DNA from: Aptenodytes patagonicus
Lineage: Eukaryota > Chordata > Aves > Sphenisciformes > Spheniscidae
Reading direction: 5' to 3'
DNA: 64,000 nt
NCBI RefSeq assembly: GCF_965638725.1
Contig: NC_134962.1
Coordinates: 2,797,501 to 2,861,500, forward strand
A program made the position numbers and the translations under genes. Positions 1 through 64,000 of this stretch are shown one piece after another. The notes beneath the pieces were generated by a model. That model was not told the origin of the DNA, searched no databases, and saw nothing but the letters and a program-made list of their open reading frames with translations. Each line of letters starts with the position of its first letter. Within the stretch, counting starts at the first letter, position 1.

Positions 1-322
1 GTTTGAATCGCAGCCTCCTTTACACACCCAATTACAGCTGTTGCTCATGGAAAATGGGATAGTGAGTGTGCAGACGAGCTTAATCATCCACGGGCGTATG
101 TCATCCCTGGGGAGCTGTGAACAGGGTTTGCAACTGCACATGCACACCCATGCAGTCTGGGAGTCTGTCTCCCACATCAGCGACTGATAGAATAAATCTT
201 TGCCATCACATAGGACCACTAAGTGTTAGTGAGACCTTCCCCTCCTGTCTCTGGACTTAAATTAAAATATCCTGTTTTGGAATAAAGCACTAATAATCTT
301 CAGAAGTTTTAATCTCAAATAA

Positions 323-484
<162 letters not shown>

Positions 485-950
485 ATATAGCCACATAAGG
501 AAGAAAGTATATCCCACTCTATGGATTTTAGTTCACCTGGAAGGAGAGGAGCAAAGAAATGGAGGCAGCCCTTTGAATAATTTACTGTGTGTCCGCACTT
601 GAGTTGCTCCAGAGCTCTCTGGGAATACTTTCCAAGGTCACATTGTTTTGCCAAGATATTTTCATCTCCTCCATCTAATTTAGGGGAGAAGTTCTTATTA
701 AAGTTTGTACATAGCATGGTGGCATTCATTGGCATATACTCAGCAATGTAAGAACACGAGCTTGTTCCCTAAAGCAGCACATAAAGAGGCTTCACATCTA
801 CAAACCAGCCCCTGGCAAATTAGCTCCAGTTGTCTTCAGAGGTCTCAGTGTGCCCTGCCTAGTCATTTTGCCCTGTCAAGCTGAAGTGGTTCAGGACTGC
901 GTGTCCCTGTATGAGTCATTTTATAAATAAAGTTCCAGATTTGGGATACC
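485..950 (+). other. CHRNA4: CHRNA4 3' untranslated region (approximate end)
   Basis: This is noncoding sequence from the CHRNA4 stop codon to just past the AATAAA at 926-931. The end is estimated from the usual 10-30 base spacing to the cleavage site. A longer 3'UTR using a more distal signal cannot be excluded. Confidence 0.6.
926..931 (+). promoter_or_regulatory. CHRNA4: Poly(A) signal AATAAA, CHRNA4
   Basis: A canonical AATAAA hexamer lies about 440 bases after the CHRNA4 stop. It is the first one in the 3'UTR on this strand. Confidence 0.6.
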
Positions 951-3900
951 TGTGTAGGATGTGGTCTGTGGTCAGCTGGTAAAGATGGACAGACTGGAAA
1001 GGCTGAAGGAATTCCTCAAGGCAAATCAGCCCCTTTGGGACCAACGCTGATCGTTAGCTCACCAAAACACAATAGCTACGGTCTTTATATTGACAGAGTT
1101 TACTTTGGCCAATACCCTTCGGAAACCATGGGGATTATAGCTGAGTGAGGATCATGCAAATGAAGGGGGGATTTGGGGTTAAGATTCAGATTATGTTGGC
1201 AGCACTTTAGTGTGCTTTCAAGGGAAATTTCCTGGATCCCAGTTATGGCTGCTGCAAAATAACAGAGGGTCACTCTGAGCCGAAAAACCCTTGCTGTAGG
1301 TAGGGAAGCTACTTAGAGATGGGGAAGCCACAGCAGAAATCCAGGACGGTGCGTTAGTGTAATAAAGAAATGTGCCAGTACACGGGGAAACCTGAACAGG
1401 CCATACAGCCACACTTGGGAATTCAGAATGGCATTTTGCAGAAATTACAGGTTATATGGCCTTAAATTTGGCCAGTTGTTTCAGCAACTGCGCTCTTCCC
1501 AGCTCTATCCAAACTAAACCTACTTTTTTTGCACATCTTGTCCTTGCTTTGGGACCTGCAGCAAGAAGGCAGGGACAGGCACCACCGGCCAGAGGGAGGG
1601 GAGATGCTGGAGCCCTGTCCTACCGCAGGGAGACATCGGTGCATGATGGCATAGCTGAGCCAGATGTGAGTGAAAGGCTGGAAGACGGGGGTAAGCATGG
1701 GCTTCATTTATCTTCTACCTTTTCTCTGTATGCATTTGCAATCGCAGGAGCGACCACACTTGGACAGACCATAAGTCCGTCCAGCTCAGCATCCCCTCTG
1801 TTTGGTACTTACAAACCCACCGTTCCCATCCTCATTGCTGATTGCTGGGTGCCAGGTGGGATCAGCACAGCAGCACCCAGCCCAGTGTCTCCCTGCTTAC
1901 TTCAGAGGTCTTATAGGCAGAAGGGCTTATAAACAGTTTACCACAGTGTGCGAGGAAAGGCAGACATAGTCTAAAAATAAAGGCTTCCCCTGGGACCTGC
2001 CGTGACTGCATGTCTCAAAGCCCAGGCTGGCAGCTGAGGGGCTCTGGGCTTCACCCAGCATCTCCTCTGCACCCCGCAGCTGGGATCAGCACGCACAAGA
2101 CTGTCTGGCCACCATGAAGTTTGCTGCTAGGCAGCTCTGGCTAGCCCAGAGCTTTGGAGAACGCACAGTGGGAGAGGCAGGCAGCTGCCTGGAGGCCAGC
2201 ACAGAAGGTCCTGGTAGAAGCCAGAGCCTGGGGTAGGTGAGACCCCAGGTGAGATATGTGGCACCCCTACGTGGTAGCCTGGCCGATGTGGCTTGCTCAT
2301 GCCACATGGCTCAGTGAGCAGCAGAGAGCTGCACAGACTTGTGACAGTAATGCTGGAAATGAAACAATATGGTTTAAAGAGACTTCTTTGAAATACAAGT
2401 TACTGCACTCAGTCCAAGCAATACAGGCTAAAAATCAATGCAGCGCTCAGCCTGTTTGGCCTCATCTAAGAAGCTACAACTGACCTCCGTGTTCACAGAC
2501 TCAGCCAAGAGCTTAAAATCTGTATGGCTCACAAAAACATAGAGTAGCCGTGGCTTGGGCCAGTTCCACGAAGAGCTGTGCTGGCATGGCACAGGGAGGG
2601 AGGATGAGGGAGCCTGAGCTGCTGCTGCCTCTTTGCTTGTTTTCAGAATAGAGAGAGACCTAGTCTTTGGAGATGCTAATTTACCCCTTTTCACAGTCAG
2701 TGAGTGCTTATAGCAATGAAAGGAAAACAAACAGTCAAACATCTTCAAGGTCTAGTGCATAAATGTACCAACGCAGCTGCAGTCTGCATCGCAGTGGCTG
2801 CACTCCACAGAGGGGGACAGGTTATGGTTTGTGGTGCAGACAGGCTGGGCTCATGGAGGTGGCCTGAACCCTCTCCAGCGCCTTTTCGCATTTCGAGTGC
2901 ACCAATAAAATGATCATGAAGGTGGGATGATTTCTGACCATGGGCATTGCTGGGTCAGGGGCATCATATCACCAGACTGCAGCCGTGCCCACGATGGCTG
3001 TTCAGAGCTCCCACTACAACCTTCTCCCCCTCCTTCTCCCAAGCCCATGAGCATCAATAGCAACAGAGCAGGTGGGAGGCTTGACTGTGCATGCACATTT
3101 TTAGCAATAAAACTACATGCACTTTCCAAGCTAGGCTGGAGAGTCAGCAGCAGCTCAAGTCTCTGCTCACGTCTCCCAGTGAACGTGGGCTCGGGCAGCA
3201 GCAGAGCAATGGCCAAAGCAGACCAGGGGTGGGGACCCACAGAGGAGAGGTTTAAGTACAGATTTAAGAGCCAAATGTTTAAGGTGGCATATTGGGAAAT
3301 TCAGTAGGGGCAGGCATAGGCTGTACTTTGTTCACAGCAAAGGGCCCATCTCAAATCTTCACCTTTTCTGCAAAAAGTTATTGCCAGTGCACACAGTGTG
3401 AACGGCAGCGTCTCAAGGGGAGCGTGGCACAGTGACAGCAACGGAGCAGGACTGCCTGGCAAGGCCATGAAACTGCAGTGCAGCCCCTGACAGAACTGCC
3501 CTGCCACGCAGGAAGAGGAGGAAAGTGCCACACACATCTGCTCCATCAGCACATCAAAAGCATCGGGTGTGATTAGGAGCGCTAAGGATGTGGTTGTGCC
3601 CCTGAAGAGTCAGCGCCACTGGGGGATCACAGGGTTTGGCAGGACAAGATGAGAAGTGACAGCTGAAACCGGTTACAAAGACGTTACTGGCATTTGGGAA
3701 GAAGCTCGGATAATGCAGGTCACTGGCATCCTCTGTTTGGCTAACAGCATAACATTTTTCAGACAGTGGCAACTCCATTTCTTCTCACGTGGCATTAATA
3801 GTTCCCCAGTTTAAAGTTCAAATAAAGTCTTGCCTTCTGCTTCTGATGTGCCTCCTTGTAAAATCTAAGGGGAGAAAATAGGAATCAACACCTACTGCTC

Positions 3901-6900
3901 TTTCTTAGACAGGTTATTCCATCTTGGAGGTTGTTAAGGGGGATGCTATCCCATAGGATTCAATGATCAACAACTGGAATAAAACTGGGACATGAACCAC
4001 ACTATAACTGTAGAATAATGAATAATTCTGTTCTTCCAAACCCATGAAACACAAAGAGAGAGTTTTTTAGCATATGAAAGACTCCAGGAAAATGTATGCA
4101 GCCAGGCCGTTAACATTTGCAATGTTCCCAGCTCAGAACTATTCCTGGGACTTGACTGAACAAGCTGACATCAGAAGAAGAATGAGGAAGCAAGACTAGG
4201 ATACAGCAGGAGCTCTAAAACTGCCTTGGAAGAGACCCAGAGCAAAGTAACTGGTTTTCAGGATCTGGGAGTGCAAAAGTAAGCTCAGAGACCCCAAAGG
4301 CATCACAAAAAGCAGACACAGATGCTGATCTTTTCTGTTTTACTTGTGGAGGAGAGATCGTATCCTCATCATAGTATTTCATGCTTTCCCATCAGTACGG
4401 CTCTATTGGCCATGAATGAAGAAGATGAAAAGGATAGAAACCTAACTGTAATAACCTCAGTTACCATCATTTTTCTGTTTTTCCCTACATCCTCTTTCTT
4501 CTGGTTCCCTAACGCTCGCTCTTTCTGGGTCATCTTCCCAGCCATAGGGCACACAGGGTATTTTATCTGCAGCTGGCTGGTAGGATGATCTATGTAATCC
4601 CCGTTGCCCCAGCTGTTTTCAGGACTGTTTTCCACCATATCATCTCATTCTCCAGTGAGCTAATCCTCATAGCGTGTATCACCTCCCTTTTGGATAAGTT
4701 CCTCTTTAGACATTTATCAAGAAACTGCACTTGAGGAAATCCTCTTGTGTAGAGACAGATAGGCAGAAAGATGCATGTGAGAGATGTAAAATTCACATAT
4801 AGTGCTTAGGAAAATCCCCCTATAACAGCCCCACCTGCCTTGATAGCCCCTATGGGCTCTCCCCCGCTGCACATCTTTCATCCTAAGCCTTTTTTGTTTC
4901 CAGCCCTTTAAATCTGGTCAAGCCAAGCTGCTGAGCCCTGGAGAAAGCCTTTTCAGAGCTGCTTGTTAGCAGTGTTGCTGGTTAGTCCTCTGTGCTTATT
5001 GTATCTTACCCCTGAGACCAATTTAATACCTTAAAATGATGCCTGTAGCAAAAAAAAAAAAAATCTGTCTCTGAAAGGTCCTCAACCTCTGCCAGAATCT
5101 AGCTGCACGAGCTAGGTCAAACTCTGCAGCAGGGCTAAAAATCCAAATTTATCGCAATTTAAGGACTGGAGGATAGAAGCTTTAAAGAAACTGGAGATAC
5201 GATGTCACACTACACACCGTGTGAAAAAGAAAGTCTCTATGACACAGATTACTTAAGGGCAGTAATAAGAATGAGCAAATCAGGACAAGGGATTTTCATA
5301 AGGACTGAACAGAAGGGGAGGTCAACAGGCATTACTCTGCAAAGGTGAAGAAATGGGAGGAACTTGTGAGATTTCACAAGGACATGTTAAATTTTTGCAC
5401 TGAGGTTAATTCAGGTTTATCCAGAAAACAGGTTTAAATCCAGAAAACCTAATATCCAAACTTTTATTTGTAGCAATTAAAGCTTGGAGAACAGAGTCCC
5501 TACTAAGGAAAGATCTGCAAGAGAATTTTTTAAACCGCATTGCTAAGGAATAACACTGTTCTTAACTACAGTTTGCATTAAAAGTGATAAATTGGGCCAG
5601 AAAAGTACAAAGCATGCTAAAGAACAGCACAAGAGGGAAAACAACAGGTTGTGCTCCAGCAAAGAGCGTGGGACATCAATATTCACAAATGGCTGGTTTC
5701 TGTACTCACTGACAGAAGAGGGAACTGCAGTTTGGGCTGGGCAGGGTCTCCTGAGCCTCCCTGCACCTCCACCTTGAGGGCTGTTGTGTTTCTCCAACCA
5801 CTGAAATCTTTTCTTTTTGCTGTTTAATTGCATGCAACGTTCATTGCTGGATTAGGACACCCTCAGTGCCTAAAATCTCTCAGCAGAAATGCTCCTAGGC
5901 TTCAAGGAATTGGGTTACAAAGCACTTGCACATATGCTCTGTGATACTAGGTGGACTAAATATCTATAATTTCAAGTAAAGAAAACCACTTGTGGGACAA
6001 AGTTTAGGAACATAAATGGACAAGTTGTTTGTCTCCTAATCAGTAGCCCTTCTGGGACCCAATTTTGTTGAAGTCTGGCCCTTCATGTTGTATCTGAAAT
6101 AATCAGACGAAAGCAAATGTCACTTGAAATTCTACCAAATAGATTAAATCCCAAGGCAGGCAGTAAAACGATGTTAGTAACTTTCAAAAACAGTCGATAA
6201 AGAAAAATAAAGGAGCTCTGTGTCAACTCACCTGCAGTTACTAGATTTGAAGAGACAGAACAGCAAGTTCAGAACTTGGAATTTGACTGCGCTAATTTAA
6301 ATCAGAAAGGAAGCAGAATTACCTGCGAAATGCAGATGTTCCACACTGAAATGCTTACCTTCCCCAGTCTGTGAGCATTTCATGGGAACAATTTAGGTTC
6401 TGCTGTGCAGGGTACCCCTTTTACCTCCTTGCTTTTCCCGCCCACTGCTTTGCATCATTTGTGACTGCCAGCTGTCACAAGTATTGGGTTTTATATCCAG
6501 TGCTAAATGCAGAGCCATTCTGAATGCAACTTAATGCAGGTTTGGTAGGTTTATTTTCAGAATGCCTTCATGTTTCAGAGAATAGGGAAAACACAGATCA
6601 AAAGCTCTTTGACCTGTGTAAACAGAAACATCTACAACTCCACAACAGGTACGCAGGGTCCCTGTCCCAACGAATGCATCTCTTCCAAACACCATGTTCC
6701 AAATGTGCTGTATACTTCAGCTCCTCTGACCTCTCCTTTTTCTTCTGGCTGGAGCTTTGTCTGCGGCAACACTTCATCTAAGCTAGAAAGATTTCTATTT
6801 TATATGTCAAGGCAACTCTGGAAAGCTCCAAAGTGAACAGAAATGTTATTTCTATCAGTGTGGTATTTCTATGCATTTTCCTACATTTTCCAAAGGGAAT

Positions 6901-8695
6901 GTATGTCATACTGAAAACATTAATTCTTGGGAGTTTCTAGAGAATGAACATACGTTAAGCCAAGGACTACTTTAAATACTTACAGGATGCAGTAATCATA
7001 TTTTTACGTGACTTTTGTTGTAGGATGACTCCCATACAAGTCTGAGATGTTCAAATGTTCCTTTAGCAAAAATTTTTAGTTCTAGAGGATTTTTTCCATA
7101 AAGACAAGAGGAAATAATATTTGGATTCCATGTCTAAACAACCTAATTTTCTTAAGGTAGACCTCTTTGGTATTTATGTGACAATCTAGTTTCTAAATGT
7201 GGATGCACGTGCTGTTAAGTTTTCAAAAGTTGGCTATAGGCATATGAATACCCAGCTACCAGTCTGCCTGTAGCTGCAGAAACTGCACATCCAAACTAAG
7301 TGCACAGGAATATGCATGATGCTCCATTTTTTGCCTCTTCACATCTTTGAAAAAAATCTGTGCTGGTACTTTTTGCTTCATTCCACTTTTGCAAAAAATG
7401 AAATATTTTGGTGCTCCAGGTTTAAACCACAGTTCAGACACAATTGATTCTGAAGCAGGGGCAGTTTACAAGGAGTGTAACCGAGCACAGCCTAAAACAG
7501 TGCTTGCAAAGGAGGAGGTACATTTTTATCAGTGTCTGTACAGTTTGTTGTGGATACATATTAGACTACGGCTCACTCAAGGAAAGGGGTGTAACATGAC
7601 AATTACCTCCATGTCATATATATAAAACTCAGACTCGGAGCTATTCAATATTCTACCTGATAAAACGTAACGTAGCTCCTCAGACTGCAGGAGGCAGAGA
7701 TGGAAAAGCCAGTAGGTTAATCTCCAGCTCCTCTCGGTACACAGCTGTGCTCTGTCTGATCTAAGGCTTTGCTTGACAGTTACCAAGCCCCAGAGAACGA
7801 GGCTAAACGGTGGGGTTTGTCACATCACGGGAAGGTTACCACGCTGTCTGCGGTGCCTGTGTACATAACACCCCTGCAAGGAAGCCATCAGCGTTCTGCC
7901 AAAAGCAGAAACAGTCAAAATGGTGCTAGACTTTGTTACCTTGTCAACCAACAGAAAATGCAGTTTTGACCCAGTGGATTTGCATCTTTGGGCATGAGGT
8001 GCAAGTGACAAAAATAAACCACAAGCAGACAAATGGGCAAAAATTATCTGTTATTTCTGAGCATTTCAATACATTATTTCTTTTTCTTACAAGTCTGTCA
8101 GCCTGCACCTCTGACCGTGTCTTTGTCTTCCTGTGGGACATGCAATGCGAGTTTGAACACTGCAGTTGTCCAGTGCTGAAAAACAGACGGATGACTCACC
8201 TGAACACAGGCTGGTTTGGCGGCTTTAGTGTTTGATTGACTTGTCCATATAGAAATGATGGGACATTAAAAAAAAAAACAAACCACAAACAACACATTTG
8301 GTGTTCAGGTTGCTGCTTCTCTTGGAGCGTGTGGAGCTTTCACCCAGAGATTTCCAGGGCAAAGCAATGTCTTCAGCTGCCTCCACACCAGCCATCAGGG
8401 GATAAAATCTGTGTGTGGAAAGGAGATGAGGCCACTGAGCAAACGAATAAATCAGTCTCAAGTACTGAGAAGGAATGGTGTAGAATTAATTCTTTCCCCT
8501 TGTAAATCTTTTGTTTGGTGCCAGTGATTTTCTTCATTTCCCAGGACTTTGTACAACTGAGCCTCCATGAAATGTATGTGTAGGAACTGAGATATTGTTC
8601 CTCTTTACACACCATGGAAACGTTGCCGGGGACATTAAGAACTGAAGATACACCCATGATCACTCCACCTGCTCAACTACTGCTGCAGTTATGTG
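951..8695. other. Convergent intergenic interval; contains the unresolved COL20A1 3'UTR
   Basis: About 7.7 kb separates the two converging genes. I see no coding exon on either strand with splice sites plus a recognisable domain, and no RNA gene. The right part must hold the COL20A1 3'UTR. The nearest AATAAA on the minus strand downstream of the COL20A1 stop is at about 6550-6555, implying a 3'UTR of roughly 2.1 kb if it is used. A 13-base A run lies near 5050. Confidence 0.5.
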
Positions 8696-8700
8696 TTAGT
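8696..8700 (-). CDS. COL20A1: COL20A1 tentative terminal coding exon (Asp-stop)
   Basis: The preceding exon ends in phase 1 with G. The first good acceptor downstream is CCATCCTTCATAG behind a GACTGCTCCTC tract. It gives AC TAA, so the protein would end RRD and stop. The next AG choices downstream would give a short VVEQVE-type ending instead. No homology can settle such a short exon. Confidence 0.35.
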
Positions 8701-11700
8701 CTATGAAGGATGGCTGAGGAGCAGTCAACTGAACTGGCTTTTATCCATATGAATTGCACGTGAATCATCCTGATTGCTTTGCAAAGGAGGCTCTTGCAAG
8801 ACTGACAGTGCCTAAAGGATGAACAGAGGTCTCTGCCTAGCTTAAAAGAAGTAACCAGAGAGACCAGTTCTAAAATCACAACTTTTGCACTGAGATAGTC
8901 AGGACTTACCTCTTCTACCTGCCCCATAACATCCAGAGATATCACAGCCCCCTGGATATCCAGACTGCCCAGGCTGCCCTCTGACACCGGGAAAACCTTG
9001 AGGACCAGCATTCCCAGGGTAACCCTTTGGACCTGGTTTCCCCAGCACAACTTCTCCTGGTGGGCCTGAAGAAGGAGAAGCACTGTAAGCTGTAGCACAT
9101 CTACTTTAGCTGCTTCAGTGTACTACCTCTTCTATATTTTCTCCATCTTACATGGTGGTTAATTTTCTGAGTATCGTTTCCTCATTTTGGTGGAAAAATA
9201 GGACTTGGCAGTTGGAAAACCTCTTCTGAATCCCAGTAACTAGAGGGCTTATTCTTGACCTTAAGGGTGCCCAGATTGGCTAAAAGTAGAGCCTGATTAT
9301 GAGAATCCAAAGTCCACCTACGTGTCAATGCAGAAAATCACCCTAACCCCAGGATCCATCCCAGAGTCATTGTTTTTTGTGTCTTTACATCTCAACTATA
9401 AAAATTTAAACACAGAAGAATATGTTTGACCACACTCTCTTGACAGTGCCTGGTTTGTTACGTCAGTGGCAAACCTCCCACTGATTCCACGTAACAGGGA
9501 TCAGGATGGAGGAGTACACCAAATCCTAACAGATTACTCAAAAACCCTTGTGTTTCATGAGCTGAATTTTCAGCATTTCTATCCCCTGAGCATCTGGTCT
9601 TGCATGCAGAAAGGCAGCGAAACTAAAACTCCCTGGATATGTCTCAGGTCCTTAAAATACATCATTACCTGGGAATGGGTACCAGGGGGAGGAGGCTGCC
9701 TGGAGCAATCTCTAACATCTTAGCAGAGAGGAACCATCCGGGATGCTGCCGACAGTGCTGCAGTGGGAAGGTCAGTCTGCCCCACCACAGTGGTCCTAAG
9801 GCTGAACGATGCTTTGAATCTGGCAGCTGCTCAGCTCTGGATGGCCTCACTGGGTCAATACAAAGAGGTTGTATTCACTCTACCTGTTCTGCCTCTGGGT
9901 CCTTGGATCCCTTCCTCACTGGCTCCAGGCATCCCTTTTTCTCCCTTGGGCCCTGGGGCACCTAATCACAAGGAAGAGATAAGTGTCACTTCACTAAATT
10001 TTGAATTTCACCCTGAATTAATGCTCCCACCAGGCCGCTCTTAGATGTTGAAGTGAAGTAGAGTCGCAGCACTTGGCAACACAGAGAAATATCCATTTCC
10101 TTTAATTCTGTCTGGGTACCTATTCTCTTTTCCAGAGTGGCCAGTTGCCCATGACCAACAGGGCTCCAACCAGCATCGATTTGCAGCCTGATATGGGTGA
10201 AAATGGGGATTTTTCACAGAGAAATTCATAGCGCTGGTGTTGGCGCACTGGCCCGAGTGTGAGGTCCACTCCCACGCTCTTCACATGGATCAGACAAATC
10301 ACAAAGGTGAACCGTCTCTTCGACCAGGTGCTAGTAAGTCAGGCTTGCTGGTTTTGCATGAAATTGCTCACAAAACCAGTACATCTGAGTGAAACAGGTG
10401 CATTTTGACAAAATACCATTTTTCATATTTTTAAGATGAAAATATTTTGATCAGCCATGTCCTTAAGATTGTTTTTCAGTGAGTTCTTCATCTGTCTTCT
10501 CCCATCTCCTCGCTTGACAGGCTGGAAACATCTGCAGGTTGTTACTTTCCTTTTCTCTTAAGTGACATTTTTATAAGCTCTGCAGATACCAGCTAAGACT
10601 GAACAGTGCCAGAGCAAGGAGTTAAACAGAAGGTCTCTAGTTACTTAGAGGTGTTAGGACACTGCTGAAACCAACGTTTTTCATTTTATTTTGACAGACA
10701 ATTACTTGAGCCACTGACAAACGTCTGCAAATCCAAGCAAAACATATTCCCACCATTCACTCACTCATGTGCAATAACTGATGCCACTTTCTGAGATTAC
10801 ATTGATCTATTTCTTTAGCCATGTGTGAGGCTTTTGTTATTGGAACTACTGCTCCAGAAACCTACTTCCACTTTCAGTATTACTTCAGTTGCCTCATGCC
10901 CGCCTTCAGTGTTTTCCAAGACTTGCCATTTCTGCCCAGAGGTGATCCGTTCCACCACCTCTCCTCCACGTTCATCCAAATGGCTGTTTCTTTTGCCTTT
11001 CTGTAGGAAAAGCCTCCTGCCCTCTAAAATCAAACTGTCCATCCTTCAAAATCTACAAACTGGCCTTCCTCTCAAAGCAGAGCTTGCAGAAAGAGTGGCC
11101 TGTATCTGTTTTCTCTCTACTCTTTGAGCTATCTAACTTGGGTTACTCTTCCTAGAAGAGAGAAGTCCAAAAGGAAAATAGTAATCAGACGAGATAATAT
11201 CATGGGTTATCTTTACAGTACTGCCTGAGGCACTAAAATGTTTAGTTAAAGTATCAAAGATACAGTCAAAAATGCTTACGAACGCTTCTGTCCATACCTC
11301 TTTCTCCAGGATACCCATCTTTGCCAGGCTGTCCAGGGATGCCATTTTCTCCTCTTTCTCCGTTGCTCCCAGGGGGACCTGGAGGACCTGGTGGTCCTGG
11401 TTCTCCTGGTTTTAACCTTTCTTCCCAAACAGGAACTGGCTTCCTTGCATGTTCGTGAATGAATGAGTCAAATTTCAACACATGAGCTAAGAAGGGAAGT
11501 CAGAAAATGAATGTTTCCTTGGCTGGGAAATTCAGAAAAGAGACAAAACCAGAGGATGTTGTCTAAAAAGGTACTTAAACTATCAGCTAGTGCTAAAAGA
11601 CTGTCAGTCCAAACTGAGAAAGCCAGAAGCTGAAGCGGAAAAGGGGCAGCTGAGTCATGACTTTGCTGCCTGACCTTGGGCAAACCTCTGCTTCTCTTCG

Positions 11701-14700
11701 TGCACCACAGCACAGAAGCTTTACCAAAAATGCCTCGTCTCAAGAGGAATCAGCACAAACCACCAAAAGAATAATTTCTTTCAAATTAGTTTCAAGCTTT
11801 TCCATTTGAGAAATAAAGGACTCTTTGCAAAGTGCCAAAGGGTTTTCCAAAGAAATACTTCACAGGTCTCTGTGCTAATGCCACCCAGTAAAACCAATGC
11901 AGCACTGAGAGCCTGTGATGGGACATTTGCTCTGCGTGGTGCTCAGCACGGCACAGGGTGGAGGAGCTCCCTGGATCACCAACAGCTTCATGCTGCCTCC
12001 CCTCTGGTTTTGTTCACCACTGCTGGAGAGGCGTGAGCTGGGCTGGTTATACTCACTCTGAATCATCCGCTCACAAGCCTGGCTAACGAGCTGGTAAATT
12101 GTGGCCAAGGACTGTGGTTCCCCCTAAAGTGAAACATTTTTTTTTTAATTAAAAAAAAAAGGGAAGTATTAATATCTTTTAAAAAGAATCAATATCATAA
12201 TGTATGATAGCTTTCTGCCCATTCTTTTTGGCAGCTTGAGTTTCAGAGATATTAATTACTGTGAAATGCAGCTTTATTTATTTATCACAAAGCTCTGAAG
12301 CCATAAAATTGAAATTGGGAAACATCAATAATTGCTTTTCTCCTGCACATCAAAAAGCCCAGACCGAATCTCAATAATTACCGAAGCTACCAAAAAAGGG
12401 AGAGTAAATTTCACTCTCAAATTTTTATCAAAAAAGATGCTAAATCTCTAACTCAATGTTCTGTGATATGTAAAACATTTAATATGATCAGATATTACAA
12501 CGTCCTATCTTTGTCTAGATCTTTTATGAATATTGATTCTTACCGTTACTGTATTCTGAATAAATCATATCTGAGGGGTTCTTTAGAAAGTTTTAGTAAA
12601 GTAGGGAGAAGCAATAAAATAAACACTGACTCTATCTGTGAAAATTCATAGCTAACACACTGCATACTTCCAAAAACATTTATAAAATATACATCTCTGG
12701 CTGGATCACTGTGCAGATTACCCAGACTTAAACAAAAGCTTGGCACAACACCCAAGGGAGGGAGAAAGGAAAGCTCCACTGCAAAAAAAACGTACAGAAA
12801 AGGAAAAGCTGGTGGGAAAGGAAGGAGAATGGTGTTAAAAATTGTAATACTGAAGCATTAACTTGAGACAAAAGCAGTCCGTCAAAAGCAGCTCACTCCC
12901 GTCTGAAGCCTAATTCACATAAGTCAATCTCGGCAATGAGACTCAGACTCCTAGAAAGACACAGGGTTTCTTTTTAACCAGAAGTCAGGATAGGAAAAAT
13001 TTCTTCTCACAATAAAATAACCTTCAAAGACAGTGCAGATCTCCTGACATCAAACGCGCTGTGCTGGGACGTGCCAGAGGATTATTACAAATGAGTCCCC
13101 TCTATGCAACACATTAAAAAAGAGCAACTCAGTCAAGTCAAGTGTTTTTGTTTTTTCCTTCTCAGCAAAGAATGGATTTTCAGTTGGCATTTCTTCTTCA
13201 TTACTACAGTCGATACTAGCGAGCTCCTGACTGCTGCAGGATTATTTATATCCCACCAGCATAGCCAGTGCAGGTGAAAGCAAAGGCAACAAGCTATAGG
13301 TACGTGAAGTTATTCGACACTAGGAAGGTTTATATACATAAGCATAGCCTGCAAAGCACGTTACCACATCCACTCTTTTGAGTGTAGGATACAGGGACAG
13401 TGTTGCTGCCTAGCACCACAAAAACTCACTTTCTCTCCTCTTTCTCCTTTTGGACCCGGCAGCCCCTAAAAGGAGAGAAAAGAAAAAATAAAAGTCTAGG
13501 GAAAGGAAGAGCAGAAGAAAACAAAAAATCAATGGGGATGTGGGTTACATCAGTGGGACACTGAACACAAAGTTTGTTTCCCACACTCTCGTCGTTTCCT
13601 TGACCTCGTGACAGTGACTAGAAGAGCTTCAAGCTCATAGGAATATTTTGGTTTCTTTAAGAAAAAGAGTAATAAAGCTGCAGCTGGAGCAGTGGCATAA
13701 AGCACCATCAGCAGGGATGCAGAAATTCCTCAGATGATACATTCTTAGAACAGATTTCCCAACATAGCAGGTGGCTTTTAACATCTGAGAAGAAGAAATA
13801 ACTGCGACATCTAGACCTGCGGTTGCCCCTACAAGCCCAACGCTGGCTGCTCCAGCTCAGGACTGACTCTCTCACTTTATTCTAGAATCTTACACCAGAA
13901 ATTTGTTTGGATGTTGGATTTTGTGTAGGTTGTGAATCTACAAAGAGCAAAGGGAGGTGGGATTTGTTAAATGCTTTATCAACAGTTAGGTAGCCTGGGC
14001 TTTGCATATCGAGGCATCTCCTTAAGAAGGATGAGTGTGAACTAAAACTATTCTTTAGACTCTGAGGGAGAGCTGCTGTGGGAACAGCTTGTTTCCACTC
14101 AATTATTTCCTGTCTTGGCGCTTTGAGACCCAAAAGCAGAAACTTACTGTTGGCCCAACGTCACCCGGAGGTCCCTTCTCTCCACTGCTGCCTTGGGAGC
14201 CTGTCACTCCTTGGAAACCCTGCAGACATTAGTTACAAGACAAAGATAAAAGTCCAGTTACTTCCTAACTACCTTCTTTTTCTGTTCAAGGTTGACATCT
14301 CCCTGCAGTTCCAGGGGCACCAGCAGTTTGAGTTTAGAGGACTCTAGCAAGAGCATTGTAGCCTTAAGGTTTATGTCAGTACCTCATCCAGCCATGAGTC
14401 CAATGTTAAGAGTATATCGTGTATGAGTCATGTTCACATCATTTCCTATTACTGTCTCATCACAGTCAAGCCACCGAAGCAGAGTTTTGCCAACAAACTG
14501 CAATGTTTTTTCCCCTAAAGGCTTTTGTTCCTTCATTATATATTCAGATTTAGACATAGCCTAGAGCATAACCCTTTTCTTCAGCCTCCTAATACGATGC
14601 TGTTGTTTTCCTTTTCCTTTAAGACCTGTGTTTGCCTCTAATACTTTACAACAGTAACAGCAGCTTAGAGAGTGGGAAATGCCTTCTTTGGTCATCTCCT

Positions 14701-17700
14701 CTTTGTGAAGTTTCTGTGCCCTTTGGAGCCGTAAAGGGAAGAAAAAAATAAGCCAAAACCAAGCAGTAGAAATACTTTCTTTTATAATTTTCCACCTATT
14801 ACGTTCAAGCTCAATAGAGATTAGCAACTCTTCCGACCAGTGAAAATGAAAGAAGTCTTCAAGGCAGCACCAGAACAGCTTTCAGAGCCTGCTCTGAAGG
14901 CTACACTGCTTTCCTCGTATTTAGAAAGCTGAGGTTCAACCCTGCCGGCTCCACATCTTCCCAGGATGAGCAAGTCAAAGTTATGAGCTGAATTCAACCT
15001 TAGTTCCCATAAATACCTGACTTCACCAGAACCGCCGTGGGGTCTAATGCAAAGACAGCAGTGAGCAATCTCCATCTTAAACTATTCAGGACTGCCAAAT
15101 TCCTTATAGTTCAGCAGTGAGAATCAGTAACTATCAGGTCCACCACCCACCATCTAAAACCAAATTTGGCTCAGTTTCCCATGTAAAGTGAAGTGTACCT
15201 GTTTCACAGAACTTGGAAGGGCTGTGGTGCCTTCAAATTAGCAGATGGATGTAAATCAACAGAACTTAAGGTTCTGGGCACAACAGAATGCAAATACATC
15301 TATCTACATACGGCCCTGGCAGCAGATATTGGAAATGGTGGGGGGGGGAACCTTTCACACCTGCCTGCATCCTCCAGCTCCTGCTGATTTCAGTCTAACA
15401 AGCCCATATACCTCAAACTCAACCAAGAGTTGAATAACAGTAGCACCAGGAAAGCAAAGATAGCAAAACAAGCATCTCCTTGCTGGGTCAGAGCTTCCCC
15501 AGAACTTGCCAGAAGACACCAAGGTTTTTCTTCTTACACTGACAGTGGCAGGGAAAGTGGACATCTGCACAATGTGCCAGGTATTCCCCGTGATACCCCA
15601 AGAAGGGGGTTTGCCCTGACACCTCTGGGTGGCAGCTAGTCAGCAGAAACCACTGAGGAACCACTGCTGAGGAAGAGATTCCGATATGCATCACTCATGG
15701 TGAGTACTCACCCTTGGTCCAGGAGGTCCTGGAGGCCCAGCTGTGCCTTCTAGTCCCCTCACCCCCTGCAAAGCCAAATCCAATCATTTATTAACGAGAG
15801 GATTCAAAGAGACCTAGTAAGCAGTGAGGTGTTTTTTCCATGTGCTGCTTTTAACAGGAGCTTGCTAGGAATGAGTAAAAAGTGCATCTGCCAAGCAGGC
15901 AAGAAGGGTGGCACCTGGTCAAATTTGGCCAAACCTGAGATGACCCCATTTTTTTTATTTCCCCAATCCCTCTGGCTTTGTGAAAATGCACTGAGTGCAT
16001 TAAGAGAGCTGGACGTTTCGGGTCTCTGCTGGTACACTCACAGTAGCATTTTAGGCACCCATGCATGAGAACTCAGAGGTGAGGTATTTTACCTTTGCAC
16101 CTTGAAGACCATCCCTGCCTGGAGCTCCCTGCACACCAGGAATGCCCTGTAAATCAGAATTGCTGGGTAAAGTCGGCATCTGATTATCATTGCCCTAATT
16201 CATCTTGTAACAGGGGACATAAGAAAGAGATGGAAGAAGAAACAGAGTTATTCATTAAACAGAGCAATCACTGTTATCCCACCTTTAATGCCATTATATC
16301 TAGCTTCCAGATAGGTTTATCTTTCTTGCACCCACTGACTCAGTTTCCCTTGGGAAAGTGATGACACTCCAAAACGAAAGACAGTTTCCAAGCAGACGAC
16401 AGTAACAACTCTGTGGCTTTTCAATCTTGCTTAAAGTAGTTACTGGGATAAACGGGCAAATCTTTGAGAAAATTAGAAGGAATGGTGTCTGCCATTACCT
16501 GCATGCCAGGACTTCCAGTGTCTCCTTTCTCTCCTTTAATTCCTGGTGGTCCCTTGGATTAAAACAGAAGCACATAGTTAGGCATGCAGCAGCATCCTTT
16601 AAGGCAAACAGCATCCTGCTGCTCCACATCCACATCCCAGGTTGCTCCTGCTCTCTGTGGTGCTGCAGGGTACTTTACAGCCACAACATGTGTATGGGGA
16701 TTGCTGCCATCCCAGACACGCACGCAGCAGCCTCCACTTCTACCCCTTGCCAAGCAATGATGATCATTGCAAAGAAAAATGCCTGAATATTCCACGGGGC
16801 TGTTTTCATTAAAGGCACATTAGGGAGAGTCTGGACAAAAGCAGTCTTTCGCCAGAATGACTAAGTGCAGGGCCTCATCAGCATGAAAAAAGTGATCATT
16901 ATCTCTCTCGTGCAGCTGTCCAGCTGTTAGTAAGGATGATGTAAATACATAGATCACGTTTTGGGGGCTTTATTGAGACACCCATTTCTGAGACATGTTC
17001 TAACTGCAAAAAGCAAGTGACAAAAAAAGGCAGTGGAAGAAATCACATACCACAGGACCCTGAACTGTGATTCCTTGGGAACCTGGAGAGCCTTGCTGGC
17101 CACTAGGACCCTCTGGCCCTACTTGTCCAGGTGGGCCAGGTTCACCCTAAAGCCAAAGACATGAAAGCAAATATAAGGAAAGAAAGCAATTAGTGCCTGC
17201 TCTCCACACGGGTTGCACTGCACTACCTGGGTCAGCACGAACCGTCTACAGGATTCAAGATGAGGTCAGGACAGTAAAGGGATCCCTAGTAACCTCAGCT
17301 GCCTTTGCCTTTTAGGTCCAAGGTTTTGGTGCATCTTTCATGGAAGAAGACAGCAAAGCTGCAGATGGTGCTTTGCAAAGCACGATTCGCCTTTCCAAGC
17401 AGCAGGTCATTCCTGTTATTCAAGGTGGCCAGAAAGCAAAGGGAATTGTTCCTTAACCCATGGCTGAGATCTGCACCCGTTCTCATTCCTTCCCCAAAAT
17501 CTTTCCCCTGTAACCATGCTGCTTTCCCAGATGTTATCCCAAAGAAGGGGACCAATGGGCTGGTCTGGCTCTGCCCTGTGTTGATCAGTGGAGCAGTGAA
17601 CACTTGCACCAGGGCTTGCTCCAGGCCCCAGGGTTTGGGGATTCAGACCCAGCCATTCCTTATGCTCACCTCAGGGCTGCTCCCGAAGGCTTCGTGTGGT

Positions 17701-20700
17701 TCTTGCTCTGCTTTGCTCCTCACGCTGCTCTGCCCCAGAGCAGTACCAATCTGTCTGGTTTGGAGGCTTGGCAGCCAGAACACGCACAGCACAAAGACTG
17801 ACCATTTTCCAGCAAGGCTGCTTTCAGAGAACATTGCTGGCCACATACGTTGCATTAATTCAGCACAATCGGGCTTTGGAAATTGAGATGATGAGCCTAA
17901 CTGAGCATTTAATTAATAATAAGTGATCCCATCCTCCTCAATGTGTCAGTCCTTAAGGCTCTGTTTGGGCTCTGCTTGGTGCAGTGAGACAGTCCCCAGC
18001 CTAAGGAGTCCAGCTCAGACCAGGAATGAACACATCCAGCTGCACTGAGGAGTCTGCACTCCTGCATCATATCTCCGACACAGCCTGAAGCAAACAAAGC
18101 CAGCGGCAGTGCTGAGTATCAGGACTCACCTTGGGTCCTGGCTCCCCCTGCTCCCCTTGCGGTCCTCTCCTCCCAGGGCTGCCCTGCCAGTAGGACACAA
18201 AGCTGCCGTTATAAATATCATAATCTTTATTGCAGTGTAACCAGGAGCCTAGGGGACAGAAGTTGGTGCGCTTTGCTGTGCACAGTGAAAGATGTTTCCT
18301 GCCCCAGAGAGCTTGCAGCAAATGGAGACAAGAAGAAAATGAATCAAGTCATCCAGCAAACGTGGAAAAGGGGAGAAGAGAGGACAGCACAGCCCCTCCG
18401 TGACAGGCAGTGGGTACGCTGCACTCGCCATCAGCAGGGAGAGGAACTTTCAACCTGTTCAACCTCCTCCCTCCAATTCCCCCAGCAAATCCATCCTGAG
18501 ACAATGAAGGGAGAAGGGGTTGCATGTGAACATGGGAACACACTTGAGAAGAAACAGAAGAGGTGCTCATGTCTACAACCATTTGGGACTATGTTGGTTT
18601 TTATAATATCATCCCGAGAGAACAGACACACGCTGAGATCAGGGCCAGCAACCAGCTCTGGGGAGCTGGCTTAGCTCTGCATCTGCATAACTGCTGGACG
18701 GAGAGCAGAAACCAATCTTCTGGCATGAGCCAATATCGTGTGAACTTTTGACATCTTAATCTGAAAGTTTCTATTCTTGACTCTAAAAAAACAATGGATT
18801 TGGATTAAGAAGTACAGGCCAGGAAGCTTTGGGAAAGGTGCTTCCAGAAGCTCCCAGAAGCTCATTTCAGAAGTCAGCTGGACCTGGTCAAAAACACACA
18901 TTAAGGACAGTGATAAATCCAAGGTGGGACATAATTTTGCTAACTGGAGTTTTAAAAATAGCAACAAGTGCTCTTGTAACGGCAGCAAATTGCCAAGGGT
19001 TTAGTGGTATGAGGATAAGGTTACGTGTCAAAACCGTATTTTCTCTAATGCTTAAAAGAGTCTTGCTCTTTAAAGAGTTGTACTGAGGAGATGTTTAAAC
19101 CACAGGGCAATGCAAGCTGGTAATTATGCACTTAGGATATTGAAGCAAACTGTGATAGTGGAGTGTGCTGTGTAATTAAACTTCCACCAGAATGAGCACG
19201 GAATTACTCTGCAACGAGGCGCTGCTCCTTGCAAAGCGTGGAACTGAATTCAGAGTTAAACCACAGTAATGCAAGGGGTGATCTGAAACCTATTCACTTG
19301 AGCAAGGAGGCCAATGGTTTTTTAACGGTTATTTTCCAGGAGAAAAGCACCCAGAGTGGTTGAAGTGGGGTGCTCTGGACAGGTTGTCAGGTTTCAGCTG
19401 CCTTGTGCAAATAAAATGTTTTTGCCCAAACTTCCAAAATGCAAACTTTTTGATAGCTGCTTCCTAGTGTTTAACTGGAGTATTTCCTCCTGCAATTTAA
19501 GCCCGTGGTGATTCTCCTGCATCCATAATGGATAGGGCAAAATATTACATTTGCCTTTGTCCTGGTTTCAGATACATGAAAATGACATCATGTGGTGTGG
19601 AATATCCCCTTGGCCAGTTTGGGTCAGCTCTCCTGGCCGTGCCCCCTCCCAGCTTCTCACTGTCAGGGCAGGAGAAGCTGAAAAGTCCTTGACTAGTGTA
19701 AGCACTGCTCAGCAACAACTAAATCATCCATGTGTTATCAACATTATTCTCATCCTAAATCCAAAACACAGCACTGTACCAGCTACTAGGAAGAAAATTA
19801 ACTCTACCCCAGCTGAAACCAGGACAGACCTTTATCCCTGAGCATGTTACATACTTAAGTACAAATATTGCTTCCCCTCCATTTCCTACAGGGTTTTCTT
19901 GCAGGACACTTTCACTGTAAAGACAGAGAGCTTTGGGGACAGACAGAATTGCACTCTCCCCTTTCTCCTGTCCCACACAGACTCTTATAAGGTTCCCACT
20001 TAACACAGAAACCAGATAGGAAGGTTTTGTGCTGTTTTTTGGTTTGTTGTTGTTTTTTTTTTTCATTTACAAAGAGTTTCAGAGCCTCTGAACCACAAAA
20101 TCTCTGCAGGCACCGAGGGTGACCTGTCCTCCTCTCCTAAGAAGATTAACGTGGCACCAGGAACTGCTCAGCCTGTTCCCAGCTGCAGCTGTTGCACTGC
20201 CACCTCCCCGTCTCCCCATTTCATCAGCATCTGAAACCCCAAGGACACCTCTCAGCCTTGCCCTGGCACGAGGGGGACATCACAGCTCCCTGAGACAGGA
20301 CGAGAGGAAACTGCCTCAAGTTGTGCCAGGGGAGGTTTAGATTGGATATTAGGAAAACTTTCTTCACCGAAAGGGTTGTTAAGCATTGGAACAGGCTGCC
20401 CAGGGAAGTGGTTGAGTCACCATCCCTGGAGGTATTTAAAAGACGTGTAGATGCAGCACTTAGGGACATGGTTTAGTGGTGGACTTGGCAGCGCTAGGTT
20501 AACGGTTGGACTCGATGATCTTAAGGGTCTTTTCCAACCTAAATGATTCTATGATTCTAAAACCTCGTGGAGCCCCAGGAGTGTTGTCCTCATGCTTGGC
20601 ATGCCCAAACAACACGAAGCAACACCAGTGCATGCAATATACTGCTTTCAAGGAACATGTGGAAGGGTGAACTTACAGGGGGCCCTGGAGGTCCTGGCAA

Positions 20701-23700
20701 GCCCGGGCGGCCAGAAGTACAAGAGCAGGCAGGAGCTAAGGTAGGGCAGGTCTCCTCGTCCCTCTGAAACAAAAGCAAGCCAAAGGGGCATGAGCAGCTG
20801 CGTAGCAGGAGTGGGATGGATCACAGGTAACATTTTCAGTGTTTCAAAATTCAGTGGGAGAAAAGCAGAAATTTTCTCTACTCCACTGAGAGATTTTTGT
20901 GAACAACCGAGTGCTTTATTTTTCTGTCAAATAACAAGTTTAGACAAAAAAATATGAACCAGCCCTGCCTGAAATTTGCATAACACATACTGCAAGAGAA
21001 TTTTCTCCTTGCTAAGTATTTACACACCCCACAAAGCAACTTTCTGTGTTGAGAAGAAAACTTGAAAGGAAGAGCAGGGGGATGTTGTGACTCGGGGCTG
21101 AGGTGGCAGCAAAGCTGTAGGACTGTCAGGGCTGCTGTCACAGATGAGTTTATGACAGGAGGGATGTACACTGCACCAGGATTTGGAGTTTTCTTTCCTT
21201 TTGAAACAAACACAGTTTTTTTCACTTTACCAAGAAACACACAGATGTTATTCCCAAGAGAAGAGGGGGGGGGGAAAAAAAAAAAAAAGGTTTCCCTCTT
21301 GAGTCTATCAAAATAATTTGTGGTGTCACTTCAGTGCCATGGACTTGTTCCATCATCCCCAGCTTCATGTCAATTAGCAGAGCGGTCCCTCTTGTCTTAC
21401 CAGTGCAGGGAGATCACAGCATCTGTCTTCCTCTGCCCCTACGCTGCTGCACACAATCTGCAAAGACTGCAGCTGGAACTGTGGAAAAAAAGAGTTTGAC
21501 AAGAAAGTAGCATTGGCACACACGGTCCATCACCAAGTCTCATGACATTCAAGTGCTAAAAATAATCTTCGGTGATGATTTGACAGGACTCCTCCATATG
21601 GTCCCAACTATAATTGTGCCCAAAAAAGCCACAACATGAAAAGTACCCCTGGCTATTGAGTGTTTTACAAGCCCTCAGGTCTCGGTGTCTTGCTAAGCAA
21701 GTCAACAAGCAGCTTCACACCAGCAAAAGCCAAGTGTCCGATTTACTTACAGTCCTGCAACAGCAGGCAGGCTCTCAAGTAATTTGTCTTCAGCATCACC
21801 AAAACGCGAAACGCAAACTTTGCTTTGCTCCCCTTTGGGGCATGGAGCTAAGAATAAACACGGCAGCAGCATTTCCCAGGACAGATGTGATCCCCTCCCA
21901 AGAAACCCCAACCTGTCTCTCTCACCACATCCTTCACAACTGACACATCTTCCTGTTCTGAGTAACAAAGGAGCACACACTACACAAAGCCAAAGCAAAA
22001 TAATGAGGCAGAGATTTTTTTTTTTTTTCTTTCCTTGACACCATTTCTCATCTTTTTTTTCTTCCACTCCATGCATTTAACAATGAGCAAGCTGTACAGC
22101 CCAGGGACTGTGACATGCAGCATACAGATATAGACGAGCCCTGTAGATCAAGCGGCATTTAAAGATATCTTAAATTAAATAAAGTGCTACAATAACCAGT
22201 AATGAGACACTCTGTCTTCTCAAGGGCAGTAGAGCTGTGGAAGACATGAAGCTTTACTGGGCTTGAAAGGCAATGGAAGTAGGGACAGCACGAAGCTGCT
22301 TGTTACTTAGCAGGATCTGTCTAGCTAAGCTGCTAGCAGGGAGAATTTGGGAGGGACAAGGAAAGCACAGATTCCTGCCTTGTTGGCCACAGGCTTGTGA
22401 TGAAATTACCACAGGATTTATTTAGGAAACAAGTAAATACTGATTGAATACCACTGTCCCCTGGTTTGTTATACAGCTGACCCCATCTCTTACAGGCAAT
22501 TCCAATGTCCACTGTTTCCCTTGTATATCCCAGACCTCTGCATCTCTCTTTGCAGTTGGCGAGGCATATGGGACAAACTGTTTTTACTGTGCTGCTTTGA
22601 GGCAAGGGAAGTTGTAAATCAACTGATGTGCTGTTTTCCCCTGGACTCCTAGATCTAAAAGCAGAGCCAAGGAGTAAAATCTTCACATAAGTCATGAATG
22701 ATTTTCTACAGGCCCACTAGCACATTGCGAGTGATGAACTTGCCCCTTATTCTGCACATATTTAACACTCCTGTTTTGTGGAGTAAGTATGGCAACAGAC
22801 CGCGAAGTGATGGCATACACGGGCGTTTCGCCCTTAGGACCATGCACTGGGCTGTCACACGGCATGACACCGAGTCCACACTTTCCCTTATTCTTTCCTC
22901 TTGTAGGGAGCGGGCCCTCTGCAGTGCTGTGCGATTGCAGTAAGGACATACCCGCAGGCTGGCACTGAGCGTTTGGGTTGTTTGTTTTCAAGTAGCAGCT
23001 GACAAAGAGCCTCTATACTGAAGATTATTTTCCTATCGTTTGCATGCAGATAGGCAAGCCCCAAAACGCTGGAGACTGAGGCGCATCCAGCCCCGTTGCC
23101 TTCAGTCACCGGCGTTTCCCAGTATCACTCGGTGGGGGCTGATGCGCGCAACCTTCCCTTGCAGAAGCAATTCCCAAACCTTCCTGTCTGCTTCAGCACC
23201 TTAGTGCGGGATCTGTGCTTCCTCGGTCCTCAGACGATGCAGCCAGCTGACAGCACCTCCAGGACACACTCATGCTGCTGCCTCTGATCACAGACCTCAA
23301 ACAGAGGTAGGAGGCGAGGGGGAGAAACACCGCACTAGGAAAGCTCATTAAAATCGCAGAGATCAGTGGGATCAGGACACGGTTGTGCGTCACAGCAGCA
23401 TTTGGAGGCATTCAGAGCGAGAATGATGCGAGATGGCACTCCTCTCCATCTGCCCAGCTCCAAATTTAAGCCTCCCTGCTCTCCAACAGCACGCACCACT
23501 GGGGACTCACCGATGCAGACCCACTCCTCGGTCCTCTGGTCCTTGTCACTTTTCCCAGCATGATGAAGCCAGCCGTGGAGATGCTGCCGACGGTGTTGAT
23601 AGGTTTCTCTGCTATTTTCTTACAGTCCAGATAGAGTTTGATCCTGAAGTGGCTCACGGCCACGTGCACCTGGGCGGCAGGTGGAAAGAGGCTGGTTGGA

Positions 23701-26700
23701 GCTCCGCGAAGAGATGGGGGAGTCTTTTAAAGATAGTTATGCCTTCTGCCCAATTCCCAGACTGCTGCTGTTACTAGTGGTGTGTTTTTAACGACCAAAT
23801 GGATCAAGGGGGCTCAGGAATAAGTTTCAGCATATGCTGTGTCTGCTGTGCAACAGTGCACTTTTCCCTGATGTTCCCCTCACCTTTCCTTGGGAGAAGC
23901 CTTTCTGGCGTTGTAGTATTAAATAATTCAGTTTTCAGAACTAGCTGAATAATGAAACTGCCTACAGATACTGATAGAAAGTGCTCGTTGCTCATTTGGG
24001 TGGAATACTTTTGCTCTGAGGACATAGATGGCCAACAAAACCCCTGTTACGAGTGATAAGGTGGCTTTCTCACAAGGCTAGATTTTTTTTTTTCTTCCTT
24101 CCAGCACTAAAATCCCAAATTCTAAAAAAAAGTTTGATTTTTCAATTTTTCCTGGTTCTTAAGACTTCAACAAAAAAACCCTCAGTTTTGGAGTTTCTGG
24201 GGAGAAAGGGAAGCAATCAATATGTGGAAATCATACTTTGAACACGGGATTAACCTTAATTCTTTACGATTATAAACTTCAGCATATCAAATAGGTTCGC
24301 CAGTTCCCTAGCAATCTGGGTGCAAAGCATTTGTATAATCACTCCTCACTTTGAACAATACACATTGATGGCATAATACTCTCAGACTGGAGTGAGATCG
24401 TGAGCCACATTTCTCCCTCTCTTGATAAGGACCTTATGAAAGCTCCCATAGAATATCTTCTTCACTTCCTGCTGGTCAAAGGAGACTTCCTGTAAATCAG
24501 CCTTGTAGTCGTGATTGAAATAGGTCAAGGATTTCTTACTGGCTACAGGGAAAACAGGACAAATAACAGAATTAAAAGAGAAGTTGATTTCACCCACATA
24601 CTGGACAATAGTAAAGAAATAGGCTTAAATATGGTGAAAGACTTCCTATGTTATAACGAAATGCTTCTAAACAGTGGAAAAGAAAAAGAATATATAAAAA
24701 TAAAGAATATATTACAAGTAGAATAAAAATGAAAATACGTCTTTTAATTGCACTAGGAAGCATTTAAAATGCAAGGTTGGCAGCAACAACAAAGTTTCCC
24801 CAAAACTGCCGCGGTATAACAAGAACATTAAAACTTTCCAGGTGAATACCAAAGTGAGTTCTGCTGCTCACAGAAATGTATGCAAATACCTGAATTTAAC
24901 GTATTCAACAAGAAACCTTACGGTCAAGGTTAACACCAAGAAGGGGCTGGAAGTCCTCGTCTGTTACTTGCCACACAGCGAAGGGTTCCTTGGGGGTTTC
25001 GGGCAGGAGGCGCAGGAGGATGCTGATGGTGTGCTCGGGTGGGATTGCAAAGAGGTGGACATCGCTGGAACGAGACAAGCCGAGCAAGCATCAGTGGCTT
25101 CAAGCAGGCAACATCCTACAGACAGGACTTATCCATCATGTTTCTTGGGCAGGGTGGCCTGGAAAAGCTTCACCCAAGGGAGCTGAACATGATACACCGG
25201 GAGAGAGCCTGGCTCCTATTTTGTGCACCTCTCTCAGGCCGTTGAAGCCTGTGCTGACTGATGAGCCCTCAAGGGCCTTCCCCTCGTGCCAGGGGGGAGA
25301 TCCAGGGGGGAGCAGTCAGTGTCAGTCCATCACTGCCAGAGCTGCCTCAGGGAATGCCAAGACACAGCGAGTGCAGCCTTAATGCTTCTCAAAATAGAGC
25401 CCAGCGGTAGCTTACAGAACATCCCTGCCAGGCTCCAAAACACTCCCCCAAGTCTCCTCTTCAAGGAGGAGGAATTGTCGCCATGTATCATGGGGTAAAT
25501 CTTTAGGCCATGGCAGAAATCAGAATCAGCGCCCTTCAGGGACAAGCACAGAGCCCACAGAAATGCCCCTCCAGGTCCCCATGTCCCAGCTGCAAAATTT
25601 GGGCTCAGTGCTGGAACTCATGACCATGCAGCGATGACCGTCAGCAGCTGCTGGCACGACCCAGCTCCCTCTGCAGCCGCTGCCAAACCCATCAGAGCAC
25701 ACTGGGCAGGAGCAGCAGCGAGAGGGTACAGGGCAATGAGGAAGGTCAAATTGGTTATGCCTGAAATACATCTGTAATCTGAAACAGGATGCATTTGCAT
25801 GGGCATATACGCAAATCATCAAGCATCTTTTCAGGGCTGATTCATAAATAATGCCAGATTCTTATTTCCCTCTCTGTTTCTGAAGTAGTAATGTCCTTGG
25901 AAAGGCATATGTACCAGCTGAACAAAAGGATTTGCCCATAATTTTCCGAGTATTTAGACCAAAGAGTTCTCTGAATCTCCCCCACTCTGTTTACTCTAAG
26001 AAGCTTTGCTTCTTTAACTAAGATTAAACTGAGCCAGTGCCTCAGTAATTAGGCTTTAAACAAAGTAGTACTGAATGTCAGGAGTCAGATCATTCCTGAT
26101 TTATAATCGTAAAAAATGAGTGAGGTCATGGGAGCTGCCTGGCCCACTTGGGAGCCTGCGGTGAAGCTTTGTACGCAACGAAACCGGGTCAAGTCACAAC
26201 CCAGAGCCAGTGGTTATTCCCTCTCATCAATACAGACTAAGCTGCAGAGAGCAGCTATGAGACAAATATTTTCTAAAGCAAAGATCTGTCTCCAAAGCAG
26301 AGATGTTGGGAGAAGGGATTGAAGATGAAAATGTGACCTCAAACCGCCATCACACCAAAGTGTACATGGCTGTGGACAGAACGCCTAAAGAATGGTGCAG
26401 TGTCCATATGACATGATCCTTATGTCCATCACAGCAACTAACACTGCTGGAAAAAGTGATTTTTGTAAAACAGAAAAACCTCACTGTGAAAGTGTTTGGC
26501 TGCACAAAAGATATAATGAACATAATGAATTGTGTCCCCTTCACTTCTGCATGACATATTCCATACTCATCTTGAGGAAAGTCAGAGGTTAATTTCCTCA
26601 TATATCAAGGAAAAATACTCTGGCATTCTTTTCAGTCTACCTATGGTTTGATTTAGCTCATCATCTTTATCATTTCTTTTTGAAGTTGCCAGTAGGGCTG

Positions 26701-29700
26701 CATCATTCATCCACAAATCAGTGATCTTCCTTTGCTGTGAGCATAGCTAATGGGTGTGCACGAGACCGATGATGAGGATGACACTGGTCACAGCTCTGCT
26801 CCCACCTGGTCCTCTGGGTGAGCTGAGTGTCTTTGAACAGGGTGAAGGTACGGGAACCGCTGAATACAAATGGCTCCATAGCTACGCCTTTAAGGGAGGC
26901 GTATTCCTTCTCTACTAAGCCAAAAGCTTCCATCATATCAAACCCTGGAACAAAGAAAAACAGGAAAATAAGTGGTTAGAAAAGAGCGCAAAAGAAGTGT
27001 GAGTGAAGAGCGGGTAGAATTAGCCTCTAGCTAGCACGGAGAAGGCAATAGGAGAAGACGCCATAGCAACATGGACATCAGCTAGGCTGTGCAAACTCAC
27101 TAGAAACCTGGAGTGTGCTCCACAAGTGGGAGCCAAGGAAAACGGTTTGTGTCTGTACCCTCTGTACAGATTTTCTGTAATCTCCTCCTCTTGGAGAAGA
27201 GTAGACTAAAGATGGAGACTTTGACAATTGTGTTTTCAAATCTCCAGAATGAATAACGAATGAGAAAGAAGTTACTCCAACAATTTCTCCTTTTCAACTA
27301 GATGCAAAAAATATTATCTTCAAAAGACATGGAATCCGTCCAGTAATTGCTAGCAGAGAGAGAATTATTTCTGCTCTGAAATACCTTATATGTAAGAGTC
27401 AGAATAATTAAGAACTTCAAAATATGAGCATTTCCATTTCTCTCTATTTTCACGAGACACCCAGGGGTGACCCGCCTTACGCGATCTACAGAGATTCTCC
27501 CCTGACATCGCCTCCTTGGCTCGTGCAGCTTCATTTCCCTCTCCCAGCTCATCATTAAAGCTCTGAGTCATTTTCTCATTTCAGTTTTCTGTTCAGTAAG
27601 ACAAGATCTTGCAATGTGGATTCTTTTTTTAGTTTATCTGAGTTTGCAGCAGGCTGGGATGAAGGAGATAGCTCGTTCTTTAGCAAATGGAAAGGCTACA
27701 ACTTCATTACAACGTGGTCCTTTCAGTCTGGATTCTCTCACCCCTTCACCGTTTACAATCTTCTGCAGTTTCTTGGCTTGAGTCATTATTTCGCCTGGGG
27801 GGTTGGTCCAGGGCGATTTTTTTTCCCCCCCCAACAGTACTAGGGAGTTTGCCAAAAGAAATTACCTACTTGAGAGCCATTTATCTCTGATATGGAGCTT
27901 CTGGCATTGGAACTTCCTTTAAAATGTGCAGGAAATATTGTAAAGACTGAAAATAAAGCTTGAGACACAATTATAAACATGTTGTAATATGCTCATATTA
28001 TTATCATATTGTGAATCTGCCATGTGATGGTTTCAGCGAGCTGCTAACTAAATGGGCTACTCCTGCCACCTTTGTCAAGAAGGAGAAGGAAAGGCCAACA
28101 TTTGTTGTGGCTTTATGATTTGATTGCTTTGGCTTCTGCATCCGTAGACAGGGCAACAACGCCGAGAGCCTCCCAGGCGGGGATGCACATCCCCGTGAGC
28201 CGCAAGGGTCAGGAGTGGGAGCGGAGCAAAGATGAAGTGACTCAGCCACGGAGTAACAGCGGAGCTGAGAACTGAAGCCGGTTTCTCAGTCTCACCCATA
28301 TCACAAAGCTCTCTGGGAAGGAGGTGATATCACTTTATAAGCAGGAATAATTGCTTTCTAAGTAACAAATACATACAGCAACCCCAACAGCATGAACAGG
28401 GGTTCTGGCATAGCCAGGAGATATGGGAACTTGCTGCCCTAGCAAAGTCCGTACAGCCTGACTGCAGAGCGCTCTTTGGGTATCTACACCTCCTCTAGAG
28501 GATGCAAAGGTGATCGTGGGACAGACTGAGAGTTTTTCTTAAGGACCCTATATGAGTTAGGAATCCTCTTGAAATTCAACCACCGTTTGAAGCCTAGCTT
28601 CCTTAAGGCCAGTGAAAATCCCGGCATTAGCCACTAACAGCTGAGAGCAACAGCTGGTGGAACAGCAGGGGCATACCAATTCAGTTAGTGCAGAATATTC
28701 TTCTACCTGATAAGGAATATTTTCTTATTTTGGTTCTCAGAATTCTCCCCTTTCCCTCAGGGCGGGGAAATCATTTCCCCCCCGCTCAGCTCTTGCATAT
28801 TTCTCAAAAGTGAAGACCAGGTAGCGTTTTCACATTCACAGCCCAGCACCACTGTGGCTTGATATGCTACTGTACCTCGTACGGAGCCTTCAGTAGAGCT
28901 GATGGTGGGGCAGGCTATGAGAAGAAAATAAAAGGGAAAAACTATTAGGGAAAAACAGACAGTAGGGAATTATGGAAGCAAAAGGAACACAGTTTCTCTA
29001 GGCAGAGCAATGGAAAAACACAGCAAAACTTAGAATATTCTACAGCTTAATTCAGAGCCTGGCCTTTAACCTTGGTTATATATGTATGGAGAGAGAGAGG
29101 GAATTTATGTTATGCAAACATAAAGGTGGTTCCTTGGCTTGCCCATCACAAAAATAAAAATACTGTCTGTCATCATCAAACATCTTCATGGTCGCTTTCT
29201 TTTGACTAACTCACCTGGCACCTTACAGTAAGAAATACAAGGAAGCATCATGTTCTGCAAGTTTCTCTTTAAAAACAGACATCAAAACACTGATTTTTTT
29301 TTTTTTTTTGGAAACAGTGTTTTTACTGCAACATGTGCCTTAATGGTGTTGTAAAATAAAGAAAGATATCTGCAGTTCCAAATTTTGTACCTGAAACTCA
29401 AAATACACACAGCAAAAATGTGTATCAGCCTGAAGTTTGGGTTTTGAACTCTTTAGGGAAACACGAAGAGTTTTGGCAAAGTTTTGCAATTTGCCTTTCA
29501 GAAATTCCCTTGATGAGTCCTCTAAGATGCCACAGGACAGAAAGAAAAAGGAGAGGAGAAAAGACTGGGACGTGAAGCTGGAACATGAGGCACCATGGTT
29601 ACGAGCACTCTCCATTTAAAAGGCTCACGTAAGGGGGTGTTTTAGAAAACAGCGCACGAATGCTACTTTCAATTACCTGCTGCCATGTAAATCCCAGGCC

Positions 29701-32700
29701 ATGGATGCCAGATGGAGCTGGGACAAAGGGAATGCTTGACGCAAAATGAGAAATGTCCCTGAAAATCAAGGACACTTGACAAGATGGGCTATTTCATAAA
29801 TGGTTTTCTAGGTCATCAATATAATAGAATCCAGCAGATCATTATATTGAGGCTTCGTTATAGCCTTGCTATTGCTATTCTTGCATCAATGCCATTTCAT
29901 ACCTCATCAGAAAAGCAGGGCTTCCAATTTTCCATACCTAACTTTTGTAAAATGTGTAAAAAATTTAAAGGGGGTAACTTACCCTCCCCAAGGCACCTGA
30001 GATTCCTAAGTCTATAGGAGTTTCAATGCCATTCTTCATGATCAAGACATACATCAAAGAAAGGGCACCCAAACCTATGACTTTGATGGCCATGGGACTG
30101 CTGAAGCCAGGAGTTAAACCACAAAGGCTTACAAGTTGCCATGACCTCCACTATTCAACGTGATGCATAGTTTTATACATACATACCATAATTCCTGTAG
30201 AATTGGGTATAAAACTATTGAAGGGATCTTTGGAAATCAGTTAAGAAATCAGTTACTGAAAGGCGAAGCATTGCTCAGAATTGAAGTATGATGAAGAAAA
30301 AAAATGACATCCCCCCAAAGTCATATAAGCAGGCTATAAACTTGCCCATTTACCAGGTATCTGACTTTCTTGCCTGGGAGTTAGGGAGCTCTTTCTGACC
30401 CTTGCCCAGACCCCCGGGTCTCTCTTGCTGACATCCCTGGCAATCCTCACCTCCTTCCCAGGCTGAAGGCACTTGGATTGCTCACTGCTCTTTGATCTGG
30501 CAACGCTCAGCTTAGACAAAGCATATTAGAGTCAAGGTAAGGATCCCTGACGCTGGCAGTATGCACTTCTGCTTTGAAGATTTTTTCTTAGACTTTCCAG
30601 CCTAGGATTCCTGCTGTCTGGTTGTTCTCTTTGTTTTTTTGTTTTTCTCCCCACGTCCCAGACAAATGCAGTTATTCACTATGCAATAAACATTTACTCC
30701 TGCAACGTCAGACCATTTTGCTCAACAATTTGGTGACGTGTCAATATTTGAGTCCCTTACTGCACATCAAACAGTTTTCCCAGCATTATTACATATCACC
30801 TCCACTTCTTAAAAAAAAGTTACTTTATAAAACATACAGAATTTAATAGTTTTCCTATTGTCTTTTCAGCTATCATAGCCAAACAGCTATGTTAAATTCT
30901 ACAAGGTGACTCATCAACCTTATGGGAGGATTGTTTTCTACTTGAAAGTTCACAGGACTTTTCCCCACTGTGGTCTGAACACCTGTAGATTTCCCCAATA
31001 AGCCGCTTGAAAACTTAGTCTGATATGTTCTTTGTTGGGTACAAACTAAAATTTTTTCATCTAATCTGCTTCATTCTTCCTTTATGGCTTCCCTCAATAC
31101 ATGTTAAAACTGAAGTTTTGTTTAGAATCATTTCAAATAGACAGGAAAGGCATTACTGCCACAATATCTGTATTCTAATATTTGCTTTTAACAACTTTTT
31201 ATAACCCCGTTAATTCAACATTTCTCGCTAATCCATTTCATAGTTTGCTTTATATCAGCATATGAGAACATTTGCTCATTAAATTTAATAAGGGACTTTA
31301 CAGGGAACTTTAATTTAAAACATGTCATCGTTCCCTTTGCTCCATTTTGGTCAAGTTGTGCAGAAATCCTCTAAAAATACTATCAGTCTCTTTACTAAGC
31401 CAGTCTGATTTTAAGAAGTTATGTGACTTCTGGCTGTCCTTGGACAGTCCCCAGAGGCATCTGTCAAGAAGTGACATACCCACTCCTGCCTGCCCTGCCG
31501 AGAAAAAAAAAAACAACAAACCAAAAAAACCCAAAGCAAGACTTTATAGGAGGTGATTTACCCTCTGCTTTAGATGGAACGAATCCTCGTATTGAAGGGA
31601 ATTTAGACAACACAGGAGCTGAAAGAGAAAGCAATGCACGCGTCAGCTCTGTTACTCAGGACGGCGATGCCTGGCTCGAGACCTGGATGGTCACCAGCCC
31701 TTCCTGGTCATCCTGGAATTGCAAATAATGCACGGGAGGAGTGCAGAAGTTGAGGCAGAATTTTCCCTTTGCAAGGCTAGTAGTCTGCCCTGCTGAGCAA
31801 AACCCTGGCCTTAGCCACAGCCCAACGCAAGCGAGGCCATCGCTGCCCCAACAGAGATTGCCTCAAGACTGATGGATGGAAGGTTATGAAGAACGTACAC
31901 GTGCTGACCGATATACTTACCCGTCCGGCCTGTTGTGGATGTGCTCTCACTCTCTCCCGTGTAGTGGATGGCAGAAACAGTCACCTTGTAGGCTCGATCA
32001 GGCAGCAGCGACTGCAGGGTCACGCTGCTGCTTTTGCCAGAAGCCATGATCTACAGCGGGGTGGAAAAAGAGCCCAACATTTGGGCAGGCTTCCCATTAT
32101 AGCTCTTGCTCACACCCCAGAGTTACGTGGAGGGGTTCTAGTGGCGAGTCCTGTGACAGTGGAGCTCAGGGCAGCATCCCTGCTTAGTTCAGGCAATGGC
32201 GAAAGCAAGCCGAGGAAGCCTGGCTATGCATGGCCATCAGACAGGCCATGTCCAAGGGAAGAGTATTTCCCCATGTAAAGACCCCAATATTCCCCATGCA
32301 AATAACATGGTAACTAGTCTGGGTTTGAGTAGAAAATCTGGGTTTTAAAAGGTTAATGTTTAACCTCCCTAAGTCAGAAGGGCAGTAGGTTTATCCTCAA
32401 CCCCTCTGCCTCCGAGAATTCCCCACCCCATTTCAGGACGGGGAGAAAGCGGCGGTCTCAGCAGCTTTGATGGACACAAATATCTTAATCACAAAGAAGC
32501 CTGGAGGTCCTTTTCACAAAGCAACACACCAGCAAGTCAGAGGAAGAGATTTGGTTTTGTACTCCTGCGAACCACCTATCCTTATGGTAAGCCCTACTGG
32601 AGTGAGCAGAGTTCCCCTGGGCATGAAATTGTCCCCACGTTCCTCTGGTCCAGCGCCCGTCACATGCAAAGGAGCTGGAGACTTACTGTTTGCTGAGCAG

Positions 32701-35700
32701 CGGCATCAGAAACAGGGTTGTAGGTGATTTTGTAGTGCTGTATGCGGCCGTTGGGGGGGTTCCAGTGGACCTGGAGGCTGGTGGGGGTCTCAGAGTCGAT
32801 GAAAAGCTTGGTGGGTGGGCTCCGGGAATCTGTGGCAGGGATCAAAGGTGAACAGCGTAAAAGGCAGGTAGTAATGTCTGTAAACAGGGCTAGCAGCACT
32901 TGCTTCCAAGCCTGTTTCTGAACGCTTCAGTGCTCTGCTGTGCTGTTAACCAACACTCAGAGCAGAAGCAGTCACCTTGGGGACCAAGGAAGAGAGAAAA
33001 CAGCTCCTGGAGGGATGAGGATTGCCCAAGTACAACACAGTACAACTCAAGCATTCAACAATTCAAATCCTAGGACCTGGGAAAAAATCTTGGAAGTAGG
33101 GAAGAGTCCTGGAAGCACAAGGAAAATAGATCCTTTTTATACGTCATGGGCAAACACCAAAGGATACCCTTCATAAAGACCCGAACTGCAACAGAATTTT
33201 GTCAAAGATCTGGAGACACGCTGGACAAACATCTTGATTGCTGGTTAAACCTGGATCACACTTCAAAGTTAATCCATCATCGTTTCTAATATTTTCCAGC
33301 TTTTTCTTTCTGTTTTAAAATTATTCTAAAAAATCCCAGAGCAGCCAGCACACAACAGTTTTGTCTAGCGCTTCTCACACCAACACCCACAGCCTCGAGG
33401 AGGGGATCACGTACCGTACCTGAGCTACTCTCCCTTTTCTGGCCCTGCACTGCGATGTACGTCCGTATGCCAAATAGGTGATGGGCTGAGCCGCCATCAG
33501 CCAGAAAAGGGTTTGCCAGAGACCAAAGCTGAGCAATTTTTAATTACATAAATGCATTTCTTTCCCTGGGGTCCTGCTGTGTAGCAAACTGGACCTGTCG
33601 ACAGAGGCTGTTATGCTGGAGTGATTTCTCTGAGCAGGGGCTGAGAGTTAGTAAGAGAAAGGCAGAAGGGGCTAAATCCATCCGCTGTTCAAACAAGGGG
33701 CTCGAGAGTGCGGGGTCATCTGCTCCTGGAGCTTGTTTCCAACCAGCGTCTTGCTCTGCATAAATACATGTGTCTGGCCTTGAACCCATGCTGGTGTGAA
33801 GACACAGAAGTCTTGGACAGAGGAAAGGAAGCATTTTATTCAGAAGAGACTAAAAATTATGGGTGAGCCCTAAAGACAGTCAAGGACACACATCCAGGCT
33901 ATGAGATTTCTGTTCTGCAGTTTTACCTGTAAGGCGCTTCTGCCCACCCAGCAAAGTCTAGGGTGACCTTAGAGCACAGGTTGAATGAAGATCATTTGCA
34001 TCTTCATTGATCCTCCTTCCCTTTTCTGTATAAAATGAGCTTACTTTTACTGAAGCTGAACCAAGTTTGCTGGCAGCTGAATCAGGCTAGAGGCTGTTGC
34101 TGTGCATCACCGCAAGGTAAAGCAGAGAAGAAAACAAGTGTGGGAGGTAAAGTCACTTCGACAGCTCTATTATTAGAGCTGTGCTATACGTCTGCATCTT
34201 TGCTGGCTGCACTGGCTATTTCCTTCAGCTGAGGTAAGTGGAGACTCTATTTAAGTGAACAAAGGGAAAGTTAGGGAAAGTCTTCTGAGTTGGGTTTATT
34301 CTGGAAAGCCCCCAGGCCCAGCAGAATTTGATGGCATGGATCTGACAGCCAGGGGAAAGGTCACCTCCCAAAGCTGCCCAGGAGCAAAGAAGCATCTCTG
34401 ACACAGAGGACACCATCTGTGCCTTCGATTACCTCTTGAACCTCTGCTCCTCCACAGGAGGAATCCCAGGCTGCTTGCTCTCAGGTCTAACCAGCATCAC
34501 AGGCACATTTGCAAATAACAGTACAACCCTGGAGTCCGCTCCATCAAAATATTCATCTGCAATGATTATATAGGTCATGTTTTTTCCCCTCGCTGCCATG
34601 GGTTGAAGCTGCTTCTCCACATTTCAATCCCTTTTATCTGCAATGTATGCTCTAGTAGGAAGAAGTCATTGAGGAGCTTGATAAAGAACCTGAAGACATT
34701 TATCAGCCCCAGGCTGGAGGTGCTCCCGGCACAGCTTGGCTAGAGGAATGGGGCACATAAGCACTTTGTAATCCACTTCAGTGCAAAGTCAGCCAGAGTG
34801 GCTCAGCCCAGCTTCAGCAGCAGTTCCCATCCCAACTGTTCTCTCGTTCTTCACACAGAAGAGGATGAGACACGCTTGCACGCTCTGCCCTGGTGGCAGA
34901 AACTTCCAAGAGATACTTTCTGAGCAGATGGGGAGGATGGGGAGCGGTAACTGCCAAATTTGTGAAGAAGATCTTCCCAAGTCCATATTTACAAATTTTT
35001 GTCTCATCTTGCCTAAGCTGAGGGACTTCTTTCCCGGCCCCACCTTTGTGGTTCTTGGTCTGATGGACCAATGTACTACGTGGGCTGCCCTATTGCAGCC
35101 TGGTCCATTTGTCCCTCTGCCTGGAAAAGCCCATGTTAGCAAACAACTAAGATTCAGAAACCCAGCTGGGATATGGTGGCTTAACATGTAACCATTCCTC
35201 CACTGAGCCTGGGACACAATGAAACTTCACTTTAAACTTCTGGGTAGGATTTGAGCTAAGCTGGGCAAGGATGGTGATCAATACCTAAACGTTTATGGTG
35301 ACAGCATAATTCAACTGACAGGTTAAATAACTTGTTATACTGCTGAAATTCAGTTACATATACAGTAGATCTTAAAGTGCTGCCCTTGCATCCAGGTTCC
35401 CGAGTCACGTCACAGCCCTTTTGCTGTGGGGAGAGCCCCTGTGTCACCATGGACTGCTAACACGTCCTCAGATGCTCATTCACATCACCGCTGCCTTACA
35501 GCCTCAATCCTGAAACACTGTGGCAGAGAGAGTCCCCGATATCCTTGTCCTTCAGAACAAACCGGTGACTGTTTTATTTTGTTCAAGCTCCTTTTCCTCA
35601 ACCTGGATGAAAGAACTTCCTCTCAGTACAAAAGAGAGGTCCCTGTCTGCTTCTCAGCAGGATCAAGAGCCACACGTTCCAGCATCTTCCAAGGATCACC

Positions 35701-38700
35701 GCTCAGCAACACCTCCGCGTCCCAGCAGCTTCCTCTCCCAAAGAGCATCTTCCGCATTCCCACTAGCTTGCGTGAAAGTTTTATATATGTTTGAAGTACC
35801 ACTAAGGTTGTTTATTAATCTGACAAATGATCGCGGTGTAGAACCTTTGGTCAAGGATAAGGACTTTGTTACGCTTGACAATTTATAGTAAAGTACTGAA
35901 AGGAGAGCTCTTAACCCAAATGAGACTTCAGTCTAAATATAACAGAGAGACAAGAAGAAACATCAGAACTGTGGATAAGCACATGGTAACAATTTTGTTT
36001 TCCGTGGGAAATACATCAGTGTGCTTTTGTTCCTGCTCTGCCTCTTGGTAAGTCTGCAGAGGAAGGTTTGCTTAACTGGGTTACTGAAAAATAATCCTAA
36101 ACTTTTTCTTTCTTTCCATAGTCAAGACTAAGAATTGAAAAAATTCCACTTGCTCCGTGCATTTTGCGGCAGCTAAAGCACTCCCTTTGGCACCAGGTTT
36201 TTGCTTGGGTTTCAGGCTCCTATAAAAGTAAGGCAATGGCAGAGAGGGACTAGGCTCGCGGAAGGAGAGAGGTGGCTGTCAGCCCTCCCTCGCTAGTGCA
36301 GTCACAGGGTGGGGTGCCCTCCTCCTAGAAGGACGCCCAGGCCACCTGGCACTGGTGGTGGGAATGAAATTAAGGTATCTCAGTTATGTAAGTTGCAATG
36401 ATCTCACTCCACGTAAATAGTTAAATATTCAAATAAATAATAATATATTTTTTAAAAAAGACTGAGGATCTGAGTTTTTCCAGCTACACATCTTAATTCC
36501 AAAAGTAATTTTTACTCCCCCTCGCTCTCTCTGAATATTTAATTACACCATTAAAACTTAAACATTAAGTGCTGAGCTAGATAAGAAGATAAGAAGGGAC
36601 CTGTACTATATCACTGTCTCAAACTGTTGTTCCGTTTCCAGCTAAAGCTATTCAGCCATTTTAAGTTGAATTCATAAACATTTTGAGGATAAATATCAAG
36701 CCATAACTTTGAAACAAATTTTCTGCCTGCCAGGAAGAAGAGAAACCTCATCCCAAGCCTACCAAATGACACATCACAGTGATGACTGGGTTTGGTTTTT
36801 ATAAAAGAGGATGATGTTTCTGATGACCTATTGTCAGTGAGGGACTGGTGTCTGCTGGGTCTCTTGGCCTTGAAATGGGTGTTTCAGGTGGGGCGAGAGG
36901 GATTAGTGGTCCTGAATAAAATGAACTTGGTGTTCTCACCTCAGCCCCAGGGGAGGAACGTGATTCCATTTCACAAAACCAGCGTGCAAAGAGCATCGCT
37001 CTGACCTGGCATTTTTTCCCTTAACCTTCAAAGAAGAAAGTATTCTGAGGAGGATGAAGGACGGGGAGAGACGCTTGTGTTACCAGCGCTTCCTGCTGAG
37101 TTTCACTTCAGCCACTGCCCTTAAACGTCACTGTTTCTTGCAAATTCCACCAAGACATTTTTGAGAGAAACTTCATGACTTGACCTATTCCTATATAAGG
37201 GGATGCTGCCAAGAGAGGAAAAGAGAAAAGCAATGATGAAAGAGGAGGTTGAGAAACCACTCTTCCTAACACGTACTTTTGTTTTTGTTCAGCACGGCCT
37301 GATCACTGTTATTCACCAGGTTGCAACCCAAAGTCTGCCATCCTGAGGAGAACTAGGTAGCTTTTGTTGGTGTTTCAGCCCCCAGAATTTCATTTTATGA
37401 TGAAAATTAGGGTGGAGAGGGCTCAAAAATCAAACCATGGGTTTGGGGTTTTCCAGATACCGTAAGAGACTGCCATGCTTTGGCTGAATGAGTAACCATT
37501 CACCAGCTCTGACATATAGATTGACCCTGTTAGACATCCGAACCACTCGTAATTGCACAGTACAAGATGGTAGCTTTTGCTTGAAACAGTAAAGGTTTGA
37601 AGCATAGCCATATTTCCCAGAGTCCTGCCTAATGCCACATCTTCCCATACATCCATTGCACAAGCCTTATTCAACTTGCTGGCATCCACAAATTTCCTCT
37701 GAACTGCCCAAGCTCAGCACTGCCTCCTGGAAATCATCATCCATCGCTTCTCCTGTGCCACTTCTTCCCTGCGGGCACTTCTTACTTTAAACATTAAAAA
37801 GAAAGAATCACCATCAAAGACATTGATTGCACATGTAAATATTGGCCCTGCGAAGTGTGTGGCACTGTCCTGACTCCTCATGCAAACTGGCCAGCAGCAC
37901 CCAGGCACTGAGATTCTGGTTTGGCTGCCCAGCTGCACACCCGATATCTTTGAGCGCTTTGCTTTCTTCATGCAGCAAGGCAAAGTCTGACATCCCTAAG
38001 GCATCCTTGTTCCTGAACAAGGACAGCAGTTGACAAGCAGAAGTCAAATTGCCTTCCATGTCCCACCAAGGTGCCAACGCCAGCAAGGACTGGCTTGTTC
38101 AAAGATGCCTGGAAGGGCACCATCGCATGCCATTTGCGGGGGGGCTGAGGGAGCTTCTCTGACATTTTGTAATTCATGGCTTAAAACGTAGCCATTCATT
38201 TTCCAAAGCCTCTAAACAGCTCTAATTGTCCCTTTATCATTATATACCCGTAGGATGCTTTCATTTTTATTTTTTTCTTGTCAGTATGCAGCTCCTAGGT
38301 ACTTGCCTGAGGTAGCTTTATATAAACAAATGTTGTTGTTATTATTATGAATTATTAATAAAAACTGACCTTATTCCACAATCGCCATTTACTCTGAGCT
38401 TCATCAGCTCAACACCAGCCTAAATGAGTTCATTCTGCAAAGGAGGTTGAGAGCTGAGAGGTGGAGGAGAGGACTACTGCAGTTTAATGAATTGCGTTCC
38501 ATTCACTGCCAACAAAGCCATTATACAAGCAATATTAATTAAGAGGACCTCTGGGAGTGCCACTTTTTAACCTTGCCTGTACAAAGCGAGATTTAGATAA
38601 TGCTTCCAGGCAGAGTCTGCTTGCAGGATTCTCTCTCATTTTTGTAAGTGCCCTCAGATGAAGCACAGCTCAGCAATGACGTAGCTGAAGGAATCCTCAC

Positions 38701-41700
38701 CCTCCTTAACGGGCAATATTTTACTAACAGGAAACATCCATTAGGCAGCACAGTGACACATTCAGCTGAACACCCTACAGAAAGCCAATTCATTTGCATC
38801 AATATACTCTACAGAAGCGGGAGGGAAAAGCAATGTATTCTACATGAAACACATTGCAAGGGTTACCAGATGCCTATAAGATGCACCAGCCTATTTGTGT
38901 TTGCCCAGCCTTTTTTCTCAGGACAAATTCAGAACACTTTAAGATGGAAGACTAAATATCTCTAGCCACTTTCAAACATTCAGGCTTGGGCTTTCAAAGC
39001 TGAAGATGACCAGATCTGAGCTGCTGGTCAGTGATGGGTTCTGAGGCATCCCGTGCCCTGTTTATTATCCCTAGGCTGTGGATACCGAGCACTGATCACT
39101 TACTGGTCCTGTGCTGAACAGAAACCGTGTCACTTCGAGCACCATCTTTGTAATAGGCCCAGATGGATATTTTATAGTCAGTGTTCTTCTGCAAGCCTGG
39201 CAGGACAGCAGTTGCCACATTTCCAGCAATGGAGAGCTGCAGCAGGGGAAGAAATGAGTTGGTTGAATTCCCAGGCATCCCCAAGCTAGTTCATGCCATC
39301 CAAGCGTCTGTCTCACAGATTGCCCGTAGGCACAACTGAGTCAGCACTGGGCTTTGGGGACAAAGTCTACTGTTGTGGGTTACACACATCTAAGCAAAGA
39401 CAAAATTCCAGCCCTGATTAATGCAGAGTAGATGCCCATGTATTGCTGCCCAGTTACATTTAGCAGCTACTTCAGTATCACAATGCAGTGCTCTGATGCA
39501 AGGCAGTCAACGTGCCCTGAGCATGAAATCCCTTTGCTCAGTTTCCAGCTTTTAGATGTGCTGGGTACAGAAGCCCCAGTACACCCCTATTCCAGCCCAA
39601 ATGTGAAGCACTGTATGAGAGACTTGTGTATTTAACCCACTTCAACTGCTGTTTGCACTCATACTGAAAATAGGGGCTTGAGATGGAAGAGGTCACCTGG
39701 TCCATCCCTGCCCCCCCTGCACCAGCTCTGTCTCTGGTCATTCTCCTCTGCGTGCTCCTCAGTTGGAGCTCATCCTTCTTCAAGAGCAGTAGCCCAAAAA
39801 GTAGCTTACTAGCACTGAGGAAAGCAAAGGTTGCTTCACCTGTCTTAGAGGCGATACCTCTAGCTATAAATACTCGAGTATTATCTTTGTCTTTTCCACA
39901 ACAACTTGACATTGTGGACTGGTGATTCTTTGCAACCCCAGATCTTTTTCTACTGAATTGCTTCTTAGCTATTTGTTCCACATCCTGTATACCTGTAGTT
40001 AATTATTCCTGCCTAAGCTTAATACTTTCTGCTTGTCCCTATTGAATTTCATCCTTGAGATTTTCCAGAACACTTCTGCAATCTTCCCAGAGCCAGTAGG
40101 ACTCCGACCCTGCCATCCCACTGTCCCGCCCGCTTCCAGCACTCAAGGTGACAGCTCCATTGAACAGAGCCAGACCCAGGACAGACCCTGTCTTATTCCA
40201 TAGGCTCCGTCGGCTGGGTGCTGAACTGTTTAATTTCTTGAGTGCATTAACCTGAATACTTTTGCACCTCCCTATGCCACTCTTGCAGGTGAATTCAGAG
40301 CCACCAAGCAGGCACAAAGCCAACCCCGTCTCCCCAGAGCTGGGCATGGGTTCATACCTCCTGAGGCTTCTCTCCACTGACTGTGCTCCATTTGATCTGA
40401 TAGACAACCACGTCGGAGGCAGCGACAGCTTCCCACTGCAGTCGGAGGCTGTTCCCAGAGAGCTCGGTGACCTTCAGTGCATGCGGCGGGGGGACCTTTA
40501 CTGAGGGATGCAGAAGGAAAACCAGCTGAAGCGCAGGCACTGACAGCGCCTTGTCAGAGCCAAGGTGGGGAGCAGATGGTCGGGGAGCAAAACATCAACC
40601 AGGCAGATGTCTGAGACCAGCCTGTCTTTCACTTCTTCAGACTCGTATGACAACAGCCATCAGGACAGAAAGGGGTAAATTATTTTTAAAACTGTAATTA
40701 AGGAGGATTATCTCATTTGTGGAGAGGACACATACCACGATGGTATTGTAAAGGAGAGAAGGCTAGGAGGGCTCTCAAGGACACAGAGGTTAGCAATACC
40801 TCATGCTTTTTCTTCATTTGCTTCCTTTCTTTATTCCTTCCACCTCATTTTAAACATAACACAGTTGGATGTATTCACACACAAAGAACAACAGTCGTCT
40901 GGGTTTTGTGCAAGGGTTTTGGCCATAAGCTGCTGGGACCGATCTTCAAAGCATCCCGGTTCAGACACACACAAGCCAATTTTGTCACCTGTTACTGGGA
41001 CCAAAAGCATTTCCATTCCCTACTTACAGGTGGTAACGTTGCCGGTAATTGGAAAGGAGTCCCCTTCATCATACATAGATCGGACACTGATGAAGTATTG
41101 GGTGAGGGAGGACAAAGGCCTCAGGACAGTGGATGTTGCAGTGCCAGGAACCTCTACCTGCAATGGAGGAGTTGTATGAGTATTAGGAGAGGAGCATGGG
41201 GACAGCTGCAGAGGGGTTAGCACGTGGGTGGCAACTGCATCCAAAGTGCCCATTTCAGAGTTAAAACACTGCCAGCAGATAAGCCCTCCCTGAACCATGC
41301 AGCTGAAGGAGAACAGGGCAGTATCTGACCTCCCAAATTTCTTTTCCTTCTACCAACCCCTTGAGGACTCACCTCCCCAGTGTTGCTCCCTCTGCTAGAA
41401 ACATAGGTGACGCGGTGAGCTTTCACGGCCGGAGACGCAGCCTCCCAGCTGACTCGAACGGACGCGTGGCTGAGCTCGGAGAAGCTCAGGTATCTGGGAG
41501 GACTCAAGGCCACTGCAACAACAGTTAGTGACAGCACTCTGAGGTTTCACAGGCTGCACAATGGCAATGCCACCGGTTGCCTCCTGCTGCTCTTAGATGA
41601 CCCCACCTTGAACTAAGAGACTCATTCACCACGTGGGAAAATATTCTTTTTATGTCACTACCATACATGCTTCTGGGATGTCATGAAAGGCTACCTGGGC

Positions 41701-44700
41701 TTTAGGTGAAGAAACAGCCAAACAATTCCCTTTTTCTCCCCAGACAACAAAGACCTCAGGGAACAGCTCTTTCAGGAGTCCTTTTTTACCAGGGGAAAAT
41801 CACTTCTTTTTCACAGCTCACCATGTAGTTAGAGATCCCCTCCGGGACCAATATTTGCTTAAGATCAGGCAGGGAAGAGGCAGCTTGTTTACAAGCCACA
41901 TGCACAATATGGGAAGCACCTCATTTAACATGTCTCTCCTGCCTGAAGTGTTTAATAACAACTCAGTAAGCAGCAGCACCACTTACAGGTGGTTTCCTGG
42001 ATGCTGGCTGGATCACTCACATCTTCCCCATACATCGCGTACACTGCAACAGAGTACTCCGTGCTGGGCGACAGCCCAGCCAGCAGGACCTCAGGCTGGG
42101 CCACCTTCACCTGTCAATAGAGAGATGTTTTGGGGTACCCACCAATGCCCTCAACAGAGCAAGACCTTACAGAGATGCAGGTCAAGGTCCCTTTGGTTAC
42201 ACTAAGGGGACTTCACCACTTGGGTAGGTGCTCTGCAGTGGTCAAGTGCTCTGCCTCTCTTCCCAAGGGACACCAAGCACGTTGGGGGTACACATCACCT
42301 TCTCCTGCCCTGGTCTGCAGAGGTGTAAGTCCCTCATACAGAGGTGCTGCTGCTGCTGTTGTTGTTCTGGCTTGGATCAGGGGACGTGTGAGAGATGTGA
42401 TCCCACTTCGCTCAGACACATGGAAAGCTCTTGCAGAAGAGCTGCCTGCTGCAAGCAGGCCCATAGCAGCCGGGTTGCTGCCACCTGCCGCTAACACAGC
42501 ACGGCCACAGCTCTCCTCCTACAGTCTGCTCGCTGCAGAAATGCACCCCAGAGACTTTCAGGAGCCTGCACACAATGGAGCACAGTTTTATGAAAGGCTG
42601 GGAACGTTTTAATGCTGGTTTTGCAGACATCCCACAGCCTTAGAACATTGCACAGTGCGTAGGTTAGGTAACTGCAGAAATGTTCTAATATGCTACAATA
42701 CAATTTTAAATGTTGGTCCCTCTTCAAATGTTCTGAATGTTAAAAAAACCCCACAATTATGCACTGAAAGCAGAGTATAAGCATTAATTGCTCTGTTTTG
42801 AAAACCATCGTGCAATTTCTCCTGTTGCTGTGCATTCAGGGGAGGAATCTGAGTCAGAGAGGCAACACATGTTCCCCCCACTACTGTTTTTTTGTTGTTT
42901 TTTTTTAAAATTCATATCCTCAGCCTACAGGTACTCCAGAGAACTCATTCAAATGCACACATTACAAAGGGATCTTAGATGTTTTAAAGGATTTTCCATT
43001 CATCGAGCGCTGTTTTATTCTTATGCCATGTCATAGGTCTGGATTTAGAGGTCAGCAAAAACTGCCCAAAAAAACGTTCAATTAACATTTCAAGATAAAC
43101 AAAGCAAAGACATTTACATACAGCCTCAAGGATACAACAATTACACTTGGGGCTGCAGAGATGTGAGTTCAGTGCCTGGGTTTCCAGGGCCCCATGAGGC
43201 AGTCAGTTCTCTCCCTATGCCTTAATTTCCCACATGAAACCCTCACAGTTATAAATGACTTTGAGATACACCATAAAAAAAAAAAATCTTCCACGAAGGA
43301 TGTTGCTGGCAATAACACTAACGCTTTCTATTTTTTTTTAAACACAATACCAATTCACAAAGGTTAGAGCTGGAACTAAACTCAGCCCAGACAGAGAAAA
43401 ACCAATATTGTCATTATTCTCATGAACTCTACCTCTGTCGTATAGTCCTCTGCTCCGTCGGGGGCTGCGGAGCACAGCACCAGGTACTGCGTGGCTCCCT
43501 GGGCTGCCTTCCAGCTCAGCCTGATACTGTTGTGGCTCCGCTCAGAGACGCGCAGGGAGCGAGGGGAAGACAAAGGCACTGAAGGGAAAAAACAAGGCAG
43601 GAAGATATCTTCAGTGTATGAGGTCTGCGACAGCTCAAACCCCAGAGGAGACCTGGCTTTGCAACAGCTACTGCAAGCTGGTGGACATCTACCCCACGTC
43701 TAACACAGTGGAGCTGCCACTTTACAGAGAATAGGTTTAATTCATTTGGAGCCCAGGGATAGAAAAAGCGGCAAGGGGTTGCGAGATATTTCTAGCATGG
43801 TGTGTTACTGCCATGTCAGGGGAAGCTCAACACAGCGGTCTCCTTTGCAGAATGACATAGGTGGGAAGGGACCCTTGAAGGTCTCTGGTACAACCTGCTA
43901 TTCAAAGCAGGGCCAAATTAGAGCAGGTTGCTCAGGGTCTTGTGTGGTCAAGTTCTGAACATCTCTGTGGATGGAGATAGCTGTAGACAGACTGAACTTG
44001 AGGAAGGGGGAAAAATACAATGCCAGGCTCCAGTCTGAGATGGTTGCAAAGAAAGAGCTTTGTTCACCTATCATAACCATGCATCAGCATAATTCTCTCT
44101 ACTCACGACCTACATGTGGAGGTGACGCCTCTCAGCCCATCCCCAACAACTGTGTCGTAAATAGGAAACACCGACACCAGATACTCCGTGTGCGAGGTCA
44201 AATTGGAAAGACGCAGAGAGGAGACTGCTCCATCTAAAATGACCTGAAAGCACAAAGGAGGGCTGTCAAGATGGGGAGGTGCTAGCCGCTCTTTAGCAAA
44301 GGAATGGCAGAACTGGCCTTCCCTAGCAAGTGTGGCCTCTTTGTGGCAGATCTGTGACCAGAAACATGAAGTCCAGTTGCCCTCTGAATTTTGTGCCAGC
44401 TAGCATCTCCCAAAACAGAGAGGTAAGAGGCAATAAGCATTCCTGTCCTCTAAGGCTGGGATGTGTACAAACACCAAGCACAAGACTCTAATCGTGCTCT
44501 CGCTGAAATCAGTGGAAACCCATCAACAATTTGGATTTGCTTTTCTAAGTCACATCCATCACAGATGAGCATCTTTGGACGGCCCCGTGTACCTGCGTGT
44601 CCTCTTTGAGTCAAAACAGATGCTTTAGGGAGGGCTTAACACTGCATAAGAGAAAAATCAGTGTCGGCATGGCTTACAGTATTTCTAGTAAGATGGTATT

Positions 44701-47700
44701 TATCTGATGCCCTCTTCTATCTTGTCATCTTATCAGCTGATCACATTTACACTCAGTGTGCGTTTAATTTCATCTCTGGCTTTAGCTGATGTCCTACAAG
44801 AACTGCACCTCTACCTTTGTCTCTTTCTCTACTCAAGTCTACTTAAATTCCCAGCCACTATCTGGAAGATACTGCAGTCTCAGATGCTCAGAGAAAGGTC
44901 TCTCACCTCTTTGGGGATACCACCCTTAGTCGGATAATACACAATTCGATATTTCTTTGGTGGTCTCAGAGGAGGACTCCAGGTCAAGTGCATGCTCTTA
45001 GAGGTCACAGCTGATATTTTAAGGTCAGTTGGGCTCAGCTGGGGACCCGTGTTCACAGGGATATCTTTCACAGTGCTACCTAGGAATTAAAAACACAGTT
45101 ACTGTCTTATATTCAGACTTCTCATGCCAAATGTACTTTCCAGCTCATAAATATAAGTGACATTTTTCAAATCAACTTACAGTCTCCTTCCCTGTCGAGT
45201 ATAGAAACTTCCAAACTGCTCCGAAATAAGCATTTTAAAACTGGGCATACAGGGAATATAAAAACTCCATAGAGAACAGGCTGTGTGTTTTGCTGGGTGC
45301 TGGGAATATTTTTTCAACACAAGTCTGCATTTTTGCCTGTATCCAAAAGATGACCCAGCTTTCCTCAATCATGAAAATTTGTCAAAATGAACAAGCAGAA
45401 GTTATTTTGGTTTCTTTTTTGAAAAGAATCTGCACCTTTGAAAAATGTCTAATTATATCAAACAAGTAGAAATTAATAAGGATGAATCAATTTATTTATA
45501 TGAATCTCCAGAGCATTAAAATAAAAGTATGCTTGAAAGTTAGACTTTCCCATTCTCCTTAGGCCAATCTTAGAGCAGAGAGAGATGGAAATATGTACAC
45601 AATATTTCTCCTGAGGATCTAAGCTAACATCTAGAGTGGTTCTTCACTCTCTTGTTCATCATACAAGCTGCTCTCCAGCAAAGGAAAGAAATAGGCTGTT
45701 TGGTTTTAACTTGAAAATTCCTTGGAGAGCCATCATTTAAAGTAAAGTGTGGAGGAAAAAAAAAGTGTTTGGATGTTTTATCATCTCCTCTTCCTACCTC
45801 CACATTTCCTCCATACACACTCCCTAATATCTTCTCAAATTAGCTCTTTTGCTTTTTCTGCCTCCTCTTGGTTGGAAGAAACTCAGAAAAGGAAATGGTT
45901 ACAACGTATTTATCACACCATATGATAATGGAAGAGGGAAAAGAAGTCCCCTCTTTCCTACAATTGTAGTTATTGTCATTAGGTGATTATATCCAAGAGT
46001 TATCCAAACCCCTGGTAGGAATAGCTCTTGCCTGTATTGGCTCCGAGGCCAAAAGCAGGTAACTAAACCAAGAGCATCAGAATGGAAACATCTACAGGTG
46101 ACATCTCTCTGTGACTTGTTAGAGACAGCAGGGAGTCTGCAGTGGAGTGACAGTGGAAGAATTGCATCCAGAGGGTCTTGTAGAAGACAACGATCACAGG
46201 AGAAACTGGCCAAAACATTGACGTAGCAAGGACCGTTGTCAGGCAGCAAGAGGGCTGAGCAAGGAGATCAGCACTGGAGGAGAAGAGTTAGGTGGTGCTG
46301 ACAGGGTGGTGGAGCTCATGGAGGGAAAGGTACGAGGAAGGGTCAATCCTGATGGCAAGGAAGGTGGATGGTGAGCAGAAGGAAGCTCAGCCCTCACTGA
46401 GGAGGTTTCACTTCACCTGCGCTTTCCTTGTTGCTCTTCTCTTTGATCCTGGTGCACAGGACCCGGGTGAGCTTGCCAACCAGAGAACTCAGCAATGGGA
46501 AATCCAGCACGTTGTACACTGTGAGCTCCAGAGGCTCCGAGGCCACCTGCTTCAGCTCTGCCTCGTCCGCGTTCTTCACCCCTGCAACCAGAGCAGAGAA
46601 CAAGACTGAGAAAACTCCCCAGAGAGGAGCAGCTTCTGCCTCCTGCTTCTGTGTTGTTTGTTCAGGGGCAGGATGTGTCCACCATCATCCTGCTCTCCAA
46701 GCAGAGCCTCCCAGTCATTCCAGTGGGGTGGTGGTATCTGAGAATGGCCTTGGGCTTTCCTGCAGCAACAGCCTCAGTCCAGCCTGAGAAGGGCTTTCAA
46801 CTCTGTGGGCTCAGAAGGTCTTTTGTGGCCTAGAGGCAGTCTAGTGAATCCTTCTTCTGTTTTCCTGCCTCCTCATCACTTGCAGGCTTTGCTACCAGGA
46901 AGGTAGATATTTTTCACCCTAAGAGGCAGTTGGCATAAATGGGGGAATGAGTGAATGAACAAACAAACATTTTATATTTATGAGGTGCCAGCACTCCCCA
47001 CAGAGACTCTTGTTGTTCATCAGAACATCACACTGCGTTTCAAGAGTGTCGGGGATGAGCAAAAAGCAGACCATTTGTTTAGCAGAACTTCACCATCACA
47101 GAGCATCCTCCATCCCTATCCTTCTGCTCCACGCCCTCATTAACCCTCTGCAGACCAAGCCCCACAGCATACAACTTATTTTGCCTCCCAGTGCTAGGCT
47201 CAAGGTCACCCTAGCATTGCCCAAGTAGTACCATTGCCAGACGGGGATCCCACCTGGTTTCTCAAGTCCAAGACCATTACCTTAACAGCTTTGCTAGCCT
47301 CCTTCCCCCTTGCTCTTGCAGTAAGAACCAAGGCGCTGTTGAGATTAATACTCAGGTCCTGATGTTTAAGGACCAAACAATGTGATCTTCCTCTAACCAG
47401 AGAGGAAAGGCAAAGACCCCAGCCAGGAACAGATCTCCAAGTGATTTCAGGTACACAGTAGTTAGTCTGTTGTGCTGCACAACATACAGCTGAGGCTCAG
47501 CAGCTCCACTCAGTCCATGAAAGAAATCGCAGTGCCAGCCACTTAGCTACATAACCCTACGCAATAAACCCTTGCTCGTGTCTTCCCAACATAAATTAGC
47601 ACTTAAAGTTTTGGAGACTGCAATTTTAGGTGAGTTTTTTTATGTAACTTTATTGCCCATGCATTAGTCTAGCAGACTTGTTTAGTCATCAAGGACAGAG

Positions 47701-50700
47701 CTGCTCAAGGCCATTTTATATCTCATTATTGCTGCCAGATAGCAAAAAGCAGATAATGTTATTATTCAGAGAAATGGAAAGTTGCGAGAGGCAGCAATTA
47801 TAAAGGAGGTCTTCTGCCCTCCCCAGTACAATGTTCTCTTGCCTAATTCCACAGCTAAGAATATTGTTATCATGGCACAGGTCTCTGAGGCTCGCAAAGG
47901 TCTTTATGGATAGGAGGTGTGAAATACCTTGTGTGAATGAGTGTTTTTTCTAAACAAACAAAATCCCCTTTGAAGACACTGCCTGTGCTGAATAAATGAG
48001 TTAATTTTCATCTTAGCCACAATGTAATGAGGTCTTACCCATTACCTTAGTTTTAAAGCGTCAGGATGCTCCTATCAAAGTTGAGGGAACATAACCTTCA
48101 GTTTGAAGAAGATCAAAAGTAGGTTGACTTTGTCCTACAGCTTATCGATGGCTGTGATCTTACCAATGGCAAATATCTCTATGCCCAGGTTTTTCAATGT
48201 CTGAGCAGCCAGGTTGGCGTCATCCTGGGATTTTCCATCAGTCAGGAGTATTACCAACTTCTCAGCCTCCAGCCGGGCACCAGCATCTGGTTTCAGATTC
48301 TGCTCCAGGACGTGGGTCAGCGCCAGACCTGGGGAGGAGCAGGGATGGATGGTGTGTTACAGCCTGGCAGACAACCCCCCTGCCTTTACTCTTTTCTCTG
48401 CCCCCAGTGGCTTTGGTCCCCATGGAGGTCATCCCATGGGAACAGCTTCCCCCACTGCAGCTGCACAGATCATTTAGCAGAGACCTAGAGCTGGAATTAC
48501 CTGTAAAGGTGTTGCCGCCCTTGTACCGCAAATTCCTCACAGCCTCCAGCACCTGGTCCCTCGTAGAGTAAGCGCTCAGATCCCACTCTGTGCGGGGATC
48601 GCTGCTGTACTGGGACAGCCCTGGGGAAGGCAAGACCTATCGGCATCATGCAAGGCAAGGTAAGCCACAAGAGGAGATTCGTTCTGGGGAGGCAGCATCA
48701 GGCTTGCCACGGGAGGATGACACAAAATAATGAACGGGACTGGGGGTGAGCAGATTTGGTTTCTAGCACCTCTTTCTCTGCATAGTCCTTGTCATGCAGG
48801 CAGCAAGGTGATGCCTCAGACCCCACTGGGTACAGTGGTACTTACCCCTGTGGTGGTGCTCTGAAGTATTTGATAAGGTCTCAGCGTCAATCAGGGTCAA
48901 ACTAGTTGGCTGCAAGAAGTGGGAAGGATTTACACTGTCCTATTTCATGCACAACCTGGCCAGTGCCATCTGCTGGGGTTAGCATCACTCGGAACTGGAA
49001 GCGGCACCGTTCTTAGCTGAACTCAAAGCAGCCCCAATGCAGCGTTGCCACCGTATCTTTCTGCGCGGTGCTGTGGAGGCTGAGCACCTCATCAGAGGCA
49101 GGCAGCAAACCCCAAATGTGTCTCAGCATCAGTGCCCGACCTGATGCTGCCCAGAAGACATCGCTTCTGTTCACTGTGCAGCTATTTCTTACAGCCACTA
49201 GAGGACAGAGCTTGCTACCAGATGGGAAAAGCTGTCAAGAGCAGCAAGCAGGACCCCACCCTAAAGGAATAAAAGCTCCTCAGAGGAGCACATAAGCACA
49301 GGAACAGAGACCAAGGCCCCTTCGAACACACACTTCCCAAGGTCAGGAAACACGAAAGTGTCCTACCTACTCTTATCTTGTCTTGGGCAATACTGAATGG
49401 GGAAATCAAATTGCTCAGAAACTCCTTAATGAGCTTGAAATTGTTGCGTCCGATGCTCCAGGATCCATCCACAAGCAGGACGATATCAGTCATTGCAGAT
49501 GTGTCACACTGAAACTGGGAACCTGCGGGGGCATAAGGTTTGATATTGAGAGAAGCATTTGTAAAGGAGGAAAAACTGCTTCAGTTTTAAGATAAAAAGC
49601 AAATCTGCAGTGTAAGGCCTTGTCTGGATGATGGATTGGACCATCTGCCAGCCTGACGCATCCCAGCATCTTGGGAAAACCACGTGGCTAAGGATAACCC
49701 ATCTCAGTACCAAGAAATTGAGTGGTGCGCAGCTGCATTTCTGCAAAGAATGGGTTAAAGCTGTCAGGAAGTGTGTGCCTAACCCAAGCACTACTCTCTG
49801 CAAGCTGTCAGCTCCATTACGTCTCAGCCCCAGCCCAGTGCTTCCCTTTTATCTAGCCTAAGTCTCCAAGAATTGCAGGTGACTGCTTAATTCCATTCCA
49901 TCACGAGATCCCCTGTGGGCTATAATTATTTCGTGACTTTATATTAAATCCAATCTCTCCGTAAAACCCTGCTGGCATCACAGATACTCAAGCCCTGCCT
50001 TTCTCCCCACCCCAGGCCTACAGCTTAACAGAGGTTAAGATAGGGCATGTTTCTGACTGGATGCATCTTCCTTGAATATTTTTTGAATGGGGGATTTTTC
50101 ATCTTTGATGGAGGGAAACAGATGATCCCATCAAGATTCAGTGGGCTCCAAAGAGGTTACTCTCCTATCTCTTTTCACAGCCATGGATTCCTACTGGTCT
50201 CAAGGGACCAAACGAGGATGCTCTGGCCAATCCCATTCCCACCATTTCAACAGTGCTGTGAGCCATCTGCCCTGCCACAGTCTCAGCTGACAAATCTGAA
50301 GGATCTTCATGGATCAGTTATCTGTGAAACATGAAGAACAAGTCCAGAAGGTGGAGCAGGTTGGTAACAAACATCACTGATGCGCTTCCTCCCCTCCTGA
50401 AGGCTTGGAAAGGTCCATGGCTGGGGGGGTCTGTTGGAGAATATGAACTCTTACATGGATCTGTCAGAAGCAGGGGGAGGTGGCAACATGAAGAGAGAGA
50501 ATAGTGGCAAATCAATAAATTAAATCATCTGGAAGGAATTTTTGGCCTAGCTCTAGTTTGCCTTAAAATCTGTGACGTTCTGCAGAACTCCAAATTTCTC
50601 CAGTGATCCCTGACAGCTCCCCAAAGCATGACCTAGCAATTGAAAGCACTATCAGCAGCACTGTACTCTTGAAAATCTTGGTGACAGAGAGTGGGATGGA

Positions 50701-53700
50701 AAGCTTGTACTCAACGAGCGTTAGGGAAAACAGTAGGGAAGAAGGAGCAAGACATGTTTGAAACACCTCTCACCTCGCCTCAATGAATCCTTTGTGGGTT
50801 TTTCTTTTCCTAGAGACTCTTGCTCCGGGTTTGCAGGAGTGCGCTGGGATGATTTTGTGGTTGTTGGTGTTGCTTCTGTCACGCTGGCGTCCACACTGGG
50901 CTGGTTTCTTGTCGTTTCTCCTGAGACCTTTGGCTGAATCCCCTTCTGCCTTTTCTTTTCAGCTCTGTCCTTTGCTGTGCTCCACAGAGAAAAATCCCGT
51001 TGTCCCTAGCTGTGTTATCCCCACGCAACCTGCTCCGCTCATCGGCTGATGTAAGCCACATCTGACAGAGGTGTAGGGGGCCCAGAGAGGATAAAAGTCC
51101 TACCAGCTTTATGCAAATAGGTAGCTAGGTAAAGGAGACCATCTTCATTTATGCCTTTCTGAGAGGGCTGCATGCGGGCTCATGAGTTAATAATAATGTT
51201 AGTAGTGGATCACACCAGAAGTTTGTCCTTCCCGTTATCTTTGATGATGAAGAATAATGAATGTTTATAAAATATAAATCAGGGAAAACATACCATGGCA
51301 CTCGATACCCAGTGTAGTCTCCAGACCTCAGCGATCTGTGACTCGGAAACATCCTGAGCTAGTGCGAGTCTTTTTGTGTAACGGCCCTGATGGATCTTTC
51401 TTCCATCAACACATTGCCTTTTGAACTCATGCAAACCTTGTTGCCAGATACATGAGAATCTATGCAGTTATATACAGTCCTCAGCCATAGGGGAGAGCTC
51501 ACACCGTCTTATAGACCATCTGCAGCCAACCTTGGGACACAGACCCTAGGAAATCAAGCACCATTAGCCCCAGTGCTAAGGAAGCAGCTTGTTCTCAAAG
51601 GATCCGCTCTCAGTTGAAGGATATGACTGTATCTGCTGAATTTGAATACCTGTCAGCCCCAGGAATGCATGGATATGCTTTTTCAGGTTGGCTGGCATGA
51701 GGGGCAAATATTTTTAGGTTGCTTACTGTGTTTTTGTAGTTAAGAACTGCACGCAAGGGATGAGACTGGGCTAGCATGTCTCACTGAATGAACGTCCCTC
51801 ATGAAGTAGGGGTTGCAGGGAGAGGGTGGGAGTGGTTTTAGGGACAGTTGTGCTTAATGCTCCAACCATGGTAGCATGGCAAAGGTCGTGGCTCAAAATC
51901 AATCCGATGTGACTCCAGGACAGTCAGTGCACCCACCTGGCTGTGTCAAGACGGCATTCAGGGGTGGTGGGGTGGCCTCTGCCACCCCACTGTGCTCAGC
52001 TGCTGAGTTCCCCAAAGAGGTGAGATTCTTTCCTGACACAGCTCCTGAGTTTCTTCTGTTATTTCTAGTCTGGGATGCATTTTTGAGTTCCTCTACTGTA
52101 GGAAGACCAAAAACAGAGAGAGAGAGTCAAACTAGACAGGTCTGTGAGTCACAGTCCATCCCTCATCCCCTGGGTCTTCACCATTCCCCTTTCTAACCTT
52201 CCAACCAAAATAGTACCAGGCTCTGTGATTGCTGCATAGTCTACAGGGCATATGCCAGAGGATGAGCTCTGAGGAGCCACATCTCCAAGAGCCTCAGAAG
52301 CTCTCTGAATGGTAAAAAGTAGCACACTCTACTTACTCACAAATTTCCTCTTGGCAAACAGGGCTTCCTGGGAGCCGTTGAGCACGTAGACCTGCAGTGT
52401 GTATTCCTTGGTAGGGCTCAGCCCCCCCACCGTGGCTTTGGGAGTCTTGGTTTTCAGCATGACTTCTTGCTCCGAGTCCCCTGAGGTGGAATGAAGCCAC
52501 ATTTCAGAGCCTGTAGAGCTTAAATTTAAGCTGACAGTAGCAAAAGCACCGCTGAAATGCAGGGAATGTCTGCCTAGGGACCTCAGTCAACTCCTATTTC
52601 TTTTTTTAATTTTGTGGATCTCTGATTTTTACTCTTTTTCCCAATCCAGAGTTGAGAACGTTTAGGGTTTGGTTTTGTTTTTTTTTAAATCCCTGATACG
52701 TGCCCAGAATGGAAAACCAGTTCCCACCCACTAATAGGTTTCCCATTAGTGAAACTCTTACCAACTTCTCAAGGAGTTGCTGAGTGAAAAGCCGGTCTTC
52801 AGAGGGTAAAGACTGAGTAATTGCTAGTAAATACTGCTTATGAAAACATCCAACCAATTGATGTGCTTGAGGTCATATGTGACAAAATGAGGAAGTGGCT
52901 TAGTGTCTCCTGAGGTCATCGCTGGCACTTGGGACTCATCATCTTACTTATCCCAGCCGCTCTCGCTGTGCTGTCTCTGCAGGCCCCATCTCTCTCCAAG
53001 GGCAGCTGCTCTCTGCGGGGAGACAGCTCATTTCTGGGGCCAGCACTGCCTCCAGACCCCTCCAGCCATACCCCATGGTGTGGGACCTGTCCTGGGTCTG
53101 TGATGCCTTGACCAGCCAAGAACTGGGGCATTTCCCTGTTGGCACGGCAGTGAGCAGATGGAGCGAGGCAGCTCTGCAAAGCAGCAGCCAATTGCTGCAC
53201 CACGGTCGCTGTGCTACACAAAACAAAGGCAGAGAGGCAAGCTAGCTCCCTAAAATCCTCTGATTAAGGTCTACAAGCTTTAAATTATGGAGAGGGATGT
53301 GTTTCTGACCCCGCCATCCCTGTGCTCATGCCTAGGGCTGGAGATGGAGCTCCCCAGCCTACGCAGAGGGAAAGCCTCAGGCATGTGCCAGGAGCGCTGG
53401 TGGGGATTCCCTGCATTCCGGGGATGCTCATCGCTCTCTGCTGAGCTGAGGCCCAGGGAGAAGCAGGGCAGGGAAGGAACAAGAAACCTCCTGCTCCAGC
53501 TTGGGAAACAGGTGGGGGCTGAGCTAAAAGCGGGTGGATGATCACAAGGGCTTTGCCGCACGCACTACTGCCTGGCAGCTCCCTTCTCCGGCTTGCTGGG
53601 GGAGCGGCAGCGACTGAAAACCAAATGCCAGCCAAGACTTAGGTTGCCTCCAACCATTGCTCCCCGCGGAGGGACATCATGTCCTTCCAACACCACCAGG

Positions 53701-56700
53701 TTCAGCGTTGAAGTCAAGGAAAGCTGGAGCTTGGCTGGGGTAGAGAGACAGGGGGCTGAGCCCCCCACACACATGGGGTCAAGGACTTCCCATCCTGTGT
53801 CCCTGCAGGCAGGGAGAGAGCTGGGAGCTCCCACAGAACCACCAGACAATGAACCTTTCCTCATCTTTTTTCTCACACAGTCCCAAAGAGCAACACTTTC
53901 TGGCTAAGCCTTTCCCCTAGGATGAAGAGAGCCGAATTTCATCTCTCTCTCATGAATGAGTGATAGGGGGACTGTGCCTGCACTGACATGGCACTTCAGA
54001 CTGCTCTCATGGTGGCCAGAAAAGCTTCTTGTCCATATTGTGTGTACAGCCCAATGGAAAAAGTTTTGACCTAGGTAATCAACACTTGAAACCAGAACAA
54101 CCAGCAGATAATTCCCTCTGCCTTACCTCCATCACCCTAAGGTCTAAATAATGCTCTTACTTAAGTCCTATTATCCACCAGGCAAAAGGTGGAGCTCAGT
54201 CCCTCACTCACACACAAATCTCTGCTGGGTCTGATGTCCAATGCGTTAGCACGTACCTGCCATAGGCTTTACCCGAACTTTGTAGCCATTGATGTTCCCT
54301 TCAGTCTCTTTCCATTTCATTTGGAGCCTGTCTTCCGAAAGGACAGTGAGTTTCAGCCGGCCTGACCCTGGGGAGGAGGAGATGTGTCCATGCTGTTATG
54401 GATGGAATTCCTCCTTCTGCACATACAGACACAAACCACCACACACGCCATCTCCTCTCTGGACACGGGAACACTCGCAGTGCAGAGGAAACCTTCACCA
54501 TCCCATGCAAGTCCTCAGCACCCCCTGACGCTACACAGCAACGCCTGCAGTCCCCCTGCACCTCTGCCAGGAAACCTACCACGAGTCACTGCAAATCTGT
54601 AGCCTCCACCCTATGCAAAGAGGAGTTTCTCATGATCTCGAATGAGACCTCAATATATACTGCTGCAAACAGAGAAAACAGCCTCCCAAGGAAGCGAGGG
54701 CTTTCTCTGCGCCCCTCGCATCTTGGAGGACTCTCCCAGGAGCTTTCATGCAGGACGTTTTGTTTCAGCAAGTGTGTTTAGTGCAAATATCCGAAATGGG
54801 AGGGCAGGAAATAGATAAAAGGGCTCAATGAGGCTGCTGAGAAATACAGAAAGTCCCCAGGTGATGGATCCCATACTTCTGCAGAAAGATAATTTCAGAG
54901 GCAGCTCCAAGGACCAGCTGAGTTTAGAAAGAAAGAAAGGGGGATAAAAGAAAAAAAAAAGAAAAGAGAAAAAAAGAAAAAGAAAGAAAGAAAACCTGAT
55001 AAAGTGTAAATAACAGTTCCTGGCAGGACCATAACTCATGGGCACCAGCTTGTATCAGTTTGCTGCAGGGAGCAGCAAACTAAATGACAAATCCTGAGGA
55101 AAAAAATAATATCAGACAAGGAGGTAAAAAGAAGAAAGAGCACATTTCCTGATCATCTCCAGATTTCACAGATATCTTTTAAACCCCAGCTAGATGTCTG
55201 AACTCATGTGTCACTCTGAATCAATGATTCCTTAGTAAAACATAGCTGTACTGTCGTACAAGTGTCACCATATGAGACTTTTTCACTTGACTGGGTATAG
55301 GATGGCAACTCAGCAGGTTTATCTCCCCTCCTTCCTGACACTGTACCTACAGCTGCCTTTCCAGCAGGCTGCCCTAATTTGCAATGAGTGAGCGCATCCT
55401 TTGCCTGCGCACTATAAGCATCTGCACTCAAATGCCCACCCTCATTTGCAGTTGTTACCAATCTCTTTCCCTTCACCATTACTCATAAAAAAAGCTTAGG
55501 GTGACCTGGAGTGTCCTGCTCAGTGTTGGCAAACTGTGTGTTGCACGGGACACCTCAGGTCCCTAACCTGGTCTTGCATCACATCCAGACATCTCCTGAC
55601 ATCATCTTTGCCATGAAGTCACAGCCCAGGAAAGCAGTGAGAGCTGGCAGTGAGGACTTGCTTGTCTCAGCCCAACATCTGTGCCTTAACCTTTCCTCGC
55701 GGAGACTTCCTGCAGGCTGCCCAACAAGCCGATAACTATTTTGGGGAAACAAAGCTCAGATTCACATCTCGCCCCAGGCAAATCTGAAGGGGAAGAAAGA
55801 AAACATGGGGAAGAGGGGTGAGGGGCAAAATGAAATCCCAGAATCTCGCCTAAGAGAAATGGTAAAAGTTCGTGGAACAATGAGGGGAATTCATAGTTAG
55901 ATTAAACATGGAGCTGTCTTCTTTTGGCCAAGTGTGGTCCAGCTCCTCAGCCATCACTCTAGGAGCCAGGAAGCTAAAAAGGCAAGAATGTCCCCAGACA
56001 GACCAGAAAGGACAGCATCCTCTAAAGCGTCATTATGTGCTGGATGCAAATGAACCCCAGTGCCATGAAAGCTCCACTGTTTCCCTGCCCTGTGTCGGAT
56101 GTGCGCTATTTGATGCTGTAACCTTGATCTCCGGCTGATAGGGAGTTAAGCCCAGACTTAACTGCAGAGGCTGGTCTGGAAGATACTCTGAAGTGCCATC
56201 ACATCTCCAGAAACCTTTGTGCTGACCACTTCCACAGAAGGTTCAAACGTAATATAAAGGTGGATCTTCAACATCAGAAAGGCTGTGATGAGGTGCTATA
56301 GGTAGTTTCTGATCACTTATGGTACTATGGGAGCCCCACATGTTACAGGAGGAACGCGCTTCGTGTGCTTTCTTATCCAGATGTTGCACCACGTGTCACC
56401 ATATACGTCCAAAGCAATAGTTTCAGAGTGCAGGACGGAAGCAGTGACTAACAGAAGCAACACCGCTTTTTCTTCCTGTTTCTCAAGCTCCATTTGCAGA
56501 TCACATAAGCACCCTTCATTGCTTATAGAGGCTGCATTCCTAGGGCGAGGGAGCGGCATGCTGAACTGCTGCCAGTGATGAGGACAGGCTTTGCAGGGTG
56601 GGGAGGGACCAAGATACTCTCCCCAAAATGGGCCCCCTGATCTCCCGGTGCTCTTCACGTGTGGGAACGGGCTGTCTGAAGCTTCACCAACAGACATCAG

Positions 56701-56927
56701 AGCACTGCAGTCCCCTGAAATCCTGCGTGTGATTGGGAACGTTCCTCGCATGCGGTGCCACTGCCAACGGGAAGGGCTTGGGCTGGGCGAGTTAACCCAG
56801 GTGACAGCCAAACCGTAGGGAATTGCCCAGAGCAAGGAACAGGGGGCTCCTTACCTTGGCCCACTCGTCCCCAGACATGGCTCGCCACAGGCAGGCAGGC
56901 AAAAAAGAAACAAGTGCGAATCAGCAT
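8696..56927 (-). CDS. COL20A1: COL20A1, collagen XX alpha-1 chain (spliced; whole coding span, 38-39 exons)
   Basis: FACIT collagen secreted to the extracellular matrix, where such chains form homotrimers and decorate fibrils. The joined exons total about 4413 bases including the stop, or about 1470 residues. Approximate order: signal peptide (1-20), FN3-1 (25-109), S/T/P-rich basic linker (110-229), VWA (235-425), FN3-2 (435-532), FN3-3 (533-622), FN3-4 (623-712), FN3-5 (713-804), FN3-6 (805-895), 19-residue spacer (896-914), TSPN (915-1137), Cys cluster (1138-1154), COL2 (1155-1306), NC2 (1307-1356), COL1 (1357-1459), NC1 with C-x4-C. The VWA keeps a complete MIDAS (DGSWS, the T of GGNTFTG, the D of LLTDGKS). 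One VWA and six FN3 domains distinguish it from COL12A1 and COL14A1, which have more of each. CHRNA4 lies beyond the 3' end, as expected for COL20A1. Most domain borders use phase 1 introns. The first noncoding exon and the promoter are unresolved. Confidence 0.93.
8910..9065 (-). CDS. COL20A1: COL20A1 exon: end of COL1 and start of NC1
   Basis: 156 bases, phase 1 in and out. It encodes [17 protein letters not shown] through [11 protein letters not shown] and then [18 protein letters not shown] is the second imperfection. The two cysteines four residues apart mark the COL1/NC1 junction of FACIT collagens. The acceptor is CTCCTTCTTCAG and the donor AGAG|GTAAGT. Confidence 0.94.
9884..9961 (-). 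CDS. COL20A1: COL20A1 exon: COL1, middle
   Basis: 78 bases, phase 1 in and out. It encodes [20 protein letters not shown] then PRGRT. GASEEG is a five-residue spacing between glycines, one of the COL1 imperfections expected in FACIT chains. The acceptor is GTGATTAG and the donor ACAG|GTAGAG. Confidence 0.93.
11298..11486 (-). CDS. COL20A1: COL20A1 exon: NC2 end and start of COL1
   Basis: 189 bases, phase 1 in and out. [20 protein letters not shown] leads into EERLKP and then a continuous Gly-X-Y run ([18 protein letters not shown] onward). The acceptor is CTTCCCTTCTTAG and the donor AGAG|GTATGG. Confidence 0.93.
12057..12123 (-). CDS. COL20A1: COL20A1 exon: NC2, first part
   Basis: 67 bases, phase 0 to phase 1. 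It encodes [20 protein letters not shown] and IQ, the non-collagenous segment between COL2 and COL1. It probably forms a helix and holds one Cys. The acceptor is CACTTTAG and the donor CAGA|GTGAGT. Confidence 0.92.
13430..13465 (-). CDS. COL20A1: COL20A1 exon: end of COL2 (36 bp)
   Basis: Four triplets, [12 protein letters not shown]. The acceptor is CTCCTTTTAG and the donor AAA|GTGAGT. The exon is too short for simple ORF detection. Confidence 0.92.
14148..14219 (-). CDS. COL20A1: COL20A1 exon: COL2 Gly-X-Y (72 bp)
   Basis: Eight triplets, beginning [18 protein letters not shown] and ending GDVGPT. The acceptor is ATGTCTGCAG and the donor ACA|GTAAGT. Confidence 0.93.
15712..15765 (-). CDS. 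COL20A1: COL20A1 exon: COL2 Gly-X-Y (54 bp)
   Basis: Six triplets, [18 protein letters not shown]. The acceptor is GGCTTTGCAG and the donor AGG|GTGAGT. Confidence 0.93.
16093..16146 (-). CDS. COL20A1: COL20A1 exon: COL2 Gly-X-Y (54 bp)
   Basis: Six triplets, [18 protein letters not shown]. The acceptor is TGATTTACAG and the donor AAG|GTAAAA. Confidence 0.93.
16499..16552 (-). CDS. COL20A1: COL20A1 exon: COL2 Gly-X-Y (54 bp)
   Basis: Six triplets, [18 protein letters not shown]. The acceptor is TTAATCCAAG and the donor CAG|GTAATG. Confidence 0.93.
17051..17146 (-). CDS. COL20A1: COL20A1 exon: COL2 Gly-X-Y with one imperfection
   Basis: 96 bases. It encodes [18 protein letters not shown] and ends [17 protein letters not shown] breaks the Gly-every-third rule by two extra residues, so the 96 bases are 32 codons. 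The acceptor is TGGCTTTAG and the donor GTG|GTATGT. Confidence 0.93.
18130..18183 (-). CDS. COL20A1: COL20A1 exon: COL2 Gly-X-Y (54 bp)
   Basis: A classic 54-base collagen exon of six Gly-X-Y triplets: [18 protein letters not shown]. The acceptor is TACTGGCAG and the donor AAG|GTGAGT. Confidence 0.94.
20280..20558 (+). mobile_element. CR1-type LINE, 3' end fragment
   Basis: This is the 3' portion of an avian CR1 retrotransposon. Recognisable pieces include TTAGATTGGATATTAGGAAA, GGTTGTTAAGCATTGGAACA, the GGCTGCCCAGGGAAGTGG block, TTGGACTCGATGATCTTAAG and the terminal ATTCTATGATTCT. It is 5'-truncated, has no open reading frame, and sits in a COL20A1 intron in antisense orientation. The left limit is approximate. 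Confidence 0.93.
20677..20763 (-). CDS. COL20A1: COL20A1 exon: Cys cluster and start of COL2 triple helix
   Basis: 87 bases, phase 0. It encodes [18 protein letters not shown] and then [11 protein letters not shown], the first Gly-X-Y repeats. Three cysteines precede the helix and could form interchain disulfides. The acceptor is TTGTTTCAG and the donor CCT|GTAAGT. Confidence 0.92.
21267..21290 (+). repeat. G-run followed by A-run
   Basis: About ten Gs directly followed by fourteen As in a COL20A1 intron. This is a low-complexity tract prone to length polymorphism and sequencing error. Confidence 0.7.
21401..21478 (-). CDS. COL20A1: COL20A1 exon: end of TSPN
   Basis: 78 bases, phase 0. It encodes [20 protein letters not shown] and CDLPAL. 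The final TSPN strand and the Cys-Cys pair are typical of FACIT chains. The acceptor is a strong T-rich tract ending TTTTTTTCCACAG and the donor CTG|GTAAGA. Confidence 0.93.
23511..23669 (-). CDS. COL20A1: COL20A1 exon: TSPN segment 4
   Basis: 159 bases, phase 0 in and out. It encodes [20 protein letters not shown], then [20 protein letters not shown] and a basic [12 protein letters not shown] tail. The acceptor is TGCCGCCCAG and the donor TCG|GTGAGT. Confidence 0.93.
24433..24542 (-). CDS. COL20A1: COL20A1 exon: TSPN segment 3 (weak donor)
   Basis: 110 bases, phase 1 to phase 0. It encodes [20 protein letters not shown] and ends [10 protein letters not shown]. The end is fixed by the family motif FYGSFHK joining to VHVAV in the next exon. 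The donor there is ATAAG|GTCCTT, which matches the consensus poorly at +3 to +6. Confidence 0.88.
24922..25064 (-). CDS. COL20A1: COL20A1 exon: TSPN segment 2
   Basis: 143 bases, phase 2 to phase 1. It encodes [20 protein letters not shown] and then [20 protein letters not shown]. The donor GACC|GTAAGG was chosen over nearby GTs because it restores [12 protein letters not shown] across the junction. The acceptor is TCGTTCCAG. Confidence 0.92.
26806..26944 (-). CDS. COL20A1: COL20A1 exon: TSPN segment 1
   Basis: 139 bases, phase 1 to phase 2. It encodes [20 protein letters not shown] followed by [20 protein letters not shown], the beginning of the thrombospondin N-terminal-like (laminin G fold) domain. 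The acceptor is TTGTTCCAG and the donor CCAG|GTGGGA. Confidence 0.93.
28876..28914 (-). CDS. COL20A1: COL20A1 exon: short lead-in to TSPN
   Basis: 39 bases, phase 1 in and out. It encodes [12 protein letters not shown] after a shared Ala codon. The Cys-Pro-Thr lead-in is characteristic of FACIT TSPN domains. The acceptor is TTCTTCTCATAG and the donor ACGAG|GTACAG. Confidence 0.88.
31562..31618 (-). CDS. COL20A1: COL20A1 exon: 19-residue spacer between FN3-6 and TSPN (possible cassette exon)
   Basis: 57 bases, phase 1 in and out. The acceptor is excellent (GCTTTCTCTTTCAG) and the donor is AGAGG|GTAAAT. It encodes [19 protein letters not shown], which has no recognised fold. It keeps the frame when included and could be skipped without a frameshift, because the adjacent exons also join directly in phase 1. 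Confidence 0.75.
31921..32050 (-). CDS. COL20A1: COL20A1 exon: FN3-6, second half
   Basis: 130 bases, phase 0 to phase 1. It encodes [20 protein letters not shown] and then [16 protein letters not shown]. The acceptor is CCCGCTGTAG and the donor GACGG|GTAAGT. Confidence 0.92.
32687..32829 (-). CDS. COL20A1: COL20A1 exon: FN3-6, first half
   Basis: 143 bases, phase 1 to phase 0. It encodes [20 protein letters not shown] and then [16 protein letters not shown]. The acceptor is CCTGCCACAG and the donor AACA|GTAAGT. Confidence 0.93.
32830..39103 (-). other. COL20A1: COL20A1 long intron between FN3-5 and FN3-6 (6.3 kb)
   Basis: This is the largest intron of the gene. I found no additional in-phase exon with collagen-family sequence. 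Reading frames of 60-140 codons occur on both strands but lack splice context and domains. Two plus-strand TATA-like motifs (about 36219 and 37191) and a TTA/TTG-rich patch (about 38331-38350) are the only features noted. Confidence 0.6.
39104..39236 (-). CDS. COL20A1: COL20A1 exon: FN3-5, second half
   Basis: 133 bases, phase 0 to phase 1. It encodes [20 protein letters not shown] and then [20 protein letters not shown]. The acceptor is CCCTGCTGCAG and the donor ACCA|GTAAGT. Confidence 0.93.
40358..40500 (-). CDS. COL20A1: COL20A1 exon: FN3-5, first half
   Basis: 143 bases, phase 1 to phase 0. It encodes [20 protein letters not shown] and ends [15 protein letters not shown]. The acceptor is ATCCCTCAG and the donor GAG|GTATGA. 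Confidence 0.93.
41028..41157 (-). CDS. COL20A1: COL20A1 exon: FN3-4, second half
   Basis: 130 bases, phase 0 to phase 1. It encodes [20 protein letters not shown] then [16 protein letters not shown] and ends NVTT (a possible N-glycosylation site). The acceptor is CATTGCAG and the donor ACCT|GTAAGT. Confidence 0.93.
41373..41512 (-). CDS. COL20A1: COL20A1 exon: FN3-4, first half
   Basis: 140 bases, phase 1 to phase 0. It encodes [20 protein letters not shown] and ends [14 protein letters not shown]. The acceptor is TTGTTGCAG and the donor GAG|GTGAGT. Confidence 0.93.
41987..42110 (-). CDS. COL20A1: COL20A1 exon: FN3-3, second half
   Basis: 124 bases, phase 0 to phase 1. It encodes [20 protein letters not shown] and ends ASIQETT. 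An internal GATGTGAGTGAT is a strong decoy donor inside the exon. The real donor is ACCT|GTAAGT. Confidence 0.92.
42345..42366 (+). repeat. Short CTG/TTG trinucleotide repeat
   Basis: TGCTGCTGCTGCTG followed by TTGTTGTT in a COL20A1 intron. It is too short to suggest expansion. Confidence 0.7.
43433..43578 (-). CDS. COL20A1: COL20A1 exon: FN3-3, first half
   Basis: 146 bases, phase 1 to phase 0. It encodes [20 protein letters not shown] and then [19 protein letters not shown]. The acceptor is TTCCCTTCAG and the donor GAG|GTAGAG. Confidence 0.92.
43849..43980 (-). mobile_element. Degenerate CR1 LINE 3' fragment, reverse orientation
   Basis: The plus strand reads as a diverged reverse complement of a CR1 3' region. 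Recognisable pieces are AGAATGACATAGGTGGGAAG, the GGTACAACCTGCTATTCAAA block and GAGCAGGTTGCTCAGGGTC. It lies in a COL20A1 intron and has no coding capacity. The limits are approximate. Confidence 0.72.
44114..44243 (-). CDS. COL20A1: COL20A1 exon: FN3-2, second half
   Basis: 130 bases, phase 0 to phase 1. It encodes [20 protein letters not shown] with the FN3 Leu and Tyr core, followed by [18 protein letters not shown] is a possible N-glycosylation site. The acceptor is TGCTTTCAG and the donor ACAT|GTAGGT. Confidence 0.92.
44907..45079 (-). CDS. COL20A1: COL20A1 exon: FN3-2, first half
   Basis: 173 bases, phase 1 to phase 0. A short lead-in ([20 protein letters not shown]) precedes [16 protein letters not shown], the FN3 A-B strands with Trp. 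It ends [15 protein letters not shown]. The acceptor is AATTCCTAG and the donor GAG|GTGAGA. Confidence 0.92.
46417..46581 (-). CDS. COL20A1: COL20A1 exon: VWA, last segment
   Basis: 165 bases, phase 1 in and out. It encodes [20 protein letters not shown] followed by [20 protein letters not shown] and a Cys-containing final helix. It ends in a basic KEKSNKESA tail leading to FN3-2. The acceptor is CTGGTTGCAG and the donor CGCAG|GTGAAG. Confidence 0.93.
48164..48328 (-). CDS. COL20A1: COL20A1 exon: VWA, third segment ([10 protein letters not shown])
   Basis: 165 bases, phase 1 in and out. It encodes [17 protein letters not shown] through [14 protein letters not shown] and ends IEIFAI. The Asp of LLTDGKS completes the MIDAS. 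The acceptor is CTCCCCAG and the donor ATTG|GTAAGA. Confidence 0.94.
48501..48620 (-). CDS. COL20A1: COL20A1 exon: VWA, second segment
   Basis: 120 bases, phase 1 in and out. The peptide [15 protein letters not shown] through RYKGGNTFT is the conserved VWA strand-helix-loop. The Thr of GGNTFTG is the second MIDAS contact. The acceptor is CTTCCCCAG and the donor ACAG|GTAATT. Confidence 0.93.
49367..49522 (-). CDS. COL20A1: COL20A1 exon: VWA domain start with MIDAS DGSWS
   Basis: 156 bases, phase 1 in and out. It encodes [20 protein letters not shown] followed by WSIG. The first beta strand and the DxSxS metal-site motif of a von Willebrand factor A domain are intact. The exon continues through helix 1 to DKIRV. 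The donor is AGTAG|GTAGGA. Confidence 0.93.
50774..50974 (-). CDS. COL20A1: COL20A1 exon: linker between FN3-1 and VWA, part 2 (basic, Thr-rich)
   Basis: 201 bases, phase 1 in and out. The acceptor is GGAGCACAG behind a TTTTTCTCT tract and the donor GCGAG|GTGAGA. It encodes a very basic start ([11 protein letters not shown]) followed by a Thr/Ser/Pro-rich run including [11 protein letters not shown], a plausible mucin-like O-glycosylated linker. No other frame fits both neighbours. The acceptor is the weakest part of this call. Confidence 0.72.
51937..52095 (-). CDS. COL20A1: COL20A1 exon: linker between FN3-1 and VWA, part 1
   Basis: 159 bases, phase 1 in and out. The acceptor is TTCCTACAG and the donor CCAG|GTGGGT. 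It encodes [17 protein letters not shown] and then a Ser/Ala/Pro-rich stretch without cysteines. It has two possible N-glycosylation sites (NAS, NLT). It is predicted to be unstructured and has no recognised fold. Confidence 0.82.
52337..52480 (-). CDS. COL20A1: COL20A1 exon: FN3-1, second half
   Basis: 144 bases, encoding [20 protein letters not shown] then [16 protein letters not shown], with the conserved Leu and Tyr of an FN3 domain. The donor region reads TTTGTGAGTAAGT. The second GT (GTAAGT) gives the phase 1 end needed for the next exon, so 52337 is chosen as the boundary. Confidence 0.9.
54257..54367 (-). CDS. COL20A1: COL20A1 exon: FN3-1, first half
   Basis: 111 bases, phase 1 in and out. 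The acceptor is CCTCCCCAG and the donor CAG|GTACGT. The peptide contains [19 protein letters not shown], the opening strands and Trp of a fibronectin type III domain, and ends VRVKPMA. Confidence 0.9.
54368..56854 (-). other. COL20A1: COL20A1 intron after the signal-peptide exon
   Basis: A 2.5 kb intron. No further in-phase exon was seen. It contains the polypurine tract at 54926-54994. Confidence 0.6.
54926..54994 (+). repeat. Polypurine tract with GAAA repeats
   Basis: About 70 bases of almost pure A/G on the plus strand, interrupted by a single T. On the COL20A1 sense strand this is a CT-rich tract inside an intron. Confidence 0.85.
56855..56927 (-). CDS. COL20A1: COL20A1 exon with ATG: signal peptide
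   Basis: The start ATG (56927-56925) is preceded by ACC, a good initiation context. It encodes 24 residues, [16 protein letters not shown] then HVWGRVGQ, with a basic residue, a hydrophobic core and small residues near a likely cleavage site: a secretory signal peptide. The donor is CAAG|GTAAGG (phase 1). A probable acceptor TTCTCGTAG lies just upstream (exon start 56939), so 5'UTR exon(s) lie at higher coordinates. Confidence 0.88.
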
Positions 56928-59356
56928 GGTGACCGGGACCTACGAGAAGGCAAACATCAGGAAGGAGAATTAAGAGTTACATTTCACCATGACAGTACCC
57001 CGTGTTTTTTGCAGTCCTCAGTTAAGGGACCACAAGCTGAGATCTACAGCTCTATACATCACTGAAAGAGTGGCTGGAGAAGCACATGCTGAATTTTCCT
57101 GCAATTCCTATATATTATTTTACATTCTTGGTCTCTCCAAAACAGCTGTTCAGTGCCTTGGACCAGTACTAAATGGAGTTTGTACACCTGATGGGGAGTA
57201 GGCTTTGACCCAGTACTCTCAGCCTGCTTGGTCCTGGAGATGGGCACTGCCCATCAACTGTACTCAACAGTGGTACAATACGTGCTGGGTTCCACTCTGA
57301 TCACGGAAATAAGCAACATTGGCCAAATCACTGGACAGACATAGATTCCAGAACAACTTCTGTTTTAAATAATGTAGAAGTAATTATTTCCAGTTATCAT
57401 GACCAAAATCAATATAGGTATACAAACACACAGCATCTTTCTCATGTCCCTGCGATGCACACACTGATCCTAAGAGGAAAAGCATTTAGAGGAGCACTCT
57501 TTGGCAGACAAGCTCCTCACACCACAGATGTAATGACCCTGCAGTCACTGTGATAAAGCAATTATGCAACAGGAGGGATACCGCAGAATTAGCTGAGTTT
57601 ATATGTCAACAGTTTAGAAACAAGGGTTTTATTTCTTATTTCGCGGTGGAGTTCCCGAGAAGTTACCTTCAGGACTTGTTGGGATAGTCTTGTTTTAACT
57701 TGTTCACCCGAACAAGACTGAAAACAGATGCAATTACAGACTTAATCACGGCAGACGATCAGTTTGACTTACAAGTAACCTCTGCAGCGTTAACAGAGCT
57801 GGCTGGCTAAGGACAGCCAGCCTACAGCCCACGGACCTCGAGCACCTTCAGTTACCTTTGCTGGCCTAGATTTCAGTTTTATTCAGTTTGGGTCAGAAAT
57901 GTCAGGTCATGACAAACCACCTTGATAGAAACAGTGCCTCCCCCTCGTCTCAGTCTCAATATACCAGGTTTAAAACCTATGCTGTTGGCCTTTTGCAACG
58001 CATCATTGGCATCTGTCATTTTTGTGCTACACATTTCAGCCTTATTGCTTTTGGCAGAACCAGACCATACGCAAGTTTCCTCCACCGCCGACCGCAGTGA
58101 CATTTCACTTCTGTTCATTTTGATGGACAGGTATTTAAAGGCTCCTGGCAAATGCTTATTTCCCCTCAAATACATCAGCTTTTTAGAGATTTCAAGGAAA
58201 AATAAATATGCACATGAGTGACCCAGCCATGATCTCCTGGGTTTTAAATCAGTTCTAAAATGCTGTAAGAATGAATGGAAAAATATGCAAGTTATAACAG
58301 GGAGATGTTAACCACCCTACTCAGTCTGTGATTTTTTTTTTTTTTTGATTGAAGATCAGGTTATACGGAACAACTGCAGTGTAACTGAAGCCCTTCGCCA
58401 TCGGAAACACTTGGGGTTTTTCTCCAGCTAATACAGTGAAGTCATTGGTTATAAAAAACAGCAAACATTTTACAGGTGGGTTTCAGGAATCTGACTGTCA
58501 CCTCAAGAAAAGCAAAGCCTGCCCTGGCTGCAGAGGTACACGTGCCAAACAGCAGCAAGAAGCCTGCATTTTTGAGAAATTCCCTGAATCAAAAGTTCAT
58601 TTGTGCCATTTTGTAATGCCACCAAACTGCTCTTGATTTCCTTACAACTACCTCGTGGCTCTGCTGGCAAACGGATGCCAAACTCTGGCAAAAGCACTGG
58701 ATTGTGTATGATCTTTTCATGTTAACCAGGGTTATACGGGATCCGAAGTCCAGTGAAATAAACACGCGGGCTTCTCCAGCCTGCACTGAACCGGGCTTAC
58801 TGCAGGGTCCGATTCAGCCAGGAGCTTCCACCCTGATGTGTCAGTAAGGATGAGTTCAGTATTAACCCAGGTTGGATCCAGTAAGTCCCCAGGGTGTGGA
58901 TCTTTACTGCGACTAAAGCAAGGAACAGGGACTTCATCTCTTCTTCCTAGCTCAGAGGCAAACCCATCACTATTTTGCCTCTTTGCCAACTTTCATTTTC
59001 CTATCCGTAAAGCAGGAATAACAAACGCACCTGTTTGAAATGGTGGAAGATACATGGCTGGAGGAGCTCTCTCTTCCCCACCCTGCAGAACTCCCTCTCC
59101 GCAGGTTACCTGCTGGACCCCAAGCCCCCACTGGGTCTCCATGGTCCCTTCCCATCCATTGCTGCCCTCGCTGGTGCCACCATCCAAGCCGGGCTGAGCT
59201 GTGGACCCCAGGATGGAGGGGACCACAGTGACATCAGCCTGCTGGCGGGCAGGCAGCCTCCGGCACGCCGATGCCTCTCTCCGGTTACTTGCCCAGGGAA
59301 GGAATTTGGAGACAGCAACACATGGAGCATGTGGCATTTCCAGGGCCTGGAAAATT

Positions 59357-59406
59357 GGGGGCGGGGGGGAACACGGGGGACACACACACACACACACGCA
59401 CACACA
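59357..59406 (+). repeat. G-runs joined to a (CA)n repeat
   Basis: Three G-runs (5, 7 and 5 Gs) within 24 bases are followed immediately by a CA repeat of about 13 units with one CG. It lies between the DEPTOR-like gene and COL20A1. Confidence 0.85.
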
Positions 59407-60324
59407 GCACTTCCTGCTTGCCCCAGCTGTGCGCTCCGAGGGGATTTGGAGATTAAGGCAGTTGGAGATCCCCTTATTTGCACAGAAAGTTTTAAAAGTA
59501 GTTGCTTTAATTAAAGGAAAAAAAAAAAATTCTATGCAAAAAAATCCCTGCCGCATGTTTAAATCAGCACAACTAAAAGTGGCAATTTGGGGGCACTGTG
59601 AATTATTTCCACCCTCCACAGCCACAGTCTGGGGACATTTCCTCATCCCAGAGGGCATCACCGTCTCTGCACAGAGCTGCTGGCAGAAGCAATGTCACCT
59701 CATGGCCCACTCGCTGCCAGACACGCGAGCAGTGCCAGGGACAGCCCTGCAGAAGAGACCAGCGACCTGCCCAAGGTAGCCAGCTGCAGGGAGTAAATCT
59801 GTCCCACACTCCCTGAGGACTCCTAAAGGACCTAAAACAGACTGTAAAAACAAGAAAAATCACATTCATCAAACCCTTTCTGTTCTCTCCTGGAAATCTC
59901 TGGTATTTCAGTTCCACTATTGAACAAAAAGTCTTAATTATCCCAGCATCAGTCTCAAAAAAGTAAGGCACAACTTTCACTTCTCGGCTGAGCCTTTGCA
60001 GCTCCCCACAGCCCGGGCAGGCTTAGTAACATCAGCTTGATGCAGACCCACACCACACCTCCAGGTGGGAAAAAACCCACCCAGACAAACTGTTATTGCT
60101 AACAAACCCTTCCAAGTGCTATCCTCTCTGGCAGCAATTTCCCCGCAGGTTTTATAGTATTAACCACAAAATAGAAGGAAAAAAAACAAACCAACAAACA
60201 AAGTGCGTTTCTCACAGCCATCGCTCCAAAAGAATTGCTAAAGCAGTCCTGGCAATATTTACACCTGACCTACAGTGAATGTGAGTCTTGAAGGTCATCC
60301 ATAAGAGGATGAGACCTGCCACCC

Positions 60325-60610
60325 CTGCGCAGCATCGGCAGCGCTGCCCCGAGCTGAGCTGCGCCAGCTCCAAGTTTCCCGGAGAGCAAAACCCTGCAGA
60401 AGTTCCCTGCTCCGCCGATACCCACGCATGCCCCAAAAGAACGCAGCCCCTCCTCGGCATCCCCGCAAACCGAGCCCCAAAGGGGAATGAGCCACAGACC
60501 TCTGTGGAGCGGCGCGGCTTTCCCTGGAGTCAGCCGGGAGGTGCGATGAATCCAGCTACATTCTTAAATTGTGGGAGAAGCAGCCCTGGCGCCTCGTCTG
60601 CTCCTCGGCG
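60325..60610. promoter_or_regulatory. Small CpG-rich patch, candidate promoter or enhancer upstream of COL20A1
   Basis: I count roughly 20 CpG dinucleotides over about 290 bases, far denser than the flanks. It lies about 3.5 kb upstream of the COL20A1 ATG exon and about 2.7 kb downstream of the DEPTOR-like 3' end. It could be the COL20A1 promoter with a first noncoding exon, but no splice donor was assigned. Confidence 0.35.
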
Positions 60611-63294
60611 TGATTAGAGATTTCAATTCCCAGACGTCAGGAGGGATAAGGAAGGGGAGGGAGAGCAGGGGGAGAGGGACAGCGATTCCCCCACCTCCCT
60701 CTCACCACGCAGCAGAGAGCACTGCTTGGCCCCTACGTGCAGCTAAATAAAGCGTGCACAAAAAGCAAGAGGCGGCTTCTGCGAAAAACAGTAAACAGCT
60801 TTTAGTGGGTTTGCTAACTAAATACTAAATATATGTCTAGGAAGCTGCACTCTGATTTCCTAGAGCGCAGCAACAAGTCGTGGCTCCCGCCCACCGTCAG
60901 ACTCCCAGGGATGAAGTCATTCGCATCCCATTAAATATTTTTGAGAGCCCGGCGTTTGCACTGAAGGCAAATTGCATTGCATTTGTTTAAGGAAATTAAG
61001 CACATCTGTAAGTTTTGCAAGGCCAGAGTCTGAATCATGAACTGGAGCTCGACGGTGCTGCAGACTTCCCAGCTGCAGGACACAGCCCTGACCTCCAGCA
61101 GCATGTGGTCCCCAGCCCTGGGAGTGCCTGGGAGAGCCGCCCAGCTCCGCGCCAAAACTTTTTCAGGAAGATTTTGTCCTCGTTGCCAGGAATGAAACAA
61201 CTGACAGTGGCATTTCTCATTCCAAATGGAGGTCAGATTTTCAGCTGCATCTGCGGGGGCTGTCAGCATCAGACTCCCATTGCAACAGAGCGAGCTGCAA
61301 GAAACTTGCAATTGCTGTTCTATAGGAAACACAGGCACCTTTCAAAGTGTCAACTCAGGGGGGGGGAATCATAGTTTTTAAATATTTGTGCACACTAAAG
61401 AAACATTTGGTAGTTCATTGCCATTTTGCTTTATAATCTCGTAAGTATTTAAAAGCATCACAATATACAGGCCAAAGGATAACATCAAAAGGAATCACTT
61501 AAATCTTGTTAAGATAAAACATGGAACATTTGGTAGCCTGTGGAGAGAGAGTTGTCACTGCCCTGCATGTAAATACCACAAATTACCTCTTCTGTAATTC
61601 CTACTGGATTTCAGTAGTTGCTCAGATTCGCTACAGTTTACTTTAAAACTAGGAGGAGGTGAGAAAGGAAAGAGCACAGACCTCCTGCACTTCACTTTCG
61701 GGGAATTCAGATCCAGAGCTAAAATTCGTGTTCTGTTTATGTCAGAAAAATCTGGAGCTGCTTCCAGTGCTTATGTTCAGGCTGTTGCTTTCTGGCCTAC
61801 CTTTCCCAAGGTACCCACAAAATGCTGTGGTCTCCTGGCTTTGACTTTAGTTCAAGCCCAACACTCTGGATTAAAACTTGGGGCCACCACAGGCACCCAA
61901 ACCCTCCCTGAACAGCAACACAAACCAGAATTTAAAAAGCAAAAAAGGCAGATGGATGCCGCTTTGCTTGTGCACTGAATGGCTAGAAATAACAACTGTG
62001 AGTATATTGACAAATGGCTTAAAAGATTGTCTGGTTTCACTTAGGGGCTGGAAGGACCCCAGTGGATTATCAGTGCAAACATCTTGCTTGGACCACGTTC
62101 CAGGAACGCTGTGCTCCAAGTAGTCCTATTACCTCTGCACCAGCGCTGGGGGAGCACATATCCCTTTATACCACGGAAAAAAAAAAATAAAGGCAGACAG
62201 CAATAATGCAAAACCTAATATACAGCTGACACCAGATTTTCCAGGAAAGTCAGCTCCCACTTTAACTTCAACACAAATCAAAATGACTGGTTGTCTGGTG
62301 GGGTTTTTTTTTGGGGGGTGGTGGTGGTTTTGTTCGTTTGGTTTTTTAAGACTTGGTTGGTGGCCAAAGGAGCTGCACTGAGGGACCTGCCCTAAGCAGG
62401 AGTGCTGGAAATCATCCTGCTATATGCACAGCATTGCAGGCTGATCACAAGCAGGATACCCTGTGAACTGGAAAGCAAGAAGCCTCCCCAATTTCTTGTC
62501 ATTACCTGGTATTCTATATTTAGTTCACTTTCTGGGTAGTCTGCATAGGAATACTCTCCATTGCCTGCAAATGCAGTCATCCTGGGAACAGCAGGGCCCA
62601 GGGGGGCTGGATTTTGGTGACTTTCACTCATTTCTGTTCCCTCCCAGAGTCAAACTCAGATTATGACACATTTCCTTTTGGGCAGACACTGTTTAGGGTC
62701 TCTCCTTTCCCCCCCACTGCCTCCCGTCACTCGGTCGGTAGCAGCCTATGTTTGGGACCTCTGCCTGGCTCCATGCCGAGGTGAAGCTGATTAATGAATT
62801 TAAGCATTATTAGAGGGTGGGGGCTCAAAAAGCGCAATCATGGAAGTCTCACTTTTTCAAGAAAGAGCTGGGAAGAGCAACCAGTCCTGGCTGTGAGCAT
62901 GGCTAAGCCAAAAGAGTAGCAGGAGCCTTAGACTTTCTTTACAAGGAAGCATACATCACTGTATTCATTTCCTTATTTTCTTGACAGAGTCAATGGCACA
63001 GCTTATTGGGCCATCTGGAAAGCACATTGTGTTCTTGGTAGAGTGCACAGACAATTCAGGGGAGCTCAGACGTACTCACTTGCTTGGTATCGAACTTCTT
63101 GCTGCTTACCAGCTTGTACCACCTGCCTCGCAGCTTGGCTGGGTGAATGGCTTGTTCCAAGGCTTGGTTTCATGATGGGCTGAACTCTCCCGCTGGCATT
63201 AAAAAGGAGCTGCAAGAGCTTAGACCCTCTCAAGATCAGGTAGAGCCAAATATTTCAACAACATCAAAATCCAAGACTTGTCCATTAGAATGTA

Positions 63295-63300
63295 TTTATT
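63295..63300 (-). promoter_or_regulatory. Poly(A) signal AATAAA for the DEPTOR-like gene
   Basis: The plus strand reads TTTATT at 63295-63300, so AATAAA lies on the minus strand about 130 bases after the stop codon. It is the first canonical signal downstream. Confidence 0.55.
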
Positions 63301-63429
63301 TGAAAATATATGAAAATGCCTGGCTAACATTTCACAGTGAATGGTCAAGCTTGGTCCCTCCCCACAGTCCATCCTTGCTTAGTGGAGCGTCCTCCCTTTC
63401 CAAACAGCGGTGGGATGAGACTCCTTCGC

Positions 63430-63555
63430 TCATTCAATGGCTTCCATGACTTCCATCACGAGAGTTCGTGGGCCTGTCATGATGAGGCTGCTGATGGTCT
63501 GATAGTCCAGATGCAAAACATACATACCATTCACTGAGAAAACAAACTGGCACAC
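63430..63555 (-). CDS. DEPTOR-like gene, last coding exon: C-terminal half of PDZ domain
   Basis: A minus-strand exon after the acceptor CTTGCAG. It encodes 41 residues and a TGA at 63432-63430. The peptide runs VCQFVFSVNGMYVLHLDYQT, then ISSLIMTGPRTLVMEVMEAI and a final Glu. This matches the C-terminal PDZ end of DEPTOR, the DEP-DEP-PDZ inhibitor and partner of mTOR, which also stops right after the EVME segment. SVNG is the usual PDZ loop, and SSLIMTGPRTLVMEV forms the second helix and last strand. P-Rex GEFs carry related PDZ domains but continue well beyond them, so a stop here favours DEPTOR. Upstream exons (the DEP domains and the PDZ start) lie right of the window; I found none between 63556 and 64000. 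The gene is in tandem orientation upstream of COL20A1. Mammalian DEPTOR sits beside COL14A1, so this copy is more likely a paralogue than DEPTOR itself. Confidence 0.82.
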   Translation of the reverse strand: MCQFVFSVNGMYVLHLDYQTISSLIMTGPRTLVMEVMEAIE

Positions 63556-64000
63556 CTGCAAGGAGAGGAAGGGCAGGTTACCTTCAGCTCATGTCTTCGT
63601 GGCAACTTCTGCCCGTGACTGGCTAGAGCCAGAGGCTGCAATGCAAATAACTCGCTACAAAACCCTGCAAACCCTAAAGCGTTACCACTCCATAAGCTCC
63701 ACTAATAATCACTGTGCTACGATCACTATATCATAAAAAAGGGACCAAAGGGATTTAGACTGTGAGCTAACAGAGAAAAGACAGACTCATTTATGAAAAG
63801 TGGTTCATTTCACAGATGGAAATGAGGCACAATATTAACATCTACCAATTTGGTAGCAAATGAGATTAGGTAAGGAGAAATTAACTGGGCTCTTGAGTAA
63901 ATGAAACAAATTCATCCATCCCCTTCCAATCCTGCCTGAAGCAAACAAGGAGTCACACTCTGCCTCTGAAGAATCCCATTATTTCAAATACCCAAGTGAC
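63556..64000 (-). other. Intron of the DEPTOR-like gene (partial)
   Basis: The final intron, running off the right edge. No upstream PDZ exon is recognisable in it. A GAAG|GTAACC near 63582 looks like a donor but is only about 25 bases from the acceptor, too close for an intron. Confidence 0.5.

Follow-up and report, generated by a model that had tools for sequence, protein, structure and literature searches.

How a DEPTOR-type coding exon has come to lie upstream of a COL20A1 gene and co-oriented with it is the question raised by the right-hand end of a 64,000-nt window (the whole stretch of DNA analysed; C14:2797501-2861500 of assembly G000). The first-pass annotation has described a minus-strand terminal exon encoding a DEPTOR-type PDZ end with its stop, and has proposed that a DEPTOR-COL14/20 block was duplicated, leaving a second DEPTOR-like gene that mammals have lost. 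The gene to which the exon belongs is termed DEPTOR2 in the following, and the features at its end are (window positions):

63430..63555, minus: terminal coding exon (exon 9) of DEPTOR2, encoding the C-terminal PDZ portion and carrying the TGA stop (translation, phmmer, gene model)
63556..63557, minus: splice acceptor AG of exon 9, a junction common to the DEPTOR gene on contig C2
63295..63300, minus: AATAAA polyadenylation-type signal, 129 nt past the DEPTOR2 stop (motif only)

The description of this exon has been found to be exact, as its translation consists of 41 codons followed by TGA (VCQFVFSVNGMYVLHLDYQTISSLIMTGPRTLVMEVMEAIE), preceded by the acceptor sequence 'ccttgcag'. All 41 residues align with human DEPTOR (7owg), the top PDB match (phmmer, E=7.5e-15), and the second-best match, the SHANK3 PDZ, reaches E=0.55; the 41-residue exon alone has returned no Pfam family. 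Two matches to exon 9 in total have been found in the 1.35-Gb assembly, the exon itself and C2:14301936-14302058 (76%), which excludes a third copy. Searches with Rfam on window positions 52000-64000 and with ARAGORN on the window have returned nothing.

Extension to the right has recovered both DEP domains, as the first-pass annotation had anticipated, and the upstream exons are those of a DEPTOR gene. The complete DEPTOR2 gene (C14:2860930-2878273, minus) comprises nine coding exons across 17.3 kb, with exons 1-8 lying outside the window and reaching C14:2878273, equivalent to a would-be window position 80773. The exons have been found by a translated comparison of C14 with C2 and then set at splice sites:

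C14:2878188-2878273, minus: DEPTOR2 exon 1
C14:2870237-2870415, minus: DEPTOR2 exon 2
C14:2866924-2867047, minus: DEPTOR2 exon 3
C14:2865478-2865656, minus: DEPTOR2 exon 4
C14:2864666-2864851, minus: DEPTOR2 exon 5
C14:2864147-2864287, minus: DEPTOR2 exon 6
C14:2863746-2863816, minus: DEPTOR2 exon 7
C14:2862180-2862284, minus: DEPTOR2 exon 8
C14:2860930-2861055, minus: DEPTOR2 exon 9

All 16 splice ends conform to GT/AG, and the reading frame stays open over 398 codons with neither frameshift nor internal stop. The resulting protein of 398 aa has the order DEP-DEP-linker-PDZ and matches human DEPTOR (7owg) with 605.7 bits (phmmer, E=3.4e-181). Pfam DEP has been detected with 153 bits in two stretches above cut-off, as it has twice in the C2 DEPTOR protein; Pfam PDZ_6 scores 26.3 bits in DEPTOR2 and 22.3 bits in C2 DEPTOR, both below the cut-off of 27.0, and the PDZ domain of DEPTOR2 aligns end-to-end with human DEPTOR (phmmer). 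Four of the 19 DEP-domain matches in the assembly fall in the two DEPTOR gene models. A scan of viral contigs for relatives has given two pattern matches, neither of them a relative. The chance that the upstream exons are part of a Rac exchanger of the P-Rex type is practically negligible: PREX1 and PREX2 have the DEP-DEP-PDZ order in common with DEPTOR2 and are the next PDB matches, but they are far more distant (147 bits for PREX2 vs 606 for DEPTOR; phmmer, PDB), the 398-aa model starts at an ATG matching that of DEPTOR, and a Pfam scan of the model from this ATG has found no DH-PH part. By score and architecture, a P-Rex identity of the gene has thus been ruled out.

The locus might instead be an ancient local pseudogene, or a gene in the process of being lost, from which no protein is made. 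An isolated pseudogene exon, the case that would have undone the first-pass reading, is ruled out by the nine-exon gene, and a retrocopy by the retention of all eight introns. In the comparison with C2 DEPTOR, the NG86 method has given no dS owing to saturation, and the proportions of differences are reported instead, with a pN of 0.182 and a saturated pS of 0.762; the third position accounts for 218 of the 367 changed codon positions. Selection on the DEPTOR2 protein is purifying: because pN lies far under pS and third-position changes are in excess, the protein has been kept by selection since the two genes parted. Decay would be compatible with a CpG o/e of 0.37 at exon 1, which lacks the island seen at exon 1 of C2 DEPTOR (0.78-0.85), and with the repeat-like sequence ahead of the ATG, but the uninterrupted frame, the intact splice ends, the AATAAA after the stop and the low pN render a pseudogene highly improbable. 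The missing island suggests a narrower expression of DEPTOR2, and expression that is weak or tissue-limited is possible. The repeat-like sequence itself, at C14:2878818-2879062 and ∼0.6 kb upstream of the ATG, comprises ORFs resembling an interspersed repeat, presumably of CR1-type; several relatives occur in the C2 region, and the DEPTOR2 promoter may include this sequence or be close to it.

The first-pass annotation has further asked whether the same species carries a DEPTOR beside COL14A1. Indeed, a complete gene of nine exons encoding 397 aa has been located on C2 (14301930-14375708, minus) between DSCC1 and a COL14A1-type gene, which rules out that a sole DEPTOR has been moved to C14 by rearrangement. 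The positions and phases of all eight introns are identical between the two genes, and exon lengths are equal in seven of nine (exons 6 and 9 differ), whereas DEPTOR2, with the same number of coding exons, is four times shorter (17.3 vs 73.8 kb). C2 DEPTOR matches human DEPTOR (7owg) with 791.2 bits and PREX2 with 139 bits (phmmer). Across human DEPTOR residues 22-408, identity has been determined to be 347/387 (90%) between human and C2, 268/386 (69%) between human and C14, and 276/386 between C2 and C14. Based on these bit scores and pairwise identities, the C2 gene is assigned as the DEPTOR orthologue and the C14 gene as a paralogue approximately equally distant from human and C2.

The neighbourhoods of both genes have been delimited by domain and exon matches, and the COL20A1 features in the window are:

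54255..54383, minus: FN3-type exon region nearest DEPTOR2, assigned as the first COL20A1 exon region, ∼9 kb downstream (comparison with C2 exon)
49362..49508, minus: COL20A1 von Willebrand A-domain exon, first part (PDB match, genome comparison)
48499..48624, minus: COL20A1 von Willebrand A-domain exon, second part (PDB match, genome comparison)
41023..41546, minus: two COL20A1 open frames jointly giving an FN3 domain, with human COL20A1 (2ee3) as best match (PDB match)

The placement of the exon upstream of a co-oriented COL20A1 has thereby been borne out. An FN3 piece of 89 aa from the window has returned 21 PDB matches, led by 'Collagen alpha-1(XX) chain' (2ee3, E=1.8e-23, 85.6 bits); in the two chains that follow, the highest-scoring single domain reaches 24 and 31. 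A longer joined query has three COL20A1 entries (2ee3, 2ekj, 5kf4) among the best 60 of 72 PDB matches, its top match being collagen VI alpha-3 (9han, E=4.5e-106, 7 stretches) via repeated domains. On the other side, ARFGAP1 has been named by PDB 3dwd (E=2.4e-62) from exons at C14:2909520-2909633 and 2907863-2908036, the interval between these GAP exons and DEPTOR2 being 29.6 kb. Among the genes located, the order on C14 is ARFGAP1, DEPTOR2 and COL20A1, all on the minus strand and with COL20A1 downstream of DEPTOR2.

On C2, the order is DSCC1, DEPTOR and the COL14A1-type gene, with the collagen on the DEPTOR strand and downstream; we take this collagen to be COL14A1 from its position and the human map. 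DSCC1 has been identified by its Pfam family (PF09724) at 14394522-14406283 on the plus strand, which holds all five genome matches, 18.8 kb from DEPTOR. The C2 search with the COL20A1-side query has given three rows, of which two are FN3 matches to one C2 exon; the remaining row, on the opposite strand, has been taken as a repeat and dropped. The matched exon, C2:14270872-14270997 (minus), follows the stop codon of C2 DEPTOR at a distance of 31 kb and is 39.5% identical to window 54255..54383 over 43 residues. The two von Willebrand A-domain (vWA) exons of the COL14A1-type gene (C2:14244699-14244830 and 14245517-14245672) are 68% and 58% identical to those of COL20A1, and a further vWA match lies at C2:14203623. 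An exon pair on C3 (37462651, 37462841), presumably of COL12A1, reaches 67% and 55%, and a single C3 exon has the best vWA score outside C14. Because the C3 pair matches about as well, the collagen comparison does not identify C2 specifically as the partner of COL20A1: the vWA exons indicate a FACIT-type collagen beside each DEPTOR, but alone do not pair COL20A1 with COL14A1. The search of the assembly has placed no DEPTOR exon 9 on C3.

In human (hg19), an array-CGH paper lists the order NKAIN4, FLJ16779, ARFGAP1, MIR4326, COL20A1, CHRNA4 and KCNQ2 without DEPTOR, with MIR4326 as the only entry between ARFGAP1 and COL20A1 in the available part of that source (PMC5024517). The absence of DEPTOR next to COL20A1, put forward for mammals in the first-pass annotation, thus holds for human as given in this one published gene list, from which the mammalian absence is taken here; the comparison as a whole covers one genome (G000) and human. 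The human chromosome 8 and 20 regions around CHRNA2 and CHRNA4 have been described as a 2R paralogon, with which the two parallel blocks in one genome, ARFGAP1-DEPTOR2-COL20A1 and DSCC1-DEPTOR-COL14A1, are consistent (available text of PMC6354393). The proposed block duplication is supported in this way. Taken together, the two gene orders, the human gene list and the chr8/chr20 paralogon are most simply explained by an early duplication of the block and a subsequent loss on the human line, from which we infer the 2R date. An ancestral DEPTOR-COL14/20 block would have been copied during the genome duplications of early vertebrates; DEPTOR-COL14A1 would descend from one copy and DEPTOR2-COL20A1 from the other, and later loss of DEPTOR2 on the human line would have left ARFGAP1 next to COL20A1.

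The age of the duplication has been addressed by a maximum-likelihood tree of the DEP tandem (five sequences, 200 bootstrap replicates, distant P-Rex outgroup). The best tree groups human and C2 DEPTOR with DEPTOR2 outside (bootstrap 94), and the AU test rejects neither alternative (C2+C14, p=0.187; human+C14, p=0.090). At columns where PREX1 and PREX2 agree, two support human+C2, one supports C2+C14 and none human+C14. The tree would therefore favour, without forcing, a duplication before the amniotes, and taken alone it leaves the date unsettled. A later, lineage-specific duplicate of DEPTOR, arising after the split from mammals, landing beside COL20A1 and evolving fast, appears quite unlikely. 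It would fit the C2+C14 sister grouping kept by the AU test and the site patterns over the whole protein, where C14 is distinct at 85 sites, human at 15 (C2=C14) and C2 at 7 (human=C14), the small excess of 15 over 7 pointing toward a later duplication. However, a copy is unlikely to have landed by chance upstream of, and co-oriented with, a gene paralogous to the neighbour of DEPTOR itself, the retained introns speak against a retrocopy, synonymous sites are saturated, and the best tree separates C2 from C14.

Regarding the function of a second DEPTOR, the residues facing mTOR have been compared with human. In human DEPTOR, PDZ residues 336-342 and 354-362 together with linker residues 304-308 contact mTOR, and a response to the FRB domain has been described for the linker patches 228-232, 244-249, 261-264 and 280-285 (PMC8439657, PMC8439649). 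The contact stretches of DEPTOR2 are identical to human at 7/7 (336-342), 8/9 (354-362) and 5/5 (304-308) positions, and the FRB patches at 4/5, 6/6, 3/4 and 2/6, respectively; by part, exon 8 is conserved at 32/35, the linker at 60/95 and DEP2 at 45/75 positions. Docking on the FAT domain of mTOR would accordingly be expected for the DEPTOR2 PDZ domain with its N-terminal extension, and placement on the FAT/kinase crevice for its DEP tandem, leading to partial inhibition as in DEPTOR. A protein that has left mTOR and kept its fold for another partner, for instance one engaged by the free groove of the PDZ domain or lipids bound by the two DEP domains, is conceivable but has a rather small probability: the linker and DEP2 are far less conserved than the PDZ contacts and patch 280-285 is largely changed, yet the mTOR-facing PDZ and linker stretches, with exon 8, are among the best-kept parts of the protein.

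The degradation signal of DEPTOR has changed in DEPTOR2. In DEPTOR, phosphorylation of S293 and S299 by mTOR is followed by that of S286, S287 and S291 within SSGYFS by S6K1/RSK1 and by betaTrCP binding (PMC5237168). This phosphodegron (286-291) reads SNPYFS in DEPTOR2, by which S287 and G288 are lost and S286 and S291 kept; S265 and S299 are replaced (S265Q, S299P), and position 293 is a threonine. The alignment is less sure just before the degron, where C14 carries a two-residue insertion. A scan of DEPTOR2 for DSGxxS-like patterns has found none, and two have been found in C2 DEPTOR, SSGYFS and EEGMSS at residue 2. Seven phosphorylated linker positions have been reported for DEPTOR in the available text of PMC8439649; one of them, 296, is a leucine in the PDB sequence, and DEPTOR2 has S/T at four of the other six. 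Positions 286, 291, 293 and 295 are still S/T, and some phospho-control of DEPTOR2 may persist through these remaining residues.

Judged from its residues, DEPTOR2 is most likely an mTOR-docking inhibitor with weakened or absent mTOR-betaTrCP turnover. Without the SSGYFS phosphodegron, S265 and S299, growth signalling should not clear DEPTOR2 as it does DEPTOR, and the protein would restrain mTOR without being subject to the mTOR-betaTrCP degradation loop. Overall, the exon very probably forms the 3′ end of a second DEPTOR gene, intact and a 2R ohnologue lost on the human line, whose product would bind mTOR and escape, or only weakly undergo, mTOR-driven degradation. Far more tentatively, as a possibility we would not yet lean on, vertebrates may have started with two DEPTORs, the one lost in humans being an mTOR-bound inhibitor immune to mTOR-triggered betaTrCP clearance and thus a standing brake in the lineages that keep it.

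Copies from genome duplication that have been lost in mammals are already known, CHRNA8, CHRNA11 and CHRNB5 being 2R duplicates of this kind kept elsewhere (PMC6354393); in contrast to these receptor genes, DEPTOR2 is a candidate mTOR regulator, and its changed control element is the point of interest. Beyond the first-pass annotation, the present analysis adds the complete gene model, the DEPTOR locus on C2, the location of DEPTOR2 between ARFGAP1 and COL20A1, and the altered phosphodegron. The word 'paralog' does not occur in the available text of three DEPTOR papers (PMC8439649, PMC8439657, PMC5237168), and no DEPTOR paralogue appears in titles or abstract openings among the matches listed, a coverage mostly outside subscription journals; automatic genome annotation may already carry DEPTOR2 under a LOC name. 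A second DEPTOR means that results on mammalian mTOR control may not transfer to the lineages keeping it, in which a knockout of DEPTOR only may leave a backup. A protein that has naturally lost the degron but retained the docking surface would provide a ready-made test of the purpose of the mTOR-DEPTOR degradation loop. If this reading is true, DEPTOR2 may be an mTOR brake that is harder to remove, and humans would be without such a standing brake.

Two minor observations concern neighbouring and related sequence. Between DEPTOR2 and COL20A1, an exon-like open stretch has been noted at window 62506-62631 (minus), with 42 codons running from an ATG to a GT (MSESHQNPAPLGPAVPRMTAFAGNGEYSYADYPESELNIEYQ); the 50-kb stretch following DEPTOR on C2 contains no match to it, and it could be chance or an unannotated exon. 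A DEP-domain match interrupted by one TAG and one TAA codon has been observed at C2:38507546-38507686 (minus), possibly a decayed DEP gene or a match that runs across a splice site.
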